Shown here piece after piece: positions 1-64,000 of a DNA stretch of 64,000 bases. How positions within the stretch are numbered: the stretch's first letter is position 1; each line of letters opens with the position of its first letter. Below the pieces are notes generated by a model, which was not told where the DNA came from, made no database searches, and was given only the letters and a program-made list of their open reading frames with translations. Location: NCBI GenBank assembly GCA_013372975.1, contig JABXIS010000019.1:1-64000 (forward strand). The letters run 5' to 3'. Source of the DNA: Alphaproteobacteria bacterium (lineage in GTDB: Bacteria; Pseudomonadota; Alphaproteobacteria; Sphingomonadales; Kordiimonadaceae). Both the position numbers and the translations under genes were made by a program.

Positions 1-24
1 TACTCTCAGAAAGGAGAAAAAGAG

Positions 25-849
25 ATGACTTTTTCCGTAAACACAAACGCTTCCGCCCTGTCCGCACTTCAAAACCTGAACATTACAGGGCGAGGCCTAG
101 GAAAAGTGCAAACGCAAATTAATACTGGACTGAAAGTGGCTTCAGCAAAAGACAATGCAGCAGTTTTCTCCATAGCACAGAGCCTCCGGGCTGATGTGTC
201 TGGTTTGAATGCTGTGAAATCTTCCCTGGACCGCGCCATGTCCACAATTGATGTTGCGATTGCTGCCGGAGAGGCCGTCTCCGACCTACTGATTGAAATG
301 AAAGAGAAAGCCGTTGCAGCGAAAGACGCTGGCCTCGATACAGCCAGCCGTACTGCACTGAATGATGAGTTTGAAGAGCTGCGCAATCAGATCAGCTCGA
401 TTGTTAGCAACGCCGAATTCAACGGTACTAACGCGGTTGATGGCAGCAATCCAATTGTTGCGATCACAAATGACGATGGTTCAAATACCATCACCATTGC
501 CGCACAGACCTTGTCTCTCGGCAGCACTTCGGTAACTGTTGCCGGTACGACAACTATCGGGACAGCCTCTGCGGCATCCACCGCAGTTGGCCTGATTGAT
601 GCGTCTATCTCCAACGTTAACTCGTCACTTTCAGCACTGGGCGCAGGTGCGCGCAGGCTGGAGCTGCAGCAAGACTTTGCAGCGAAACTCTCTGACTCGA
701 TCGAGGTTGGTATCGGTAATCTGGTGGATGCTGATATGGCTAAAGCGTCGGCAAATCTGCAGGCAATGCAGGTCAAGCAACAGCTTGGTCTCCAGGCCCT
801 GTCAATTGCCAACCAGGCGCCTCAGGCAGCAGTCAGCCTCTTCCAATAG
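25..849 (+). CDS. Flagellin (first of two tandem copies)
   Basis: Structural subunit of the flagellar filament, exported by the flagellar type III apparatus. The 274-residue protein has the conserved N-terminal D0/D1 helices (about 1-135, including the SAKDNAAVFSIAQ stretch) and C-terminal D1/D0 helices (about 190-274, ending in a QxxLGLQALSIANQAP region). Only about 50 residues of hypervariable centre lie between them, so this is a short flagellin without extra surface domains. A strong AAAGGAG ribosome site precedes the ATG at 25; the promoter lies outside the window. The next gene is a paralogue of identical length, differing at about 46 positions by my count, mostly in the first 40 and last 90 residues. 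Family assignment is certain; which flagellin name applies cannot be told. Confidence 0.97.
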   Translation: MTFSVNTNASALSALQNLNITGRGLGKVQTQINTGLKVASAKDNAAVFSIAQSLRADVSGLNAVKSSLDRAMSTIDVAIAAGEAVSDLLIEMKEKAVAAKDAGLDTASRTALNDEFEELRNQISSIVSNAEFNGTNAVDGSNPIVAITNDDGSNTITIAAQTLSLGSTSVTVAGTTTIGTASAASTAVGLIDASISNVNSSLSALGAGARRLELQQDFAAKLSDSIEVGIGNLVDADMAKASANLQAMQVKQQLGLQALSIANQAPQAAVSLFQ

Positions 850-864
850 AAAAGTCAAAACCAT

Positions 865-899
865 CCGGGTCGGCCTCAGGGCCGGCCCGGCATTTTTTT
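865..899 (+). terminator. Rho-independent terminator after flagellin 1
   Basis: An 11-bp stem (865-875 with 880-890, one G-U pair) with a 4-base loop is followed by seven Ts at 893-899. It lies 16 bases after the stop codon, so the two flagellins are probably separate transcription units. Confidence 0.85.
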
Positions 900-1040
900 C
901 CCACCAAACAACCAGAAACCGGCAACAGTTGCCTGAATAGGCATATTTTGCCCACTTTCGCAAACACGGCCCCCTTCCCCGAAAGTGGATTTTCATTATA
1001 TATTTTATATGCTTAACATAAAAACCATACCGATATAGTA

Positions 1041-1056
1041 TGGCATCAATATTGCA
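1041..1056 (+). promoter_or_regulatory. Sigma-54-type promoter of flagellin 2
   Basis: The sequence TGGCATCAATATTGCA fits the -24/-12 sigma-54 (RpoN) consensus TGGCACG-N4-TTGC(A/T) with exact GG-to-GC spacing; only positions 6-7 of the consensus differ. It lies 71 bases upstream of the flagellin 2 ATG, giving a leader of about 60 bases. RpoN control of class III/IV flagellar genes is established in alphaproteobacteria such as Caulobacter. The call rests on motif and spacing alone. Confidence 0.75.
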
Positions 1057-1126
1057 TACATAGCACTAGGACAAAAAGTCCTGTGGGCAAAATGCCCTGT
1101 AAATAACTCCAAAAAGGAGAAGCAAA

Positions 1127-1951
1127 ATGGCTTTTTCGGTAAATACCAATGCAGGTGCGTTTGCTGCCCTGCAAAACCTTAATTCTACAAGCAGCAACCT
1201 TAATACGGTGCAAGGCCGTATTAATACGGGTCTCGAAGTTTCCTCAGCCAAAGACAACGCAGCGGTATTCTCTATCGCACAAAAACTGCGTGCAGACGTT
1301 TCTGGTTTGAATGCTGTTAAGTCCTCTCTGGACCGCGCACTTTCAAGCATTGACGTTGCTGTTGCCGCAGGTGAAGCAGTGTCTGACCTTCTTATTGAAA
1401 TGAAGGAAAAGGCAGTGGCTGCGAAAGACTCCGGTCTCGATACTGCAAGCCGCACCGCACTCAATGACGAATTCGAAGAACTGCGTGATCAGATCACTTC
1501 GATCGTTAACAACGCGGAATTCAACGGCACCAACGCAGTTGACGGCTCCAGCGCAATCGTTGCAATCACCAACGATGACGGCTCCAACACCATTACAATT
1601 GCTGCACAGACTCTGTCCCTCGGCGGTTCGTCTGTAACAGTTGCTGGCACCACCACTATCGGTTCTGCTTCTGCAGCCTCTTCTGCTGTTGCTCTGATCG
1701 ATGCTTCGATCTCCAACGTGAACACGTCTCTGTCCGCACTTGGTGCTGGCGCGAAACGTCTCGAACTGCAGAAAGACTTCGTTGGCAAGCTGTCTGACAC
1801 CATTGAAGTTGGTATCGGTAACCTCGTTGACGCGGATCTGGCTAAAGAATCTGCAAGCTTGCAAGCACTGCAAGTGAAGCAGCAACTTGGCCTGCAGGCT
1901 CTGTCAATCGCCAATCAGGCGCCTTCGACAGTACTTGGGCTCTTCCGTTAA
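1127..1951 (+). CDS. Flagellin (second tandem copy)
   Basis: Second filament subunit, 274 residues like its neighbour, with the same D0/D1 ends and short central region. The ATG at 1127 follows an AAAAGGAG site. Codon choice looks more biased than in copy 1 (many CTG, CGT, GGT, AAC and GTT codons), as expected for an abundantly made protein, and this copy has its own sigma-54-type promoter at 1041. The central residues from about 60 to 185 are nearly identical in both copies, whereas the first 40 residues and the C-terminal part carry most of the differences. That pattern fits gene conversion or differing assembly positions. I infer this may be the major filament protein; the sequence cannot prove it. 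Confidence 0.97.
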   Translation: MAFSVNTNAGAFAALQNLNSTSSNLNTVQGRINTGLEVSSAKDNAAVFSIAQKLRADVSGLNAVKSSLDRALSSIDVAVAAGEAVSDLLIEMKEKAVAAKDSGLDTASRTALNDEFEELRDQITSIVNNAEFNGTNAVDGSSAIVAITNDDGSNTITIAAQTLSLGGSSVTVAGTTTIGSASAASSAVALIDASISNVNTSLSALGAGAKRLELQKDFVGKLSDTIEVGIGNLVDADLAKESASLQALQVKQQLGLQALSIANQAPSTVLGLFR

Positions 1952-1960
1952 TAAGTGATT

Positions 1961-1999
1961 TAACGGGTGGGTCACCGGCACCCATAGGCCCACCCGTTA
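1961..1999 (+). terminator. Stem-loop after flagellin 2
   Basis: A perfect 11-bp inverted repeat (TAACGGGTGGG at 1961-1971 with its complement at 1989-1999) encloses a 17-base loop. It starts 9 bases after the stop codon. Only a weak pyrimidine run follows (TCTTCT), so it may protect the mRNA 3' end or terminate inefficiently, letting some transcription reach flaG. Confidence 0.6.
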
Positions 2000-2065
2000 T
2001 CTTCTGGATGTAGAGCCATCACGTTAAAGATTCAGTGAAGAAACACTGTTTCATGGAGTGGACCG

Positions 2066-2479
2066 ATGACTGAGATTGGAAAAATAAGCAGTGGCGCACA
2101 GGTCGTTGACCTGAAAAACGCCAAAGCTGCTCGCCCAGCCTCAAATGACGTCGACCGCTTAACAGGCAATCAAGCCCAGCAAAGCGGGCAAACGTCAAAG
2201 CTAGAGGATGTGTCCTCTGTTGAGCAGAAAGCGCTGGAGGCAACAGCCCCACCGCTAGAGCGTGCAGCCAAAGCACTTGAGGGTTTCCTTCCGGATACGG
2301 AACTGGCCCCCAATACACGGCTACGTATTGATAAAGATGATGAAACAGGACGCTTTGTCTATTTGAACATAGATGCAGAGTCCGGGGAAGTGATCAAACA
2401 ATTCCCGCCAGAAAGCATTCTGGAGTTTCTGTCCTACTATCGTGAAGTAGCTGGACTGGCAGTAGACGACAACGCATAG
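2066..2479 (+). CDS. flaG: FlaG family flagellar protein
   Basis: A 137-residue protein with a low-complexity, Ala/Gln/Ser-rich first half and a conserved C-terminal FlaG domain (about 85-137). The domain has the pattern LRIDKDDETGRFVYLNID followed by a conserved SGEVIKQFPPE turn and a terminal helix. FlaG proteins are encoded beside flagellins and influence filament length; the biochemical role is poorly defined. ATG at 2066 follows a GGAGTGG stretch. It lies 114 bases after flagellin 2 with only a stem-loop between, so it may be co-transcribed by read-through. The stop codon TAG is itself part of a predicted RNA fold (2477-2526). Confidence 0.9.
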   Translation: MTEIGKISSGAQVVDLKNAKAARPASNDVDRLTGNQAQQSGQTSKLEDVSSVEQKALEATAPPLERAAKALEGFLPDTELAPNTRLRIDKDDETGRFVYLNIDAESGEVIKQFPPESILEFLSYYREVAGLAVDDNA

Positions 2480-2526
2480 GCCTGAGCATCTTTGTGCTCC
2501 GGTAGAGACTGAAGGTCTCGGGCCTA
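2477..2526 (+). other. Three-way-junction RNA fold at the flaG stop codon
   Basis: The outer stem TAGGCC (2477-2482) pairs with GGCCTA (2521-2526). Inside are two perfect 5-bp hairpins: GAGCA/TGCTC (2484-2499, loop TCTTTG) and GAGAC/GTCTC (2505-2519, loop TGAAG). The outer stem includes the flaG stop codon. No T-run follows, so it is not a standard terminator. Pairing was worked out by eye; function unknown. Confidence 0.5.
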
Positions 2527-2682
2527 GGCTAGAAATATTCGCTCCCTGTATCCGCGCCATTTGATGGTGATGGAACGGGGTTTTGGTGTTTGAGTGAAAT
2601 TTTTCGGCCAAAAACCTTTGTTGGACAGGATAGCAAACTGCGCTACCTAAACATAAACACTGACAAATTCTGGAGTGAGTTG

Positions 2683-3528
2683 ATGAAGTTCGCAGGTACC
2701 GACAATTATGTAGCCACAGATGATCTGAAAGTTGCAGTTAACGCGGCAGCTACATTGCGCCGCCCTCTTCTGATCAAAGGTGAACCTGGCACAGGTAAAA
2801 CAGTATTGGCCAAGGAAGTAGCCGATGCATTCGGTTGTGAACTGATTGAATGGCACATTAAATCCACAACCAAGGCCCAACAAGGTCTGTATGAATATGA
2901 CGCAGTCTCGCGCCTTCGCGACAGCCAACTGGGCGACGAAAAAGTCAAAGATATCCGTAACTACATTAAAAAAGGCAAACTTTGGGAAGCATTTACCAGT
3001 GAAAAAACACCCGTACTGCTGATTGATGAAATCGACAAGGCCGACATCGAATTCCCAAACGATTTGCTTCTCGAGTTGGACCGAATGGAATTCCACGTCT
3101 ATGAAACAGGCGAAACGGTCAAAGCCAAGAACCGTCCCATTGTTATCATTACATCAAACAACGAAAAAGAATTGCCCGATGCCTTTCTGCGGCGCTGTTT
3201 CTTCCACTTCATCAAATTCCCTGACCCGGAAACAATGAAGGACATCATTGCAGTTCATTATCCGGACATACAACAAGCACTAGTGCGTGAGGCACTGAAC
3301 ATCTTTTTCGATATGCGGGAAGTGCCGGGCCTCAAGAAAAAACCATCAACCAGTGAGCTTCTTGATTGGCTAAAGCTTCTGATGGCCGAAGATTTGCCTC
3401 TTGATGTGCTTAAATCCAAGGATCCAAGCAAACTCATCCCACCCCTTCATGGCGCGCTTCTCAAAAACGAGCAGGATGTACATTTGTTCGAGCGTTTGGC
3501 TTTCATGAACCGCCGACAAGGTGCATAG
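2683..3528 (+). CDS. MoxR-family AAA+ ATPase
   Basis: A 281-residue AAA+ ATPase of the MoxR group, which act as chaperone-like ATPases maturing or activating partner proteins together with VWA-domain proteins. Visible motifs are Walker A GEPGTGKT (33-40), Walker B VLLIDEIDKA (111-120), sensor 1 in IITSNN (155-160) and a conserved LRRC (169-172). I start at ATG 2683, preceded by GGAG at 7 bases. The reading frame is open further upstream to a TTG at 2590, but MKFAGTDNYVATDDL is the usual start of this family. The gene is followed after 6 bases by a CoxE-like VWA gene, the classic MoxR-VWA pair. The client is unknown. Confidence 0.92.
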   Translation: MKFAGTDNYVATDDLKVAVNAAATLRRPLLIKGEPGTGKTVLAKEVADAFGCELIEWHIKSTTKAQQGLYEYDAVSRLRDSQLGDEKVKDIRNYIKKGKLWEAFTSEKTPVLLIDEIDKADIEFPNDLLLELDRMEFHVYETGETVKAKNRPIVIITSNNEKELPDAFLRRCFFHFIKFPDPETMKDIIAVHYPDIQQALVREALNIFFDMREVPGLKKKPSTSELLDWLKLLMAEDLPLDVLKSKDPSKLIPPLHGALLKNEQDVHLFERLAFMNRRQGA

Positions 3529-3534
3529 AAAGCG

Positions 3535-4707
3535 ATGTTTAACAGCTTCTTCTATGAGCTTAAGGATGGCGGGGTACCCGTCAGCATCAAGGAGTATCTG
3601 ACACTTCTTGAAGCTATGAAAGCTGGCTGCGCGAACTACAGCATCGATGACTTCTATTTCCTAGCCAGGTCTACTTTCGTTAAAGACGAAAAGAACCTCG
3701 ATAAATTTGATCGCATTTTCGGCAAGGTATTTGAAGGGGTTGAATTTATTGGTGATGATGTGGCCGAAATTCCCAAGGAATGGCTCGAGAAACTTGCCGA
3801 GCTTTATCTCAGCAAGGAGGAAATGGAAGAGATCAAATCCCTCGGCAGTTGGGACGAGATCATGGAAACCCTCAAGAAACGCCTTGAAGAACAGCAAGAA
3901 CGCCATCAGGGCGGCAACAAATGGATCGGCACCGCCGGGAAAAGCCCCTTTGGGGCCTATGGTTATAACCCTGAAGGCGTGCGTATCGGGCAGGACAAAG
4001 GGCGCCACGGGCGCGCTATCAAGGTTTGGGATAAACGCGAATACAAGAACCTCGACGACAGCGTCGAACTTGGTACGCGCAACATAAAGGTCGCGCTCAG
4101 GAAACTTCGCCAATTCGCCCGTGAAGGCGAAGCCAGCGAGCTGGATCTGGACAACACTATCAGGTCGACAGCCCATAAGGGATATCTGGATATCAAGATG
4201 GTGCCCGAGCGGCATAATGCCGTGAAAGTGCTGTTATTCCTTGACGTTGGTGGCTCGATGGACCCACACATTAAAGTATGTGAAGAGCTGTTTTCCGCGG
4301 CAAAATCCGAATTCAAGCACCTCGAATTTTTCTATTTCCATAACTGCCTCTATGAAAAGGTCTGGAAGGAAAACAGCCGCCGGTTCAACGACTTCCTCTC
4401 CACACTGGACGTGATGCACACCTACCCGCATGACTATAAAGTCATTTTCGTGGGCGATGCGTCCATGAGCCCCTATGAAATCACCTATCCCGGCGGGTCT
4501 GTAGAACACTGGAACGAAGAATCCGGCGAAGTGTGGATGCGAAGACTTACGGACGTGTATTCTCGCGCTGTGTGGCTCAACCCAATTCCGGAACAACATT
4601 GGACTTACTCACAGTCCATTCAAATCATGAAATCCTTGATGGAAGACAGGATGTTCCCCCTCACTGTTGGTGGTATTGACCGTGCCATGCGGGAACTCAG
4701 GCGTTAG
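3535..4707 (+). CDS. CoxE-like VWA-domain protein
   Basis: A 390-residue cytoplasmic protein with a charged N-terminal half and a C-terminal von Willebrand A-type domain. The MIDAS motif reads D-V-G-G-S-M (237-242), a DxGxS variant of DxSxS that I recall as usual in the CoxE-like family. Metal binding at MIDAS is how such proteins hold their partners. A basic, glycine-rich linker (about 122-165) separates the halves. The gene lies 6 bases after the MoxR ATPase, so the two surely act together, probably in metal-centre insertion or complex assembly. In carboxydotrophs CoxD/CoxE mature CO dehydrogenase, but no molybdoenzyme gene is seen here. Confidence 0.9.
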   Translation: MFNSFFYELKDGGVPVSIKEYLTLLEAMKAGCANYSIDDFYFLARSTFVKDEKNLDKFDRIFGKVFEGVEFIGDDVAEIPKEWLEKLAELYLSKEEMEEIKSLGSWDEIMETLKKRLEEQQERHQGGNKWIGTAGKSPFGAYGYNPEGVRIGQDKGRHGRAIKVWDKREYKNLDDSVELGTRNIKVALRKLRQFAREGEASELDLDNTIRSTAHKGYLDIKMVPERHNAVKVLLFLDVGGSMDPHIKVCEELFSAAKSEFKHLEFFYFHNCLYEKVWKENSRRFNDFLSTLDVMHTYPHDYKVIFVGDASMSPYEITYPGGSVEHWNEESGEVWMRRLTDVYSRAVWLNPIPEQHWTYSQSIQIMKSLMEDRMFPLTVGGIDRAMRELRR

Positions 4708-4856
4708 AAGACTGCCACCTGGGCAGTTCGGGGCAAACTAACGGCCTCTCCGGAAGCAATGTCATGCGATTATCAAAATCCGCTTTTACTGTCCGGCTTT
4801 CTACTGATAAAGCTTTTGCATGCGCCCACAGAAAAACCCTGACGGGGAGGAAAACC

Positions 4857-6338
4857 ATGAAAACATCTATAATTAGGGCTCTTTCACTTGCCACAGGCCT
4901 GACGTCTATTGCTACTGCTACATTTTCTGGCATCGCTGGTGCAGATGAAGGTGAAGCCTGGTTCAAGGACGGTGCCGGCGCTGTAGCTGCTCGCGTTGCT
5001 GCTCCTGTCAACACGAAGCGCGCCAAAAACGTCATCCTGTTCGTAGGGGACGGCATGGGCATTTCTACCCTGACAGCCGGACGGATCCTCGAAGGCCAGC
5101 TCAAAGGTCAAACAGGCGAGGAAAATTACCTCAGTTTCGAGCGGTTCCCCTACACCGCACTCGTCAAAACCTATAACACCAACGCACAAGTACCTGATTC
5201 CGCAGGAACTGCGTCCGCACTGAACACTGGCTCGAAAACACAGATGGGAGTGATCAACACCAACCCTTCTCAGCCCCATGGCCAGTGCGCAGGCATGATG
5301 GATGCGCCGCTGACACCCATTGCCTATCTGGCTGAGAGGGCCGGCATGGCAACAGGGATTGTAAGCACCGCGCGCTTGACACACGCCACACCCGCCGCCG
5401 TATACGCCCATGCACCGGACAGGGAGTGGGAGGTAGACAGCGCCCTGCCTGACGAAGCCAAAGAGAATGGTTGCTCGGATATTGCTGCTCAAATCCTCAA
5501 TATGATGGATGGAGACGGCCTTGAGGTCGCCCTTGGTGGCGGAAGACGTAATTTCCTACCCGAGGGAAATGGCAAAGGGCGCCGCCAAGACGGCCGCAAT
5601 ATCACTGACGAGTGGGTAAACAGCCGGGAGAATGCCGCTTATGTCAAGAATGCGTCAGGCCTCAGCTCGGTAGACGTTGACAAAACATCCCGCCTCCTCG
5701 GTTTGTTCGACAACTCTCATATGGACTTCGAGGCCGAGCGACGCGACAAACAACCCGAATTGGCGGAAATGACCGAAGCGGCGATCAAAATGCTGCAGAA
5801 GGATGAAGACGGCTTTTACCTGATGGTTGAAGCAGGCCGTATCGACCATGGCCACCATGCTGGAAGCGCCTATTCTGCCCTTCATGACACTGTTGCGCTT
5901 TCGAAAGCAGTGCGGAAAGCGCTGGAAATGGTAGACTTGGAAGAAACACTCATCCTGGTGACGGCAGATCACAGCCATGTCTTCACGATGGCGGGATATC
6001 CGAAGCGCGGAAACCCGATCCTTGGCCTTGTTACGCCACCATGGCAAGACGAACTGCTCTTGGCAGAAGACGGTAAACCATACACCACACTTGGCTACCA
6101 TAATGGCCCCGGTGCAGTGAAAGGCGAACGCGAACATCTCACGCAAGAAAAGGCATTGTCACCAGAGTTTATCCAGCAGTCCCTGATCCCGACCCGCAGT
6201 GAAAGTCATGGCGGAGAAGATGTCGCGCTGTTTGGCATTGGCCCCTGGGCCCATCTGGTGCGCGGCACAATGGAACAGAATGTGGTCTTCCACATCATGA
6301 ACCACGCGTTGGAACTTGATGATCGCACACAGAATTAG
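4857..6338 (+). CDS. phoA: Secreted alkaline phosphatase
   Basis: A 493-residue periplasmic phosphomonoesterase of the metal-dependent alkaline phosphatase superfamily, releasing phosphate from organic esters. An N-terminal signal peptide (1-29, cut after GIAGA) is followed by the metal motif LFVGDGMG (Asp65). The nucleophile region is PDSAGTAS (Ser115). Metal ligands follow in EAGRIDHGHHAG and the VTADHSH motif, and a late His lies in SHGGEDV. All catalytic elements appear intact. I start at ATG 4857, which has GGGGAGG just upstream and gives a proper signal peptide; the longer frame from 4764 adds 31 residues without secretion features. It ends at a bidirectional terminator shared with the convergent Hpt gene. 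Confidence 0.93.
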   Translation: MKTSIIRALSLATGLTSIATATFSGIAGADEGEAWFKDGAGAVAARVAAPVNTKRAKNVILFVGDGMGISTLTAGRILEGQLKGQTGEENYLSFERFPYTALVKTYNTNAQVPDSAGTASALNTGSKTQMGVINTNPSQPHGQCAGMMDAPLTPIAYLAERAGMATGIVSTARLTHATPAAVYAHAPDREWEVDSALPDEAKENGCSDIAAQILNMMDGDGLEVALGGGRRNFLPEGNGKGRRQDGRNITDEWVNSRENAAYVKNASGLSSVDVDKTSRLLGLFDNSHMDFEAERRDKQPELAEMTEAAIKMLQKDEDGFYLMVEAGRIDHGHHAGSAYSALHDTVALSKAVRKALEMVDLEETLILVTADHSHVFTMAGYPKRGNPILGLVTPPWQDELLLAEDGKPYTTLGYHNGPGAVKGEREHLTQEKALSPEFIQQSLIPTRSESHGGEDVALFGIGPWAHLVRGTMEQNVVFHIMNHALELDDRTQN

Positions 6339-6342
6339 AAAC

Positions 6343-6374
6343 AAAAAAGGGCCGCTCAATGCGGCCCTTGCTTC
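6343..6374. terminator. Bidirectional terminator
   Basis: A 7-bp GC stem GGGCCGC/GCGGCCC (6349-6355, 6361-6367) has six As on its left and a TTGCTTCT pyrimidine stretch on its right. It sits between two convergent genes, strong for the leftward transcript and weaker for the rightward one. Confidence 0.85.
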
Positions 6375-6391
6375 TCCCAGGCTTAATTTGC

Positions 6392-6889
6392 CTAATCAGT
6401 ATATTTGGCAATCGCCTGATTGAGGCCTTCGATAAGTTTTTCCCCTATCTCACCACCATTTCCGCTTACACGACCACGGATTACAGCCCGCATCGCATCC
6501 AGGTGTGCCTTCACCAGCTCAACCTGATTATCTGTGATGCCTTCTCGCGAATAGGTAAAGCCATAGAGCGAGTCTGCAATTGTGGTAATGAGTGGATAGC
6601 CGAACGTGCCACCCTGCCCCTTCATATCGTGAGCGATATGGTTGATGGCTTCAAAACAGTCCCGCCGTTTTTCTGGTGTATCAACACAGCGGCCATGCTG
6701 TTCCTGAAGCTTCACAATCAGGCCGGAAACCCAATCAGGATAATCTTCTGCCATTTTCTCTAGCGCTTTTTCAGCGGCTTCAAGCGCCTCTGCGGAGATG
6801 GACACCTTGCCCGGCGCCAAACCTGCCGTTTTTTCCTTCAGCCGGTTTTTGAAGCGGTAGAACCGAACGATGACTTTTTTCCTATCCAC
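6392..6889 (-). CDS. Hpt-domain phosphotransfer protein
   Basis: A 165-residue cytoplasmic protein with a basic N-terminus and a histidine phosphotransfer-like domain. The signature AHDMKGQGGTFGYP places the phospho-accepting His at residue 87, followed by the KG pair usual for Hpt domains. The start is GTG at 6889, eight bases inside the upstream receiver gene and preceded by GGAG, so translation is coupled. It would receive phosphate from, or pass it to, receiver domains. Its partner in the operon, the receiver at 6882-7433, lacks the normal Asp, which makes the direction of flow unclear. It is the last gene of the leftward group ending at the 6343 terminator. Confidence 0.8.
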   Translation of the reverse strand: MDRKKVIVRFYRFKNRLKEKTAGLAPGKVSISAEALEAAEKALEKMAEDYPDWVSGLIVKLQEQHGRCVDTPEKRRDCFEAINHIAHDMKGQGGTFGYPLITTIADSLYGFTYSREGITDNQVELVKAHLDAMRAVIRGRVSGNGGEIGEKLIEGLNQAIAKYTD

Positions 6890-7433
6890 GGATAATCTCC
6901 ACGCCTTCGCTCTTGTCCGTCAGGACACGACGCTCCTGCCCCTTGTATTCCAGCTTCTGTCGCCGACGATCAGGTCCGAAAAAGTCTTTTGTATGAACAA
7001 ATTGCCTGGGTCGTTCGATAATGGAAATTAGTTTTTCACCGATATTCTTAATGGTGAAGGGCTTGGCCAACATATCTGTCACGCCCATCTCACGGGCCTG
7101 CAAAACCCGCTCGGGCTCTGAATAGCTGGTGATCATGACGAACGGCACAAAACGGTCAGGGCTGTCCTTGTGTCGCCGAACCCAGCGAAGGAACATCATC
7201 CCATCGATCGGGTGCATATCCCAGTTTGATATCACGATATCAATCTGCTGAACCCCTACTTTCATGGGCTCATTCTTCACCCGCTGCAAAAAATGGATTG
7301 CATCGCCGCCGTGCTCCACGGCATACACGTTCCCGACACCCAGCACTTTGAGTGAGTTGACCAGCAGCGAACGAATGAAAGGGCTGTCCTCAGCCAACAA
7401 GACATTCACCCGGTCAAAATCATAATCGCTCAT
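6882..7433 (-). CDS. CheY-like receiver protein with Asn at the phosphorylation site
   Basis: A 183-residue single-receiver response regulator with a C-terminal charged tail of about 50 residues and no output domain. The acidic pocket (Glu15, Asp16), the switch Thr102 and the conserved Lys124 in AKPF are present. The phospho-acceptor position reads I-V-I-S-N-W-D-M, so Asn70 replaces the usual Asp; I re-read the codon on the minus strand as AAC. An Asp sits two residues later. Either this is a phosphorylation-independent pseudo-receiver or the neighbouring Asp is used. It overlaps the downstream Hpt gene by 8 bases and follows another Hpt gene by 91 bases, so it acts inside a His-Asp relay group. 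Confidence 0.85.
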   Translation of the reverse strand: MSDYDFDRVNVLLAEDSPFIRSLLVNSLKVLGVGNVYAVEHGGDAIHFLQRVKNEPMKVGVQQIDIVISNWDMHPIDGMMFLRWVRRHKDSPDRFVPFVMITSYSEPERVLQAREMGVTDMLAKPFTIKNIGEKLISIIERPRQFVHTKDFFGPDRRRQKLEYKGQERRVLTDKSEGVEIIRG

Positions 7434-7524
7434 ACACCTGCCCTAAATCCGCCTCGTAAGGTATCTTGAATTTGTACCGTTTCTTTTGCGGAACGGTCAA
7501 TCTTTTAGCAATATTGATATAGCC

Positions 7525-7866
7525 TTAGCTTTTTATCTCCACCAGAAGCTCTTCCAGCCTCACTTGCAATTCCGAAAGCACAGCTTCTCGTTTTGGATCA
7601 CCCAGGCCTGCAACGCCCATCAATTCAGCCCGCTCAGCCGCACGGGCCAACCGCCAGGCACCAATTCCTCGCGCCGCACCTTTTAATTTGTGCGCTGCCG
7701 ATCGCCAATTATCGCAGTCTGCCGCTGACAACACATCAAGATAGCCAGGCGCATTGTCGGCGAATATCTCTAACACCTGCTTGGCCAACTCACGATCGCC
7801 GCCGGTATATCCATTGAGATGTCCACGGTCGAGAACGACTTTTTCGTCCCAGGTCGACTCAGCCAT
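7525..7866 (-). CDS. Hpt-domain protein
   Basis: A 113-residue stand-alone histidine phosphotransfer domain, a four-helix bundle that shuttles phosphate between receivers. The signature SAAHKLKGAARGIGA puts the active His at residue 59, with Lys and Gly in the standard places. Its start codon overlaps the stop of the preceding 88-residue gene by one base (TGATG), so the two are translationally coupled. It is the second Hpt in this short leftward operon. No histidine kinase is encoded alongside, so its phosphate source must lie elsewhere in the genome. Confidence 0.88.
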   Translation of the reverse strand: MAESTWDEKVVLDRGHLNGYTGGDRELAKQVLEIFADNAPGYLDVLSAADCDNWRSAAHKLKGAARGIGAWRLARAAERAELMGVAGLGDPKREAVLSELQVRLEELLVEIKS

Positions 7867-8132
7867 CAGTCTTTTGTTCCCTCTATGGCGGCCACGCCAG
7901 CATCGGTTAACTTACACACCAGCCAATCAGGCTTGATTGGGTTTCTGTACCAGGGCTCGCACCAGCCCTTTGAAAGGCAGGAACGAATAGTCTGGTCCTT
8001 AATTCTTTGGCCATCGCGATCGAATAAGGGCAACTTGCCTCCTGGCTCATGCAGCCCACGCTCCAGGTAGCGCCGCTGCGCCTTGCTTGGTTTTGCTTTT
8101 GCTGTATTTGTATCAGCCAGCAGCTCGGACAT
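7866..8132 (-). CDS. Small conserved hypothetical protein
   Basis: An 88-residue protein with no signal or membrane segment. The first third is Lys/Arg-rich (KAKPSKAQRRYLERG), the rest holds a compact Trp/Cys-containing region (SCLSKGWCEPWYRNP) and a helix ending in LTDAGVAAIEG. This resembles the winged-helix-like 'LTDAG' ends of some alphaproteobacterial hypotheticals and suggests nucleic-acid or protein binding, but I do not recognise a named family. It starts the leftward relay operon and is coupled to the Hpt gene by a TGATG overlap. Confidence 0.65.
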   Translation of the reverse strand: MSELLADTNTAKAKPSKAQRRYLERGLHEPGGKLPLFDRDGQRIKDQTIRSCLSKGWCEPWYRNPIKPDWLVCKLTDAGVAAIEGTKD

Positions 8133-8313
8133 GATTTTTCCCTATCAACCCACTGAGGGGCACCCCTTGAACCGTTATCTTGCCATAATTTTAGGCAAAA
8201 TTCTTAATTTCTTAATAACCGCCTATGTGGACCGTGTTGACGTACCAGCTGTAATCGTGAAGTGTAGCAGCTAGGTTTGGTTTCAAATGGGTGACGGAAA
8301 CGTCGGGGGAATA

Positions 8314-11169
8314 ATGTCAAAAGCGGAAATGGATTTTCCTGAAACATCGGATGCTGACGTGAGCCAGCCTGCGACAGAGCTTACTGAACAGGACAAACGA
8401 GACACCCAGAAAGCGATCCGGGCCCGCAACACCCGGCGACTATTGCCCTTTCTGTTAGCGTCATCCTCTTCCATTGTCTGGTTGGGGCTGTCTGCCTATT
8501 ATCTGTTTGCTACAGGCGTATCATTAACGACCGCAGCACCGACAGAGCTCGCCGCTCTTTTGGGCGGCATGACAACACCTGTGGCAATCTTCTGGCTCGT
8601 TGCTTTGGCATTCCAGCGTACGGATCCCCTTCTTGAACGCCGACTTGCAATGGCCCAAAGCCTTAACAAGGCAGTTGCCCCGGTAGAGATCGCGGAACAA
8701 CGGTTGGGCCTTTTGAACAAAGCCCTCAAGAAAGAACTGGGAAATATCGAAGCCGTCGCAGACCTTGCATCGGATCGCATAGACAATCTGGAAAAGCGTT
8801 TTCAGGAACAAATCAGCAATCTTTTCTCTGCTACAGCAGATACCGAAGCCCGCACAACCAGCATCAAGGAGATGCTGGAGCGAGAACGAGGCTCAATGAT
8901 TGACCTCACCAAGGAAATTGAGGATCGCTTCAATACACTTGAAAGTATGATCGGGTCTATGGCGTCTGGCCTTAGCGGCGCTGGTGCTGATGCCGCGGGA
9001 ACAGCCCTAAGCGCTAAAGAAAAAATAGATGAAAGCCTCGTGGCCCTGCATGGCGCAACCGATAACATGGAATCCCGTCTTGATAGTGCCAGCACTCAGA
9101 TATCAAAAAAAGCTGAACAAGTTCAAGAGCTTACCGTTGACGTTGAGCTTCGCCTTCAATCTGTAACTGACAATGTTCTATCTGGCATGGATCGTTTCCG
9201 CCATGATGTTGAAGGCTTGGAAAGCCGCTCGGCAGAACTGTCTGAACATATGAAAACACAGGCGGGCGTCCTGAACGAATTGGCTCAGTTGGCTGCAGCA
9301 GAATCGGCAAAGATCGAAGAAGCGCTCCGCTCGCACGTTGGCGAAGTGAGGACAGCAGCAACGGACGCCCTTGCCCACACGGAAGAAGTTTCCACAATCG
9401 TGGCAGACCGGGCGCAGACCATGTCAGCAAAGGTGATTGAAACCGTCGACAAGGCCAAATCCCTTCTGGATGAGGCCGGGAAATCGCTTGAAGAACACTG
9501 TGAAGCGGCACTCACCACAAGCGAATCCGTAAACCAACGTACGCTCGCCACAACAGAGGAAACAGGCAAAGCAGTGCTGGAGCACGCCAGGCAGGTTGAC
9601 CGCGTGCTGGATGAAGGCCTTGAGCGCGCAAAACGGGCGCTAGAAGAAACAATGAACGCAATCACAGGGCACAGCGAAACCGCCGCCTCACAGGCTGAAG
9701 ACGTGGCAGAGCGAACCCTTCAGCATATCCGACAGTTGCGGGCAGGTGTGGAAGACCAACTGGAGGAACTGGCGCGCGCTGGCAACAGTACCGGCGCATC
9801 CCTTTCCGAAACCGCAGATCAATTGAGCGCGAAGGCCACTGAACTTGCATGCAAAATCGGAGAAGCCAGTGATGATATGGCTGATCAATTCAATGCCAAG
9901 TCCGATGAACTGCAACAGAAAGCCAGTGCCGCCAAGGAAGAGCTTTCCGGTGTTCGGGAGCAAATGGACGAACAGAGCGCCAAGCTATCCGATGTTCTGA
10001 ACGAGACTCGAATGAAGCTGGTCCGCCTTGAAGAGGACCTGACAGCTCAGCGCGAAGCTCTGGACGCCGCATCAAATGACGCGGCTGAGAAGGTCATAGA
10101 AGCAGCAGAGCGCTTTGCAGCGCACGGCAAGACACTACAGGACGCCGCAAACGAGGTCGGAACCGATATTGATGGCAAGGCAGACAATCTGCTGTCGATG
10201 GCCGATCGATTGCGGGAAGCAGGCGAAAACACCACCAACAGCATCACTGAAGCCTCTGAGACCCTGAAAGGCCATAATAGCGAGCTTCGCAGTGAATTGA
10301 GCGAATCCAGCGCGGCGCTCGGCAGTGCTGCCGAAGCCTTTGCTGGAGAACGCAGCCGTATCCGCGAAGAAACCGAAAGTGTAGTGAAAAACCTCAATCA
10401 GGCGTCCGACACAATGAGCAAGGAAGTGGATCGCTTTGCCATGAGCTCCATGGAAGCTGCCGCGCGTCTGGACGCAGCAAGCCAATCCCTGATGGATCAA
10501 ACCGAGCGCGCCCAAACGGAAATGAAATCGTCTGTTGATGAAACACGCACGGAACTGACAGCCAGCATGGAGGAAATCTCCAACCGTGCTGCAGAGCGTA
10601 TTACCTTCCTCAGGGAAGAAATGCAGGCGACGCTGGCGCGGGTCCTTACGGAATATCAGGAAACTGCCGATCAAGCCGAAAAAGAGAGCGCGCTTCTGGC
10701 CATGCGCATTGGCACCGAGGCGGAGAAAGTAGCGCAGCGCGCGTCACAGTTCATTGATCACACTGCCGAAATTGAAAAACGCATTGCGGCCGCGACCAAA
10801 AACGATTTTGCCCGAACGTCCACATTGCTAATGGAAAGCCTGCAATCCACCTCTATCGATATCAACAAGGCCATTTCAACAGACTTGCCTGATGATGTGT
10901 GGGAGGCCTATCTGGCGGGCGACAGATCAGTCTTTATGCGTCGATCGCTCAAGATCGCAGATCGCAGTACCCGCAAAACCATTGCCGATAAATTCAAAAC
11001 AGATCCCGAATTCAGGGAGGCTGTCAGCCGCTATTGCCGTGATTTCGAAGGCATGATGGAGCGGGCCATGATGGGCGACAGAGGCAGCGCCATGTCTGTT
11101 ACGCTGATCTCCTCAGATATGGGTAAGCTATATATCCTGCTGGGGCAGGCACTCAAGAAATTCGGTTGA
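8314..11169 (+). CDS. Large membrane-anchored coiled-coil protein, TipN-like polarity factor candidate
   Basis: A 951-residue protein with two N-terminal membrane helices (about 43-67 and 79-100) and roughly 720 residues of Ala/Glu/Ser-rich heptad coiled coil. It ends in a distinct globular region of about 110 residues that contains DDVWEAYLAGDRSVFMRR and SSDMGKLYILL. The architecture (cytoplasmic N-tail, membrane hairpin, very long cytoplasmic coil) matches Caulobacter TipN, which marks the new pole and positions the flagellum. The conserved end segment is what I recall from alphaproteobacterial relatives. I start at ATG 8314 because GGGGGA precedes it; an ATG at 8287 lacks a site. It is divergent from the Hpt/receiver operon. 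Naming is inference; no polar marker can be proved here. Confidence 0.7.
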   Translation: MSKAEMDFPETSDADVSQPATELTEQDKRDTQKAIRARNTRRLLPFLLASSSSIVWLGLSAYYLFATGVSLTTAAPTELAALLGGMTTPVAIFWLVALAFQRTDPLLERRLAMAQSLNKAVAPVEIAEQRLGLLNKALKKELGNIEAVADLASDRIDNLEKRFQEQISNLFSATADTEARTTSIKEMLERERGSMIDLTKEIEDRFNTLESMIGSMASGLSGAGADAAGTALSAKEKIDESLVALHGATDNMESRLDSASTQISKKAEQVQELTVDVELRLQSVTDNVLSGMDRFRHDVEGLESRSAELSEHMKTQAGVLNELAQLAAAESAKIEEALRSHVGEVRTAATDALAHTEEVSTIVADRAQTMSAKVIETVDKAKSLLDEAGKSLEEHCEAALTTSESVNQRTLATTEETGKAVLEHARQVDRVLDEGLERAKRALEETMNAITGHSETAASQAEDVAERTLQHIRQLRAGVEDQLEELARAGNSTGASLSETADQLSAKATELACKIGEASDDMADQFNAKSDELQQKASAAKEELSGVREQMDEQSAKLSDVLNETRMKLVRLEEDLTAQREALDAASNDAAEKVIEAAERFAAHGKTLQDAANEVGTDIDGKADNLLSMADRLREAGENTTNSITEASETLKGHNSELRSELSESSAALGSAAEAFAGERSRIREETESVVKNLNQASDTMSKEVDRFAMSSMEAAARLDAASQSLMDQTERAQTEMKSSVDETRTELTASMEEISNRAAERITFLREEMQATLARVLTEYQETADQAEKESALLAMRIGTEAEKVAQRASQFIDHTAEIEKRIAAATKNDFARTSTLLMESLQSTSIDINKAISTDLPDDVWEAYLAGDRSVFMRRSLKIADRSTRKTIADKFKTDPEFREAVSRYCRDFEGMMERAMMGDRGSAMSVTLISSDMGKLYILLGQALKKFG

Positions 11170-11203
11170 TATAAGAATTACGCAAGCACCTGAGGGGGAG
11201 CAC

Positions 11204-12271
11204 ATGCGCGCACCATCTTTTGCGGCCTTGGCCGCCATTACGCTTTTATCCGGTTGCGATTCCGAAGCACCGGTCGATACAGCTGCTGACAAGGCAAGCA
11301 AACCAATCGAATGGCGAATGACCAGCACCTACCCAAGCACGCTGATCCAGCTGGGCACACTGGGAAAACGGCTTGAAACCGAATTAGACAAGATCTCGGG
11401 CGGCAACTTAAGTCTCAAATTTTATGAGCCCGGCGTTATCGCCCCTCCTTTTGAAACTTTCGATGCTGTTAGCTATGGCGCAGTCGAGGCCGGCTGGTCC
11501 ACCCCAGGATACTGGGCTGGCAAAGACCCTGCCCTGCAATTGTTTTCAAGCGTTCCTTTTGGTCCATCAGCCCCTGAATATCTGGCCTGGATCGATTATG
11601 GGGGTGGCAGGGAACTGTTTGAGGAAATTTACCACAAACACAATATTCACAGTATCCTCTGCGGCATGACCCCGCCTGAAGCGTCAGGATGGTTCAAAAA
11701 AGAGATCAACAGCATTGAAGATTTCAAAGGTCTGAAAATCCGCTTCTTCGGCCTTGGCGCCAAGGTGATGGAAGAAATTGGCGCTTCACCTCAGCTTATA
11801 GCGGGTGGCGAGATCTTTCAGGCATTGGAGCTTGGCGTTATTGATGCTACCGAATACGCAATGCCCGCAGTGGACTACCGCATGGGTTTCTACCAGGTCG
11901 CCAAACACTATTATTTTCCGGGCTGGCATCAGCAATCCACTTTCTTTGAACTGATGATCAATCTTGACGCCTGGAATGATTTGTCTGAAACCCAGCAACA
12001 TCAGATCAACACCACATGTGCCGCTAATGTACGCTACGGCATATCAGAGGGCGAAGCCCTGCAAGCAGATGCTATGGCCGCTCTTGAGGCAGAGGGCGTG
12101 CAAATACATAAATGGTCGCCTGAAATACTGGACGAGCTGCGCACTGCCTGGGAAAAAGTAGCCGGTGATCTTGCACAGAATGATCAGGAATTTGGGCGGG
12201 TTTGGGCCTCGCTGCAGGCCTTCCGGGCCAAATACAAAGGCTGGGCCGACCGCGGCTATCTGAAGGACTAG
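11204..12271 (+). CDS. dctP: TRAP transporter substrate-binding protein, predicted lipoprotein
   Basis: The 355-residue periplasmic receptor of a TRAP transporter, delivering a carboxylate to the DctQM membrane pair. The N-terminus (MRAPSFAALAAITLLSGC) carries a lipobox LSGC with Cys18, so it should be lipid-anchored rather than free. The DctP fold is shown by IEDFKGLKIRFFGLGA and the GEIFQALELGVIDATEY region. In the family the Arg in KIRFFG binds the substrate carboxylate. Features such as YWAGKDPALQLFSSVPFG resemble the alpha-keto acid subgroup (TakP), but the exact ligand is not readable. ATG 11204 follows GAGGGGGAG. DctQ starts 3 bases after its stop. Confidence 0.93.
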   Translation: MRAPSFAALAAITLLSGCDSEAPVDTAADKASKPIEWRMTSTYPSTLIQLGTLGKRLETELDKISGGNLSLKFYEPGVIAPPFETFDAVSYGAVEAGWSTPGYWAGKDPALQLFSSVPFGPSAPEYLAWIDYGGGRELFEEIYHKHNIHSILCGMTPPEASGWFKKEINSIEDFKGLKIRFFGLGAKVMEEIGASPQLIAGGEIFQALELGVIDATEYAMPAVDYRMGFYQVAKHYYFPGWHQQSTFFELMINLDAWNDLSETQQHQINTTCAANVRYGISEGEALQADAMAALEAEGVQIHKWSPEILDELRTAWEKVAGDLAQNDQEFGRVWASLQAFRAKYKGWADRGYLKD

Positions 12272-12274
12272 GCG

Positions 12275-12838
12275 ATGGAAAGGCTGTTTTCCCAGGCACA
12301 GCGCCTTGAACGTCTCAGCACCAGCATCGGCAGGCTCGCTGCTTGGTGCATCGTGCTATTGGTGGCTGTTATCATAACAGATGTAACGTTGCGCCGCTGG
12401 TTTGTTATCGGCTCTACCAAACTTCAGGAGCTTGAGTGGCATCTGCATGGTGTCTTGTTCCTGCTCTGCCTGGGTTGGGCCTACACGAAAAACGCCCATG
12501 TACGCATTGAGCTTGTAAGCGAAAGGCTTTCCGCCCGCTCCCGGGCTTGGATCGAACTAATCGGCTGCACGGTGTTCCTGCTGCCGTATGTGGCCGCCAT
12601 TGTCTGGTTCGGCTGGGATTACGTCAGCTACAGCCTGGCATACAACGAGTCTTCCCCTTCTCCCACAGGTCTACCGGATCGCTGGATCATAAAATCCGCA
12701 ATAGTAGCAGGGTTCGCTTTACTGGGCATTTCGGCCCTGTCCCGCGGCCTGCAGGCGATCGTTTTCCTGTTTGCTGATGATCGGCTGGCGGCGCAAACGC
12801 CATACTGCCATCAAGAACCTCAAACGGGAGAAAGCTGA
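12275..12838 (+). CDS. dctQ: TRAP transporter small membrane subunit
   Basis: A 187-residue inner-membrane protein with four predicted helices, the small DctQ subunit that joins the binding protein to the transport subunit. Typical features are TDVTLRRWF after helix 1, WHLHGVLFLLCLGWAYTKN with HVRIELVSERL, and the final long helix. Its stop overlaps the dctM start by one base (TGATG), so synthesis of the two is coupled. Length and order dctP-dctQ-dctM are standard. Confidence 0.93.
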   Translation: MERLFSQAQRLERLSTSIGRLAAWCIVLLVAVIITDVTLRRWFVIGSTKLQELEWHLHGVLFLLCLGWAYTKNAHVRIELVSERLSARSRAWIELIGCTVFLLPYVAAIVWFGWDYVSYSLAYNESSPSPTGLPDRWIIKSAIVAGFALLGISALSRGLQAIVFLFADDRLAAQTPYCHQEPQTGES

Positions 12839-14199
12839 TGGAAATGATCATCGAATTTCTCCCCTTCCTGATGTTTGCGGTGCTGACCCCCCTCTTATTC
12901 ACAGGGTATCCAGTGGCTTTTGTCCTGGGCGGTGTTGGGCTTGCCTTCTGGTTGCTTGCCGTGGCCCTGGGGCTTGAAAATGAAAACAGCTTCTTCCTTG
13001 TCGTAAGCCGAATCTTTGGTGGCGTGGTGAACAAGCAGGTCCTTGTTGCCATCCCCATGTTCATCTTTATGGGCACAATGCTCGAAAAAAGTGGCGTCGC
13101 CCGATCGCTGTTGCAGACACTGCAGTTGATGACAAGGCGGGTTCCCGGGGGCCTCGCACTCTCTGTCACGCTGTTGGGTGTAATCCTCGCAGCTACCACA
13201 GGCATCATTGGCGCCAGCGTGGTCATGATGACACTGCTAGCTCTCCCTGTAATGATAGAACGCGGCTACGACAAAGCGCTGGCGTCCGGTACCATCGCGG
13301 CGTCTGGTACACTAGGCATTCTCCTGCCGCCTTCAATCATGCTGGTCGTGATGGCTGACCTTCTGTCTACGTCCGCAGGCGGCCTGTTCATGGCAGCCAT
13401 AGGCCCAAGCCTGATGTTAGCTGGGTTATATATGGCTTACATATTGATAAGAACATGGACCAAACCGTCTCTTGCGCCCCCACTTGGCGAAGTTCAGGCA
13501 GGGGAAGAACTTACCTTCGGGCGGGTTGTCAGAAGTTTCCTGCCGCCAATCTTGCTGATCCTGGCGGTACTGGGGTCCATTTTCGGTGGGCTTGCCACAC
13601 CAACCGAGGCCTCGGGCGTAGGCGCATTGGGTGCCCTTATGCTGGCTGCCTTCAACAGAAAACTTACATTTGGTACCCTGCGTGATGTTGTCGAACAATC
13701 CGCGCTCACCAGCACCATGCTGTTCGGCCTGTTTGTGGGCGCCACAGCCTTTTCATTCGTATTCGCCCTGTTGGGCGGCCATGACCTGATCCTGCATCTG
13801 ATGCACACGTCTGGTGCCAGCCCCTGGCTGATCCTGTTTATCCTGATGGCTGCCGTATTTGTGCTCGGTTTCTTCTTCGACTGGATCGAGATTACATTGA
13901 TCATCCTGCCTGTGTTCGCACCCGTTATCGCCAAGCTCGATTTCGGCACGCATCTGGTTGATCCCAGCCTGACGTTGTCATGGTTCGCAATCTTGATGGC
14001 CGTGAACCTGCAAACAAGTTTCCTCACGCCGCCATTTGGCTTTGCCCTTTTCTATATGAAGGGTGCGGCGCCTGCTTCAGTGAAGCTGACAGACATATAT
14101 CGCGGCATTGTACCCTTTGTGCTGTTGCAGATACTTGGGCTTGTGCTCTTGCTGATATGGCCAGAGATTGCACTGTGGCTACCGCGAACATCAGGATAA
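12838..14199 (+). CDS. dctM: TRAP transporter large permease subunit
   Basis: A 453-residue membrane protein with about 12 helices, the sodium-driven transport subunit of the TRAP system. The family signatures VAIPMFIFMGTMLEKSG and GTLGILLPPSIMLVVMADL are clear, as is GGLATPTEASGVGALGAL in the second half. The C-terminal half repeats the topology (FDWIEITLIILPVFAPV). It completes the three-gene operon, which ends at a terminator at about 14213. No regulator sits beside it, so regulation cannot be read. Confidence 0.95.
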   Translation: MEMIIEFLPFLMFAVLTPLLFTGYPVAFVLGGVGLAFWLLAVALGLENENSFFLVVSRIFGGVVNKQVLVAIPMFIFMGTMLEKSGVARSLLQTLQLMTRRVPGGLALSVTLLGVILAATTGIIGASVVMMTLLALPVMIERGYDKALASGTIAASGTLGILLPPSIMLVVMADLLSTSAGGLFMAAIGPSLMLAGLYMAYILIRTWTKPSLAPPLGEVQAGEELTFGRVVRSFLPPILLILAVLGSIFGGLATPTEASGVGALGALMLAAFNRKLTFGTLRDVVEQSALTSTMLFGLFVGATAFSFVFALLGGHDLILHLMHTSGASPWLILFILMAAVFVLGFFFDWIEITLIILPVFAPVIAKLDFGTHLVDPSLTLSWFAILMAVNLQTSFLTPPFGFALFYMKGAAPASVKLTDIYRGIVPFVLLQILGLVLLLIWPEIALWLPRTSG

Positions 14200-14212
14200 G
14201 GGTGCCTAAAAT

Positions 14213-14245
14213 AAAAAGAGCGCCATGTGGGGCGCCCTTTCTCTA
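14213..14245. terminator. Terminator between convergent dctM and the DUF2336 gene
   Basis: A short GC stem GCGCC/GGCGC (14220-14224, 14231-14235) is flanked by AAAAAGA on the left and CCTTTCTCT on the right. It serves convergent genes. The stem is only five sure pairs, so it is moderate. Confidence 0.55.
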
Positions 14246-14270
14246 TCCACGAAACCGAGATAAAAACGAA

Positions 14271-15404
14271 TCAAGCCGAATCAGATTCGCTTGATTCGAC
14301 AGCTTGCAATTTGCCGATCAGATAATCCAGGTTTTCCGTATCCACATCATTTTCAACGGCGGTCAGCACGCGTTCGATCATCAACTGCTTGAACATCTCA
14401 CGATCGTCACCACCACCACCGGTTTCCAGCATCTCGTCAGCCACTTCCAGGGCCGCACGGGCCATCGGCAGCGATTGCGGTGGCATTTTCGATACCTCGA
14501 ACAAACGCCTGAGACCCAAATCGCCCTTGTCATGCACAAGCTTGTAGGCATTCACGACAGGAATGCCGACCTTCTTGGCCAATGCCACTTCGAAAAATGT
14601 CGTGTCGCCCATACACAGGGCACGCAGCATCAATGTGGGTGTCAAACGGTCGTTGTCATAAAGCTGGTCGACCAGCTCCTGCACCGTTGCGGATTTCTGA
14701 CCGCCTTCAAGAAGCGATACTGTCGCCTTCTCCCGGCTTTCCAGCAACAGGTCTGCCGCCATCGCCGGAGAAACTTCATGATGTGTCATGATATGATCGC
14801 GGATTTGTTCGGAAACCAGCGTCACAAGCCGTTCAGCAACCGCAATAGGCAGTTCGCCACGCTCGGCCATCGGATTTTTCACCATGTCGCTATCGGCAAA
14901 TTTATCAAGCACCTTGCTATAGGTGCCCTCGCCGATTTTTGCGGACTTGTTGCTGACAAGCGTTGCAACAACTTCCTCGTCGCCGGTATCGGCCAGCGCA
15001 TCGGCAACGCCTTCAGACACACCTTCCCGGCCAGCTACAACCTTCTGCATGTCACTGCCGCGGGTGCGCACAATCTCAATCAAATCCTGATCCGTCAGGA
15101 CCTTGGAAAACTCGACCACAGGCATGGCCACTTCGTCCACGTCCTTGGCCAGTGTTGTAGCCACATCGTGCGGAACATCCGGATTATCCTTGAGGCTTTC
15201 AGAAAGCGCATGGCGCACACGCACCGATGCATCCTTAAGCATAACACGGAAGATATCTTCAGCGATCTGGCGCTCACCTTCGGTCAACTTTGCGTCACCA
15301 AAAGTAGAAGCTACCTTTGAGGCTGCCGCCGCCCGGTTATCCGCATTTGGATCCTGCAGAAGTTTAGCTACGTCGGCGCTTGAGAGCTTGCTGCTATCAG
15401 ACAA
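14271..15404 (-). CDS. DUF2336 domain protein
   Basis: A 377-residue soluble protein built of HEAT-like helical pairs (for example NADNRAAAASKVASTF and KDASVRVRHALSESL). The central section (VVEFSKVLTDQDLIEIVR, VVAGREGVSEGVADAL) is typical of DUF2336 proteins, a family common in alphaproteobacteria with no assigned function. The HEAT-like repeats suggest a protein-binding scaffold. The start is TTG 15404, preceded by GGGGA. A 1-kb open frame on the opposite strand (14304-15320) is a shadow. It sits alone between a TRAP operon and a symporter gene. Confidence 0.85.
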   Translation of the reverse strand: MSDSSKLSSADVAKLLQDPNADNRAAAASKVASTFGDAKLTEGERQIAEDIFRVMLKDASVRVRHALSESLKDNPDVPHDVATTLAKDVDEVAMPVVEFSKVLTDQDLIEIVRTRGSDMQKVVAGREGVSEGVADALADTGDEEVVATLVSNKSAKIGEGTYSKVLDKFADSDMVKNPMAERGELPIAVAERLVTLVSEQIRDHIMTHHEVSPAMAADLLLESREKATVSLLEGGQKSATVQELVDQLYDNDRLTPTLMLRALCMGDTTFFEVALAKKVGIPVVNAYKLVHDKGDLGLRRLFEVSKMPPQSLPMARAALEVADEMLETGGGGDDREMFKQLMIERVLTAVENDVDTENLDYLIGKLQAVESSESDSA

Positions 15405-15655
15405 TGAATTTTCCCCACATTAACCTTCTTCCTGAACGCTACGGTAAACAAGTTAACTCGCCGTTAAAAGGAATTGTACGGACAAAATGAAAGAAACTGC
15501 ACAGCTCTCTTAATTTTGACCATAGTTTCCTTGAGCAGCAACCGCTTTGCCGCTAGCATGCCGTTCAATTTTAACCGGACGGGGCAACCGTCCCAAGAAG
15601 AATTTGTTCGGGCAATAAAAACAACAAAGCCCGTCAACAGGGGAAGCTACGAGTT
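15405..15655. other. Intergenic leader with two small hairpins
   Basis: This divergent spacer holds the promoters of the DUF2336 gene and the symporter. Near the symporter are a 6-bp hairpin GGACGG/CCGTCC (15577-15593) and a 5-bp CGGGC/GCCCG pair (15609-15633). I looked for a glycine riboswitch, expected before such symporters, and saw no matching core. No gene is evident. Confidence 0.4.
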
Positions 15656-17269
15656 ATGTATAAACGTATATTGGGAGCTCTGGCGGCGGTTTTTGCACTC
15701 ACTGGGACAGTGTATGCCGCAGCAGAAAAGTCATCCTTCCAACAATTCCTGGATGATTTCTCCGTGATGGTGAACGACACCGTCTCACCTTACACCACAA
15801 AATTTTCAGAAATCATTTTCTATCCAATTCCAATGGATTGGCTGGCCGATGATGCACCTGGCCTGCCTGTCATTGTGTTATGGCTTTTTTCTTTTGCGCT
15901 ATTTTTCACCATTTATATGCGTTTCATCAACCTGCGCGGTTTCACGCAGGCTTTCCGCATTGTAAAAGGCACCTACGACAACCCCAATGACCCAGGTGAA
16001 GTGACCCACTTCCAAGCCCTGACAGCGGCCCTGTCGGCTACTGTTGGCCTTGGGAACATTGCGGGTGTTGCAATCGCAATCTCTGTCGGTGGCCCTGGCG
16101 CAACCTTCTGGATGATACTGGTTGGCCTCTTTGGCATGACCAGCAAATTCTGTGAAGTGACGCTTGGACACAAATACCGCGACATAGACGAACAAGGCGT
16201 CGTATCCGGCGGCCCGATGAAATATTTGTCCAAAGGCCTTGCTGGCCTTGGCATGCCAAAGTTTGGTAAAGGCCTCTCGATCGTGTTTGCCATGATCTGT
16301 ATTCTTGGCGCCTTTGGTGCGGGCAACATGTTCCAGGCCAATCAGGCAACCTTCCAGTTGGCGGCCATCGCGGCTGAGCTGACCGGTGGCGCAGACAGTT
16401 TCTTCGCAGGCAAAGCCTGGATTTTCGGTCTGATTTATGCGGGTTTACTCTCGTTCGTAATCGTTGGCGGCATCCGCGGCATTACGCATGTAACAGAGTT
16501 TCTTGTGCCAATCATGGCTGCGATCTATGTAATCGCCGCTTTGGCAATCATCGGCTCTCATATCGCAGATATCCCTGCAGCGTTTGGCCTGATCTTCAAA
16601 GGTGCTTTCACAGGTGAAGGTGTTGTTGGCGGTATCCTTGGGGTGCTGATCATGGGCCTGCGCCGCGCTACCTTCTCGAACGAAGCGGGTTTGGGTACGG
16701 CATCCATCGCCCACGCTGCAGCCAAAACCAATGAACCAGTGGCAGAAGGCCTTGTGGCCTTGATCGAACCTTTTGTGGATACGGTTGTAATTTGTACAAT
16801 GACAGCCCTCGTTATCATTCTGACAGGTGCCTACCTGCAGGCTGGTGACTTTGACGGGATCGCCCTGACATCCATGGCCTTCGACAGCTTCTTTGACGGT
16901 TTCCGTTATGTATTGACGATTGCGGTGCCGCTGTTCGCCTTTTCAACCACTATCACCTATTATTACTATGGTGAGCGTGCGCTCGACTATCTGACAAAAG
17001 GCGGCCACAAGCAGGCAACCAACATTTATAAGATGTGCTATCTGCTGGCCATCGTCGTTGGTTCCGCCATGCAGCTCACCGCGGTAATGGATTTTGCGGA
17101 CGCAGCCCTGCTTGCACTTGGATTCCCGAACCTGATCGGCGTGTTCTTGCTGCGTAAAGAAGTTAAAGCGTTGCTTGATGATTACTGGACGCGCCTTAAA
17201 GCTGGCAAAATCAAGCCTTATGTACCTTCAGCAGATGATGAGGGCGGCAAACTGCCACAGGAGACTTGA
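15656..17269 (+). CDS. Alanine/glycine:cation symporter
   Basis: A 537-residue sodium-coupled amino-acid importer of the AGCS family (AgcS/DagA type) in the inner membrane. The family core is clear: LTAALSATVGLGNIAGVA, the conserved GVVSGGPMKYL loop, GAFGAGNMFQANQ and LRRATFSNEAGLGTASIAHA. An N-terminal leader resembling a signal peptide (MYKRILGALAAVFALTGTVYA) precedes the first transport helix, a trait of some members. ATG 15656 follows a GGGGAAG site. The C-terminus is a short charged cytoplasmic tail. Alanine, glycine or a D-amino acid are possible substrates. A hairpin at 17308 separates it from a cytochrome c gene. Confidence 0.93.
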   Translation: MYKRILGALAAVFALTGTVYAAAEKSSFQQFLDDFSVMVNDTVSPYTTKFSEIIFYPIPMDWLADDAPGLPVIVLWLFSFALFFTIYMRFINLRGFTQAFRIVKGTYDNPNDPGEVTHFQALTAALSATVGLGNIAGVAIAISVGGPGATFWMILVGLFGMTSKFCEVTLGHKYRDIDEQGVVSGGPMKYLSKGLAGLGMPKFGKGLSIVFAMICILGAFGAGNMFQANQATFQLAAIAAELTGGADSFFAGKAWIFGLIYAGLLSFVIVGGIRGITHVTEFLVPIMAAIYVIAALAIIGSHIADIPAAFGLIFKGAFTGEGVVGGILGVLIMGLRRATFSNEAGLGTASIAHAAAKTNEPVAEGLVALIEPFVDTVVICTMTALVIILTGAYLQAGDFDGIALTSMAFDSFFDGFRYVLTIAVPLFAFSTTITYYYYGERALDYLTKGGHKQATNIYKMCYLLAIVVGSAMQLTAVMDFADAALLALGFPNLIGVFLLRKEVKALLDDYWTRLKAGKIKPYVPSADDEGGKLPQET

Positions 17270-17307
17270 TCCCCATTCATGTGGTATTAAGTAAGAACAT
17301 GAAAAAA

Positions 17308-17328
17308 GTGGCGGGGTCTCCCCGCCAC
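17308..17328. other. Perfect 9-bp GC hairpin between symporter and cytochrome genes
   Basis: GTGGCGGGG (17308-17316), loop TCT, then the complement (17320-17328). On the plus strand no T-run follows directly; on the minus strand six Ts follow. It may stabilise the symporter mRNA end or stop antisense transcription entering from the right. Confidence 0.55.
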
Positions 17329-17349
17329 AAAGTTATTGGGAGTTTTTTT

Positions 17350-17775
17350 ATGAAGATTAGTACTGTTGCCGCCGCTGCCTTTGCTTTGGCTTTGATCCCT
17401 ACTATGTCTATTTCTGCGAGCGCAGATGATGCTGCCTCAACGGCAATATCCTCCCAGGGTGATCAGGAAAAAGGCAAACGTCTCTTCAATCGTTGCAAAG
17501 CATGCCACAACCTTACAGGTACCGGCCGTTCCCGCATGGGGCCCAACCTGGATGGCCTGTTTGGCAGAAATGTCGGCTCCTACGAAGGATATAAATATTC
17601 ACAGGCAATGACAGAGGCTGACTTTGTCTGGACTGAGGAAAAGCTCGACGCTTGGCTCGCAGCACCACGCACATTTATGCCAGGCAATAAAATGGCATTT
17701 GCGGGCCTGCGGAAAGAACAGGACCGCAAGGACCTTTTGGCGTATTTGCGCACTGCAACTGTAGCGGCTGAATAA
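17350..17775 (+). CDS. Periplasmic c-type cytochrome (class I)
   Basis: A 141-residue secreted monohaem cytochrome c that shuttles electrons in the periplasm. After a signal peptide (1-25, ending SISASA) come the haem-attachment motif CKACH (49-53), the MGPNLDGLFGR loop and the PGNKMAFAG region, whose Met115 should be the sixth iron ligand. This is the mitochondrial-like c2 type. ATG 17350 has GGGAG at 7 bases; the frame is open upstream to 17266 but that start overlaps the symporter stop and gives no signal peptide. A partner oxidase is not adjacent, although an aa3-oxidase subunit IV gene lies at 22243. Confidence 0.92.
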   Translation: MKISTVAAAAFALALIPTMSISASADDAASTAISSQGDQEKGKRLFNRCKACHNLTGTGRSRMGPNLDGLFGRNVGSYEGYKYSQAMTEADFVWTEEKLDAWLAAPRTFMPGNKMAFAGLRKEQDRKDLLAYLRTATVAAE

Positions 17776-17800
17776 GCCGCTTATTTTAGGACAACATCTT

Positions 17801-18433
17801 ATGAAACGCCTGCTCACATCGCTTTCTTTCCTTTTGCTTCTAGCCCTGCCCGGCCAGGCGCAGGATACAGCGGTTGACGACACACGCGGTGCGATTGACT
17901 TCATCCAGCGCGTCGCAGATGAAACAATCGCCGTCTGGAGCGATGCAAAGATGAACGAAGCTGAGCGCTATCAGGCGTTTCGTGCCATTTTTGAAGATGC
18001 AACTGACATAGAACTTCTGGCACGAGGTATGCTGGGACGCCACTATCGGACTGCTTCAAGCGATCAGCGGCAGGCATATATGGCCGCAATGGGTGACTAT
18101 ATCATCGCTGAATTTGATAAACGCATGGCTCAGATTGGCTTCAAGACTCTGGCTGTAACCGGTACCAAACCCGCATCCGGAAAGCATGGCCATGTATATG
18201 TCAAAACGGAAGTTGAGCGGGATCAGGGCGAGCCAATCCTCGCAGATTGGCGTGTTCGCAAAAAAGATGGAAAATTCCAGATTGTGAATCTGGAATTTGA
18301 AGGCATCAACCTGATGATCACCAACCGGGATGTATTTGCATCCAAGGTAAAAGATGAAGGCGTAGACGGCCTGATCACGTGGCTAAAGGCCCAGTCAGGC
18401 CCTATACCCACTGCCGCTGCGGCTTCCGAATAG
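17801..18433 (+). CDS. MlaC-family phospholipid-binding periplasmic protein
   Basis: A 210-residue secreted protein with a cleavable signal (1-20, LLALPGQA) and the MlaC/Ttg2D domain. MlaC carries phospholipids across the periplasm between outer-membrane MlaA and the MlaFEDB ABC complex. Typical stretches are AERYQAFRAIFEDATDIELLARGMLG and the ILADWRVRKKDGKFQIVNLEFEG end segment, where the family has its conserved D-W-x-V pattern. The rest of the Mla system is absent here, so this is an orphan copy. It begins 25 bases after the cytochrome gene and is convergent with the ACT-domain gene. Confidence 0.85.
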   Translation: MKRLLTSLSFLLLLALPGQAQDTAVDDTRGAIDFIQRVADETIAVWSDAKMNEAERYQAFRAIFEDATDIELLARGMLGRHYRTASSDQRQAYMAAMGDYIIAEFDKRMAQIGFKTLAVTGTKPASGKHGHVYVKTEVERDQGEPILADWRVRKKDGKFQIVNLEFEGINLMITNRDVFASKVKDEGVDGLITWLKAQSGPIPTAAAASE

Positions 18434-18442
18434 ACCAAATAT

Positions 18443-18985
18443 TTAGCTGATCGCCTCGACCTTACAGTCGAGGCGCAGGCTTCCTGCAGTGTTATAAAGT
18501 GCAGCCTCGAGCGCCGATTGCCGCCCCGCAGACAAATTGATTGCAAACCGGGTACGGTAATCAAAGCCTCCACCCTCAAGCGGCACGCGCCTGCTGCTCA
18601 TACGGACAATATTTGCCTGATAGTCAACGAGTACTTCGCTAATCCGGGCCACAAGCCCAGGGCGATCGCCCCCTGTGATTTCCACAATATGTGTGATCTC
18701 GCCAGTGTCAGCTCTTTCCAGCTCATAATCAAACTGTGAAACAGTGATTCTCGCGTCAGCCAACAACTCTAGTGCCTCAAGCCCCTTCTGAAGTTCTTCC
18801 TGCCCAGTTGCTGCCGAGAAGGTCGCAACGCAGGAAAATTCAAATGCCTTGCCCAGAACAGCAAAGGAGCTATCGGCCAAATTCGCCCCAATTTCAAAGA
18901 GATAGCCAGTAACGGCAGAGACAACACCAGTTTGGTCCTTGCCAATAATCGAAACGAGAAAAGATGCAGATGGTTGGTTGCTCAC
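18443..18985 (-). CDS. ACT-domain protein, GcvR-like
   Basis: A 180-residue protein made of two ACT domains (about 7-85 and 92-175), small-molecule sensors that usually bind amino acids. The domain starts are FLVSIIGKDQTGVVSAVTGY and HIVEITGGDRPGLVARISEV, each with the conserved G-x-D-(R/Q)-x-G-(V/L)-V turn. The layout matches GcvR, the repressor partner of the glycine cleavage activator in enterobacteria. GcvA is not here, so the regulatory role is inferred. Two GTGs are possible starts; 18985 has GGAG at 7 bases. A 9-bp hairpin lies inside its 3' end. The nearby alanine/glycine symporter gives a loose metabolic link. Confidence 0.8.
   Translation of the reverse strand: MSNQPSASFLVSIIGKDQTGVVSAVTGYLFEIGANLADSSFAVLGKAFEFSCVATFSAATGQEELQKGLEALELLADARITVSQFDYELERADTGEITHIVEITGGDRPGLVARISEVLVDYQANIVRMSSRRVPLEGGGFDYRTRFAINLSAGRQSALEAALYNTAGSLRLDCKVEAIS
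18452..18475. other. 9-bp hairpin in the convergent 3' ends
   Basis: CGCCTCGAC (18452-18460), loop CTTACA, then the exact complement (18467-18475). It lies within the last codons of the ACT gene and just beyond the mlaC-like stop, so it may be an overlapping terminator for mlaC. No T-run follows on either strand. Confidence 0.5.
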
Positions 18986-19132
18986 CACGGTTCTCCAAGA
19001 AAAAGGTAGCCTTTTACCGGGATTTTGCTAAATAAACGCCGCGCGCACAATCAATGATTTCATTGGTGTTGCCTAAGATTTTCCGCACCGGTTGGCAGGA
19101 CCGTTGCCCCAAAACGCAACAGGATGGTATTT

Positions 19133-19354
19133 ATGGCAGACAAGCAACTCCTTCACCTTGTCTTTGGTGGACAGGTAAAAGACCCACAATCTCTTGAGTT
19201 CGCTGACCTCAACAAAGTGGACATCGTTGGCATCTACGGCACCTATGCAGAAGCAGAAGCCGCATGGCGCAGTGTAAGCCAAGCGAATGTAGACGATGCC
19301 ATGACCAAATATGTTGTGGTTCACCTGCACAAATTGCTGCAGCCTGAAGAATAA
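19133..19354 (+). CDS. DUF4170 family small protein
   Basis: A 73-residue soluble protein. The pattern LHLVFGGQVKDP, then GIYGTYAEAEAAWR and KYVVVHLHKLL, matches DUF4170, a short alphaproteobacterial family with no known function. I start at ATG 19133 with AGGA about 8 bases before; an in-frame ATG at 19124 would add three residues. A strong terminator follows, and the gene stands as a single unit. Confidence 0.82.
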   Translation: MADKQLLHLVFGGQVKDPQSLEFADLNKVDIVGIYGTYAEAEAAWRSVSQANVDDAMTKYVVVHLHKLLQPEE

Positions 19355-19385
19355 ATTCGGTTGGCCAAGGCCTTCAGAAACACAG

Positions 19386-19414
19386 AAGCCCCGCACATTT
19401 GCCGGGGCTTTTTT
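19386..19414 (+). terminator. Rho-independent terminator
   Basis: An 8-bp stem AAGCCCCG/CGGGGCTT (19386-19393, 19403-19410) runs into a T-run, 31 bases after the DUF4170 stop. It also ends near the 3' end of the convergent small gene. Confidence 0.9.
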
Positions 19415-19432
19415 CTTGGATTTTTTGGGAAT

Positions 19433-19645
19433 TTAAGCTGCGCTAAGGCTGTTTGCAAAATAGGCGTCAACGCCTTCTTTGATTACAAAACCTTGGACAT
19501 CGTAGGCACCCATGCGCCCCATCATTTTATCAACGGCTTCCTGTCTTGATTTCGGGTGAAGCTTCTTCAGTTCAAAAGCTACAAGGCGGTGCAGGCCATC
19601 ATTGTCGATTGTATGTGTCATCTTCTCTGTCATTTCTATTGTCAT
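19433..19645 (-). CDS. Small hypothetical protein
   Basis: A 70-residue protein of unknown family. ATG 19645 is preceded by AAAAGGAC; the frame is open up to 19708 but without a site. The sequence begins with a Thr/Met-rich stretch (MTIEMTEKMTH) and has a helical segment LHRLVAFELKKLHPKSRQEAVDKMMG. It has no signal or membrane segment. It could be a small regulator or a partner protein. Coding is supported by the ribosome site and convergent terminator; function cannot be read. Confidence 0.6.
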   Translation of the reverse strand: MTIEMTEKMTHTIDNDGLHRLVAFELKKLHPKSRQEAVDKMMGRMGAYDVQGFVIKEGVDAYFANSLSAA

Positions 19646-19782
19646 TCGTCCTTTTCTTATCGTTGATATACTAACGCCTAATTGAGACATTTTTTTTACA
19701 GCACCCAAAAGGCGTAATCCTTTATAGAAAACGGCGACAAACCAAGAGGAATGCCGCCGCTCGCTTACTTGATATATGGGGC

Positions 19783-21621
19783 TTAAGTGTTTGATTTCAA
19801 GCCCATGATCCAGGCGTCCACATTCTCTTCCAGTATAGAAAGCGGCACTGCGCCATTCTTAAGAACAACAGCATGGAAGCCGCGCCAATCAAACTTGTCG
19901 CCCAGTTCATCCATGGCCTTCTGCCGTAACTCCATTATTTTTAGCTTACCAACCATATAGGCTGTAGCCTGCCCTGGCATCACGATATAGCGCTCGATCG
20001 CGGCAACCACATCCCCATGCGGGTTAGGTGTGTTCTCGGCCAGATAGGTGATCGCCTGTTCCCGGGTCCATTTCTTCGCATGCAGACCCGTGTCCACAAC
20101 GAGACGGCAGGCACGCCAAAGTTCCATCGCCAAACGGCCAAAATCGGAATATGGATCTTCATAGAACCCCATATCCTTGCCAAGCTCTTCCGTATAAAGG
20201 CCCCAACCCTCAGAAAAGGCAGTGAAGCGCGCAATCCGTTGGAATAATGGAACACCTTCAAGTTCCTGGCTGATGGCAATCTGGAAGTGGTGTCCAGGAA
20301 TACCTTCATGATAGGCCAAAGCTTCCAACTGATAGATCGGCATGAACGTAGTATCGCGGAGATTGGCGTAGAAAATACCCGGGCGCGAACCATCAGGTGC
20401 CGGGCGCTGGTAGAAAGCCTTACCTGCTGAATTCTCGCGGAACTTTTCCACAGCCCGCACATCCATCGGTGCTTTTGGCATTAGATTGAAAAACTCCGGT
20501 ACCTTGCCACGCATGTTGTCAATGATATCGCGCGCTTGCTGCAGGTATGCTGCCTTGCCTTCTTCTGTGTTCGGGTAATAAAACTGCGAGTCGTCACGTG
20601 TGAACGCGAAAAACTCTTGTAAGGTGCCTTCAAAACCCACTTTTTTCATTATGTCGCGCATGGCGCTGTGAATGCGTTCCACATTCTCAAGCCCGACATT
20701 GTGGATTTCATCCGCTGACATGTCGGTCGTTGTGTTGTTCTTTAGCGCCTGTGCGTAATAGGCCTCCCCATCCGGGAATTTCCATGCACCGTCATCGGTT
20801 GTGGCTGTTTTCTCCAGCTCGCCCAGCGACGCGATCAAGGCCTCGTATCCGGGTTTCACGCTATTCACCAATGCGGCACGCGCCCGCGCTACAAGGTCGT
20901 CTTGCGTCGCTTCGTCGATATCCAGAAGTTCAACCTTCTTTTTGAAATCGGCAAACAGAATGCTGTCATTTTCGCTATCATCGAAGGGGGCACCCTTCAC
21001 GACATTGGCTGATGCACCTATCACGTATGGATACACAAATTTCGGGGCCTGTACGCCCATCGCAGCACGTTTCTGCAGGTTGGCTACAAGCTGGCCCATC
21101 AGATCGTCAATGGTATCCAGCCGGGTGATATAGGCTTCAGCATCGGCAACACCCGTTATCTTGTGCACTGTCATCAGGTGGGTTGGTATTCCGGTTTGCC
21201 AACCAAACATCTGGTTCACAGGATAGCCGTGATCGCGCCACTGATCGTTGGCGATCGACCGCTCAGCGGTAATTTTGAAGATGCGATAGCTTAGCTTGTT
21301 GGCGTCATTTAGTGCTTCGAAGTCAAACGTTTTCAAGGTGGCCAGCTGATCCTTGATCAGCTGTAGCTGTTCGTCTGCTGCCTCATCAGTCAATTGGGGC
21401 CATTTGTCGTTATTGCTGTTGTCGCCCAGGCGCTCCGCCTGCAATGGGTTCAGGGCCAGCCTAGCTTTCATTGCCTCATCGAAGAATGCCGTGATTGCCG
21501 CGTTAACTTCCTGCACCGACTCAGCTGCTGACGCTGGTGCTTCCTGTTTGGCTTCCTTGGCTGGCTCGCAAGCCCCCAATGCCAGTAAAAGTGCAAATGA
21601 TGAAACTGTTTGGCGAAGCAT
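19783..21621 (-). CDS. DUF885 lipoprotein, putative zinc peptidase
   Basis: A 612-residue secreted protein with a lipobox (LALGAC, Cys18), so probably an outer- or inner-membrane-anchored periplasmic lipoprotein. The DUF885 domain fills the rest; near residue 437 it has LAYHEGIPGHHFQIA, a His-Glu...His-His pattern resembling zinc-peptidase sites. Further family marks are FYANLRDTTFMP and the late RYIVMPGQATAYMVGKLKI. Family members have been linked to peptide cleavage, but substrate is not known. It starts at ATG 21621 with a purine-rich GGGGAGCGGGC upstream, and is divergent from hspQ. Confidence 0.88.
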   Translation of the reverse strand: MLRQTVSSFALLLALGACEPAKEAKQEAPASAAESVQEVNAAITAFFDEAMKARLALNPLQAERLGDNSNNDKWPQLTDEAADEQLQLIKDQLATLKTFDFEALNDANKLSYRIFKITAERSIANDQWRDHGYPVNQMFGWQTGIPTHLMTVHKITGVADAEAYITRLDTIDDLMGQLVANLQKRAAMGVQAPKFVYPYVIGASANVVKGAPFDDSENDSILFADFKKKVELLDIDEATQDDLVARARAALVNSVKPGYEALIASLGELEKTATTDDGAWKFPDGEAYYAQALKNNTTTDMSADEIHNVGLENVERIHSAMRDIMKKVGFEGTLQEFFAFTRDDSQFYYPNTEEGKAAYLQQARDIIDNMRGKVPEFFNLMPKAPMDVRAVEKFRENSAGKAFYQRPAPDGSRPGIFYANLRDTTFMPIYQLEALAYHEGIPGHHFQIAISQELEGVPLFQRIARFTAFSEGWGLYTEELGKDMGFYEDPYSDFGRLAMELWRACRLVVDTGLHAKKWTREQAITYLAENTPNPHGDVVAAIERYIVMPGQATAYMVGKLKIMELRQKAMDELGDKFDWRGFHAVVLKNGAVPLSILEENVDAWIMGLKSNT

Positions 21622-21744
21622 GCCCGCTCCCCTTCCCTGAAATTGCGATTATTCTGAAAAACTTAAATTTATTAGCGCTTGGTAAGTTTTTGCCAACTTC
21701 TGTGCGCTAGAGTGACGCTGTCACACGACAAATTGCAAGGCTTG

Positions 21745-21773
21745 TTGACAAAAAAGCCATGGATGCCTATCTG
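21745..21773 (+). promoter_or_regulatory. Promoter of hspQ
   Basis: TTGACA (21745-21750), 17-base spacer, TATCTG (21768-21773), about 30 bases before the hspQ ATG. The -35 box is a perfect housekeeping match. The upstream CTTG and downstream CCTAT also recall the heat-shock sigma-32 pattern, but the spacing for that reading is too long. Confidence 0.65.
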
Positions 21774-21802
21774 ACGCATCAGTTAAGGAGTTAGATGTCG
21801 AA

Positions 21803-22147
21803 ATGCAGCAGTATCCAAAAGTCACCAAAACCCCGCTTTTCACCATCGGTCAGGTCGTTCGCCACAAGGTCTTTCCGTTTCGGGGCGTAATCTTTGACGT
21901 GGATGCGGAGTTTTCCAATTCCGAAGAATGGTGGGAATCTATCCCTGCGGAAATCCGCCCGGCGAAAGAGCAGCCTTTCTATCATCTGTTCGCGGAAAAT
22001 GAGGATTCATCCTATGAAGCCTATGTTTCCCAACAGAACCTGATCGCCGATGATTCTGACGAGCCAGTCAACCATCCCGATGTCCCAGAGTTGTTCGGGG
22101 ACCTCAGCGAAGGATTGTATCAGTTGAAAGCCATCCCGCGCCATTAA
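21803..22147 (+). CDS. hspQ: Heat shock protein HspQ
   Basis: A 114-residue small protein of the HspQ (YccV-like hemimethylated-DNA-binding) family, which in enterobacteria is induced by heat and modulates Lon protease. The beta-rich core is recognisable: FTIGQVVRHKVFPFRGVIFDVD, the NSEEWWESIP turn, the QPFYHLFAEN strand and YEAYVSQQNL. ATG 21803 follows AAGGAG at 12 bases, a rather long spacing. It is monocistronic between its own promoter at 21745 and a strong terminator at 22168. Binding of hemimethylated DNA was the first proposed role and the Lon role the later one. Confidence 0.93.
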   Translation: MQQYPKVTKTPLFTIGQVVRHKVFPFRGVIFDVDAEFSNSEEWWESIPAEIRPAKEQPFYHLFAENEDSSYEAYVSQQNLIADDSDEPVNHPDVPELFGDLSEGLYQLKAIPRH

Positions 22148-22167
22148 ATGGATCGCACTCAAGCACA

Positions 22168-22198
22168 AAAAAAGCGGCCCTCATCAGGCCGCTTTTTT
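22168..22198. terminator. Bidirectional terminator after hspQ
   Basis: AAAAAAGCGGCC (22168-22179), loop CTCATCA, then GGCCGCTTTTTT (22187-22198). The A- and T-tracts make it efficient for both hspQ and the convergent leftward oxidase-subunit gene. Just right of it, the 16-bp palindrome TGTGCCCTTGGGCACA (22212-22227) and another TGTGCCC copy form alternative hairpins in the leftward transcript. Confidence 0.92.
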
Positions 22199-22242
22199 GT
22201 TCACTACCAGCTGTGCCCTTGGGCACAACCATCTGTGCCCTT

Positions 22243-22362
22243 TTAGGCAACAAAGGCAGCGAGCAGTGCCATTACAATGACAATCGCGATGGTGCTGCGC
22301 ACAGTCGCCTTGATAAAGCCATCGTAGGTTTTTACCTGTTCCTGAGTGTCCATGTTAGCCAT
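22243..22362 (-). CDS. aa3-type cytochrome c oxidase subunit IV (39 residues)
   Basis: A 39-residue single-helix membrane protein. It starts MANMDTQEQVKTYDGFIKAT, followed by a hydrophobic helix of about 18 residues ending AAFVA. The T-(Y/F)-D-G-F-x-K-x-(T/A)-x-R-S pattern is the mark of the bacterial aa3 oxidase subunit IV family, which binds the outside of the oxidase. A GAGAGG site precedes the ATG at 22362. The main oxidase genes are not in this window, as is common. It follows the threonine-dehydratase-like gene by 98 bases in the same direction. Confidence 0.85.
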   Translation of the reverse strand: MANMDTQEQVKTYDGFIKATVRSTIAIVIVMALLAAFVA

Positions 22363-22460
22363 TTTAGCCTCTCATCTCTATCTAGCCCCTGAGGGTCAAC
22401 AACATACATTCTTGATCGCTCTATAGCGCAATGCTCGCCTCAGGCCAAGGCCAAACCGCG

Positions 22461-23453
22461 CTATTTTGACGCACTTTCTCGCGCCAGGCATTGCTGCAAC
22501 ATAGCAGGCTCGATATTGCCACCACTGATCACAACAATCGTATTTTTGGCTTTGCCATCAATTTTGCCGGACAGCAGCGCAGCAAGCGCAGCTGCGCCGC
22601 CTGGTTCTGCCACCAGCTTCAAGGACTTAGCAGCATATCCGACTGCATCTAGCGCCTCGTCATCACTGACAGACAGGCCCTTAAGCCCCAGCCCCTGCAT
22701 AATTGGAAAAGTAAGCAAACCGGCACTTGGTGTGAGGAGTGCGTCACACACAGATCGTGCGCCAAAATCTACCGTTTCGATCTCACCTGACACAAGAGAA
22801 CGGGTGACATCATCAAAGGCCGCGGGCTCAACAACATACCCATCCAGCGAAGGGAAATGCTCATACAGGGCCAAATAGGCGCCCGAACACAATCCGCCGC
22901 CACCACAGTTGATAAGGGCCTGATCGGGCACAATGCCCATCGCATCCAAATCCTGCGCAATCTCCAAGCCCACCGTACCCTGGCCGGCCATAATGAAAGG
23001 GTCATTATAGGGCGGTACGACCGTTGCCCCACTATCCCCAACAACCCGGGCAGCTACGGCTTCGCGATCTTCATTATAGCGATCATATAGAATAACCTCC
23101 GCGCCATAAGCACGTGTATTGGCCAACTTCAGTTCAGGGGCATCTGAAGGCATCACGATTGTCGCTCTGATCCCCAAAATCTGAGCCGCATGTGCTATTC
23201 CCTGCGCGTGGTTACCACTGGAGAAGGCGACTACACCAAGTGCTTTTTCAGCGGCGGATAGTCGTGACAGCCTGTTGTATGCACCGCGAAACTTGAAGGC
23301 CCCTACCCGTTGCAAATTTTCGGGTTTGAGAAACACCCGCCCCCCAACACGCTCATTGAGGGCTGGCAGTTCAAGTAATGGTGTTCTAACAGCGACGCCT
23401 TCAATTTGCCTGGCTGCATCAAGAATATCGTCGTAGCTGATGGCATAGGTCAT
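22461..23453 (-). CDS. Threonine/serine dehydratase-like PLP enzyme
   Basis: A 330-residue fold-type II PLP enzyme of the threonine dehydratase / serine racemase group, deaminating Thr or Ser to an oxo-acid and ammonia, or racemising. The cofactor Lys54 lies in AFKFRGAYN, the substrate loop in SSGNHAQG, and the phosphate-binding GGGGL at 184-188. There is no C-terminal ACT-like regulatory domain, so it is the short catabolic/racemase form. It overlaps the preceding small membrane gene by 4 bases (ATGA), and may belong to the long leftward run beginning at gabD. Its place in polyamine metabolism is not obvious; 3-hydroxyaspartate dehydratase is another possibility. Confidence 0.87.
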   Translation of the reverse strand: MTYAISYDDILDAARQIEGVAVRTPLLELPALNERVGGRVFLKPENLQRVGAFKFRGAYNRLSRLSAAEKALGVVAFSSGNHAQGIAHAAQILGIRATIVMPSDAPELKLANTRAYGAEVILYDRYNEDREAVAARVVGDSGATVVPPYNDPFIMAGQGTVGLEIAQDLDAMGIVPDQALINCGGGGLCSGAYLALYEHFPSLDGYVVEPAAFDDVTRSLVSGEIETVDFGARSVCDALLTPSAGLLTFPIMQGLGLKGLSVSDDEALDAVGYAAKSLKLVAEPGGAAALAALLSGKIDGKAKNTIVVISGGNIEPAMLQQCLARESASK

Positions 23454-23710
23454 ATGTCAGTCTCCTCGCTGTGCTTTTTTTTGTTCGCATTGCGACGTTG
23501 CCACCAACGGCCGAGCTTGACCTCTTGTTCGCGCCTGAAACGACGTACAGCTGGGAAGTCAACCGACAACACAAGAAACCCAAGCGGTATCATCCAGAAC
23601 CCCAATACCGGCAAAAAACCCAGTATGCCTCCGATGATAAGAAGAATGCCCACCACAATGCGTCCAACGCGTGTGGCGGGCATCACCCGATTGACATGTT
23701 TTCTGACCAT
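23450..23710 (-). CDS. Small membrane protein (PGPGW-like)
   Basis: An 86-residue protein with a basic N-terminus, one or two hydrophobic helices (about 16-50, GRIVVGILLIIGGILGFLPV and FWMIPLGFLVLSVD) and a long Arg/Lys/Trp-rich cytoplasmic tail. The glycine-rich helix followed by P-x-x-G-F-W-M-(I/L)-P-L-G is the pattern of PGPGW-type putative membrane proteins, function unknown. Its stop overlaps the dehydratase start by 4 bases, so the two are translationally coupled, and the aminotransferase ends 16 bases upstream. Confidence 0.72.
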   Translation of the reverse strand: MVRKHVNRVMPATRVGRIVVGILLIIGGILGFLPVLGFWMIPLGFLVLSVDFPAVRRFRREQEVKLGRWWQRRNANKKKHSEETDI

Positions 23711-23725
23711 GAAATCTCGTTTTGG

Positions 23726-25054
23726 TTAACCAACGTCCTTGATGGTTTTCCGCATGATTTCACCGATCTTGTCAATATCTGATTTGGTAATATTCAATGG
23801 CGGTGCAATGGCGATATGGTCACCGCTCATGCGTACCTTGAGGCCGTTTTCGTATGAACGCTGGAATATCTGGGCTGAACGGGACATCGGCACACCATCA
23901 ATCTGCGCGAACGTGAGTGCGCTCATGAAACCCAGATTACGGGCATCAACCACAACATCCGCTTCAGCCACACTGTGCACCATATCCTGGAAGTAGCCCT
24001 CAAGCGCACGTACATTCTCATATACGCCTTCTTCCAAGTAGGCTTTTTGTGTTGCGATGGCCGCTGCAACAGCCAATGGATGGGCAGAATAGGTATAACC
24101 GTGGAACAGTTCCACGCCAGCTTTGGTTTCATCCATGAACGTATCATAGATATTCTTTTGCACCGCCACAGCGCCCATGGGCACAGAGCCGTTGTTGATG
24201 GCCTTCGCCGTGGTGATCATATCAGGCTCAACACCGAACCGCTCAGCCGCTGTCGCGTACCCAAGGCGCCCAAAAGCCGTGATCACCTCGTCGAAAATCA
24301 ACAGAATACCGTGTTTCCTGGTGATCTCACGCAAGCGCTCAAGATATCCCTTTGGCGGAATGTAGACACCGCAAGAACCTGCAGCAGGTTCAACAATCAC
24401 TGCAGCGATCGTGCTTGGGTCATGGAGGGCGATGATATTTTCCAACTCATCGGCAAACTGCATGCCCCCGTCAGGTTGTCCTTTGCTGTATGCCATCGTC
24501 GCGGGATCGTATGGGAAAGGCAGATGGTCTACGCCAGGCAGCATTGCACCGAAAAATTTTCGGTTATTCACCATGCCACCCACCGAGATACCGCCGAATC
24601 CAACACCATGATAACCGCCAACACGGCCGATCAAGCGGGTGCGCTGCCCCTCGCCCCGCAGCCTGTGATATCCAAGCGCTATCTTGAGCGCTGTATCGAC
24701 CGATTCAGAGCCTGAGTTGGTGAAGAAAAAATGGTTCAGGTCACCGGGCATTGTATCCTTGAGCATATTGGCCAGCTCAAAAGCCCCTTTGTGACCGAAG
24801 GCGAATGCCGTCGCATAATCCAGCACACCGGCCTGCTCCTTGATCGCTTCAACCACCTTTGGGTGATTGTGGCCAAGCGCACAACACCAGAGGCCAGATG
24901 ATCCATCAATCACCTGCCGGCCATCGCTGGTAGTGTAGTAAAGCCCATCCGCGCTTTCGAGAATGCGTGGATTGGCCTTAAAATCCTTGTTTGGCGTAAA
25001 TGGCATCCAATAGGCTGCCAAGTCGTCATTCACTCGTTTACTATTGTCAGTCAT
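23726..25054 (-). CDS. Omega-amino acid:pyruvate aminotransferase (class III)
   Basis: A 442-residue PLP aminotransferase of class III. It resembles beta-alanine/omega-amino acid:pyruvate transaminases: YWMPFTPNKDFKANPR at the start, the GLWCCALGHNHP region, FTNSGSESVDTALK for the phosphate group, and the Schiff-base Lys in ITTAKAINNGSVPMG. In this context it may convert GABA to succinate semialdehyde, the step between PuuD and GabD, since no dedicated GabT is seen; beta-alanine from longer polyamines would also suit. I start at ATG 25054, which has GAGGTG; the frame extends 4 residues further. A hairpin at 25074 lies in its leader. Confidence 0.9.
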   Translation of the reverse strand: MTDNSKRVNDDLAAYWMPFTPNKDFKANPRILESADGLYYTTSDGRQVIDGSSGLWCCALGHNHPKVVEAIKEQAGVLDYATAFAFGHKGAFELANMLKDTMPGDLNHFFFTNSGSESVDTALKIALGYHRLRGEGQRTRLIGRVGGYHGVGFGGISVGGMVNNRKFFGAMLPGVDHLPFPYDPATMAYSKGQPDGGMQFADELENIIALHDPSTIAAVIVEPAAGSCGVYIPPKGYLERLREITRKHGILLIFDEVITAFGRLGYATAAERFGVEPDMITTAKAINNGSVPMGAVAVQKNIYDTFMDETKAGVELFHGYTYSAHPLAVAAAIATQKAYLEEGVYENVRALEGYFQDMVHSVAEADVVVDARNLGFMSALTFAQIDGVPMSRSAQIFQRSYENGLKVRMSGDHIAIAPPLNITKSDIDKIGEIMRKTIKDVG

Positions 25055-25073
25055 GACACACCTCATCTGTATG

Positions 25074-25093
25074 GAGAGGCCCGCAGGCCTCTC
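25074..25093 (-). other. 8-bp hairpin before the aminotransferase
   Basis: GAGAGGCC/GGCCTCTC with a 4-base loop, between the receptor stop and the aminotransferase start. No T-run follows, so it is more likely an mRNA processing or stability element than a terminator. Confidence 0.5.
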
Positions 25094-25135
25094 ACATCAA
25101 GGAAAAAATGTTATTTTACAAAAGCCTAAGCGGCT

Positions 25136-27472
25136 TTACTCACCCCAACGATAGGTAAATTTGGCACCGAAGGTACGTGGGCGGCTAATGCCAAATCCAT
25201 GCCCCGGGAAGAAATCCCCGCCTTCAGCGGTGCCGTCAAAATACACGCTGTCAAAGATGTTTTCGACATAGGCCACCACAGACCAACCATCAAAGCTTTC
25301 ATAGCCAATTCGGGCGGAGAAATCTGACCAACCTTCTTGTGCATACAGCTCGATGTTATCGAGGCCGCCATAGGTTTTTGACTGCGTACGGAAATCAACA
25401 GAAGCGTTGAATTCGCCGTTCTCACCCATATTCCGGTGATACGATAGCAAACCAGAAAATGTTACCTTCGGCGTGCCCGGCAAGCGATTTCCGTCAACGC
25501 CTTCAGCAACAACTGGATCAACATTACTGATTTCGTTGCTGTTGTAAGAACCAGAGAAGAACGCATCAATGTTTTCGCTGATGATTGCCTGCAAAGTTCC
25601 TTCGAGCCCCGAAGCTTTCACCTTACCAACATTGGTAACGCGCGTGCCCTTGTCAAAATAGTTGAGCTGCAGATCTTTATACCGATAGTGATAAGCGCTC
25701 AGATCAATGCGAATGCGACGATCGAGCATATCACCCTTTACGCCCACTTCGTATGACCAAACGGTCTCTGGCTCAAACTGGTTGAGGCTGGCATTCAGTG
25801 CTACGAGATCCTCTGTAACATCATCATCGTCTGCTTCCACCGCGAAGCTACCAAAGCCACCGGCCTTGAAGCCTCGTGTCGCACTTGCATAGAACATCCA
25901 GTCGTCATTTGGGGTATAGCGAGCAATGAACCGCGGGGTGAAATCATCCCATGATTGCTTGCCCGTCACAAAACCATCAGTGGTCACACCAAATGCCCAA
26001 AACGGCCCCAGATCACTTTCGACAGGCAGGATATAGTTCCCAAAGTCTTTGGTATCCTTGCTGTAACGAAGGCCCATACCAAGCTCAAATTTGTCGCTCA
26101 TGGCATACGTCAGGTCCACATATGCGCCCCAACCTTCATAATTGCCATAGACTTGGTTTGCCTCGAGAAGGCCGACAGAGTTCGGTGTAAACTCACCCCA
26201 CTCATAGTATGCAAACACTTCGGAACAGCTGTAATAATAGTATACTTGGCACATGACCTCTTCGTCACCGCGCTGTTCAAACAGGGCATCGATGTTTTCC
26301 TTATAGTAGGAAACGCCTGCATACCAGCTCAGCGGGCCATCACTATTGGAAACAAGACGCAATTCCTGTTCGAAATAATCGCCTTCCTGTGTCTGGCCAT
26401 AATCGTTGAACCCAATCGGCATGCCATCGAAATCTTCCGCATAGGCATAGTCGTGGTCTTTATATCCAGTCAGCGATGTCAGAGTGGCGAACCCCAGATC
26501 AACGTTGATCTCGGCGCTCAAAGACATGATTTCGCCGCGGTCAAAGTTACCTAGCTTCTGGTCAGCACCAACATCACGACCATTGCCACCTGGGAAAATA
26601 TCGTCGCCGATTACATTCTTCAGGTGCTGAACAATAGACTCGTCGGCACCGTTTGGTCCGTCATCCCGAATGAGGCGATAAATAGAGCCGGTCTGGTCAC
26701 GATCTTCATATTCGAACATAAAGGTCGCATCCCAATTGTCACCACGGGTAGCCGCAGTAGCGCGGAAAGCTGTTTTATCGTGGGCAACCAACTTGTCGTC
26801 GCTAGGCGCGGCTGTGTTATCCACATAGCCATTTTCTTCGCTATGATAGGCCGCAAGACGCAACGCAAAATCTTCAGACATCGGCACATTTACAGCAGCT
26901 TCAGCCTCAAAAATTCCTCGTTCACCAAGGCCCAGTTCGGCATAACCAGATGTAGCGTCAAAGTTCGGCTTCGCTGTATGCAAACTTACCGCACCACTAA
27001 TTGCGTTCCGGCCAAAAAGGAACCCTTGCGGACCCCGCAGAACCTCTGCCCTTTCCATGTCAAACATGGAGGTCACAACAACACCGTTGCGGCCCTGATA
27101 GAGGCCGTTTTTGAAGAAGCCGACAGAAGGATCACCGCCTACACCAAAGTCATTCGTGGAGATACCGCGAATGTTGATATAGTCGATGAAACTGTCTTTA
27201 CTGTCACCGGAAAAACCGGGCGCAAACTTCACCAGATCTTTCACATCATCCAAATTCACACGCTTGGTGAAATTAGCATCAAAGGCGGTGATCGCAACAG
27301 GCACATCCTGGGTCGACTGGGCCCGTTTCTGTGCAGTTACTACCACTTCTTCGATAGCGAGCGCGTTCGTGCCGCTATCCTGTGCAACCGCGGCACCACC
27401 TGCTAGCAGGATCGCGCCCAAGGACGCGCCAGCCGCCAGTGACAGGTTGCGGGTTCGATAGACAGGTTTCAT
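25136..27472 (-). CDS. TonB-dependent outer-membrane receptor
   Basis: A 778-residue outer-membrane receptor that imports a bound ligand using TonB energy. After a signal peptide (ending GGAAVA-Q) comes a TonB box-like EEVVVTAQKR, the plug domain (INIRGIS, ERAEVLRGPQGFLFGRNAISG) and a 22-strand barrel ending RPRTFGAKFTYRW. It is the short-extension type common in sphingomonads and marine alphaproteobacteria, and not obviously a siderophore receptor. I start at ATG 27472, with GGGGAGGAG upstream; the frame extends 26 residues further without a signal. Sitting between sulfotransferase and aminotransferase in a polyamine operon, it may import a polyamine-containing ligand; that is inference. Confidence 0.92.
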   Translation of the reverse strand: MKPVYRTRNLSLAAGASLGAILLAGGAAVAQDSGTNALAIEEVVVTAQKRAQSTQDVPVAITAFDANFTKRVNLDDVKDLVKFAPGFSGDSKDSFIDYINIRGISTNDFGVGGDPSVGFFKNGLYQGRNGVVVTSMFDMERAEVLRGPQGFLFGRNAISGAVSLHTAKPNFDATSGYAELGLGERGIFEAEAAVNVPMSEDFALRLAAYHSEENGYVDNTAAPSDDKLVAHDKTAFRATAATRGDNWDATFMFEYEDRDQTGSIYRLIRDDGPNGADESIVQHLKNVIGDDIFPGGNGRDVGADQKLGNFDRGEIMSLSAEINVDLGFATLTSLTGYKDHDYAYAEDFDGMPIGFNDYGQTQEGDYFEQELRLVSNSDGPLSWYAGVSYYKENIDALFEQRGDEEVMCQVYYYYSCSEVFAYYEWGEFTPNSVGLLEANQVYGNYEGWGAYVDLTYAMSDKFELGMGLRYSKDTKDFGNYILPVESDLGPFWAFGVTTDGFVTGKQSWDDFTPRFIARYTPNDDWMFYASATRGFKAGGFGSFAVEADDDDVTEDLVALNASLNQFEPETVWSYEVGVKGDMLDRRIRIDLSAYHYRYKDLQLNYFDKGTRVTNVGKVKASGLEGTLQAIISENIDAFFSGSYNSNEISNVDPVVAEGVDGNRLPGTPKVTFSGLLSYHRNMGENGEFNASVDFRTQSKTYGGLDNIELYAQEGWSDFSARIGYESFDGWSVVAYVENIFDSVYFDGTAEGGDFFPGHGFGISRPRTFGAKFTYRWGE

Positions 27473-27599
27473 ACTCTGCTCCTCCCCTAAGGATATGCCC
27501 GAACCTTTCGGGCGTGTAAGCAGCCTCTGTCTGGTGAAAGCTGCTCTCATGTTTAAACCACTACAGGAAGGCGACCAATAGATGCGCCTCCTGCCCTAC

Positions 27600-29234
27600 C
27601 TAATTGGGTTCAATCTTGAACCCCGCCTTCTGAAGCACCTTCTTCATGGGTTCCAGATGGCTTTCAAATTCTCTCCAGCGCCCTACAGAGCGCGTATGGG
27701 CCTTTTCCCGCACCTGTGCGGCACTGGCCGTTGTCACTGCGGCATCCTGATTATGGAAATCGATACAGGCGCTTTGCCAATCGAGGCCAAGGAAGTCGAT
27801 AATTCGGCGGGCTTCAGGCTCAAGGCCCTGCACCACAGCCTCATATTCAACATCCAGGATACGGTCCCCAAGGACATCTCGCCATGTATCCATCAGCTTG
27901 CGATACCGAACGTGGTGACGCGCCATTTCTTCCTGATCATAGGAATGATAGTAGGCCTCGGCGAACAACTGTTTGTAGCTTGCGAAACAGCTATCCATCG
28001 GGTCACGCACGATATGAATGATCTTGGCATTCGGGAGTGCGGCCGCAATCAGCGGCAGATACATGTAATTTACCGGCAGCTTATCTACAAAATGCAGTGC
28101 ATCCGGGCGTACAGACCGGGTTGTCTCCAGATACAGGTCTCCCAGCGCCTTCATGTCTAGGTCTGGCGCCTTCCTGACAATCTCAGCCGTCATCGGTTTA
28201 GGTGAACTCATCTCCGCAAGGCGCTTTATCGCCATGCCGAACTGCTGCAACTCTCCCGCAGACGCAACATCTGTGTGTGCAGTGATAATGCGCTCAACAA
28301 GTGTGGTACCCGTGCGCGGTTGGCCAACGATGAAGACCGGAGCATCACTCTCCGCACCACCGGGCTGTCCATCAAACCATGACTTATCGAGGGTTTCAGC
28401 GAGTGTATCGAACAACTCGCATTCTGCCGCTTCATCATAATTGATTTGCGACCGCCTGCTTTTTGCCCCGGCCTGATAGGCCTCAAAGGCGGCATCCCAA
28501 TTCGCCTGATCCTCATATTCTTTACCAATGGCATAGTTGAGGAATGCACCGCTTGGATGGTCTGTAGGCAATTTCTTCAGGATTGCCTGCATTTCGTCTA
28601 TATGGCGGCTATCAACAGCCTTATCAAGGCGCGACAGCATCCAGTGAGCCATACCGTCATAAGGCTTTTCCTTAAGGACCAAACGTAACGCGTCCGCAGC
28701 TTCTTCAAGCCTGCCGAGGAAAGTTAGGGCTTTGGCCCGGCTCAGTTCAAAAAAAGATGAGCTGGCGCCGGCAGCAGCCTTGTCGAACCAGATAAGCGCC
28801 TTTTCCTGATCTCCGAGAACGCTATACACATTTCCGATAACGTCCAACACCATGGCATCTGACGGATTGCCTGCTTCCGCCTTATTCAGCGTTTCCTCTG
28901 CAACGGAAAATTGGCCCATCTTTGCACAGCAGCGCGCAAGCTGGGCCCAACCAGCAATATGGTTTTCATCCAATGAAACAACGTTCCTGAACGCCCGGCG
29001 AGCCGTGATCCATTCGCCACTTTCGATACCGACCAAGCCCACAAGAAAGTGCGCTTCAACTTGCTTGGGACGGTATTTTAAAACCAGATTGCAGCAATTG
29101 CCGGCTTCCTTGAAGTCGCGCCGCATCAGGGCTTCATAGCCACGGCGCAAAAACTTGGCCGCGTCCGCCTGCCCCATCTCCCTTGGAGCAGCAGAATTCT
29201 GGCGAAGTCCAGCAATGTGGCCTGATGAATTCAT
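27600..29234 (-). CDS. TPR-sulfotransferase family protein
   Basis: A 544-residue two-part protein. The first 260 residues are tetratricopeptide-type helical repeats (for example FLRRGYEALMRRDFKEAG and ARRAFRNVVSLDENHIAGW). The rest is a PAPS-type sulfotransferase domain with the 5'-phosphosulfate loop VGQPRTGTT (303-311), the 3'-phosphate motif IVRDPMDSCFASYKQLF and a basic late segment. It would move a sulfate from PAPS to an unidentified acceptor. It starts 3 bases after the puuB stop, so it is clearly in the polyamine operon, an unexpected partner. Such genes often neighbour TonB-dependent receptors in marine bacteria, as here. Confidence 0.88.
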   Translation of the reverse strand: MNSSGHIAGLRQNSAAPREMGQADAAKFLRRGYEALMRRDFKEAGNCCNLVLKYRPKQVEAHFLVGLVGIESGEWITARRAFRNVVSLDENHIAGWAQLARCCAKMGQFSVAEETLNKAEAGNPSDAMVLDVIGNVYSVLGDQEKALIWFDKAAAGASSSFFELSRAKALTFLGRLEEAADALRLVLKEKPYDGMAHWMLSRLDKAVDSRHIDEMQAILKKLPTDHPSGAFLNYAIGKEYEDQANWDAAFEAYQAGAKSRRSQINYDEAAECELFDTLAETLDKSWFDGQPGGAESDAPVFIVGQPRTGTTLVERIITAHTDVASAGELQQFGMAIKRLAEMSSPKPMTAEIVRKAPDLDMKALGDLYLETTRSVRPDALHFVDKLPVNYMYLPLIAAALPNAKIIHIVRDPMDSCFASYKQLFAEAYYHSYDQEEMARHHVRYRKLMDTWRDVLGDRILDVEYEAVVQGLEPEARRIIDFLGLDWQSACIDFHNQDAAVTTASAAQVREKAHTRSVGRWREFESHLEPMKKVLQKAGFKIEPN

Positions 29235-29237
29235 TTC

Positions 29238-30548
29238 TTACCCCAATGCATCCTTCAATCTGTAATAGGCCATACCAACCGCCTGAATGGGTGCCTTGAA
29301 CATCTGTCCGCCCGGGAACGGGGGATGTTTGATTTTGGCCATCACATCAAAGCGCTCCATCTGGCCCGAGATTGCCTCGGCAATCAGGCGCGCAGACATA
29401 TGCGTTGGCGCCACGCCGTGCCCTGAATAAGCTTGCGCGAAATAAACATTTGGCGCCAGCCTCCCAAGTTGCGGGATACGGTTCAAACCAATGCCCATAT
29501 AGCCACCCCAGGCATGATCAATTTTCACACCCTTGAGCTGCGGGAATACCTTAAGAACATTCGGCATAATGGCACCAATAATATCCCTCGGATGACGGCC
29601 TGAGTAAGTTGCCAACCCACCAAAAAGTAAACGATTATCGGCAGTTAGTCGAAAGTAATCCAATGCCCAGCGCTGATCACACACAGCAAAGTTCGCGGGG
29701 AGTATTTCTTTTGCAACACTCTCTTCCAACGGTTCCGTCGTCACGATATAGCTGCCCGTTGGCAATATTCGCGATGCCAGTTTTGGCACAAGCTTGCCCA
29801 GATAGGCATTGCCACCCAGAACCAGTATATCTGCGGTGATCCGGCAGGTATCCATATCGATGGTAACCTTGTCGCCATATTCGATCTTGGATACACGTGC
29901 ATCTTCGAAGATTTTGGCACCAAGCTTCTCTGCAGCCCTAGCTTCACCGCGCACAAGATTAAGCACATGGCAATGACCCCACCCCATGTTGGTCAGGCCA
30001 CCGATATAACGGTCTGAACCGACGTAGTTTTTCACCTCGTCAGCACCAACCATTCTCTGCTCGGGCTTGTAGCCAAAAGACTTAAGCGTTTCCATGGATT
30101 CAGCAAGTTCATCCATCTCGCGCTGCTTCATCGCAGCATCGAAATAGCCCCATTTCATATCGCAGTCGATATCATACTTGCTGATCCACTCATCAATGAT
30201 ATCAACGCATTCAACGCCCATTTCCCATGCAGCGCGCGCATTGTCCCGACCGAAAACCTTCTGGATTTTGGACATATTGGACAATTCAGGCCCATAACCG
30301 CCAATCACCTGCCCGCCGTTGCGCCCTGATGCACCCCAACCAATGCGGTTTTGCTCAACAAGGGCAACGTCATAGCCCTTCTCGGCAAGATGCAGCGCAG
30401 CCGCGACGCCGGTGAAACCGCCCCCCACCACGCACACATTCACATGCATATTACCTTCCAGCCGCCTGAAGGGCGTCAGGTCATTGCATGTCGCCGTATA
30501 ATAGGACGGCGGGAACTGGTCGGTGTGAATGGAATCACGAATACGCAT
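29238..30548 (-). CDS. puuB: Gamma-glutamylputrescine oxidase-like FAD enzyme (copy 1)
   Basis: A 436-residue flavoprotein of the DAO family. It oxidises gamma-glutamylputrescine to gamma-glutamyl-gamma-aminobutyraldehyde with release of ammonia and H2O2 (PuuB in E. coli, PauB in Pseudomonas). The FAD dinucleotide motif is VNVCVVGGGFTGVAAALHLAE (split around residue 40), followed by VALVEQNRIGWGASGRNGGQ, the typical DAO second motif. DYFRLTADNRLLFGG and YSGHGVAPTHM lie near the end. ATG 30548 follows GAGG. It lies 8 bases after puuA1. A second oxidase is at 33692; the two share the family marks but differ clearly, which suggests different polyamine conjugates. Confidence 0.92.
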   Translation of the reverse strand: MRIRDSIHTDQFPPSYYTATCNDLTPFRRLEGNMHVNVCVVGGGFTGVAAALHLAEKGYDVALVEQNRIGWGASGRNGGQVIGGYGPELSNMSKIQKVFGRDNARAAWEMGVECVDIIDEWISKYDIDCDMKWGYFDAAMKQREMDELAESMETLKSFGYKPEQRMVGADEVKNYVGSDRYIGGLTNMGWGHCHVLNLVRGEARAAEKLGAKIFEDARVSKIEYGDKVTIDMDTCRITADILVLGGNAYLGKLVPKLASRILPTGSYIVTTEPLEESVAKEILPANFAVCDQRWALDYFRLTADNRLLFGGLATYSGRHPRDIIGAIMPNVLKVFPQLKGVKIDHAWGGYMGIGLNRIPQLGRLAPNVYFAQAYSGHGVAPTHMSARLIAEAISGQMERFDVMAKIKHPPFPGGQMFKAPIQAVGMAYYRLKDALG

Positions 30549-30556
30549 ACAGGCCT

Positions 30557-31915
30557 CTAGATAATCCTTAAGTAGTTTTCATAGTCAGCAGCGCTGATTT
30601 GCCGGTGGAAATCCTCTTCCTCTGAGCGGCGAACCCGAAGGTACAGATCCACAAAATCATTACCCAGATAGGTGCGCATGATCTTGCTTTTCTCAAGCAC
30701 ATCGAGAGCAATACGCCAACGTGGAGGCAATACGCCTGCAAAATCCACAAGATCGAATTCACCCAGCGGCTCACCAGGATCGCTTTCTTCTTCCATACCG
30801 TAAAAGGCGCCGGCAAGGATGGCTGCCACAACCAGATGCGGGCAAACGTCAGCACCACACACCCGATGTTCAAACCGGCGATTTGCATCATCTGAAAGCG
30901 GCAAGCGTACGCTCAGGCGGCGGTTATTTTCGCCCCAATTCGGCACCACGGGCGCAAACCACTCTGGATCAAAGCGGCGGAAACTGTTCGCATTTGGGGC
31001 AAAAAAGGCTGTGGCCTGCGGCATGGTGCGCAACAGACCACCCACCGCGTGCGCGAGCCTAGCCTCACCTTCCTCACCCGAGAAAATATTTTCGCCTTCG
31101 GCATCCAACACGCTGACATGCGCGTGCAGGCCATTGCCCACTTCGTCAAAGATTGGCTTGGCCATAAAACTGGCAAGCAGGCCGTGCTTCAACGCCACTG
31201 ACTTCACTGCACGTTTCAGAAGAAGCGCGTCATCACATGCTTTCTCCACATCGGAGGTATGCTGCAGGTTCACTTCGAACTGGCCGTTGCCATACTCGCA
31301 AACCAGCCCGATAACTTCGAGGCCCTGCGCCCGACAGCCATCTTCGATTTCCTGCATCAAGCCTTCGAAATCGTAGAAAATATCCATGTTATAGCAGTTG
31401 GCACCAGTCGCAGCCGCCATACCGTTTGGCGGCGATACTGGCACTGGAGGCACCGATCCTGCTTCGAACAGGAAAAATTCATACTCAAGCGCAATAACCG
31501 GCTTGAGCCCTTTTTCGCTATAATGATCGAGAACGCCCTGCAACACAGTGCGCGGATCCATGAAAAACGGAGATCCGTCAGTATCTTGCATTGTAACCTG
31601 AATCTGCGCGGTAGGTCGGCTTGCCCAGGGCACCACCTTCAACGTGCCAGGCACCGGCATACACACCCTGTCTGGGTCGCTACCATAATCATCGAGAATG
31701 GATTCAGCATTGGCGCCATTGGTGGTCAGAAAAGGTGTGGTAATCGGAAAAGGAATACCATTTTTCGCCAAATTCTTGAGGCCGGATATTGGCATCTGCT
31801 TGCCGCGGAAGATGCCATTCATATCGGCGATCATCACTTCCACGGTTTCAATTTCCGGATTGGCTTCAAGAAAAGCCTGTATTTCCTCAGTCATTGGCAT
31901 TTGTCTATTGCTCAC
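30557..31915 (-). CDS. puuA: Gamma-glutamylpolyamine synthetase, glutamine-synthetase family (copy 1)
   Basis: A 452-residue enzyme of the glutamine synthetase family, joining glutamate to a polyamine amino group with ATP, the entry reaction of the gamma-glutamyl route. It has the IADMNGIFRGKQMP start, EYEFFLFE (metal site), NGLHAHVSV and the RFEHRVCGADVCPHLVVAAIL C-terminal part. Absence of the adenylylation tyrosine loop is usual for PuuA-type proteins. It starts at GTG 31915, directly after the gabD stop, with GGGG at 7 bases. A paralogue lies in the opposite arm (36643). Confidence 0.92.
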   Translation of the reverse strand: MSNRQMPMTEEIQAFLEANPEIETVEVMIADMNGIFRGKQMPISGLKNLAKNGIPFPITTPFLTTNGANAESILDDYGSDPDRVCMPVPGTLKVVPWASRPTAQIQVTMQDTDGSPFFMDPRTVLQGVLDHYSEKGLKPVIALEYEFFLFEAGSVPPVPVSPPNGMAAATGANCYNMDIFYDFEGLMQEIEDGCRAQGLEVIGLVCEYGNGQFEVNLQHTSDVEKACDDALLLKRAVKSVALKHGLLASFMAKPIFDEVGNGLHAHVSVLDAEGENIFSGEEGEARLAHAVGGLLRTMPQATAFFAPNANSFRRFDPEWFAPVVPNWGENNRRLSVRLPLSDDANRRFEHRVCGADVCPHLVVAAILAGAFYGMEEESDPGEPLGEFDLVDFAGVLPPRWRIALDVLEKSKIMRTYLGNDFVDLYLRVRRSEEEDFHRQISAADYENYLRII

Positions 31916-31916
31916 A

Positions 31917-33371
31917 TTAAATCCCCGCCATGCAGAGATATTTTACTTCAACATAATCTTCGATACCGTAGCGTGAGCCCTCGCGACCGAGGCCGGATTG
32001 CTTCACGCCACCAAATGGCGCCACTTCAGTTGACAGGATACCTGTATTTATACCGACCATGCCATACTCAAGCGCCTCCGCCACACGCCAAACGCGGGAC
32101 AGATTGTTGGCATAGAAATAAGAGGCCAAACCAAATTCCGTGTCGTTTGCTTGCGCCACAACGTCAGCTTCGTCACTGAAACGGAACACAGGCGCCACAG
32201 GGCCAAAGGTTTCCTCGCGGGCCACCTTCATCTCTTTGGTAACATTTTTCAGAAGAGTTGGCTCGAAGAAGCTACCGCCCTTTTGATGCCGCTTGCCGCC
32301 TGCAACAAGTTCGGCACCTTTCGACAGTGCGTCGGCAATATGGTCTTCCACTTTTTCAAGGGCTTCAATATTGATAAGCGGCCCCTGCACAACACCATCC
32401 TCCGCACCATCACCTACTTTCATTTCAGCGACTTTAGCAGCCAGCTTTTCAACGAAGGTGTCATATACGCCATCCTGTACATACATACGGTTTGCGCATA
32501 CACACGTCTGCCCTGAATTACGATATTTGGACGCCATAGCGCCTTCAACTGCGGCATCAAGATCAGCATCGTCAAATACGATGAACGGCGCGTTACCCCC
32601 CAATTCCAGCGATACCTTCTTGATATCATCTGAACACTGACGCATCAAAACGCGCCCTACTTCGGTGGACCCTGTGAAGGTTAACTTGCGCACGGCCTCA
32701 TTGGCGCACATCTCGCCACCGATGTCGCGCGATTTGGTACCTACCACAACATTCAAGAGCCCCTTGGGCAAACCTGCGCGTTCAGCCAACTCGGCCAATG
32801 CAAGCGCAGAAAGCGGTGTCTCTGCAGCCGGTTTAACGATAACAGGACAACCAACTGCAAGCGCGGGCGCCACCTTACGAGTGATCATGGCATTAGGAAA
32901 ATTCCACGGCGTAATTGCCGCCACGACGCCAATCGCTTGCTTTAATACAATAATTCTCTTGTCCGCCTGATGCTGGGGAATTACATCGCCATACAGGCGC
33001 TTACCCTCTTCCGCGAACCACTCAATAAAGCTGGCACCATAAGCGATTTCACCACGCGCCTCGGCAAGTGGCTTACCCATCTCTGCCGTCAATATCTGAG
33101 CCAGGTCCTCTTGCGCTTCCATGATCAGCTGATACCAGCGCTTCAGAATCTTTGACCGGTCATTCGCCACACGGCCACGCCAATCAACAAAGGCAGCTTC
33201 GGCAGCCTCGATCGCACGGCGGGTTTCTTCGGCGCCCATGTTTGGCAAGGATGCCAGCACCTCGCCTGTCGCTGGATTGGTAACATTGAAAGTTTCGCCG
33301 CTATCCGCACCAACCCAGGAGCCATCAATATAGCCAGCATTCTTCAACAGACCACGATCCGATAAATGCAT
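31917..33371 (-). CDS. gabD: Succinate-semialdehyde dehydrogenase
   Basis: A 484-residue NAD(P)-dependent aldehyde dehydrogenase, oxidising succinate semialdehyde to succinate, the last step of GABA breakdown. Family marks are the TPWNFPNAMITRK region, the nucleotide loop FTGSTEVGRVLM, LELGGNAPFIVFDDAD with its catalytic Glu, and the catalytic Cys in NSGQTCVCANRMYV, the GabD-type signature. I start at ATG 33371, giving a length close to E. coli GabD (482); the frame is open 17 residues further. It is the promoter-proximal gene of the leftward arm and faces the control region at 33372-33691. Confidence 0.93.
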   Translation of the reverse strand: MHLSDRGLLKNAGYIDGSWVGADSGETFNVTNPATGEVLASLPNMGAEETRRAIEAAEAAFVDWRGRVANDRSKILKRWYQLIMEAQEDLAQILTAEMGKPLAEARGEIAYGASFIEWFAEEGKRLYGDVIPQHQADKRIIVLKQAIGVVAAITPWNFPNAMITRKVAPALAVGCPVIVKPAAETPLSALALAELAERAGLPKGLLNVVVGTKSRDIGGEMCANEAVRKLTFTGSTEVGRVLMRQCSDDIKKVSLELGGNAPFIVFDDADLDAAVEGAMASKYRNSGQTCVCANRMYVQDGVYDTFVEKLAAKVAEMKVGDGAEDGVVQGPLINIEALEKVEDHIADALSKGAELVAGGKRHQKGGSFFEPTLLKNVTKEMKVAREETFGPVAPVFRFSDEADVVAQANDTEFGLASYFYANNLSRVWRVAEALEYGMVGINTGILSTEVAPFGGVKQSGLGREGSRYGIEDYVEVKYLCMAGI

Positions 33372-33691
33372 TTTTCTTTCATCCCACAAACAATGAGCAA
33401 AGCCACCAACCCAGCAGCGCATTACTCACCACAATACGCAATTCGGTTAACAACACAGCCTTCCAAGCGCTCCGCAATGTGATCACAAAATATAGATGCT
33501 GTCAACATCCCCAAACTGCATTTTAACGAAACTCGCCATGTGAAATAGCAGAAAATCTATATTTATAAAGAAATTCCATTATTGACGATGAGTAAATTGC
33601 TTTCTTGACGACACGTCATTTTTGTGATCACATTATCTCAAGTTTATTGCTTTTGGTGCATGCAGTGCACCGGATTTCTAAAGGTGTAATC
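33372..33691. promoter_or_regulatory. Divergent control region of the polyamine locus
   Basis: About 320 AT-rich bases between gabD and the second puuB, with no gene. It holds two perfect copies of the 10-bp palindrome TGTGATCACA (33478-33487 and 33623-33632), 145 bases apart. A 10-bp inverted pair AAATATAGAT/ATCTATATTT (33488-33497, 33555-33564) begins directly after the first copy. A TGACG-ACA-CGTCA dyad (33606-33618) lies within two TTGACGA repeats (33592, 33605). These are good candidates for operators of the local GntR regulator or a CRP/FNR-like protein controlling both arms. The symmetry is seen directly; the protein that binds is not known. Confidence 0.7.
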
Positions 33692-34981
33692 TTGGCACAA
33701 CAGATTGAACATACCGGCTCATTCTATGCAGCCACCGCGAACCAGACATTGGACCGCCCCGCTCTCTCTGGCGACATTGAAGCTGATATTTGCATCGTTG
33801 GCGCTGGCTTCACAGGCATGGTCACAGGCTTGACTTTGTCTGAGCTTGGTTATGATGTGGTAATTCTGGAAGGTGCCAAGGTGGGCTGGGGCGCTTCGGG
33901 CCGCAATGGCGGCCAGATCATCAATGGCTTCAGCCGTGAAATTGGCTATATCGAGGAAGTGGCTGGCCCAGAAGGAGCCAAGGCACTAGCCTCCCTTGCG
34001 CTTGAGGGCGGCAATGTCATTCGCGAGCTGGTTTCCCGCTACGGCATCCAGTGTGACCTTAAATACGGCTCTGTGCTTGCTGCCTATACAGACAAACAGG
34101 TCCGCAGCCTGGGCGAAACAAAAGCGATGTGGGAATCACGCGGCAGAAACGGCATTGAGATGCTGGATCGCCGGACGATCCGCGATCATGTGGGTACTGA
34201 CAAATATGTTGGTGGCTGGATCGACCATAAAGGTGGTCACATCCACCCGCTCAACCTGGTGCAAGGCGAAGCGGCTGCGGCCGAATCCAAAGGCGCTCGA
34301 ATTTTCGAACAAACCCGTGTCGTACGGGTTGATCACCATCTGAATACACCAGTTGTGCACACGGAAGGCGGTTCGGTTACAGCCCGTTCTGTTGTTCTGG
34401 CAGGTAATGCTTATCTCGGTAAAACCGTGAAACAGCTCTACCCCAAAATCTTGCCCGCCAGTACCCAGATCATCGTAACCGAACCGCTTTCCGATTCCTT
34501 GGCCAAGGAAATTCTGCCTACAGACATGTGCGTTGAAGATGCCAATTATGTACTCGATTACTTCAGGCTCACGGCTGACAAGAGACTGCTTTTTGGCGGC
34601 GGTACTGTTTATGGCGGTGCAGACATCAAAGATGTTGAGAAAGCACTTCGTCCCAATATGGAAAAGCTCTTCCCAATGGCCAAGGACCTGAAGGTCGACT
34701 ATGGCTGGCAGGGCAACATAGCACTGACGTGGTCGCGCCTGCCCCATGTGGGCCGACTTGGCAAAAGTACTTATTTTGCCCATGGCTACAGCGGCCACGG
34801 CGTAACCAGCTCGCATATGATGGGGCGCTTGCTCGCGCATGCACTTCACGGCGATGCCAGCCATTTCGATGTCTTTGAAGGGATGCCTGCAAGAAGCTTC
34901 CCCGGTGGGCAGCTTCTTAGTGTACCATTGAGCACGTTGGGATGCTGGTGGTATTCGCTTAGAGATAAACTGGGCGTTTAG
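33692..34981 (+). CDS. puuB: Gamma-glutamylputrescine oxidase-like FAD enzyme (copy 2)
   Basis: A 429-residue DAO-family flavoprotein, paralogue of the oxidase at 29238, with ADICIVGAGFTGMVTGL for FAD binding, VGWGASGRNGGQIINGF and YSGHGVTSSHM near the end. It should oxidise gamma-glutamylated polyamine to the aldehyde. No ATG fits the N-terminus: I choose TTG 33692, with AAGGTG five bases before, giving MAQQIEHTGSFYA. An earlier TTG at 33605 would run through the operator region and adds 29 hydrophobic residues unlike the family. It is the first gene of the rightward arm. Confidence 0.9.
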   Translation: MAQQIEHTGSFYAATANQTLDRPALSGDIEADICIVGAGFTGMVTGLTLSELGYDVVILEGAKVGWGASGRNGGQIINGFSREIGYIEEVAGPEGAKALASLALEGGNVIRELVSRYGIQCDLKYGSVLAAYTDKQVRSLGETKAMWESRGRNGIEMLDRRTIRDHVGTDKYVGGWIDHKGGHIHPLNLVQGEAAAAESKGARIFEQTRVVRVDHHLNTPVVHTEGGSVTARSVVLAGNAYLGKTVKQLYPKILPASTQIIVTEPLSDSLAKEILPTDMCVEDANYVLDYFRLTADKRLLFGGGTVYGGADIKDVEKALRPNMEKLFPMAKDLKVDYGWQGNIALTWSRLPHVGRLGKSTYFAHGYSGHGVTSSHMMGRLLAHALHGDASHFDVFEGMPARSFPGGQLLSVPLSTLGCWWYSLRDKLGV

Positions 34982-35011
34982 CCCGAAGGTGGGACTGTGG
35001 GGAATATTTCG

Positions 35012-35851
35012 ATGACGGCAGAGCGGCGCATTTTAGGCCTGAAACCGGAAAGCTTGTTTCAGCTTTTTAAATACACGATATACACGCTGATTTTTTTCAA
35101 TCTGATCTATTTCCTGCGTGAGGAATATCTAGCGACCGCAGCCCGCTTCCCGGAAGGCGTCGGCTTTGGCATGCTGATTGATGCCTTTTCACAGTCCACC
35201 GACTCATTCGCCTGGCTCGTTCTACTTCTCGCTTTCGAGCTTGAAACCTATGTGATCCCCGATGAAAAGCTTAAAGGTGCTGTAAAGTGGGGCCTCAATA
35301 TCGTTGCAGGCATTTGTTATGTTCTGATCACGCAAGCCCTTATTGGTTATATCAACCACTGGGAAGTTATCACGGAATTCTCGCCTTATGCAGGTGTGGC
35401 GTGTAGCGTTGCGGGAACTGATGCGACGCTTGCCGTCGATCTTTATGAGTTCCTGCCCCTTACCACAGAGAATTGTGGGCAACTTGCCACTAACCAGACC
35501 TTCTACAACGCGGGCCTCAATAGCTTTGCAACTGCCGAAATGGCACCTGAACTCTATAATCTTGCACTGACCGATGTAGTGAATGCCTCAACCTGGCTGC
35601 TGATCGTCGTCGTGCTTTGGATCGACATTTTCCTGCAGTTGCGCGGTGAACTGACAGCCCGCCTCTATAAATGGAATGGCGCTGTTAAGGCTGTTCTTTA
35701 CCTAACCCTGATCGCCTGCTGCTCCTATTGGGCGTGGCTTGGTGATTTCATGGGCTTCTGGGATGCTCTTCTCTGGATTTTGGCCTTCTTCTTTATCGAG
35801 CTGAACCTCTTCAAGTGGCATTCCAGTGAAGAAGCGGAGGTCGCGGCATGA
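35012..35851 (+). CDS. Unrecognised six-helix membrane protein in the polyamine operon
   Basis: A 279-residue integral membrane protein I do not recognise. Helices are predicted near 16-38, 62-82, 94-116, 188-206, 222-243 and 246-266. A loop of about 70 residues (117-187) follows helix 3 and carries Cys residues in GVACSVAG and TENCGQL that could form a disulfide if it faces the periplasm. Charged residues occur in helices (LLAFELETYV, VLWIDIFLQL). It starts at ATG 35012 (GGGGA upstream) or GTG 34997. Its stop overlaps puuD by four bases (ATGA), so it is a true operon member between the oxidase and the hydrolase. Transporter, sensor or membrane anchor are all possible. Confidence 0.8.
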   Translation: MTAERRILGLKPESLFQLFKYTIYTLIFFNLIYFLREEYLATAARFPEGVGFGMLIDAFSQSTDSFAWLVLLLAFELETYVIPDEKLKGAVKWGLNIVAGICYVLITQALIGYINHWEVITEFSPYAGVACSVAGTDATLAVDLYEFLPLTTENCGQLATNQTFYNAGLNSFATAEMAPELYNLALTDVVNASTWLLIVVVLWIDIFLQLRGELTARLYKWNGAVKAVLYLTLIACCSYWAWLGDFMGFWDALLWILAFFFIELNLFKWHSSEEAEVAA

Positions 35852-36597
35852 AACCGATTGTAGCCATTATTTGCGATACCTCGAAGCAAGGCCCGCATAT
35901 GTATCATCAGGTTGGCGATAAATATGTCGAAGCACTTGTGCGCTGTGCTGATGTAACACCGGTCCTGATCCCGGCGCTTGATGAACCCGTTACAGCTGAA
36001 GAAATTTTCGCCATCGCCGACGGCATCCTGTTTACCGGCGGATACAGCAACATCCAACGCCACCACTATGGTGAAGCGGATGCACCCGAAGGTGAGCATG
36101 AGGACCCACGCCGCGACAAAAACACATTGCGGATGGTGGCTGCGGTCTTGGAAGCAGGTGTTCCCATGCTGGGGATTTGCCGCGGCCTGCAGGAACTGAA
36201 CGTAGCCATGGGCGGTACGCTCTATCCACGCGTTCATGAAATTGAAGGCCGCATGGACCATCGGGAAGACAAAAACGCCCCAGTGGACGTGCAGTATGGC
36301 CCAGCCCACGCGGTTTCCGTTCGTGATGGCGGCATGCTGCATGCCATCACCGGCGAAACCCGCTTTGATGTGAACACAGTGCACGGCCAAGCCATCCGGG
36401 ATGTTGCCCCCGCCCTTGCGGTAGAAGCCGTGGCAGACGATGAAACCATCGAAGCCGTATCAGTGATTGATGCCAAAGCATTTGCCCTTGCAGTGCAGTG
36501 GCACCCGGAATGGAAAGCCTGGGAAGACAAGCAATCCACAAAGATTTTCCAAGCGTTCGGCAATGCCGTGCGCGCCCATAAAGCTAACCGAAGCTAA
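35848..36597 (+). CDS. puuD: Gamma-glutamyl-GABA hydrolase
   Basis: A 249-residue class I glutamine amidotransferase-like hydrolase releasing GABA and glutamate from gamma-glutamyl-GABA. The nucleophile elbow is GICRGLQELN (Cys111) and the catalytic His/Glu lie in VQWHPEWKAW. ILFTGGYSNIQRHHYGE and the FDVNTVHGQAI region match PuuD proteins. ATG 35848 follows GGAGG and overlaps the stop of the membrane-protein gene. It supplies the only hydrolase of the locus, serving both synthetase/oxidase pairs. Confidence 0.93.
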   Translation: MKPIVAIICDTSKQGPHMYHQVGDKYVEALVRCADVTPVLIPALDEPVTAEEIFAIADGILFTGGYSNIQRHHYGEADAPEGEHEDPRRDKNTLRMVAAVLEAGVPMLGICRGLQELNVAMGGTLYPRVHEIEGRMDHREDKNAPVDVQYGPAHAVSVRDGGMLHAITGETRFDVNTVHGQAIRDVAPALAVEAVADDETIEAVSVIDAKAFALAVQWHPEWKAWEDKQSTKIFQAFGNAVRAHKANRS

Positions 36598-36642
36598 CAA
36601 AGAGGACAGTAGGCCCAGCAATGGGCCCTGCATTGGTGATCC

Positions 36643-38004
36643 ATGTATGATGCAAAGCGCATCGAAGAGCTGGATAACTGGCTGAAAGCCGAAAACATTG
36701 ACGACATCGAATGTATGGTGGCGGACAACGCGGGTATCGCCCGCGGCAAGTCCATGCCCCGCGTCAAATTTATTGAAGGTTTGAAATCACGAGGCCTCAA
36801 GCTGCCCGAGCCTGTTTTCGGCCTGACCATCACGGGCGATTACGCCCTGAATGACCATCTGGTAGAAACCGAACGTGATGTCATCCTGATGCCTGATCTG
36901 GACACGCTGTGCATGACACCGTGGCAACCAGAGCCGACGGCGGCTGTAATCTGCGATGCAGAGCTGGAAAACGGTGATCCTTGCGTATTTTCGCCTCGTC
37001 AGGTGCTGAAGAACGTTCTGAAACTGTATGAGGACGAAGGCTGGCAACCAATCGTTGCTCCTGAGTTCGAATTTTACCTGATCGACCGGCAAGAAGATGT
37101 GGAATCTTCGCCAATTTCCCCTGTCGGTGCCTCAGGCAGAAGGGATGTGGGCTCTGCCCCCTATTCCATCGACAGTTTGGACGAATATGCCGCCTATTTC
37201 GATGATGTGTATGACGCGTGCGAGGCACAGCGCATCGATGTGGATGAATTGATCCATGAAGCTGGCCCCGCACAATTTGAGTTCAACGTGACACACGGCC
37301 CGGCCCTTCAGGTTGCGGATCAGTCCTTCCTGTTCAAGCGCATCCTCCGGGCTATTGCTATCCGACACAATATGTTCTGTACCTTCATGGCCAGCCCATA
37401 CCCGGATAGCTACGGCAGCGCAATGCACATTCACCAGTCCGTAGTCGACATCAAAACTGGCAAAAACATCTTCGCAAATGAGGACGGCAGCCATTCTGAC
37501 CTGTTCCTCAGCCATATCGCTGGCCTGCAGAAATACCTGCATGAATCCATGCCTTTGTTTGCGCCATTCGTGAACAGCTACCGCCGTTTCTCATTGGCGT
37601 GGTCAGCGCCTACCAATACCCACTGGAGCCGGGAGAACCGCTCAGTTGGCTTGCGCGTACCAAGCGGCCCCAAAGAAGCGCGGCGCATTGAAAACCGTAT
37701 TGCAGGCTCCGATGTGAACCCCTATTTCGCGATCGCAACCTCGCTGGCATGTGGTTACATCGGCATGAAAGAAGGTCTTGAGCCTTCTCCTGAATTCAAG
37801 GGTTCCGCCTATGAAACGCGCGGCAAGGCGCTTCCACGCCACTTCCTTGAAGGCATGAAGAACATGCGCCGCTCCAAAGCGATCAAAGAAGTTTTCGGTG
37901 AGGCCTTCGTGGAAACCTATCTCGATGCCAAGGAAATGGAATATGACAGCTATTCATCTGTTCTAAGCCCTTGGGAAACAAAATATCTTTTGCTTACGGT
38001 GTAA
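36643..38004 (+). CDS. puuA: Gamma-glutamylpolyamine synthetase (copy 2)
   Basis: A 453-residue glutamine synthetase-family enzyme, paralogue of the protein at 30557. The N-terminus IECMVADNAGIARGKSMP, the metal-site APEFEFYLIDRQE, GSAMHIHQSV and the RRIENRIAGSDVNPYFAIA end segment are all typical. It should couple glutamate to putrescine or another polyamine. Sequence differences from copy 1 are spread over the whole length, so this is an old duplication or separate acquisition, not a recent copy. The spacing to puuD is 45 bases. Confidence 0.93.
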   Translation: MYDAKRIEELDNWLKAENIDDIECMVADNAGIARGKSMPRVKFIEGLKSRGLKLPEPVFGLTITGDYALNDHLVETERDVILMPDLDTLCMTPWQPEPTAAVICDAELENGDPCVFSPRQVLKNVLKLYEDEGWQPIVAPEFEFYLIDRQEDVESSPISPVGASGRRDVGSAPYSIDSLDEYAAYFDDVYDACEAQRIDVDELIHEAGPAQFEFNVTHGPALQVADQSFLFKRILRAIAIRHNMFCTFMASPYPDSYGSAMHIHQSVVDIKTGKNIFANEDGSHSDLFLSHIAGLQKYLHESMPLFAPFVNSYRRFSLAWSAPTNTHWSRENRSVGLRVPSGPKEARRIENRIAGSDVNPYFAIATSLACGYIGMKEGLEPSPEFKGSAYETRGKALPRHFLEGMKNMRRSKAIKEVFGEAFVETYLDAKEMEYDSYSSVLSPWETKYLLLTV

Positions 38005-38007
38005 GTT

Positions 38008-39387
38008 ATGAACGAACAATCAAATCGCACGAAATACTGGCAAAGCCAGGACGCAGACCATCACCTTCACCCTTTCACATCGCATCCGGCGCTGCGTGAG
38101 CGCGGCGTCCGTATGATCACCGGTGCCAAGGGTATCTATCTTGAAGATAGCGAAGGCGAGAAGATCCTCGATGCCATGGCGGGTCTCTGGTGCACACAGA
38201 TCGGCTATGGTAATGAAGAAATGGTAGAAACTGCGGCGGATGCCATGCGCAACCTCAGCTACTACAACCTCTTTTTCATGACGTCGAATCCTTACGCTAC
38301 CGAGCTTGCCGCCAAGATCGCTGAGAAGACGCCAGGTGATGTCAATCAGGTGCTGTTTGCCTGCTCCGGCTCTGAAGCAGTTGATAGCGCGTACAAGCTG
38401 GTAAAATATTACTGGAACCTGAAGGGCCAGCCAAACCGCAAACAGTTCATTGCGCGCGAACGGGCTTACCATGGTTCTACAACGGTGGCAGCGTCTCTTT
38501 CCGGCCTTACGGGCATGCATCCGCAGTTTGATCTGCCACTTGAGGGTATCCACCATGTGGGCCCGACGCCTCATCACTACAAATTTGGCGGTGATCTCTC
38601 GGAAGAAGACTTCTGCGACCAGTGTGTTCAGGCAATCGAAGACAAAATCCTCGAGCTAGGCCCTGAGAATGTGGCAGCTTTTGTTGGCGAGCCTGTCATG
38701 GGTGCCGGCGGCATGATGCCGCCACCTGAAGGTTATTGGCCCAAGGTTGAAGCGCTTTGCCGAAAATATGGCATCCTCCTTTGGTGTGATGAAGTGATCA
38801 CCGGCTGGGGCCGCACAGGCGAATGGTTCGGTTCCACCTATTACGGTATCCAACCTGACATCATCACCATGGCGAAAGGCCTTTCATCAGGCTATCAGCC
38901 GATTTCCGCCGTTGCGCTCGGTGGTGATATCGCCACTCAAATCGCGAAAAGCGATGAAGAGATGGTTCATGGCTTCACCTATTCTGGGCACCCGGTAGCC
39001 TGTGCCGTTGCACTGAAGAACATCGAAATCATGGAACGCGACGGGCTTGTGGCCACTGATGCCGCAAAAGCCCGCATCGCTTACTTCCAGGAAAAGCTGC
39101 AAACCCTTGCCGACCATCCGCTGGTCGGTCAGGTGCGCGGTGTTGGCATGCTTGGTGGGCTTGAGCTCGTAAAAGACAAGGCTACCAAAGAGCCGTTTGA
39201 TCCTGCACTCGACGTTGGCTTCAAATGCCGTGAACATTGCTTTGGCAACGGACTGATCATGCGCGCTGTGGGCGACAGCATGATCCTGTGTCCGCCGCTC
39301 GTGATCACCGATGATGAAATAGATGAGCTTGTCACCAAGGCGCGCCTGGCGCTTGACCTGACAGCCAAACAGATTGGCGTGATGTAG
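38008..39387 (+). CDS. spuC: Putrescine:pyruvate aminotransferase-like enzyme
   Basis: A 459-residue class III PLP aminotransferase resembling Pseudomonas SpuC, which transfers an amino group from putrescine or other diamines to pyruvate. Marks are HHLHPFTSHPALRERG at the start, GLWCTQIGYGNEEM, FACSGSEAVDSAYKLVKYYW, LLWCDEVITGWGRTGEW and the Schiff-base Lys in TMAKGLSSGYQPISAV. It starts 3 bases after puuA2. It gives the locus a transamination alternative to the oxidases, making the aminoaldehyde without H2O2. Confidence 0.92.
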   Translation: MNEQSNRTKYWQSQDADHHLHPFTSHPALRERGVRMITGAKGIYLEDSEGEKILDAMAGLWCTQIGYGNEEMVETAADAMRNLSYYNLFFMTSNPYATELAAKIAEKTPGDVNQVLFACSGSEAVDSAYKLVKYYWNLKGQPNRKQFIARERAYHGSTTVAASLSGLTGMHPQFDLPLEGIHHVGPTPHHYKFGGDLSEEDFCDQCVQAIEDKILELGPENVAAFVGEPVMGAGGMMPPPEGYWPKVEALCRKYGILLWCDEVITGWGRTGEWFGSTYYGIQPDIITMAKGLSSGYQPISAVALGGDIATQIAKSDEEMVHGFTYSGHPVACAVALKNIEIMERDGLVATDAAKARIAYFQEKLQTLADHPLVGQVRGVGMLGGLELVKDKATKEPFDPALDVGFKCREHCFGNGLIMRAVGDSMILCPPLVITDDEIDELVTKARLALDLTAKQIGVM

Positions 39388-39397
39388 GGAGTTTGCC

Positions 39398-40894
39398 ATG
39401 ACAGAAAAAACACACGGTTATTGGCGTGCAAAAGCCAAGGAAGCCAAAGTTCACACGCAGGCCTATATTGGCGGCAAACGTATGAACGCGGCCTCGGGCG
39501 AGACGTTTGAAACCATCAACCCCGCAACGGGTGAAGTGATCGCCGATATCGCAGCGTGCGACAAAGCAGATGTTGATCTGGCAGTGAAAGCGGCGCGTGA
39601 TGCGTTCAAAAGCGGCGTCTGGGCCGATCTCCATCCTTCCGAACGCGGCAAAGTGATGATCAAGTTTGCAGACTTGATGGAAAAACATGCCGATGAACTC
39701 GCGGTTCTTGAAGTGATGGACATGGGCAAGCCCATTTCTGACGCCGTTTCCATCGACATCCCTGCAAGTGTGAATTCCATCCGCTGGTATGGTGAAGCCG
39801 CCAACAAGGTGTTGGATGAGATCGCACCAACGGATCCGTCGGCACTGGCCATGATCACCCGTGAACCCATTGGCGTGGTGGCTGCGGTTGTGCCGTGGAA
39901 CTTCCCACTTCTGATGGCCTGCTGGAAGCTGGGCCCTGCCCTCGCAACCGGCAACTCCGTGATTTTGAAACCTGCTGAGCAGTCACCACTGACAGCGCTC
40001 CGGATCGCTGATTTGGCCGAAGAAGCAGGCATTCCTGCAGGCGTTCTCAATATCGTACCCGGCCTTGGCCACACAGCTGGCAAGGCGCTTGGCCTTCATA
40101 TGGATGTGGACGGCCTGGCTTTCACTGGCTCCACGCAAGTTGGCAAATATTTCATGGAGTATTCCGGCCAATCAAACCTGAAGCGCATCGCACTGGAATG
40201 CGGTGGCAAAAGTCCGCACATCATTATGGACGATTGCCCTGACCTTGATGCCGCTGCCCAGGCAGCTGCAGGGGCCATCTTCTTCAACCAGGGTGAAGTG
40301 TGCACCGCAGGCTCCCGCCTGCTGGTGGACAGCAAGATCAAGGACGAGTTCCTCGCCAAAGTACTCGAGGCAGCCAAAAGCTGGGTGCCCGGTGACCCGC
40401 TTGACCCTGCAACAAACCTTGGCGCCATAGTGGACGATAGCCAGCACAAGCGTGTTCTCAGCTATATTGACGTTGCAGGCAAAGATGGCGGCAAACTCAT
40501 GGCCGGTGGCGCAGCAGCACGCACCGAGACCGGCGGCTACTTCGTTCAGCCAACCATCTTTGACGGTGTAACGCCAGAGATGACCATTGCGCGTGAGGAA
40601 ATTTTTGGCCCGGTATTGGCTGTGATCGAATTTGACGGCGAAGAAGAGGCCATCGAGATCGCCAACAACACCATCTACGGCCTTGCGGCCGCTGTATGGA
40701 GCAAAGACATCAGCCGGGCGCACCGCATGGCGCGCGCGCTGCAGGCAGGTACCGTCTGGGTAAACTGCTGGGACCCAACAGGCGATCTTTCGATCCCGTT
40801 TGGCGGTTACAAACAGTCTGGTTTCGGGCGTGACAAATCTTTACACGCACTGGATAAATACACGAACCTGAAAACAACCTGGGTTCAGCTATAA
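39398..40894 (+). CDS. puuC: Gamma-glutamyl-gamma-aminobutyraldehyde dehydrogenase
   Basis: A 498-residue NAD-dependent aldehyde dehydrogenase, oxidising gamma-glutamyl-gamma-aminobutyraldehyde (or 4-aminobutanal) to the acid. Evidence: VVPWNFPLLMACWKLGPALA, the FTGSTQVGKYFM nucleotide loop, ALECGGKSPHIIMDDCPD with the catalytic Glu, and the catalytic Cys in NQGEVCTAGSRL. The C-terminus is PuuC-like (PFGGYKQSGFGRDKSLHALD). It begins 10 bases after spuC with GGGAG. A strong terminator follows, closing the enzyme part of the rightward arm. Confidence 0.94.
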   Translation: MTEKTHGYWRAKAKEAKVHTQAYIGGKRMNAASGETFETINPATGEVIADIAACDKADVDLAVKAARDAFKSGVWADLHPSERGKVMIKFADLMEKHADELAVLEVMDMGKPISDAVSIDIPASVNSIRWYGEAANKVLDEIAPTDPSALAMITREPIGVVAAVVPWNFPLLMACWKLGPALATGNSVILKPAEQSPLTALRIADLAEEAGIPAGVLNIVPGLGHTAGKALGLHMDVDGLAFTGSTQVGKYFMEYSGQSNLKRIALECGGKSPHIIMDDCPDLDAAAQAAAGAIFFNQGEVCTAGSRLLVDSKIKDEFLAKVLEAAKSWVPGDPLDPATNLGAIVDDSQHKRVLSYIDVAGKDGGKLMAGGAAARTETGGYFVQPTIFDGVTPEMTIAREEIFGPVLAVIEFDGEEEAIEIANNTIYGLAAAVWSKDISRAHRMARALQAGTVWVNCWDPTGDLSIPFGGYKQSGFGRDKSLHALDKYTNLKTTWVQL

Positions 40895-40903
40895 TTTGCA
40901 GGA

Positions 40904-40929
40904 GGCGCAGCCACACGGCTGCGCCTTTT
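40904..40929 (+). terminator. Terminator after puuC
   Basis: A perfect 9-bp stem GGCGCAGCC/GGCTGCGCC with loop ACAC is followed by TTTT. It lies between puuC and the NhaC-family gene, so the transporter-regulator pair may be expressed at a lower level by read-through or from its own promoter. Confidence 0.85.
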
Positions 40930-40947
40930 GATTTGGGAGGGGTTTGA

Positions 40948-42324
40948 ATGGAAACAGCGGCAGAACTTGGCCATCAGGGCATTATAACGCTGATACCTAC
41001 ATTGATTGTCCTTGTGCTCGCGGTAACACTCAGGCGGCCGATCGAGGCCCTGATGATCGGTGCGATTGCAGGCATCATCATGATTGATGGCGGCGACTTC
41101 ATCACCGTTACGGCAGAAACATCGATGCGGGTGTTGGCGGATGAGGACCTGATCTGGGTGATCCTCGTGTGCGGCGCCATGGGCAGCCTTATCGGCCTGT
41201 TTATCCGCACCGGGGCCCTTGCCGCCTTCGTTGATATTGTTACCCGGCGTGTCACCAGCCGCTTCAGTGCTCTCATGGCAACATGGGTTCTGGGCTGTGC
41301 CTTGTTCGTTGACGATTATCTCAACTCCATTACCGCGGGCGCCGCCATGCGCAAAATCACAGATAGCTACCGCGTGAGCCGCGAAATGCTGGCCTATGTG
41401 ATCGATACAACAGCCGCGCCCGTGAGCGTGATCATCCCCCTGTCCACGTGGGGCGTGTTTTTCGCATCCCTTCTTGTGGACACCGGCCTCGCCAAAGAGG
41501 GCCAGGGCATCTGGGCATATATCTCGGGCATACCCTATATGCTCTATCCCTGGATCGCGCTATTGATGGTGCCCCTGGTAGCAAGCGGTAAAATCCCGCT
41601 TATTGGGCCAATGAGAAAGGCTGAATACCGGGCGCGTGAATATGGCCAAACCATCCCGCCCGGAGCCGAACACATCCAGGAAGCCAACGAGGTCATTACT
41701 GAAAAGGAAGGTGTGAAACGTAATATCTGGCTGTTTGTCTTGCCTCTCGCGGCACTTGTCGGCCTGACAATCCACTATGACATGGAATTCCTGCCGGCCA
41801 CATACGCCACGCTTGGTTTGATGATTATTGCCATCCTTGTCATGCGCATCATGGACCATCACGATACTTTCAATACAGTAATCGACGGCTTCAAAACCAT
41901 GATCGAAGCACTGGCGATCATTTTCGCGGCGTACATGCTGAAAGATATCAACAGCCAGCTTGGTCTGACCAACTATATTCTGGAACTGACAAAACCCTTC
42001 ATGACGGCACAGACACTGCCCTTCATCGTGTTTGGTGTTATGGGGCTTATCGCGTTCGCTACAGGATCTAGCTGGGGCATGTTCGTGATTGCTCTGCCTG
42101 TAATTGCGGAACTGACAATCTCGTCTGGCGCCAGTGTCCCTCTGATTATTGGTGCGACGCTCTCTGCCAGCACATTTGGTAGTCACGCCTGTCTGTATGC
42201 CGATGCAACAGTGCTGACAGCACAAAGTTGTGGCACTACTTCCATCCAACACGCGCTTTCCCAGTTGCCTTATGCGGCGATTGCTGCGCTATTATCCTTG
42301 ATAGGGTTCGCCTTCCTTGCGTAA
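40948..42324 (+). CDS. NhaC-family transporter
   Basis: A 458-residue inner-membrane protein with about 11-12 helices in the Na+/H+ antiporter NhaC family. Typical stretches are GCALFVDDYLNSITAGAAMRKI, TTAAPVSVIIPLSTWGVFF, AFATGSSWGMFVIALPV and FGSHACLYADATVLTAQSCG. Members include sodium/proton and amino-acid or organic-cation antiporters. Its place between puuC and the GntR regulator suggests polyamine, GABA or amino-acid exchange, but this is inference from context. GGGAGGGG precedes the ATG. The gene ends 10 bases before the regulator. Confidence 0.9.
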   Translation: METAAELGHQGIITLIPTLIVLVLAVTLRRPIEALMIGAIAGIIMIDGGDFITVTAETSMRVLADEDLIWVILVCGAMGSLIGLFIRTGALAAFVDIVTRRVTSRFSALMATWVLGCALFVDDYLNSITAGAAMRKITDSYRVSREMLAYVIDTTAAPVSVIIPLSTWGVFFASLLVDTGLAKEGQGIWAYISGIPYMLYPWIALLMVPLVASGKIPLIGPMRKAEYRAREYGQTIPPGAEHIQEANEVITEKEGVKRNIWLFVLPLAALVGLTIHYDMEFLPATYATLGLMIIAILVMRIMDHHDTFNTVIDGFKTMIEALAIIFAAYMLKDINSQLGLTNYILELTKPFMTAQTLPFIVFGVMGLIAFATGSSWGMFVIALPVIAELTISSGASVPLIIGATLSASTFGSHACLYADATVLTAQSCGTTSIQHALSQLPYAAIAALLSLIGFAFLA

Positions 42325-42334
42325 GAAGGAGCTT

Positions 42335-43090
42335 ATGAGCAAAAACGACATCAATTTCGATAAACTCGACCGCGTTGAAAACGAAACAGCCCAGGAATGG
42401 GTATACCGGGCCCTGCGTTTCGCTGTTATGTCCGGACAGGTTCAGCCTGGACGAGCCCTCACGATCCGAGGCATTGCACAGATGCTGGATGTGTCAGCGA
42501 TGCCTGTCCGTGAGGCTTTGAGGCGCCTTACATCCGAAGGCGCGCTCGAATTGAAGTCGAACAGGCGCATCATGGTACCAGACCTGACACCCGCCAAATT
42601 GGCCGAACTTCTTGAACTGAGGATCATGTTGGAAGTTCATGCTGCAGAGCGCGCCCTGCCCTATGTGACCGATGAGCGCCTCGCCTTATTGCAGGAATTA
42701 AACGAGGAGCAGAACAAAGCCTTCGAGTCCCCTGACCCGCAAGGCATCATCATAGGCAACCAGGCCTTCCACAGGGCGCTGTATCTGGCCCATCCACATG
42801 CGGTGACCATGCCTATGATCGAGCGGGTTTGGCTTCAGCTTGGCCCGCTTCACAGGCTCGCACTGGCGAACCTTGAAGAGCATTATGTTACCGACAGGCA
42901 TGTGGAGATCATGAAAGCCATCGAAACCCGAAACCCATTTGGGCTAAAGGCCGCGATTGAGGCCGACATCAGGGATGGCGCGGGTTACATGACCCAGACA
43001 GAGCTTCTGGAACGCTACACCCGTGATGAGGCAGAAGACCTTTCTATGCCGGGCATTGATTATATGCGGCAGCTTGCCAAAACGGTCTGA
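42335..43090 (+). CDS. GntR-family regulator with FCD domain
   Basis: A 251-residue DNA-binding regulator. The N-terminal winged helix-turn-helix spans about 15-78 (TIRGIAQMLDVSAMPVREALRRLTSEGALEL region), and the all-helical C-terminal FCD-type ligand domain about 85-235 (LLELRIMLEVHAAERAL, NQAFHRALYLAHPH with probable metal-binding His). FCD ligands are usually small carboxylates. I start at ATG 42335 with AAGGAG just upstream. As the last gene of the rightward arm it is the obvious candidate to bind the palindromes at 33478 and 33623, perhaps sensing GABA, glutamate or a gamma-glutamyl intermediate. Convergent with ddpX, only 3 bases apart. Confidence 0.9.
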   Translation: MSKNDINFDKLDRVENETAQEWVYRALRFAVMSGQVQPGRALTIRGIAQMLDVSAMPVREALRRLTSEGALELKSNRRIMVPDLTPAKLAELLELRIMLEVHAAERALPYVTDERLALLQELNEEQNKAFESPDPQGIIIGNQAFHRALYLAHPHAVTMPMIERVWLQLGPLHRLALANLEEHYVTDRHVEIMKAIETRNPFGLKAAIEADIRDGAGYMTQTELLERYTRDEAEDLSMPGIDYMRQLAKTV

Positions 43091-43093
43091 TCG

Positions 43094-43792
43094 CTACTTC
43101 ACCGGAAAATCGAAATAGGTATCGGGGTATGGCTCGTGCCTAAGCGTGAAGTGCCACCATTCCGCTTCATAGGGCTTGAAACCTGCCGCCAGCATCTGGA
43201 TACGCAACAGCATACGGTTGGCGCGCGCTTCATCGGTTATATTGTGGGATGAGGGATGGGAAATAGGCCCGAAGAAATCCCAAGGGCTGCCCATATCCAG
43301 TTCTATGACTTCCCCATCCACAGTCACCCTCGCAATGGTCAGGTCCACTGTTGAGCCACGGCTGTGCCCTGATTTTTCGGCAATATAACCCTCAGGTACC
43401 AAACGGGTTTTGGAAATATCGGGATAAAAGCGGTCCTTATTCATGGTGTCTGCATCATCTTTTACCCAGCGCATAAAGTGATCCACTGCTCGCTGCGGGC
43501 GATAGCCATCAAATACCTTGAGGGTTAGGCCCTGAGCTTGAAGCTGATGCTGAACCAGACGCAGGGCTGTCGCAGCCTCTATACTCAAATAGGCCTTGGC
43601 GGCGACATATCCATCGACCGGCGCACCAACAAAATTGTCATTTCCTGCATAGCGCGCTTCAACAACGACGCCCGGCACAAACGAAGCCAGATCGACGAAA
43701 CCATCTGGTGCTTCCGCTGATACCTTGGGGCCTGCGGCCACACAGCTGATCATCATGACAAAAAGAATAAACCGCAAAACCCTGTCTCCCAC
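43094..43792 (-). CDS. ddpX: D-alanyl-D-alanine dipeptidase (VanX/DdpX type)
   Basis: A 232-residue zinc dipeptidase of the M15D family, cleaving D-Ala-D-Ala. A short hydrophobic signal peptide (ending KVSA) suggests a periplasmic place, matching roles in peptidoglycan turnover rather than cytoplasmic vancomycin resistance. Zinc ligands lie in SGHSRGSTVDLTI (His and Asp) and EWWHF (His, with catalytic Glu just before). VFDGYRPQRAV carries the conserved Arg. The start could be GTG 43792 or TTG 43777; the latter has a better GGGAG site and yields a clean signal. No Van regulators or ligases are nearby. Confidence 0.9.
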   Translation of the reverse strand: MGDRVLRFILFVMMISCVAAGPKVSAEAPDGFVDLASFVPGVVVEARYAGNDNFVGAPVDGYVAAKAYLSIEAATALRLVQHQLQAQGLTLKVFDGYRPQRAVDHFMRWVKDDADTMNKDRFYPDISKTRLVPEGYIAEKSGHSRGSTVDLTIARVTVDGEVIELDMGSPWDFFGPISHPSSHNITDEARANRMLLRIQMLAAGFKPYEAEWWHFTLRHEPYPDTYFDFPVK

Positions 43793-43848
43793 CTGTTGGT
43801 TGAAGAAAGACTATTGGATTAAGTGAAGGGGTAAAGAAAATTCTATAT

Positions 43849-44319
43849 CTAACTGAAGGCAACGCCGTATCGCTGGGCACAAATGAGCACAATGTGTGCT
43901 TCCTTGCTTTTGGGTTTGGGATCTTCGATCCGCTCGAGAAGCTCACGCTCGTGCTTCTTCAACATGAAATGCCCCATCAAATAGGTGCGCAGTTGTTCGA
44001 GAGATTTCAGGAGAGGCCGTCCCTCCCCTCCTGATCTGTCTGCCCTCGCCTGCCTGAGTGCTGCAGCCAAGGCATCTGCCTTACGCTGTTCTCCGGCGAG
44101 CTGACGCTGCAGACGGATAATCTCGTCAACAAGGCGTTGGTCTTCCTGCTTGGTACTTTTGAGGATCAAATCCTCGTAGCCCATGTTATATTTTTGCAGG
44201 ATCACCCGCGCTTTCCGTGCGGCAGCCAAAACTTCACCATCATAGTCGGACTGCGTCCTGGCCAAGATATTGGCCAATCTGCGTAGGTTTTCCCTATCTA
44301 TGTCGCGATGATGCGGCAT
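43849..44319 (-). CDS. Hypothetical helical protein
   Basis: A 156-residue soluble protein of unknown family. The N-terminal part (DIDRENLRRLANILARTQSDYDGEVLAAARKA, shown in pieces: DIDRENLRRLANIL, DYDGEVLAAARKA) recalls DUF2786-like domains. Next comes a coiled-coil stretch (LVDEIIRLQRQLAGEQRKADALAAAL region), then a basic helical end. I start at ATG 44319, which has GGGAGC upstream; the frame extends 8 residues further. It lies between the ddpX gene and the end of the chemotaxis operon. No function can be given; DNA binding is possible from charge. Confidence 0.62.
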   Translation of the reverse strand: MPHHRDIDRENLRRLANILARTQSDYDGEVLAAARKARVILQKYNMGYEDLILKSTKQEDQRLVDEIIRLQRQLAGEQRKADALAAALRQARADRSGGEGRPLLKSLEQLRTYLMGHFMLKKHERELLERIEDPKPKSKEAHIVLICAQRYGVAFS

Positions 44320-44382
44320 CGTTTTTGCTCCCTTGCGAATCACTTTAATAGAATCAACACGAATCTACAAGCGAATCGCAGG

Positions 44383-44414
44383 GAAAAAATAAAACCCGGC
44401 TCAAACGGCCGGGT
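44383..44414 (-). terminator. Terminator of the chemotaxis operon
   Basis: On the minus strand ACCCGGC pairs with GCCGGGT (44394-44400, 44408-44414) and is followed by TTTTATTTTTT. It lies 27 bases past the last che gene, ending the operon that starts near 55491. Confidence 0.88.
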
Positions 44415-44441
44415 CTTAAAAGGTTTCAAGACAACAATAGC

Positions 44442-45581
44442 TCAGAAGAGTTCTACATCCAAATCATCGTCTTTCACGCCAGTTTCCGGTGGCTCAGGAC
44501 GGCGATCAGTGGAATGACCTTGTGACGGTGAGGCAGCTGCCGCAGGGCCTCCCGATGATTTCTCAAGCGCCGCAGCCTTTCGGTACCGCTCCTTCAGTTC
44601 ATGCAATTGGATGGACCCTATGATCTCTTCCGCGATAGCATCTTCTTCCCTGTCATGGGCGTCAGACCGCCCTGCCAGGCTACCCGCAGCACTGCCGATT
44701 TCTGCATGATGGTCATCAAGGGAAGCCAGTACGTCGGAAAGCCCCTCAAGATACTGGTTTACCCTGTCCTGGAACTGGAACTGATGCACAAGGCTTGAAA
44801 CATCTTTGGAAATTGCTTCACTGGTTTCATAGGATTTTGCGAGCATATTCTCCAACTCGCTATTTCCTGCAAGCAGCTCAGCAAGCCCTTCGTCAATGCG
44901 CTGTTTGGCTGTGAGGCTGGCTGTCATATCAACTTCTGCAATGCCTTTGAGTGCATCAAAACCTACATTAATACCGGTTGAGATATCTGCGATCTTGTTT
45001 CGAATATTTTCTGCGGCTTCGTTGATTGAACGTGAAAGCTCCCGCACCTCGTCTGCCACCACTGAAAATCCGCGCCCGGCTTCCCCTGCACGGGTAGCCT
45101 CAATTTTTGCATTCAAAGCCAAAAGGTTAGTTTGTTTATTGATCGCTTCAATCTCTTTCATCAGCCCTTCGGCCTGCGTAACGTTTTCAACCACATCTTC
45201 AAGCCCATAAACCACCTGGACGCTCTGTTGAGACACTTGCAAAACCTTGTCGATACTTCCGGAGAGTGTTTCGTCCAAAAATTCAATCAATCGGGCAAGC
45301 GACTTATCAGAATTGGTACTGCTGATTTCGGTTGTACGGGTAAGCAGCTTGTCAATAATTGCGCTCTGATCCCGTGTTGTTGCCACAACCCCTGAAAAGC
45401 GCTCAGACAGGGTATCTGTGGCTTCCGCCACCAAATTCCTTACCAACGTGACTTCAGAAATCATGGCTCCAAAGAGGCGGCGCTCTGCCTCCGATAAGGC
45501 AAGCCACCGACGCAGCAAATCTGTCGCTTCAGGGCTTAAATCATGCTGTGTTTCCCTTGACATATCTTCATGTGTCTCCAT
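44442..45581 (-). CDS. Soluble methyl-accepting chemotaxis protein with DVELF tail
   Basis: A 379-residue receptor without membrane helices or a recognisable sensor domain. The signalling hairpin tip ([39 protein letters not shown], seen in pieces such as [15 protein letters not shown]) lies near residues 145-185. The N-terminal 60 residues have [15 protein letters not shown] and the C-terminal part contains [15 protein letters not shown], a pattern of cytoplasmic alphaproteobacterial MCP-like proteins. A proline-rich linker leads to the last residues DDDLDVELF. The pentapeptide DVELF recurs at the CheD C-terminus. Start ATG 45581 with GAAGGG inside cheB. Last gene of the che operon. Confidence 0.88.
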
Positions 45582-45584
45582 TGG

Positions 45585-46667
45585 TTAAACCCTTCGGGCA
45601 CCACCGGCCAACGCGGCCGCCTGCTTACGACTTTGGGACAAAATGGCGGAAGCCATATCGTCCAAAGGCACTTGCTTCAAGACTCCGCCAATATCATGTG
45701 CGACCTTGCACATACCGTAAACTACCGCGCTGGCTTCATCCTGGCCAAGGGTGTAGGCACCTGCTTGTTGCATCTTAAGAAGGCCTTGGGCCCCATCTTT
45801 GCCCATACCCGTTAAAATAACACCAATAGCCCTAGCCCCTGCGTTTTCCGCTACCGATTCAAACAAAACATCCACCGAGGGCCTGTGCCCTGAAACCAAA
45901 GGGCCATCATCCAAAAGGCAGACATAGTTTGCGCCAGACCGGCCAAGCCTGAGGTGCCGATCCCCCGGTGCAATATACACGTGCCCTGGCAACACCCGTT
46001 CTTTGTGCCCGGCTTCCGTCACTGTCATTGCAACCTGCTTGTTCAATCTCTCGGCAAAACTACCTGTAAATTGGTTTGGCATATGCTGAGTTATCAGAAT
46101 GGCAGGCGCATTTGCCGGCAACTCGGACAATATCTGGCCTATGGCTGTTACACCGCCGGTGGACGCACCAATTGCAACGATTTGCTCGGTAGTATCAAAA
46201 TTTACGCTCGCCCATTTCTTGGGGGCCGTGAGGCGCGCGAGTTTGGAAGGGCTGATTTCGGCCGCCGCCAATACTTTTGAGATAATTTCGTCGGCGCGCT
46301 CAAAAATTCCGTCCTTCAAATTGCCGGAGGGTTTACCCACAAAATCAACCGCGCCAATTTCAAGCGCAGCAACAGTAGCTTGTGCCCCATCCTGCGTGAG
46401 CGATGAAATCATAACGACAGGCATTGGGCGCAATCGCATGATCTTCTCGAGAAAAGACAGGCCATCCATACCAGGCATCTCGATATCCAGCGTGACGACA
46501 TCCGGATTTTCCTGCTTGATCATGCTGCGAGCAACATTTGGGTTTGGCGCCGCGCCAACTACATGCAGGTGAGGAGATGAATCCAAAACAGTAGTCAACA
46601 TCTGCCGCATCAGAGCAGAATCGTCTACAATCACGACTTTTTTTGGTTCATTTTCCATATGGCTCAT
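45585..46667 (-). CDS. cheB: Chemotaxis methylesterase/deamidase CheB
   Basis: A 360-residue response regulator-methylesterase that removes receptor methyl groups and deamidates glutamines. The receiver (1-125) has the phosphorylation Asp in VVTLDIEMPGMDG and the VMISS switch. The C-terminal esterase (about 165-350) shows the catalytic triad: Ser in GASTGG, His in ITQHMP, Asp in LTGMGKDG. The start codon overlaps the cheD stop by one base (TGATG); an ATG three codons later is also possible. Complete and typical. Confidence 0.96.
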   Translation of the reverse strand: MSHMENEPKKVVIVDDSALMRQMLTTVLDSSPHLHVVGAAPNPNVARSMIKQENPDVVTLDIEMPGMDGLSFLEKIMRLRPMPVVMISSLTQDGAQATVAALEIGAVDFVGKPSGNLKDGIFERADEIISKVLAAAEISPSKLARLTAPKKWASVNFDTTEQIVAIGASTGGVTAIGQILSELPANAPAILITQHMPNQFTGSFAERLNKQVAMTVTEAGHKERVLPGHVYIAPGDRHLRLGRSGANYVCLLDDGPLVSGHRPSVDVLFESVAENAGARAIGVILTGMGKDGAQGLLKMQQAGAYTLGQDEASAVVYGMCKVAHDIGGVLKQVPLDDMASAILSQSRKQAAALAGGARRV

Positions 46668-47302
46668 CAATCAAACAATTCCACATCGCCAGCAGAAGGT
46701 TTGGGCTGAATGATATCCTTCTGATAGCGGCTCTCTTCATTACCAATAACGTTGCTGTCGTCCACACGACGCAGCAAAAGCCGCTGCACCTTGCCGGTGA
46801 AAGGACAATAGTGAATTCGCCGTGGCTTATCTCCACCGAGGTCTTCCGCAACCGGCCTTAACCCCTCATTCCCTAAATATTGGCGGACAAACTTGATATT
46901 GCGTTCCCCCACATCAGACAAGATATTCGAAACATTTGCCCCGCCAAACAGTTTGATCTCCATATCCTCTTTCCGACAACCAGCTTTCATCAACTCGTTG
47001 ATCAGAACCTCCATGGCATAGTTGCCATACCGGAAAGCTGCTTCCAGGCCGCCCCATGATGACGGATCACTGCCTGCTGGCAACATGAAATGGTTCATGC
47101 CGCCATATCCAGTGCGAGGGTCGCGGATACAGGCTGCCACACATGACCCCAACACCGTGACAAGCATTTCATCTTCTTCTGACGCCATCCTGTATTGTCC
47201 AGGCAAAACCTTCAGAATATGGGCGCCATAACGGGAATCATAGTACCGCTTATCTGCTGGCGCCTTGGATTTGCGCCTGCGTTCTTGGACGGTACGGTTC
47301 AT
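46667..47302 (-). CDS. cheD: Chemoreceptor glutamine deamidase CheD
   Basis: A 211-residue deamidase that converts receptor Gln to Glu. The catalytic Cys lies in VTVLGSCVAACIRD, the His in GMNHFMLP, and the receptor-binding region in KLFGGANVSNIL. A basic N-terminal extension (ERRRKSKAPADKRYYD) precedes the domain. The last residues are SAGDVELFD, sharing DVELF with the MCP two genes on. It overlaps cheR by 4 bases (ATGA) and cheB by one, so cheR-cheD-cheB are tightly coupled. Confidence 0.95.
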   Translation of the reverse strand: MNRTVQERRRKSKAPADKRYYDSRYGAHILKVLPGQYRMASEEDEMLVTVLGSCVAACIRDPRTGYGGMNHFMLPAGSDPSSWGGLEAAFRYGNYAMEVLINELMKAGCRKEDMEIKLFGGANVSNILSDVGERNIKFVRQYLGNEGLRPVAEDLGGDKPRRIHYCPFTGKVQRLLLRRVDDSNVIGNEESRYQKDIIQPKPSAGDVELFD

Positions 47303-48144
47303 GCCCCACCTTTCCTGAAGGACGACCGCCCAACATTTTCAAGGCCAGCCTTTTCCCCGGCCAATGCTTCTGAATGACCGAGAAAAAGATAGCCGCCCGG
47401 CTTGAGCTTTTCCACAAAACGCGCAACCAGTTTGTCCCTGGTGTCCTTATCGAAATAGATCAGTACGTTTCGGCAGAAAATCACATCAAACGAACCCTTG
47501 AAGGGCCATTGATGCAAGAGATTCAGTTTCTTGAACCGGATCAGGTCTTTCAGTTTTTGATCAATGACCAGCTGGTTATCCGGGGCCCTGCGCGTGTATT
47601 TCTTGCGCACCGAGGGCGGCGCGTCAGCCAGATCACTCTTGGCATAAACACCTGCTTTGGCGCGGTCCAGCATGCCCGTGTCGATGTCGGTCGCCAGAAT
47701 AAGAGCGTCCCAAGCGGACAGGTCCGGCAAACTATCTGCCACCGTCATGGCGATTGAATAGGGTTCCATGCCGCTTGAGCAGCCGGCAGACCAAATTCTT
47801 AGCTTCTTCTGGCCAAGCCTTGCCGCATCCCGCACGCTCGCAGCAAGACTTTCTTTTCCCAATGTTTCAAAGTGGTGGGCCTCCCGGAAGAACCGGGTAA
47901 GGTTGGTTGTCATTGCGTTGATCAGGTTGGGCAATTCATCCTTGCCCTCTGGTGAAGAAAAATAGGCGATATATTCCTTTACCGAGAATAATCCTAACTG
48001 GCGCAAACGACGAGCCAGACGAGCATACATCATGTCAAATTTATGCTCAGCCAGCACGATGCCAGTCTGATCGTAAATCAGGCCTGAAATATAGTCGAAA
48101 TCCTTTCGACTGAACTTGAATTCCCGATCAAGGGTATTGCTCAT
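47299..48144 (-). CDS. cheR: Chemotaxis methyltransferase CheR
   Basis: A 281-residue SAM-dependent methyltransferase that methylates receptor glutamates. The N-terminal helical domain (1-80) is followed by the SAM-binding loop IWSAGCSSGMEPYSIAM, ILATDIDTGML and the DVIFCRNVLIYFD motif. It should dock on the xWxxF tail of the PAS receptor just upstream (DWSEF). No TPR extension. ATG 48144; the ribosome site is weak. Confidence 0.95.
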   Translation of the reverse strand: MSNTLDREFKFSRKDFDYISGLIYDQTGIVLAEHKFDMMYARLARRLRQLGLFSVKEYIAYFSSPEGKDELPNLINAMTTNLTRFFREAHHFETLGKESLAASVRDAARLGQKKLRIWSAGCSSGMEPYSIAMTVADSLPDLSAWDALILATDIDTGMLDRAKAGVYAKSDLADAPPSVRKKYTRRAPDNQLVIDQKLKDLIRFKKLNLLHQWPFKGSFDVIFCRNVLIYFDKDTRDKLVARFVEKLKPGGYLFLGHSEALAGEKAGLENVGRSSFRKGGA

Positions 48145-48208
48145 ACGACAGTTGTTCCACTACCACATCATTCAGGAAGGACGCAGCGCGCCCTTCCCAA
48201 CCACCAGC

Positions 48209-50629
48209 TTAGAATTCACTCCAGTCGTCATCATCATCGACAACAGTCGGCTTAGGGGCCTTTTTGGGGGCTGCTTTCTTTTTCGGCTTCGCCTTTGTCG
48301 CCTTTTGGGGTTTTGGCAATGCCTGAGGCTTCCTGCCCCGAATTGCGCGTACCTCTTCAAATTCACCTACCTCATCGACTGTGAAATAGGACATATCATC
48401 GCGCATGCTTTCAGCCTGCTCTTCAAGCGCGCGAGCTGCCGCCGTGTTCTCTTCAACCAAAGCCGAGTTTTGCTGGGTCATTTCATCCATCTCGGTGACT
48501 GCCGAATTGATTTCTTCGATGCCGGTAGCCTGCTCTTTGCTGGCCGCAGCGATCTCCGAAACAATCTCGGTAACACTCTTGATCGATTCCACAATTTCCT
48601 TCAGGGATTTACCTGCTTCGTTCACAAGCTTCACGCCGCTTTGAACCTGGTTTCCGCTATCGACGATCAATTCCTTGATATTCTTGGCCGCATCAGATGA
48701 ACGCTGGGCCAGCGTCCGCACTTCGGACGCCACAACAGCAAAGCCCTTACCTGCATCGCCTGCCCGCGCAGCCTCTACTGCGGCATTGAGGGCCAACAGA
48801 TTGGTCTGGAAGGCAATTTCGTCAATCACACCGATGATATCAGAGATTTTCTGAGACGACTCCTCGATATTAGCCATCGCCGTCACAGCTTCTTCAACAA
48901 CCCTACCACCCTCAGTGGCCACATCACGGGCATTAATCCCTTGCTGGTTGGCCTGTTGCGCATTCTCGCTGTTGGTGCGCACGGTCGCTGCCATTTCTTC
49001 CATTGCAGCGGCTGTTTCTTCAAGGGAGGAAGCCTGGGTTTCTGTGCGCTGCGACAGATCAGCGCTGCCCGCCGTGATTTCTCCGGCCGCGCCGCTTACT
49101 TCGTTCGCACTCTCGATGATCCGGCTCACGATGTCTGCCAGTTGCTCGCTGGTGGTATTACAGCTTTGCTTGAGCTCGTCGAACGTGCCTTCATAATCAT
49201 TGTGGATGCGTTGGGTTAGATCCCCTTCAGCAAGGGCCTTCAGCACTTCGACTACTTCGGCCAGGCCGGTTTCACATGTTTCAGAAATAGTGTTCATGCC
49301 AGTAGCAAGGTTTAGCATAAAGCCTTCCTTGCCATCGGTTGCGATGCGCCGGGTGAAATCGCCCGCCGCTACGGCATCTACAACATGAGCTACTTCAGAT
49401 TCAACCTGCCGTTCTTCCGTAATATTGCGCCATTCAACGATGGAGCCCAAACGGTTGCCTTTTTCATCCATTACCGGGTTGGCGATCAGGTTGAACTGAA
49501 GACTGCCGACTTTAATCTCCGCATTATAGGTAGACGTGAGCGCACCCAGCAGTGACCGTTGGTGTGCCGGATTCTTGTGGAAGACGTCAAAGCTGGAGCC
49601 AACGACAGTATCCACCTTGAAGTTCGGCAAAGACCGCTGCAGTTCGCTTTCCACGCTGCGAAGCATGCTTTCAACCGCTTTGTTCATATAGACAATATTG
49701 GTATCGGCATCAGCCACCATCACGTTGGTGGAACAGCCATCAAGCGCGATCTTGATCCGGGCATTTTCCGCTGCAATAGCGGCAGCTGCCTCCTCGGCGG
49801 CCAATCGCTCTGTAACGTCAGACCATTCAACCGACGTGCCGAACCGCTCACCGTCCCTGTCAATCACCGGATTGGCGATAAGGTCAAACGTGCGGCCACC
49901 AATTTTGATACGACTGGTGAATGTGTCGCGCAAACCGCCCGCCAGCTTGCGCTGGTGCGAGGGGTTTGCGTGAAATCCGTCAATATTGGTGCCAATCAGT
50001 TTGCTGGCATCAAAGTTAGGCAGGTCTTTCCGAATATCCGCCTCGGCAGCATCCATCATTTCCTGCATGCTTTTGTTCATATAGATGATGTTGAAATCAT
50101 TATCCGCAATCATCACATTCACTTTGGCACCATCCAAAGCGATTTTGATCTTGGCAATTTCCGCATTTTCGGCCGCTATCAGTTTTTGCTGTGTAATGTC
50201 TGTGGCGTATTTCACGACCTTGAAGGGACGGCCATTCCCATCCATGATTGGGTTATAGGACGCGTTAATCCATACTTCCTTGCCGTTCTTGCCAAGCCGG
50301 CGGAATTCACCGGCCTCGAACTGCCCATTGCGCAGCTTTTCCCAAAACATCTTGTAGTCGTTGCTGGCAGCATAGTCTGCCTCCGCAAACATGCTGTGGT
50401 GCCGGCCCTTAACTTCCTCAAGCTGATAGCCCATGGCATTCAGGAAATTCTGGTTGGCCGTGATGATTGTGCCATCGAGCTCAAACTCAATCACAGCCTG
50501 TGATCGATGGATCGCCTCTATTTGCCCAAGCAGATCAAGCATCCGCCCCTTATCTCCTTGATCGCCGCCAAAAAGGCCACGCAGGGAAGTCAGCATCCCA
50601 CTGTTTTTCTTTACACCGCCATCCATCAT
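48209..50629 (-). CDS. Soluble multi-PAS methyl-accepting chemotaxis protein with DWSEF tail
   Basis: An 806-residue cytoplasmic receptor. It has three PAS domains: about 40-160 ([19 protein letters not shown], Aer-like), 165-280 and 290-405. The last two are near-duplicates sharing IKIALDG, NV(M)-AD and YMNK patterns. A HAMP-like segment follows (about 405-470, [13 protein letters not shown]), then the signalling domain (about 500-760, tip [29 protein letters not shown] in pieces). The PAS pair resembles redox/energy-sensing receptors; no haem or FAD ligand can be assigned. The Lys/Ala/Pro-rich flexible tail ends DDDDDWSEF, matching the xWxxF pentapeptide that tethers CheR and CheB. No membrane helices. 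AGGAG precedes the ATG. Confidence 0.92.
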
Positions 50630-50670
50630 CTTCGTCTCCTAAGACCTGTTGGTCCTTGCGTAAATTCGCT

Positions 50671-51225
50671 CTATTTCGCGCCTTTAACCTGCGCTACCAG
50701 CTTCTCAACATCGAAAAGCTTGTTGATTTCCAAAAGGGCGACCATTCGGTCATCCACTGTGATCAGGCCACTAAGAAACCGCTGATCCACCTGCGTTTCC
50801 ACTTCGGGCACATCCAGTATCTGTTCGCAGTTGATCGTCAGAATGTCTGACACAGCGTCAACGAGCAGGCCCATGATCCGGTTTTCGACAGCCACAATGA
50901 TCACCACATGCAGCGGCGTTGCCTCTGTAGGTTTGCCACTGAAACGGCAGCGCAGATCAAAGATCGGCACAATAGCCCCACGCAAATTCAACACGCCGCG
51001 CACGTAATCGGGCGTGTTCGGAAGGGCTGTCACGCTTGTCCAGCCCTGAATTTCGCGAACAGCCATAATATCGATGCCATATTCAGATTTACCCACCTGA
51101 AAAGACACAAACTGAACCAGTTTGCCTGCTTCCAGTTCCTCTTCACTTCCGTCTTTCGCGACTCCTATCTCCGAAGGGTCAAAACCTTTCGGTACGGGTT
51201 CGCGGGATGCTGCGGTATTGGCCAT
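50671..51225 (-). CDS. cheW: Chemotaxis coupling protein CheW
   Basis: A 184-residue adaptor linking receptors to CheA. The CheW fold is clear: KLVQFVSFQVGKSEYGIDIM, VTALPNTPDYVRGVLNLRGAIVPIFDLR in pieces, and the SDILTINCEQI strand. About 35 residues of non-conserved N-terminus precede the domain. I start at ATG 51225 with GGAAAGGGG upstream, 22 bases after cheA; the longer frame to 51321 would overlap cheA by 74 bases. Confidence 0.95.
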   Translation of the reverse strand: MANTAASREPVPKGFDPSEIGVAKDGSEEELEAGKLVQFVSFQVGKSEYGIDIMAVREIQGWTSVTALPNTPDYVRGVLNLRGAIVPIFDLRCRFSGKPTEATPLHVVIIVAVENRIMGLLVDAVSDILTINCEQILDVPEVETQVDQRFLSGLITVDDRMVALLEINKLFDVEKLVAQVKGAK

Positions 51226-51247
51226 TTCTGCCCCTTTCCAGTTCACC

Positions 51248-53437
51248 CTACTCTGCCGGAACCGCAAGCGGTTCGTCCGACAGTTTTCCATAATTGACGC
51301 CCTCCATATCAGCGAGCGCATCGATATCGAGGATCAGGCAAACACTACCGTCCCCAAGAATAGTTGCCGAAGCTACGCCTTCGACTGCACAGAAATTGCT
51401 TTCAAGCGATTTGATCACCACCTGCTGCTGCCCAGCGAGCATATCAAGCACCAGCCCAATCACGCGCCCACCATCAGCCTCCACCAAAACCACCAGCCCT
51501 TTGGATGGGTCTGTTTCGGCGCCTTCAATGCCAAAGATCCTGGCCAAAGGAATAAGACGCACATAATTGCCGCGAATATTCACCACATGGCCGCCGCCTA
51601 CCATTTCATTCACATCCTTTGGCTGAGGCCTAACCGTTTCGATGATGGAACCAATCGGCACCACATAGCGTTGGTTCCCTACACCCACCACCATGCCATC
51701 AAGTACCGCAAGGGTCAGGGGCAAAGTCAGAAGGAAACGTGTACCCACGCCCGGTTCCGATGACACCGATACCCGCCCACCCAGGCTTTGGATATTGCGG
51801 CGCACCACATCCATACCCACGCCCCGTCCGGAGAGGTCTGTGACCTCGTCAGCCGTAGAAAACCCAGGCGCAAATATCAGATTGTCGATCTCTTCGTCCG
51901 ACAAGGTGGCATCCTCAGAAACAACGCCCTTCTCTTTTGCGAGCGATAGGACCTTGGGTCGGTTGATGCCCCTGCCATCGTCGATAATCTGAATAACGAT
52001 ACGACCGCCGCGATGCTCAGCCGAAAGGGTAATGGTACCTTCCTCAGGTTTTCCTGCTTCAGTGCGTTCTTCGGGTGTTTCCAGGCCATGATCAAGTGAG
52101 TTGCGGATCATATGGGTGAGTGGGTCGGCAAGCTCTTCAATCACTGTCTTGTCAACCTCTGTGCCCTCACCCTGGGTCACCAACTTCACTTTCTTACCAA
52201 GCTTGCCCGCCACATCTCGAACGATGCGGGGCATGCGTGCAAATACAGATTTCACTGGCTGCATCCGTACAGCCATCACATTGTCTTGCAGCTCCCGAAT
52301 ATGATTGGATAACTCTGTCATCCCCGTGCCAATACGACTATTGCGTAGTGCTTCATTTGCCTGCATTTCCTGCGACAACATGGACTGGGTGATAACAATC
52401 TCGCCCACCATATCCACCAGCTTGTCAATGCGATCCAGTTCCACGCGGATAGATCCGCCTTTGGAAGACGTTGGCGCTGCGGCTGGTGCTGTTTGTTCGT
52501 CAGGCGCCTTGGTTGGGGAAGCTGAGGCAACTTGCGTCGAGGTTGGTGCTGCCACAGGCTCGGGTGCATTTACAGCTGTTTCGGTGTCACCGCTGGGTTG
52601 AGGATTCGTGCTAATGCCGTCGTCGTCGCCAAACAATCCAAACCCATCATCATCGTCCCCAAAAAGGCCAAAGCCGTCAAAGTCCTGATCCTGCTCTCTG
52701 GCAACATCGGTCACGGAAATTGCGAGCTTGCACTCATCTTCCACAAACTCGAAAACCTCTTCAATTCGGTCTGGTGCCTCTATTGTCTCGAGATATAGAA
52801 CCCAGGAGAGGTAGGCGCTTTCTGGTTCCAGGTCATCAAAGCGGGGAAGGCGCGATACATCGCCAAGAACTTCCAGGCGGCCCAGCTCTCCAAGCTCGCG
52901 AAACAGTAGAAGTGGTTCGTTTGCATTTCGGAACATCGACGCCTTCGGTTCAAACTCAATCCGGTAGCGCACATTTCTTCCGGTAGCGCCAACGCTCCCA
53001 ACTGCCGACGCTGCCTTTTCAGTGGCCTGCACCGACGCGCTGCCCATCCAGCTTTCGATTTCCTTCTCAACAGAGGTTGTGGCGTCGGGGGAAGCCTCCC
53101 GGCCCTCCTCGGCACATTCAACGAGATCCTGTACAAGGTCGGCGCCCCTGAACAGGGTCCCGACCAAATCATCAGACACGGACATATGCCCATTCCGAAG
53201 CCGATCTAAAAGTGCTTCAAAATTGTGCGATACACGCACGAGATCAGCGAAGCCAAAGGTCGCCGCACCAGCTTTTATGGAGTGAATGGCCCGAAAGATG
53301 GCATGCAAGATCTCAGGGTCCTGATCACCTGCTTCCAAAAGCGACAACTGATGTTCCAGATCAGCAAAAAGCTCACGGCATTCCTGAAAAAAGGTCGCCT
53401 TGAATTGAGCATATGCCTCTGTCAGATCGCTAGACAC
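51248..53437 (-). CDS. cheA: Chemotaxis histidine kinase CheA
   Basis: A 729-residue kinase. The P1 Hpt domain has His52 in AIHSIKAGAATFGF. A P2-like region (155-245) is followed by an acidic linker with a perfect repeat, GFGLFGDDDD then GFGLFGDDDG (255-274). The P3 dimer helices are RIDKLVDMVGEIVITQSML. The ATP-binding P4 has MIRNSLDHGLE (N box), DDGRGINRPK (G1) and GRGVGMDVV (G2). The CheW-like P5 ends the protein. All catalytic parts are intact. GTG start 53437 with AAGGAG. It phosphorylates the CheY encoded just upstream and CheB downstream. The doubled linker peptide is unusual. Confidence 0.96.
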   Translation of the reverse strand: MSSDLTEAYAQFKATFFQECRELFADLEHQLSLLEAGDQDPEILHAIFRAIHSIKAGAATFGFADLVRVSHNFEALLDRLRNGHMSVSDDLVGTLFRGADLVQDLVECAEEGREASPDATTSVEKEIESWMGSASVQATEKAASAVGSVGATGRNVRYRIEFEPKASMFRNANEPLLLFRELGELGRLEVLGDVSRLPRFDDLEPESAYLSWVLYLETIEAPDRIEEVFEFVEDECKLAISVTDVAREQDQDFDGFGLFGDDDDGFGLFGDDDGISTNPQPSGDTETAVNAPEPVAAPTSTQVASASPTKAPDEQTAPAAAPTSSKGGSIRVELDRIDKLVDMVGEIVITQSMLSQEMQANEALRNSRIGTGMTELSNHIRELQDNVMAVRMQPVKSVFARMPRIVRDVAGKLGKKVKLVTQGEGTEVDKTVIEELADPLTHMIRNSLDHGLETPEERTEAGKPEEGTITLSAEHRGGRIVIQIIDDGRGINRPKVLSLAKEKGVVSEDATLSDEEIDNLIFAPGFSTADEVTDLSGRGVGMDVVRRNIQSLGGRVSVSSEPGVGTRFLLTLPLTLAVLDGMVVGVGNQRYVVPIGSIIETVRPQPKDVNEMVGGGHVVNIRGNYVRLIPLARIFGIEGAETDPSKGLVVLVEADGGRVIGLVLDMLAGQQQVVIKSLESNFCAVEGVASATILGDGSVCLILDIDALADMEGVNYGKLSDEPLAVPAE

Positions 53438-53475
53438 ACAAATCTCCTTTCCGTGAGCTAACTATGAAAAGGAAA

Positions 53476-53838
53476 TCAGGGACAAACCTTGGCAATCACT
53501 TGCAGCAATTTCTCAGGAACAAATGGCTTCACGATCCACCCCGTGGCACCAGCCTCCTTCGCTTGCATCTTGAGATCAGCAGCGGACTCTGTCGTCAAAA
53601 CAAGGATTGGTGTGCCACGATGCACAGAGTTTGAACGCACATGGCGCACGAATTCAATGCCATTCATATTTGGCATGTTTACATCGGTAATAATCAAATC
53701 ATAAGGAGCGCCACCCAACATAGTGGTGGCATGCTGACCGTCCTCAGCCAAGGTCACTTCGTGCCCGGCTTGCTCCAGGGTGAACTGCACCATGTCGCGG
53801 ATCGTTTTAGAATCATCAACGGCTAATACTTTTGTCAT
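53476..53838 (-). CDS. cheY: Chemotaxis response regulator CheY
   Basis: A 120-residue single-domain response regulator that carries phosphate from CheA to the flagellar motor switch. It has the acidic pair in VDDSKTIR, the phospho-Asp in IITDVNMPNMNG (about residue 53), the Thr in LVLTTES and the Lys in IVKPF. Unlike the receiver at 6882 it is fully canonical. It begins directly at the STAS stop codon (TAAATG), with GGGGA inside that gene, and cheA follows 38 bases on. Confidence 0.96.
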   Translation of the reverse strand: MTKVLAVDDSKTIRDMVQFTLEQAGHEVTLAEDGQHATTMLGGAPYDLIITDVNMPNMNGIEFVRHVRSNSVHRGTPILVLTTESAADLKMQAKEAGATGWIVKPFVPEKLLQVIAKVCP

Positions 53839-54120
53839 TTAATTTCCCCATTGGTCCAGATACTCGGACAAGCCAAGGTTTTGAAAAGAATCGGAAAAAA
53901 CACTGGAGGGTCGGGTGATATGAAAGGCAAGCCCCAAGCGCTCAGCCTCGATACCTGCAGCAATCAATACCTGCACACATGGCGTAGATATCTTGCGAAC
54001 CCGCGACGCATTAACAGTCAGAGTTTCTTTCTTTGCCAATTGCTCGCACATTTCAGCTTTCAACGGATCACCCGCTGAAATATCCAAAATCTCTGTTAAA
54101 ACAAGCTCTTGCGCTGCCAC
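53839..54120 (-). CDS. STAS-domain protein of the che operon
   Basis: A 93-residue single STAS domain, a fold of anti-sigma-factor antagonists and protein-interaction modules. The central strand-turn reads LTVNASRVRKISTPCVQVLIAAG, where the classical phosphorylatable Ser/Thr region is S-T-P-C. STAS genes open several alphaproteobacterial che operons, but the role is not established; a receptor-array or phospho-signal adaptor is plausible. GTG start 54120 after GGGGCGG; 87 bases separate it from the upstream MCP gene, and cheY follows without a gap. Confidence 0.85.
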   Translation of the reverse strand: MAAQELVLTEILDISAGDPLKAEMCEQLAKKETLTVNASRVRKISTPCVQVLIAAGIEAERLGLAFHITRPSSVFSDSFQNLGLSEYLDQWGN

Positions 54121-54207
54121 ATCCGCCCCGTTTTATCTGTGCAACGACCCCCGGAACTACCGACATAGAGAAGCACAGCTAGGGTTAATAAATAGCTAAT
54201 CCCTTGA

Positions 54208-55491
54208 TCACCACCCCAAAGAAATGTCGTTCTCGTCCGGCTCATCTTCGGGCCCCACTTCAGCCGCCCCTTTCAGGTCTTCCAAAAACGTCGAAACGGT
54301 ATGCTCTAGGATCACAACATTCTGCTGCAAATCAGCTGCCGCGGCGCGCAAGGCCTCAGCGCGTTGCAATGCATCTTCGGACGTGTTCTTGACCTGTTCG
54401 ATCCTGTCAGTCACTTCGTCTGTTCCGTTTGAGGCTTCGTGGATGTTTCGATCGATCTCTTCCGTTGCTCGCGATTGCTCTTCTGTGGCTGAACGGATGG
54501 CATTTGCAATTCTATGCAGCCCCTGAATAGTGCCGGCAATGCCGTTGACAGAAGATGCTGTTTTTTGCGTCCTGTCCTGCAAATCAGAAACCTGAGCCGC
54601 TATTTCATCCGTTGCCTTGCTTGTCTGCTGGGCCAGGGTTTTCACTTCCGATGCAACCACCGAGAACCCCCTACCTGCCTCACCTGCCCGCGCGGCCTCA
54701 ATGGTGGCGTTCAGGGCTAGCAGGTTGGTTTGCGAAGCAATGTCATGAATTAGGGTAACGAAGCGGCCGATTTCCTCTGACTCTTTCGTTAGTATCTTGA
54801 TCCGGTCGCTGGCTTCATCGGCGGCATCGTGCGCAACATTTGCTTCATCAGAAGAGGCCGCAATCTGTTTCGATATCTCATGAACTGAATCCGTTAATCC
54901 CTCAGATGCCGCCGCTATCACATGAACATTGTCAGACGTTTTCCTTGCTGCACCTGCTGCCGCTTCCGCCTGCGCCTGTGTATCCAAAGCCTGCTCGCTC
55001 ATGATAGTCGCGGCCTGGTGCATCTCGCCGGCAGCGGTGGAAAGGCAGGAAACCAGTTTGGTGACAGTATCGCTAAATCTTGCCGCCAGTTCGTCATCAT
55101 GATGACGACGATTTTCTTCTGCCCCCGCCAGTGTCCTGGCCAATCTATTTACTGCGTCGGATATGTCAGAAAATTCACCGCCTAACTTAGGTTCAAATTC
55201 CGGACAACCCTGCCCTGCAGAGAGAAGCCCAACGCTTCTCAATAGGCCGTCATTAAATCCAGAGATAGTCTGCAGGAACTTATTGACCCGCATGATCGTC
55301 GATGCGGCTGGCCCGTATGCAACAGCATCAGGGATCTGCACTTTCATGTCACCCATAGTGGCGAGCCTCAGTGCTTGCTCGATTGCAATCAAGGCACGCT
55401 CATGCGGGTTTTCCGCGAATTCGCCCCTTTCGGTTATTCTATCCTCAAAGGGCAACGCCACTTCGGGCGTAAGCTTTCGTTGTTCGAACAT
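54208..55491 (-). CDS. Soluble methyl-accepting chemotaxis protein with SLGW tail
   Basis: A 427-residue receptor without membrane helices, first gene of the che operon. The N-terminal 130 residues (containing [15 protein letters not shown] and [15 protein letters not shown]) form an unassigned helical, HAMP-like part. The signalling domain follows, with the tip [26 protein letters not shown] in pieces near residue 265. An acidic linker ([12 protein letters not shown]) ends in SLGW. That end recalls the C-terminal DSLGF of E. coli CheZ, which binds CheY. ATG 55491 after GAGGTG. Ligand unknown. Confidence 0.9.
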
Positions 55492-55792
55492 TATGCACCT
55501 CTAATTAAAGACCAGTGCCCCCCATCGTTCGATTTTAGACCCACGTCCTCCTGTGGGCGCAAATCAACACACAGCCAGCAAAACCAGCAAGAAATTGACC
55601 TGCATGATGAAAACAACCGAAAGAATAACTCAGTTGTAAGTCATCAACCATGAGTATCCTGATACATCCTTTTGGCGACTATGAGCAAGTAAAAAGGAAG
55701 AAACTGGCCAAAAACCAAGTTTTTCCATGAAAATTTAAACCAAATAACTAATACGGAGATGAATTACTTGTTGTATTCATCAATCTGGAAAC
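55492..55792. other. AT-rich spacer upstream of the che operon
   Basis: About 300 bases between the tRNA terminator and the first che gene, presumably holding the operon promoter. I see a 5-bp CCCAC/GTGGG hairpin (55541-55558) that exposes AGGAGG in the leftward transcript, and several AT-rich stretches. I found no convincing sigma-54 or housekeeping promoter and no gene. Confidence 0.4.
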
Positions 55793-55823
55793 AAAAAAGC
55801 CTCGCTATTCAGCGAGGCTTTTT
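55793..55823 (-). terminator. Terminator of the tRNA-Glu pair
   Basis: AAAAAGCCTCGCT (55794-55806), loop ATTC, AGCGAGGCTTTTT (55811-55823). On the minus strand it follows the second tRNA by 2 bases and ends in six Ts. Confidence 0.93.
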
Positions 55824-55825
55824 GA

Positions 55826-55901
55826 TGGTGATCCCTACGGGACTCGAACCCGTGTTTCCGCCGTGAAAGGGCGGCGTCCTAGGCCACTAGACGAAGGGAC
55901 C
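55826..55901 (-). tRNA. tRNA-Glu (TTC), downstream copy
   Basis: 76 bases including an encoded CCA. Acceptor stem GGTCCCT/AGGGATC, discriminator A, D-arm with CTAGTGGCCTAG, anticodon loop CTTTCAC (anticodon TTC), T-arm ACGGGTTCGAGTCCCGT. It is identical to the copy at 55930, 28 bases upstream in transcription order. Both are read leftward from one promoter. Confidence 0.97.
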
Positions 55902-55929
55902 ATTCATAAGAACGGCCTGTCTGCGAGAA

Positions 55930-56005
55930 TGGTGATCCCTACGGGACTCGAACCCGTGTTTCCGCCGTGAAAGGGCGGCGTCCTAGGCCACTAGACGAAG
56001 GGACC
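55930..56005 (-). tRNA. tRNA-Glu (TTC), upstream copy
   Basis: 76 bases with encoded CCA, identical over the full length to the other copy. All arms pair as expected, with anticodon TTC. It lies about 23 bases from the predicted transcription start, so both tRNAs would be cut from a single short precursor. Confidence 0.97.
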
Positions 56006-56034
56006 ACGCTGCAGTTCTCGCTGCGACGGGGGCC

Positions 56035-56063
56035 TAGATACCGACACCCAGTGCCCCGGTCAA
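56035..56063 (-). promoter_or_regulatory. Promoter of the tRNA-Glu pair
   Basis: On the minus strand TTGACC (56058-56063), a 17-base spacer, then TATCTA (56035-56040), followed by the GC-rich discriminator GGCCCCCG. Such a discriminator is typical of stable-RNA promoters under stringent control. Confidence 0.75.
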
Positions 56064-56105
56064 CATCTTTTTACATTTTTCTTACCGTGCCTAAGCCAGC
56101 GGGTA

Positions 56106-57920
56106 CTAAGGCAGACCGATCAATGCAACGTCGTCCAGTGTCATTTCCACTTTTCCGCCGCCAGACCAAGTGTCTTTCTTGATTTTTCCTGCCACATGAA
56201 ACCGCCGCCCAATGCCAGTGCGCAGCAGTTCCCCCAATGGCTCTTCCCACTGCCGGAACGCCATCGCCTTGATGGACTTCCCGTCTTTTGACTTAAAGAT
56301 GCATCGCAAGTGATTCTGCCCGACAAGGTCGGCCTTCAGAAGATCCAGTTCCGGTACCACAAAACGCGGGCTGGGATTGCCTTGCCCAAATGGCCCAACT
56401 TTATCAATCTGGTCAATCAAATCGGCCGTAACACCAGATAACGCAATCATACCGTCAATCTTCAGGGCCCTGTTTTCACTGGCCCGCTCGACACTGGCTC
56501 GCATATGATTGCGGAAAAACGCGGTCAGCTCCTCCAGCTTGTCCGGGGCTGCTGTCAGGCCCGCAGCCATCGCATGGCCACCCCCCTTCAGAAGTAGCCC
56601 TTGCTGTACAGCCTCAATCACCGCCGCGCCCATATCCACACCGCTGATGGACCGGCCTGACCCTTTTGCCTCACCGTTTTCGATACCAATCACAAAGGTT
56701 GGCAGGCCGTATTTATCTTTGAGCCGACTGGCAACAATGCCGATGACCCCCGCGTGCCACCCCTCGCCTGCCGCCACCACAACAGCATCGGGTTGCCCAC
56801 CAACGCCTGTAGCGCTTTCCACCTGCGCCATGGCCGCCTCAAGGACTTCTGCTTCAATCGCTCGCCGTTCTTCATTGTACCGGTCCAGCTTATCTGCTAT
56901 CTGGCGCGCCGCCATCATGTCGTTTGTCGTCAGAAGCTGGGCACCCAGATAGGATTCGCCTACACGACCGCCTGCATTGACGCGCGGCCCAAGGATGAAG
57001 CCTGCGTGATAGGTGGTAGGTGCTTCGGAAACGCGGCCAACGTCGCTAAGTGCTGTTATTCCAACGTTCCGTCGCTGTGCCATGACCTTCAGGCCCTGCG
57101 CCACATAGGCCCTGTTCACACCTGTTAGGGGCACTACATCACATACGGTGCCAAGGGCAACAATATCCAGAAGGCTGATCAGGTTGGGTTCTTTTCGGTC
57201 ACCCTCAAAATATCCCGCATCTCGGAGGGCGCGATTGAGAGCCACTGCAAGCAGAAAACAAACACCGACCGCCGCCACTTGGCCCAAGTCGCTATCGTCA
57301 TCCAGCCTGTTCGGGTTCACAACCGCTACCGCTTCTGGCAAGGTTGTCTCCGCCTTATGGTGGTCCACCACAATCACATCCAGCCCTGCGTCCTTGGCCG
57401 CTTTCAACGGCTCGAAGGATAGCGTGCCGCAATCGACTGTAATCACCAGATCCACACCCGCCTGCCGCAATCCCAAAAGTGCCGGGACATTTGGGCCGTA
57501 ACCCTCAACCATCCTGTCCGGAATATAAATTTGAACGTCAGCGCCCAAGGCTGTCAGAAATCGATATAGAACGGCAGATGATGTTGCACCGTCTACGTCA
57601 TAGTCGCCAAAGATGGCCAGTTTTTCGCCGTTTTGCAGCGCCTTGGCAATACGAGCCACGGCCTTGTCCATATCCAGTATGCTAGACGGGTCAGGCAGCA
57701 ATTCCTTCAAGGAAGGGGTATAGAAGCTTTCCGCTTCATCAAGCCCGATGCCACGCGCTGCAATCAACTGCCCCACAATCGGCGGAACACCAAGCCTGTT
57801 TGAGATTCCCTCGGCGATACGCGGCACATGAGGCCTGAGCATCCAAGCTTGCCCAAGTGCAGAGCGGCGGACACCCAAAAAGGGCTCCGCCGCTCCAGAT
57901 TTCGCATCCATGTCAGACAA
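56106..57920 (-). CDS. recJ: Single-stranded-DNA exonuclease RecJ
   Basis: A 604-residue 5'-3' exonuclease acting on single-stranded DNA in recombination and mismatch repair. The DHH catalytic core is present: FGDYDVDGATSSAVL (motif I), VDCGT, VVDHHKAE (DHH) and the later GGRVGESYLGAQLL with PRVNAGGR. The DHHA1 domain follows (VVAAGEGWHAGVIGIVASRLK in pieces, GGHAMAAGLT), then an OB-type end. I prefer TTG 57920 with AAGGG at 7 bases, 10 bases after glpX; ATG 57911 is the alternative. The frame opens as far as 58016, inside glpX. Confidence 0.94.
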   Translation of the reverse strand: MSDMDAKSGAAEPFLGVRRSALGQAWMLRPHVPRIAEGISNRLGVPPIVGQLIAARGIGLDEAESFYTPSLKELLPDPSSILDMDKAVARIAKALQNGEKLAIFGDYDVDGATSSAVLYRFLTALGADVQIYIPDRMVEGYGPNVPALLGLRQAGVDLVITVDCGTLSFEPLKAAKDAGLDVIVVDHHKAETTLPEAVAVVNPNRLDDDSDLGQVAAVGVCFLLAVALNRALRDAGYFEGDRKEPNLISLLDIVALGTVCDVVPLTGVNRAYVAQGLKVMAQRRNVGITALSDVGRVSEAPTTYHAGFILGPRVNAGGRVGESYLGAQLLTTNDMMAARQIADKLDRYNEERRAIEAEVLEAAMAQVESATGVGGQPDAVVVAAGEGWHAGVIGIVASRLKDKYGLPTFVIGIENGEAKGSGRSISGVDMGAAVIEAVQQGLLLKGGGHAMAAGLTAAPDKLEELTAFFRNHMRASVERASENRALKIDGMIALSGVTADLIDQIDKVGPFGQGNPSPRFVVPELDLLKADLVGQNHLRCIFKSKDGKSIKAMAFRQWEEPLGELLRTGIGRRFHVAGKIKKDTWSGGGKVEMTLDDVALIGLP

Positions 57921-57930
57921 TGGAATACCC

Positions 57931-58893
57931 TTATTGGCGGCCTTCCGGCCCGTGGATTGCCTGTACGCGGCGAATTGTCTTGGTTTTAGACCGCATGGTG
58001 ATTGTATCGGTCTCAATGCCCAAATCAGTCACATGAACACCGCTCAGCATCGAACCGTCAGTTACACCAGTCGCAGCAAAGATCACGTCGCCGGAAGCCA
58101 TCTCTTCCATCGTGTACTTGCGGTTGAGATCTTCAATACCCCACTTGCGGGCGCGGGCACGTTCGTCGTCATTCCTGAACAGCAACCGGCCTTGCATCTG
58201 GCCGCCGATACAGCGCAGCGCAGCAGAAGCCAGCACGCCCTCTGGCGCGCCACCAGACCCAATATACATATCAATACCGGTCTTGCGATCAGTTGTGGCG
58301 ATCACACCCGCAATATCACCATCGCCAATCAGAGAGACGCCACAGCCGAGCTCGCGGAGTTCCTTAATGATCTCGGCGTGACGCGGGCGATCAAGCACAC
58401 ATACCATCACATCTTCAACCGGCTTGCCCTTGGCGGCAGCTACGGCCTTCACATTTTCGGTTGGTGTCTTGTCAAGGTCAATCACGCCATCAGGTAAGCC
58501 ACCACCAACGGCGATTTTATCCATGTAGACGTCAGGCGCATTCAACAGGCCACCTTCTGCAGAAATAGCCAGAACTGCCAACGAATTTGGCATGGCCTTG
58601 GCACAAATTGTGGTGCCTTCAAGCGGGTCAAGTGCGATATCCACCTTCGGCCCACCGGCCCCCACTTTTTCACCAATATAGAGCATCGGGGCTTCGTCCC
58701 GCTCGCCCTCACCGATCACAACAGTACCTTCAATAGGCAGTTTATTGAAAGCTTTGCGCATGGCTTCAACAGCCGCTGCATCAGCGGCTTTCTCGTCACC
58801 ACGGCCAGACCATTTGCTTGCAGCAATGGCACCAGCTTCCGTAACACGTACAACTTCAAGAACCAGTTGGCGGTTCAGTTCCTGAGACCCCAT
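57931..58893 (-). CDS. glpX: Class II fructose-1,6-bisphosphatase
   Basis: A 320-residue metal-dependent phosphatase of gluconeogenesis, hydrolysing fructose 1,6-bisphosphate. Metal and substrate residues lie in SGRGDEKAADAAAVEAM, VIGEGERDEAPMLYIGE and LDPLEGTTICAK, the GlpX signatures; GGAPEGVLASAALRC is also typical. I start at ATG 58893 with AAAGGGAG upstream; the frame extends 9 residues into the hom stop. The order hom-glpX-recJ is conserved in many alphaproteobacteria. Confidence 0.95.
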   Translation of the reverse strand: MGSQELNRQLVLEVVRVTEAGAIAASKWSGRGDEKAADAAAVEAMRKAFNKLPIEGTVVIGEGERDEAPMLYIGEKVGAGGPKVDIALDPLEGTTICAKAMPNSLAVLAISAEGGLLNAPDVYMDKIAVGGGLPDGVIDLDKTPTENVKAVAAAKGKPVEDVMVCVLDRPRHAEIIKELRELGCGVSLIGDGDIAGVIATTDRKTGIDMYIGSGGAPEGVLASAALRCIGGQMQGRLLFRNDDERARARKWGIEDLNRKYTMEEMASGDVIFAATGVTDGSMLSGVHVTDLGIETDTITMRSKTKTIRRVQAIHGPEGRQ

Positions 58894-58909
58894 TAGATAT
58901 GCTCCCTTT

Positions 58910-60208
58910 TCAGGCTTCAATTCTCAGCATTGTGGGGGTCTCTAGCACACATTCGAGCTTAGTGAAACGGTCAAGTGTTGCTGCAACCGAAGCTTCTACC
59001 GTTTCATGGGTCGTGAGCACGATATAAACACCGCCATCAGCCGCCTGCCCGCGCTGGAGCATGCTTTCGATCGATACATTCTCTTCCGCGAGAACTGCAG
59101 TGATATCTGCCATAACGCCCGGCCTGTCATCAACCCGCAGGCGGATATAATAGGTGCCGCGGTGTTTTGCCACCGGTACAGGGCTTGAAGCCTTCAACTT
59201 TTCAGCCGGCACACCAAGTCGTGGGCCATTTGCCCCACGCGCGACATCAACAATATCACCAAGTACCGCTGATGCCGTCGGCCCTTCGCCTGCGCCCGCC
59301 CCTTCATAAACCGTTTGGCCTACCGCATCACCATCAACAACAACAGCATTCGTGGCATCCATTACGTTCGCGATGGCAGACCGTGTTGGCACCATTGCCG
59401 GGTGTACACGCGTTTCGATGCCTTCTTCTGTTTGTTGCGTAACACCCAGAAGTTTGATGCGGTAGCCAAGTTCCTTAGCATACTCAATATCAACTGGCGC
59501 AATATTGCGAATACCTTCGGTCGGCAAGTTTTCAATATCCGGTTCGGTACCGAACGCAAGTGCAGCTAGAATTGCCGTTTTATGCGCGGTATCGATGCCA
59601 TCGATATCAAAGGTAGGATCTGCTTCTGCATACCCAAGCGCCTGCGCGTCTTTGAGTACTTCATCAAAGGCAAGTCCTTCACGCTCCATACGCGTCAAAA
59701 TATAATTGCAGGTCCCGTTAAGGATGCCACGCACGCTTGAGATCGCATTGCCTGCAAGCCCTTCCCTCAAAGCCTTGATAATCGGAATGCCGCCCGCGAC
59801 AGCCGCCTCAAACTTGAGAGGTGCGCCGGTCTTCTCTGCCAATGCTGCCAGTTCTTTGCCGTGCGTGGCAATCAAAGCCTTGTTCGCCGTGACAAATCCG
59901 ATGCCCTTGCCTAACGCTTCTCGCGCTAATGCCAAAGCCGGACCGTCAGAACCACCGATCAGTTCGACCACTACATTCACACCACCAGACGCCAAGTCTA
60001 CAGGGTTATCCACCCAATTGTATGGCGAAAGGTCGACGCCCCGATCCCGACTACGATCACGTGCAGACACAGCGCCAATTTCTATTGGGCAGCCTGCGCG
60101 CGCAGCCAGAAGGGCTTTGTGTTTCTCGACAATCTTGACCACCCCGGCCCCAACGGTGCCGAGGCCCGCAATGCCGAGGATGATCTTTCGGTCGCCCTGA
60201 TTACTCAT
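58910..60208 (-). CDS. hom: Homoserine dehydrogenase
   Basis: A 432-residue NAD(P)-dependent enzyme reducing aspartate semialdehyde to homoserine, on the path to threonine and methionine. It has the nucleotide loop LGIAGLGTVGAGVV, the catalytic region VRGILNGTCNYILTRME and ALGYAEADPTFDIDGID with the essential Lys in DTAHK. A C-terminal ACT domain (about 350-430, YYIRLRVDDRPGVMADIT) allows feedback by threonine. ATG 60208 with GGAG. It follows the aminotransferase by 12 bases. Confidence 0.96.
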   Translation of the reverse strand: MSNQGDRKIILGIAGLGTVGAGVVKIVEKHKALLAARAGCPIEIGAVSARDRSRDRGVDLSPYNWVDNPVDLASGGVNVVVELIGGSDGPALALAREALGKGIGFVTANKALIATHGKELAALAEKTGAPLKFEAAVAGGIPIIKALREGLAGNAISSVRGILNGTCNYILTRMEREGLAFDEVLKDAQALGYAEADPTFDIDGIDTAHKTAILAALAFGTEPDIENLPTEGIRNIAPVDIEYAKELGYRIKLLGVTQQTEEGIETRVHPAMVPTRSAIANVMDATNAVVVDGDAVGQTVYEGAGAGEGPTASAVLGDIVDVARGANGPRLGVPAEKLKASSPVPVAKHRGTYYIRLRVDDRPGVMADITAVLAEENVSIESMLQRGQAADGGVYIVLTTHETVEASVAATLDRFTKLECVLETPTMLRIEA

Positions 60209-60220
60209 ACTGATCTCCAG

Positions 60221-61441
60221 TTACTTATTCTGTTCGGCGTGCCAGGACGCGATAACTTCATCCTTGTTCGCCATCATTTTCTTGATATTGCGTACAGCCT
60301 GACGGATCCGCTGTTCATTTTCCACAAGACCGATACGCACAAATCCTTCACCATATTCCCCAAAACCAATGCCTGGCGCGACAGCCACCTTGGCGTGCTC
60401 GAGCAACAGCTTCGAAAAGGCCATGGAGCCCATTTCCCTGAAATCTTCAGGCACCGGTGCCCATGCAAACATCGAGGCCCTTGGGCTGGGAATATCCCAT
60501 CCTGCGGCAGCAAGGCCCTCCACCAGAACATCGCGGCGTTTTTTGTAGGTTTCCCTGTGCAGATCGATGCAGTCCTGCGGACCATTCAGCGCCGCCACCG
60601 CCGCCACTTGAATGGGCGTAAAAGCGCCATAGTCCAGATAACTTTTCACCCGGGTAAGGGCCGCTACGAGGTCTTTGTTCCCCGCACCAAAGCCAACACG
60701 CCATCCCGCCATGGAATAGGTTTTCGACAGGCTGGTAAATTCGATGGCGATATCCTTGGCACCCGGCACCTGCAGGATGGAAGGTGGCGGATTATCATCA
60801 AAATAGATTTCACAATAAGCCAGATCAGACAGGATCCAGATGCCATGTTTCTTGCAGAAATCCACAACTTCTTCATAGAAGGCCAGATCCACCACTTCCG
60901 CTGTTGGATTGCCTGGGTAACACAAGATCACGGCTGTTGGTGTCGGCACGCTGTGCTGCACGGCATATTTCAGCTCGGTCAGGAAATCATGACCCGGCCC
61001 CATTGGTAAGTGGCGTACCGCAGCGCCCGCAATCATGAAACCGTATGGGTGGATAGGGAAACTGGGGTTCGGAACAAGGATTACGTCACCCGGCGTTGTG
61101 ATAGCAGACGCCAGGTTCGCCAGCCCCTCTTTGGACCCAAGCGTCACCACATTTTCTGTTTCAGGGTCAATATCGACGCCAAAACGGCGTTGATAGTATG
61201 CCGCATGAGCACGCCGAAGGCCCGGAATACCTCGCGACACTGAATAACCGTGGGTGGTGTGTTTATCCACAGTTTCCTTCATTTTATCGACAATATGCTG
61301 CGGTGTCGGCAAGTCCGGGTTACCCATGCCAAGGTCAATAATATCTTCCCCCCGCGCTCGTGCTGCCGCCTTCATCTGATTCACTTCTGCGAATAGATAA
61401 GGAGGCAAACGCCGGATACGGTAGAAATCTTGACTGCTCAT
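60221..61441 (-). CDS. Class I aminotransferase (AlaC/LL-DAP aminotransferase-like)
   Basis: A 406-residue PLP aminotransferase of fold type I. It has RRLPPYLFAEVNQMK, DIIDLGMGNPDLPTP, the YSVSRGIPGLRRAHA loop, LCYPGNPTAEV and the Schiff-base Lys in SLSKTYSMAGWRVGFG. The family includes AlaC (glutamate-pyruvate aminotransferase) and is often labelled LL-diaminopimelate aminotransferase; sequence alone does not separate them. Adjacent to hom it probably serves alanine or aspartate-family synthesis. I start at ATG 61441 with AAGAAGG; the frame is open 18 residues further. Confidence 0.9.
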   Translation of the reverse strand: MSSQDFYRIRRLPPYLFAEVNQMKAAARARGEDIIDLGMGNPDLPTPQHIVDKMKETVDKHTTHGYSVSRGIPGLRRAHAAYYQRRFGVDIDPETENVVTLGSKEGLANLASAITTPGDVILVPNPSFPIHPYGFMIAGAAVRHLPMGPGHDFLTELKYAVQHSVPTPTAVILCYPGNPTAEVVDLAFYEEVVDFCKKHGIWILSDLAYCEIYFDDNPPPSILQVPGAKDIAIEFTSLSKTYSMAGWRVGFGAGNKDLVAALTRVKSYLDYGAFTPIQVAAVAALNGPQDCIDLHRETYKKRRDVLVEGLAAAGWDIPSPRASMFAWAPVPEDFREMGSMAFSKLLLEHAKVAVAPGIGFGEYGEGFVRIGLVENEQRIRQAVRNIKKMMANKDEVIASWHAEQNK

Positions 61442-61632
61442 GACCTTCTTTAACCCTGGAAACTGAAATGTAAGCGCAGGACAATTGCCCTGCATGCGAA
61501 TGCCTAGCTCTAAGGGATTATTCCAGGCAGTGCAACGCTATCACGCAATGATCGGAATGGTTTTTCTTGTCTGTTGAAATACTATTGCGTAATCACAAGA
61601 TGGTCGGCCATCGCACTTGTTGGCCCAGACAC

Positions 61633-61656
61633 AAAAAAGCCGGGACAAAACCCGGC
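61633..61656 (-). terminator. Terminator after the small secreted protein gene
   Basis: On the minus strand GCCGGG, loop TTTTGT, CCCGGC, then TTTTTT. It lies 25 bases after the stop at 61681. Confidence 0.92.
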
Positions 61657-61680
61657 CTCAACTGTTGATAGGTATGATAA

Positions 61681-62160
61681 TCAATCTGCGCGCAGAGCCT
61701 GCTCTGCACTCACCAAAGCATCTTCCACCTGAGCCAGTAAAGCTTTGTCCTTGAACGCAAACCGGTGCTTGGCCAATATCTCCCGATGTTCGGTCAAACT
61801 AGTGTGCACGGCACCAAGTGTCAGTTCCTGGCTGGATTTAAGGGATTTGATCTGTTCTTCGGTCAAAAAGGCCGTCTCGCGGATGCTTTTTACATCCATC
61901 GTGCCCAACCGAGATGTGGCTTCCTGAAAGGCCTTAGCATAGGTTTTTTCCAGTGCGGCCACCCGGGCCTTAAATGCGCGCTGACGTTCCTCACAATGAC
62001 CAGAAGCGGGTTCTTGACCAGAAACCTGATCAAAGCCTTCGCTGGCTTCATGCTCCATCATCATCGCACCCATGCCATCAAAAGCGAACTGGTCTTCAGC
62101 TATCGCCGTCGCGCCCACAACGCCGGCAATCAATCCTATAACTGCAACTGAGCTTTTCAT
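61681..62160 (-). CDS. Secreted helical protein, possibly Spy/CpxP-like
   Basis: A 159-residue protein with a signal peptide (1-22, ending ATAIA). The mature part starts with a Met-rich acidic stretch (FDGMGAMMMEHEASEG), has one Cys (SGHCEERQ) and continues as long amphipathic helices with AFLTEEQIKSLKSSQELTL. The helical layout and Met/His richness recall periplasmic metal- or stress-linked proteins of the Spy/CpxP kind, but the LTxxQ marks are only partly there. I start at ATG 62160 with GGGAAAG; the frame adds four residues. It has its own terminator. Confidence 0.65.
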   Translation of the reverse strand: MKSSVAVIGLIAGVVGATAIAEDQFAFDGMGAMMMEHEASEGFDQVSGQEPASGHCEERQRAFKARVAALEKTYAKAFQEATSRLGTMDVKSIRETAFLTEEQIKSLKSSQELTLGAVHTSLTEHREILAKHRFAFKDKALLAQVEDALVSAEQALRAD

Positions 62161-62244
62161 GATCTTTCCCATCCCACTTGGATGAAAAAATAATGATACA
62201 ATATCACAATAAGCTCAAGTAAACTTTTGGTATAAATGTGCTCA

Positions 62245-62276
62245 CAAAAAAGAGAGCGACACCGCGTGCCGCTCCC
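62245..62276 (-). terminator. Terminator after the coiled-coil gene
   Basis: On the minus strand GAGCGGCA pairs with TGTCGCTC (one G-U) around CGCGG and is followed by TCTTTTTT. It lies 15 bases after the stop at 62292. Confidence 0.8.
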
Positions 62277-62291
62277 TCGATCAATCACCGG

Positions 62292-63071
62292 TTATTTATT
62301 GTCTCTGGCTTTTTCCTGTTCGCGCTTTTTCATCCGTTCCTCGATACGGGCGCGCTCCCTCTTGATTTCTTCTTCTGCCCGTTTAAGCGCCTCAAGTTGT
62401 TCTTCTTCCATCAATTCCAGTGACCGTTTGGCCGAGTGCAGAGATTCCAGCCGAAGCACACGAACATCACCGTCAAGATCCAATTCCAGGTCAAGGTCGC
62501 CAAGGGCTTCAGCAATCTCTTCTCTGGCTTCCGCCAATTCCTCTTTCAGGTTACCGCGCATGGAACGGATTTCATGCTCACGATCCTGAAGCGCTTTCAA
62601 GGCACCAGCGACACTATCTGCCTCAATGCGTGCGATTTCCACTTTGGTATGTGGGGTAAAGGAATCTCGAACTCGCTGGTTCTCAAGCGACAGAATCGCG
62701 GCCTCCAAACCAGCTTTTGCGGCCTCAAGCGCAGCCTTTTCACCTTTGCTTTTGCTCTTGCCTAGGCGCGCGGTTACTTCGTTCAGCGCCTTCGCGGCTT
62801 TTTCCAATGCTTCCTTGTGTTCTTTGGCATATTCCACAAGCCCCTGGCTTGAAGCTATTACGGTACGGCCATTCGCTCCGACAACAGTAACTGGCTCCTC
62901 ACCACTTTTCACCACACGAACACGGCGTTTCTCTGTTTTTTCAGCCTTGGCGTCTTCATCATGCGCAAAGCTATTGGCAGAGGCCGAGCCAGTGGTCGCC
63001 ACAGCAATACCGCATACCGAAAGGCATGCAACAACCGACAGTTTTCTGATCATCTTTCGTGAGGCAGTCAT
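62292..63071 (-). CDS. Secreted charged coiled-coil protein of unknown family
   Basis: A 259-residue protein with a signal peptide (about 1-33, ending ASA-N). Next come a short basic/acidic stretch, a small VVKSGEEPVTVVGANGRTVI segment and then about 180 residues of highly charged coiled coil. The end is extremely rich in Glu, Arg and Lys (ERARIEERMKKREQEK). LGDLDLELDLDGDVRVLRLE is an odd alternating acidic-hydrophobic patch. No family recognised; a periplasmic structural or stress protein is possible. ATG 63071 with GGAG. Transcribed toward the small secreted protein, 131 bases apart and with a terminator between. Confidence 0.7.
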   Translation of the reverse strand: MTASRKMIRKLSVVACLSVCGIAVATTGSASANSFAHDEDAKAEKTEKRRVRVVKSGEEPVTVVGANGRTVIASSQGLVEYAKEHKEALEKAAKALNEVTARLGKSKSKGEKAALEAAKAGLEAAILSLENQRVRDSFTPHTKVEIARIEADSVAGALKALQDREHEIRSMRGNLKEELAEAREEIAEALGDLDLELDLDGDVRVLRLESLHSAKRSLELMEEEQLEALKRAEEEIKRERARIEERMKKREQEKARDNK

Positions 63072-63242
63072 CCGCGCATCTCCATCTTTCTCTCAAAGTA
63101 TCCTGCTCATACGCTGTCAGCGCCAGCAAAAACTTTACTCCAGTCCGCTGCACCTGTTTCCTGAACTTCACGTTCCCATAAAGACAAGGGTGCTCGCAAT
63201 GAATGGGCGAACCAAGATGGAAGCGGTGAAAAGACAGTTTTC

Positions 63243-63340
63243 TGCGGCGAGCAACAGTTTTTTGCGACGAGCCGAAAGGCAAGGATGAGACGAGATGAAG
63301 GGAGTTGAGACGAGCTGAAAGGATTGAGACGAATGGAACC
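63243..63340. repeat. Degenerate run of ~20-bp repeats
   Basis: Five units beginning at 63243, 63263, 63286, 63306 and 63325, with core TG(C/A)G(G/A)CGAG followed in three units by (A/C)TGAA(A/G)GG or a near copy. The period is 19-23 bases. It lies upstream of the coiled-coil gene and reaches the stop codon region of the Mth938-like gene, so it would be in a leader or promoter. The units are too degenerate for a recent expansion. Confidence 0.6.
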
Positions 63341-63744
63341 TAGTCTACTGGCAACAGAAGGCAGGCCACCCGGCGTTCTTCCATCAGGAGAACATTATAA
63401 GTGCGTGCAGCGGCCCCTGTGTCCATCAGGTCAAAGCCTATATTTTCAGCTTCAAGGAACTGCCGAATTTCCGGCGGCAAAAGTTGCATGCGCTCTCCAG
63501 TTCCGATCAAAACAATTTCGGGCTTTTCACTGTCTTTGATGGCCTTATCGAAATGCTCGGTTGAAAGCGAAGAAAGATCATTTGCACTGATAGGGTAAAA
63601 ACCGGTTGGCAAAACGATCACGCCGCCTTCAACGCGACGCCCCATCAGACGAAAACCTCCGTCCCCATATGCCTCGACGAGCAGCAGGTCATCGTCGCCC
63701 TGCTGCTCCATAATGAAACCGCTTTGCCGGATTTTTTCCGCCAC
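63340..63744 (-). CDS. Mth938-like domain protein
   Basis: A 134-residue soluble protein of the Mth938-like (DUF498) family, named after an archaeal structure; human NDUFAF3, an assembly factor of respiratory complex I, belongs here. Family marks are GGFRLMGRRVEGGVIVLPTG in pieces, EIVLIGTGERMQLLPPEI and the Y-N-V-L-x-x-E-x-R end. GTG 63744 begins two bases after the secF stop. The secF-Mth938 adjacency is common in alphaproteobacteria; a link to membrane-protein assembly is inferred from that. Confidence 0.88.
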   Translation of the reverse strand: MAEKIRQSGFIMEQQGDDDLLLVEAYGDGGFRLMGRRVEGGVIVLPTGFYPISANDLSSLSTEHFDKAIKDSEKPEIVLIGTGERMQLLPPEIRQFLEAENIGFDLMDTGAAARTYNVLLMEERRVACLLLPVD

Positions 63745-63746
63745 CG

Positions 63747-64000
63747 TTACACCTGTTCAAAAGGGTTTGAAGGGCGGCTCTTGTCTACGGTCGGGTCGTT
63801 CTTGTCTTCACCAATGATTGCATCACGCCGAATATCGAACATCAGCAGCATGGGTGACGCGATAAAGATAGAACTATAGGTACCCACAACAACGCCCCAG
63901 ATCATCGCCGCAGTAAAACCGCGAATACCTTCGCCACCAAAGAAGAACAAGGCAAACAACGCCAACAGCGTGGTCACAGATGTCATGATTGTCCGGCTCA
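63747..64000 (-). CDS. secF: Protein translocase subunit SecF, C-terminal part
   Basis: The last 83 or so residues of SecF, an inner-membrane partner of SecD that uses the proton gradient to help pull proteins through SecYEG. The visible part has [18 protein letters not shown], the [21 protein letters not shown] helix pair and a charged tail. The frame stays open to the window edge, so the 5' part lies beyond 64000 and the in-frame ATG at 63986 is internal. Confidence 0.95.

Follow-up and report, generated by a model that had tools for sequence, protein, structure and literature searches.

The gene for a membrane protein of 279 amino acids, predicted to have six helices and therefore called the six-helix protein here, lies at 35012..35851 on the + strand of the window, by which we mean the whole stretch of 64,000 nucleotides that was analysed. 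It has an ATG start, for which the in-frame GTG at 34997 could serve instead. Upstream is a gene for a PuuB-like FAD oxidoreductase of the DAO family (33605..34981, +, with a TTG start as listed; DAO E 5.2e-70, the Pfam scan having used 33662-34981), and 30 bases separate the two. At the other end the TGA overlaps the ATG of a gene for a PuuD-like gamma-glutamyl-GABA hydrolase (Peptidase_C26; 35848..36597, +) as ATGA at 35848-35851. The position between puuB and puuD with a four-base overlap, as first described, is thus confirmed by the coordinates. The operon continues on the + strand with a PuuA-like synthetase of the glutamine synthetase family (Gln-synt_C; 36643..38004), a class-III aminotransferase (38008..39387), a PuuC-like aldehyde dehydrogenase (39398..40894), a transporter assigned by Pfam to the NhaC family (PF03553; 40948..42324) and a GntR-family regulator (42317..43090).

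The six-helix gene is present in a single copy in the window genome. It is not a chance reading frame, since homologues are found in 21 of the 28 other genomes of the family; 19 of these, one a partial piece, share 41-74% identity with it, and most of them adjoin puuD. Beside the operon, at 29238-33422 on the - strand, there is a second, divergent set consisting of a DAO-family PuuB-like gene, a Gln-synt_C PuuA-like gene and an aldehyde dehydrogenase gene, and the locus therefore has two PuuA-like and two PuuB-like paralogues.

Distribution of the family and search for relatives

The six-helix family is patchy and mainly proteobacterial. Counting the window genome itself, it was found in 22 of the 29 genomes of the family and 40 of the 296 of the order, and in only 2 of the 289 genomes of the class sample and 3 of the 398 of the phylum sample. 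When one genome of each species was scanned, 332 relatives were obtained; the 80 best of these were retained, and the sample therefore leans toward sequences like that of the window. These 80 are Kordiimonas-labelled genomes and their relatives, an Emcibacteraceae MAG, Microbulbifer and other Cellvibrionales, Woeseiaceae, Lysobacterales and a few others. All gene contexts below cover the best 80 of 332 relatives together with the order. They amount to 110 copies from 105 loci, a few loci having been fetched twice under two names, and to 108 distinct proteins.

Scans of the window protein and 57 aligned members against Pfam and NCBIfam gave no credible match; a clear match to a known transporter or housekeeping membrane family would have spoken against the original prediction. 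The nearest profile, PF23694 (YmiC), was seen at E 0.039, under its cut-off, and was judged to be a chance match. Searches of PDB sequences with the window protein and with a profile gave no match. Among the 181 Foldseek matches up to E 10, none was at E 0.001 or better. With VIA-align the best Z, 11.3, was to a helical bundle; UbiA-like prenyltransferases reached Z 7-8 and b-type cytochrome/NOX folds reached Z 6.6-7.6, and each of these values lies within the background stated for helical models. We recognised no paper describing the family among open-licence papers, to which the literature search was confined, and this is a weak absence. Its tripartite motif agrees with none of the families that were compared. 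It seems that the six-helix protein is new both as a family and in its architecture, while its likely task, polyamine import, is already known.

Predicted structure and conserved residues

AlphaFold2, run with 57 aligned homologues, predicts six long helices for the window protein (mean pLDDT 91.3, pTM 0.86). The model of a divergent paralogue with 26% identity (pLDDT 89.7, pTM 0.84) concurs, and in both the six long helices are accompanied by a small insert, which contains strands and separates helix 3 from helix 4. In the window, all on the + strand, the odd helices are TM1 (residues 12-45; 35045..35146), with the motif K20-x3-Y24, TM3 (residues 90-120; 35279..35371), with 99-x3-Y103, and TM5 (residues 216-242; 35657..35737), with K226-x3-Y230. 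The even helices carry another motif, which is D64-x3-W68-x3-L72-x3-E76-x-E78 in TM2 (residues 60-81; 35189..35254), N191-x3-W195-x3-V199-x3-203-x-D205 in TM4 (residues 177-210; 35540..35641) and D251-x3-W255-x3-F259-x3-E263-x-N265 in TM6 (residues 246-278; 35747..35845). The insert (residues 121-176; 35372..35539) has short strands and the invariant Cys131 and Cys155.

The most conserved residues lie mainly in the membrane helices. Among the 108 distinct homologues from the best 80 of 332 relatives and the order, W68, W195 and E76 are found in 108, W255, D64 and D251 in 107 and E263 in 103, and Cys131 and Cys155 are both present in 108 of 108. Two motif positions are exceptions and are not highly conserved: 99 has R in 57 and K in 10 of the proteins, and 203 has E in 63. 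In the window protein, with A99 and W203, this TM3/TM4 rung is degenerate. T79, W240, W269 and L71 are highly conserved yet lie outside the motif, and the C-terminal tail is variable. Most of what had been read from the letters is seen again here: the helices, put at about six, are six in the AlphaFold2 model, the loop with two Cys corresponds to the insert, and the acidic residues noticed inside helices (D64, E76, D251, E263) rank among the most conserved positions.

The fraction of Lys and Arg is 0.16-0.25 in the stretches assumed to be on the inner side and 0.02-0.05 in the outer ones, and an N-in/C-in topology therefore fits. The insert between TM3 and TM4 would then be extracytoplasmic, and Cys131 and Cys155 probably form a disulfide.

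A probable repeat of helix hairpins

It appears that the six-helix protein is a triple repeat of helix hairpins, a feature that the original prediction had missed and that is well supported, if short of certain. The motif of the repeat is [KR]x3Y on the odd helices and [DN]x3W(x7)E on the even ones, with a degenerate form in helices 3 and 4, and the spacing of the invariant residues is the same in each of helices 2, 4 and 6. When profiles of single helices were compared, the E-values of the even pairs were 1.1e-5 for TM2-TM4, 1.2e-3 for TM4-TM6 and 2.4e-3 for TM2-TM6, with scores of 21.9, 15.6 and 14.0 that were reached by 0, 0 and 4 of 120 column shuffles. For the odd helices the E-values were 8.5e-4 for TM1-TM5 and 4.1e-3 for TM3-TM5; the scores of the three pairs were 15.2, 12.7 and 8.3, and these were reached by 1, 5 and 55 of 120 shuffles. 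As controls, the nine odd-even pairs scored 4.7-8.2 and reversed even helices 8.6-11.1. The TM1-TM3 similarity is thus not significant alone, as 55 of 120 shuffles reach its score of 8.3, and the best odd-even pair has 8.2.

The registers found pair by pair concur. In the odd helices K20 = 99 = K226 and Y24 = Y103 = Y230, and in the even helices D64 = N191 = D251, W68 = W195 = W255, L72 = V199 = F259, E76 = 203 = E263 and E78 = D205 = N265. Against a membrane background the register shared by the pairs takes rank 1 among 361 for the even as well as the odd set (z 4.6 and 3.8), and the mixed control triples rank 16, 17 and 78. Removing the D, W and E columns lowers the even-helix register to rank 13 of 361, while it is still at rank 1 when W alone is removed; the odd-helix register falls to rank 3 without Y and to rank 5 without K and Y. 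The signal of the repeat thus rests largely on the motif columns. With hhalign the probabilities for whole hairpins were low (23%, 4.8% and 1.5%), and among single helices only TM2-TM4 was high (82%).

Covariation between K/R at position 99 and E at 203 was considered as support for an ionic pair. The counts (60, 7, 3 and 38; Fisher 1.7e-18) look convincing, but the association fails on the tree, where there are only 3 independent pairs on supported branches, of which a mean of 2.4 (range 1-3) agree and 0 oppose. With just 3 independent pairs it cannot be significant, and we do not count it as evidence.

Gene neighbourhood

As pathway genes we counted six types, PuuA, PuuB, PuuD, class-III aminotransferase, agmatinase and flavin amine oxidase. 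At least two of these types are found within 8 kb of the six-helix gene in 62 of the 110 copies (best 80 of 332 relatives and the order), and these are referred to as pathway contexts. The remaining copies lie by yhdP/rng/maf (19) or by Fic/SDR-type genes (9), or have one pathway gene (8) or none (12) nearby. In this sample the homologues are consequently not found mostly outside polyamine loci, which would have spoken against the original prediction. Even so, 28 of the 110 copies are in two other contexts, 27 of them without any pathway gene.

In 52 of the 110 copies (best 80 of 332 relatives and the order) there is a pathway gene on the same strand within 250 bp, and contig ends cut many loci short. 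With M for the six-helix protein, A, B, C and D for the Puu genes and T for the class-III aminotransferase, these close neighbours are D 28, B 15, T 8, C 6, A 4 and ox 2. In Kordiimonas the genes run puuB-M-puuD-puuA. Lysobacterales and similar MAGs have aminotransferase-agmatinase-puuD-M, a further family of the order has puuA-aminotransferase-puuB-M-puuC, and puuA-M is seen in some Gammaproteobacteria. Such reshuffled orders with retained company are stronger evidence than a single conserved operon. Furthermore, pathway contexts are seen both in the main group and in a divergent paralogue group of the protein tree, which is unrooted, and the link to amine genes may thus be old. In the same tree the yhdP context is one clade, and the Fic context needs two changes, a single origin being possible.

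Within the family the association is close. The six-helix gene adjoins puuD on one contig in 18 of the 22 positive genomes; in G006 it is split across contig ends, with its final residues ahead of puuD, in G028 its neighbour is puuA, and G007 and G003 showed no pathway gene in its vicinity. Among the 29 genomes of the family, 20 have both the six-helix protein and PuuD (G007 with a weaker, unlinked PuuD), 2 have the six-helix protein alone, 2 have PuuD alone and 5 have neither. The homologue in G003 (locus L028) is in two pieces in different frames, possibly through a sequencing error, and that genome has no puuD match and no puuA at the cut-offs used.

The 19 copies in the yhdP context are from Microbulbifer (L045, L050, L056 and 16 other loci); they follow maf-rng-yhdP and are without the K/R99-E203 pair. 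In L070 and L074 two six-helix paralogues share one amine locus, and one of the two is directly preceded by the gene for a SulP-STAS protein that carries a cyclic-nucleotide-binding domain.

Relation to known polyamine importers

In the order, 296 genomes were searched for the six-helix protein and 292 for puuA and PotA, using E 1e-90 for puuA homologues and the curated cut-off of 355.6 bits for PotA. The six-helix protein is found in 35 of the 62 genomes with puuA, as compared to 5 of the 230 without it. One of these five (G003) has the frameshifted copy and lacks a PuuD match, and another (G120) has a partial match only. Of the puuA-positive genomes, 33 have the six-helix protein only, 27 have PotA only, 2 have both (G012 and G065) and 0 have neither, an exclusivity with a Fisher value of 1.5e-15 that ignores descent. 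The split follows family lines, with the six-helix protein in f1, f2 and f8 and PotA in f5 and f6, and there are therefore few independent events behind it. The best PotA-model score in the window genome is 156 bits, and in G013, counted as lacking PotA, there is a near-miss of 334.7 bits. In 39 genomes reached through other six-helix loci, mostly outside the order and with completeness unstated, PotA was over the cut-off in 8.

The location of the Pot genes gives a similar picture. We collected 20 stretches, of which 16 came from the 27 puuA-positive genomes without the six-helix protein, 2 were second puuA loci in genomes with the six-helix protein elsewhere (G004 and G005) and 2 were puuD-only. 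Pot-type permeases were linked in 13 of the 18 puuA loci without the six-helix protein, as compared to 0 of the 105 loci with it, among which puuA is within 8 kb in 34 (best 80 of 332 relatives and the order). The Pot-type proteins were named by their best NCBIfam match, and only one of them exceeds a cut-off for polyamine transport, an ATPase that scores above the one for potA. As to the five other puuA loci, L217, L220 and L221 have PotA elsewhere in the genome, and two are the second loci of G004 and G005.

Another membrane protein of the locus could also be considered as importer. By a crude hydropathy count, which missed at least one NhaC-family gene (L035), no other protein with at least five helices lies within 8 kb in 42 of the 62 pathway contexts (best 80 of 332 relatives and the order), and in this sample an NhaC-family transporter like that of the window operon is seen in 6 of the 62. 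An AA_permease_2 protein is present in 23 of the 29 genomes of the family, in the window genome as one unlinked copy. The exclusivity test covered PotA, whose absence says nothing about APC permeases; an AA_permease_2 protein or the NhaC-family protein of the operon could be the importer.

Possible function

The observations above argue, as we see it, that the six-helix protein is probably an undescribed inner-membrane importer, a carrier or a channel, of polyamines or related cationic amines. This is supported by the linkage, by the near-exclusivity with PotA, by the similarity between the hairpins and by a motif at repeat-equivalent positions, and it is the neighbouring genes that point to the direction of transport and to the substrate. 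Against it stand the 28 of 110 copies (best 80 of 332 relatives and the order) in non-amine contexts. The original prediction, an undescribed membrane component of the gamma-glutamyl polyamine pathway, is strengthened: no known family was found for the protein, the linkage to amine genes extends over several gene orders in Alpha- and Gammaproteobacteria, and within the order the protein is associated with puuA. Among its three guesses for the function, a polyamine channel or transporter has gained most.

Such an importer would feed the cytoplasmic gamma-glutamylation pathway encoded around it, taking the place of PuuP in the E. coli puu cluster and of the Pot-type ABC systems in related genomes. 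We suggest that TM2, TM4 and TM6 line a central path, where the substrate, with its amine groups and methylene chain, would be held by Asp/Asn near the outer side, the three Trp and Glu toward the inner side. The Lys/Arg residues on the odd helices may pair with these Glu as inner ionic locks, and the disulfide may hold the outer insert. A more far-reaching idea, which we put forward tentatively, is that the protein could be the first representative of a novel carrier class, with a path for a polycation formed by a pseudo-threefold Asp/Asn-Trp-hydrophobic-Glu ladder and inner Lys/Arg-Glu locks, a bacterial architecture analogous to the mitochondrial carriers, unrelated to them, and a whole alternative to Pot/PuuP uptake.

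An exporter or exchanger, which would release amines or pathway products (GABA, excess diamine) against toxicity or swap a product for a substrate, is unlikely. The acidic and aromatic motif in the membrane would suit a cationic ligand in either direction, and the importing could be done by the NhaC-family transporter that the window operon encodes separately. However, an exporter would not predict the near-exclusivity with PotA among the puuA genomes of the order, and most six-helix contexts are without another linked polytopic protein by the crude count. It also seems improbable that the protein is a sensor or a membrane anchor, binding extracellular or membrane amines and controlling or docking soluble enzymes. 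The outer insert with its invariant Cys pair, the variable tail and the close coupling to puuD, including the overlap, would agree with this, but no signalling domain was found in the 57 aligned proteins, the top conserved residues are mainly in the membrane helices, and the close same-strand neighbour varies, so that there is no fixed docking partner. That the protein serves the flavin oxidase PuuB as a redox partner and hands its electrons on to quinone is very improbable, for although PuuB-like (36) or amine-oxidase (10) genes are within 8 kb in the 62 contexts (best 80 of 332 relatives and the order), the Cys pair is invariant and a few weak structural matches were to b-type cytochrome/NOX folds at background level, the test for haem or redox ligands found no column of the 108 sequences in which His or Met exceeds 50%, 20 of the 62 contexts have neither gene within 8 kb (some loci ending at contig ends), and the charge-based topology puts the Cys pair on the outer side.

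The importer that we propose can be compared with those already described. The E. coli cluster puuPADRCBE includes puuP, PuuP imports putrescine, and the known bacterial importers of polyamines are of the Pot type and the PuuP/PlaP type, according to PMC9397018. The six-helix protein is similar to PuuP in sitting in a gamma-glutamyl putrescine cluster and in its proposed role. PuuP is an APC-type permease of about 12 helices, unlike the six-helix protein with its six, and there was no match to APC (PF13520, AA_permease_2) at E 1 for the window protein or the 57 members. The Pot ABC systems share the proposed role and are linked to puuA in 13 of the 18 collected loci without the six-helix protein, but PotABCD and PotFGHI differ in being multi-subunit, ATP-driven and equipped with a binding protein. 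No sequence relation was found, with no BPD_transp_1 match in the 57 members in Pfam or NCBIfam. According to PMC11414716, four acidic and four aromatic residues of PotD (acidic plus Trp/Tyr) contact spermidine, and the six-helix protein, in which three parallel helices present Trp and acidic residues on one face, recalls this recognition of amines.

Two families of small membrane proteins were considered as relatives. The mitochondrial carriers (SLC25) have six helices as three hairpin repeats, with the signature PX[DE]XX[KR] in each odd helix. The six-helix protein shares the threefold hairpin repeat, at the sequence level only, whereas its conserved acidic/Trp motif is on the even helices. 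Membership was rejected: PF00153 is absent among all 15 families matched by any of the 57 members at E 1, and the signature is absent from 97 of the 108 sequences and occurs once in each of the other 11. The other family is PACE/BTP (PF05232), where AceI moves diamines. It also has tandem two-helix repeats, but in two pairs as compared to three in the six-helix protein, and it was rejected since the profile comparison gave E 0.07 or worse, with 7.8e-15 for the positive control, and no credible Pfam match was found in the 57 members.

According to PMC8437039, polyamines are regarded as an important component of marine dissolved organic matter. If the six-helix protein is an importer, some genomes seemingly unable to import polyamines would do so via an unannotated route. 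Its threefold sequence repeat would be a new example of hairpin triplication, and the predictions at residue level (three Trp, paired Asp and Glu) would indicate how a small membrane protein could handle a flexible polycation.

Further upstream in the window, at 25136-29234 on the - strand, Pfam identifies a TonB-dependent receptor and a TPR-sulfotransferase gene. Each of these is found within 8 kb in 29 of the 62 pathway contexts, and both together in 27 (best 80 of 332 relatives and the order). This travelling together with the pathway loci suggests either an outer-membrane partner or a separate, linked system. At locus L048, in a MAG labelled Bacteroidetes, the six-helix gene lies between the genes for a TonB-dependent receptor and a flavin amine oxidase.
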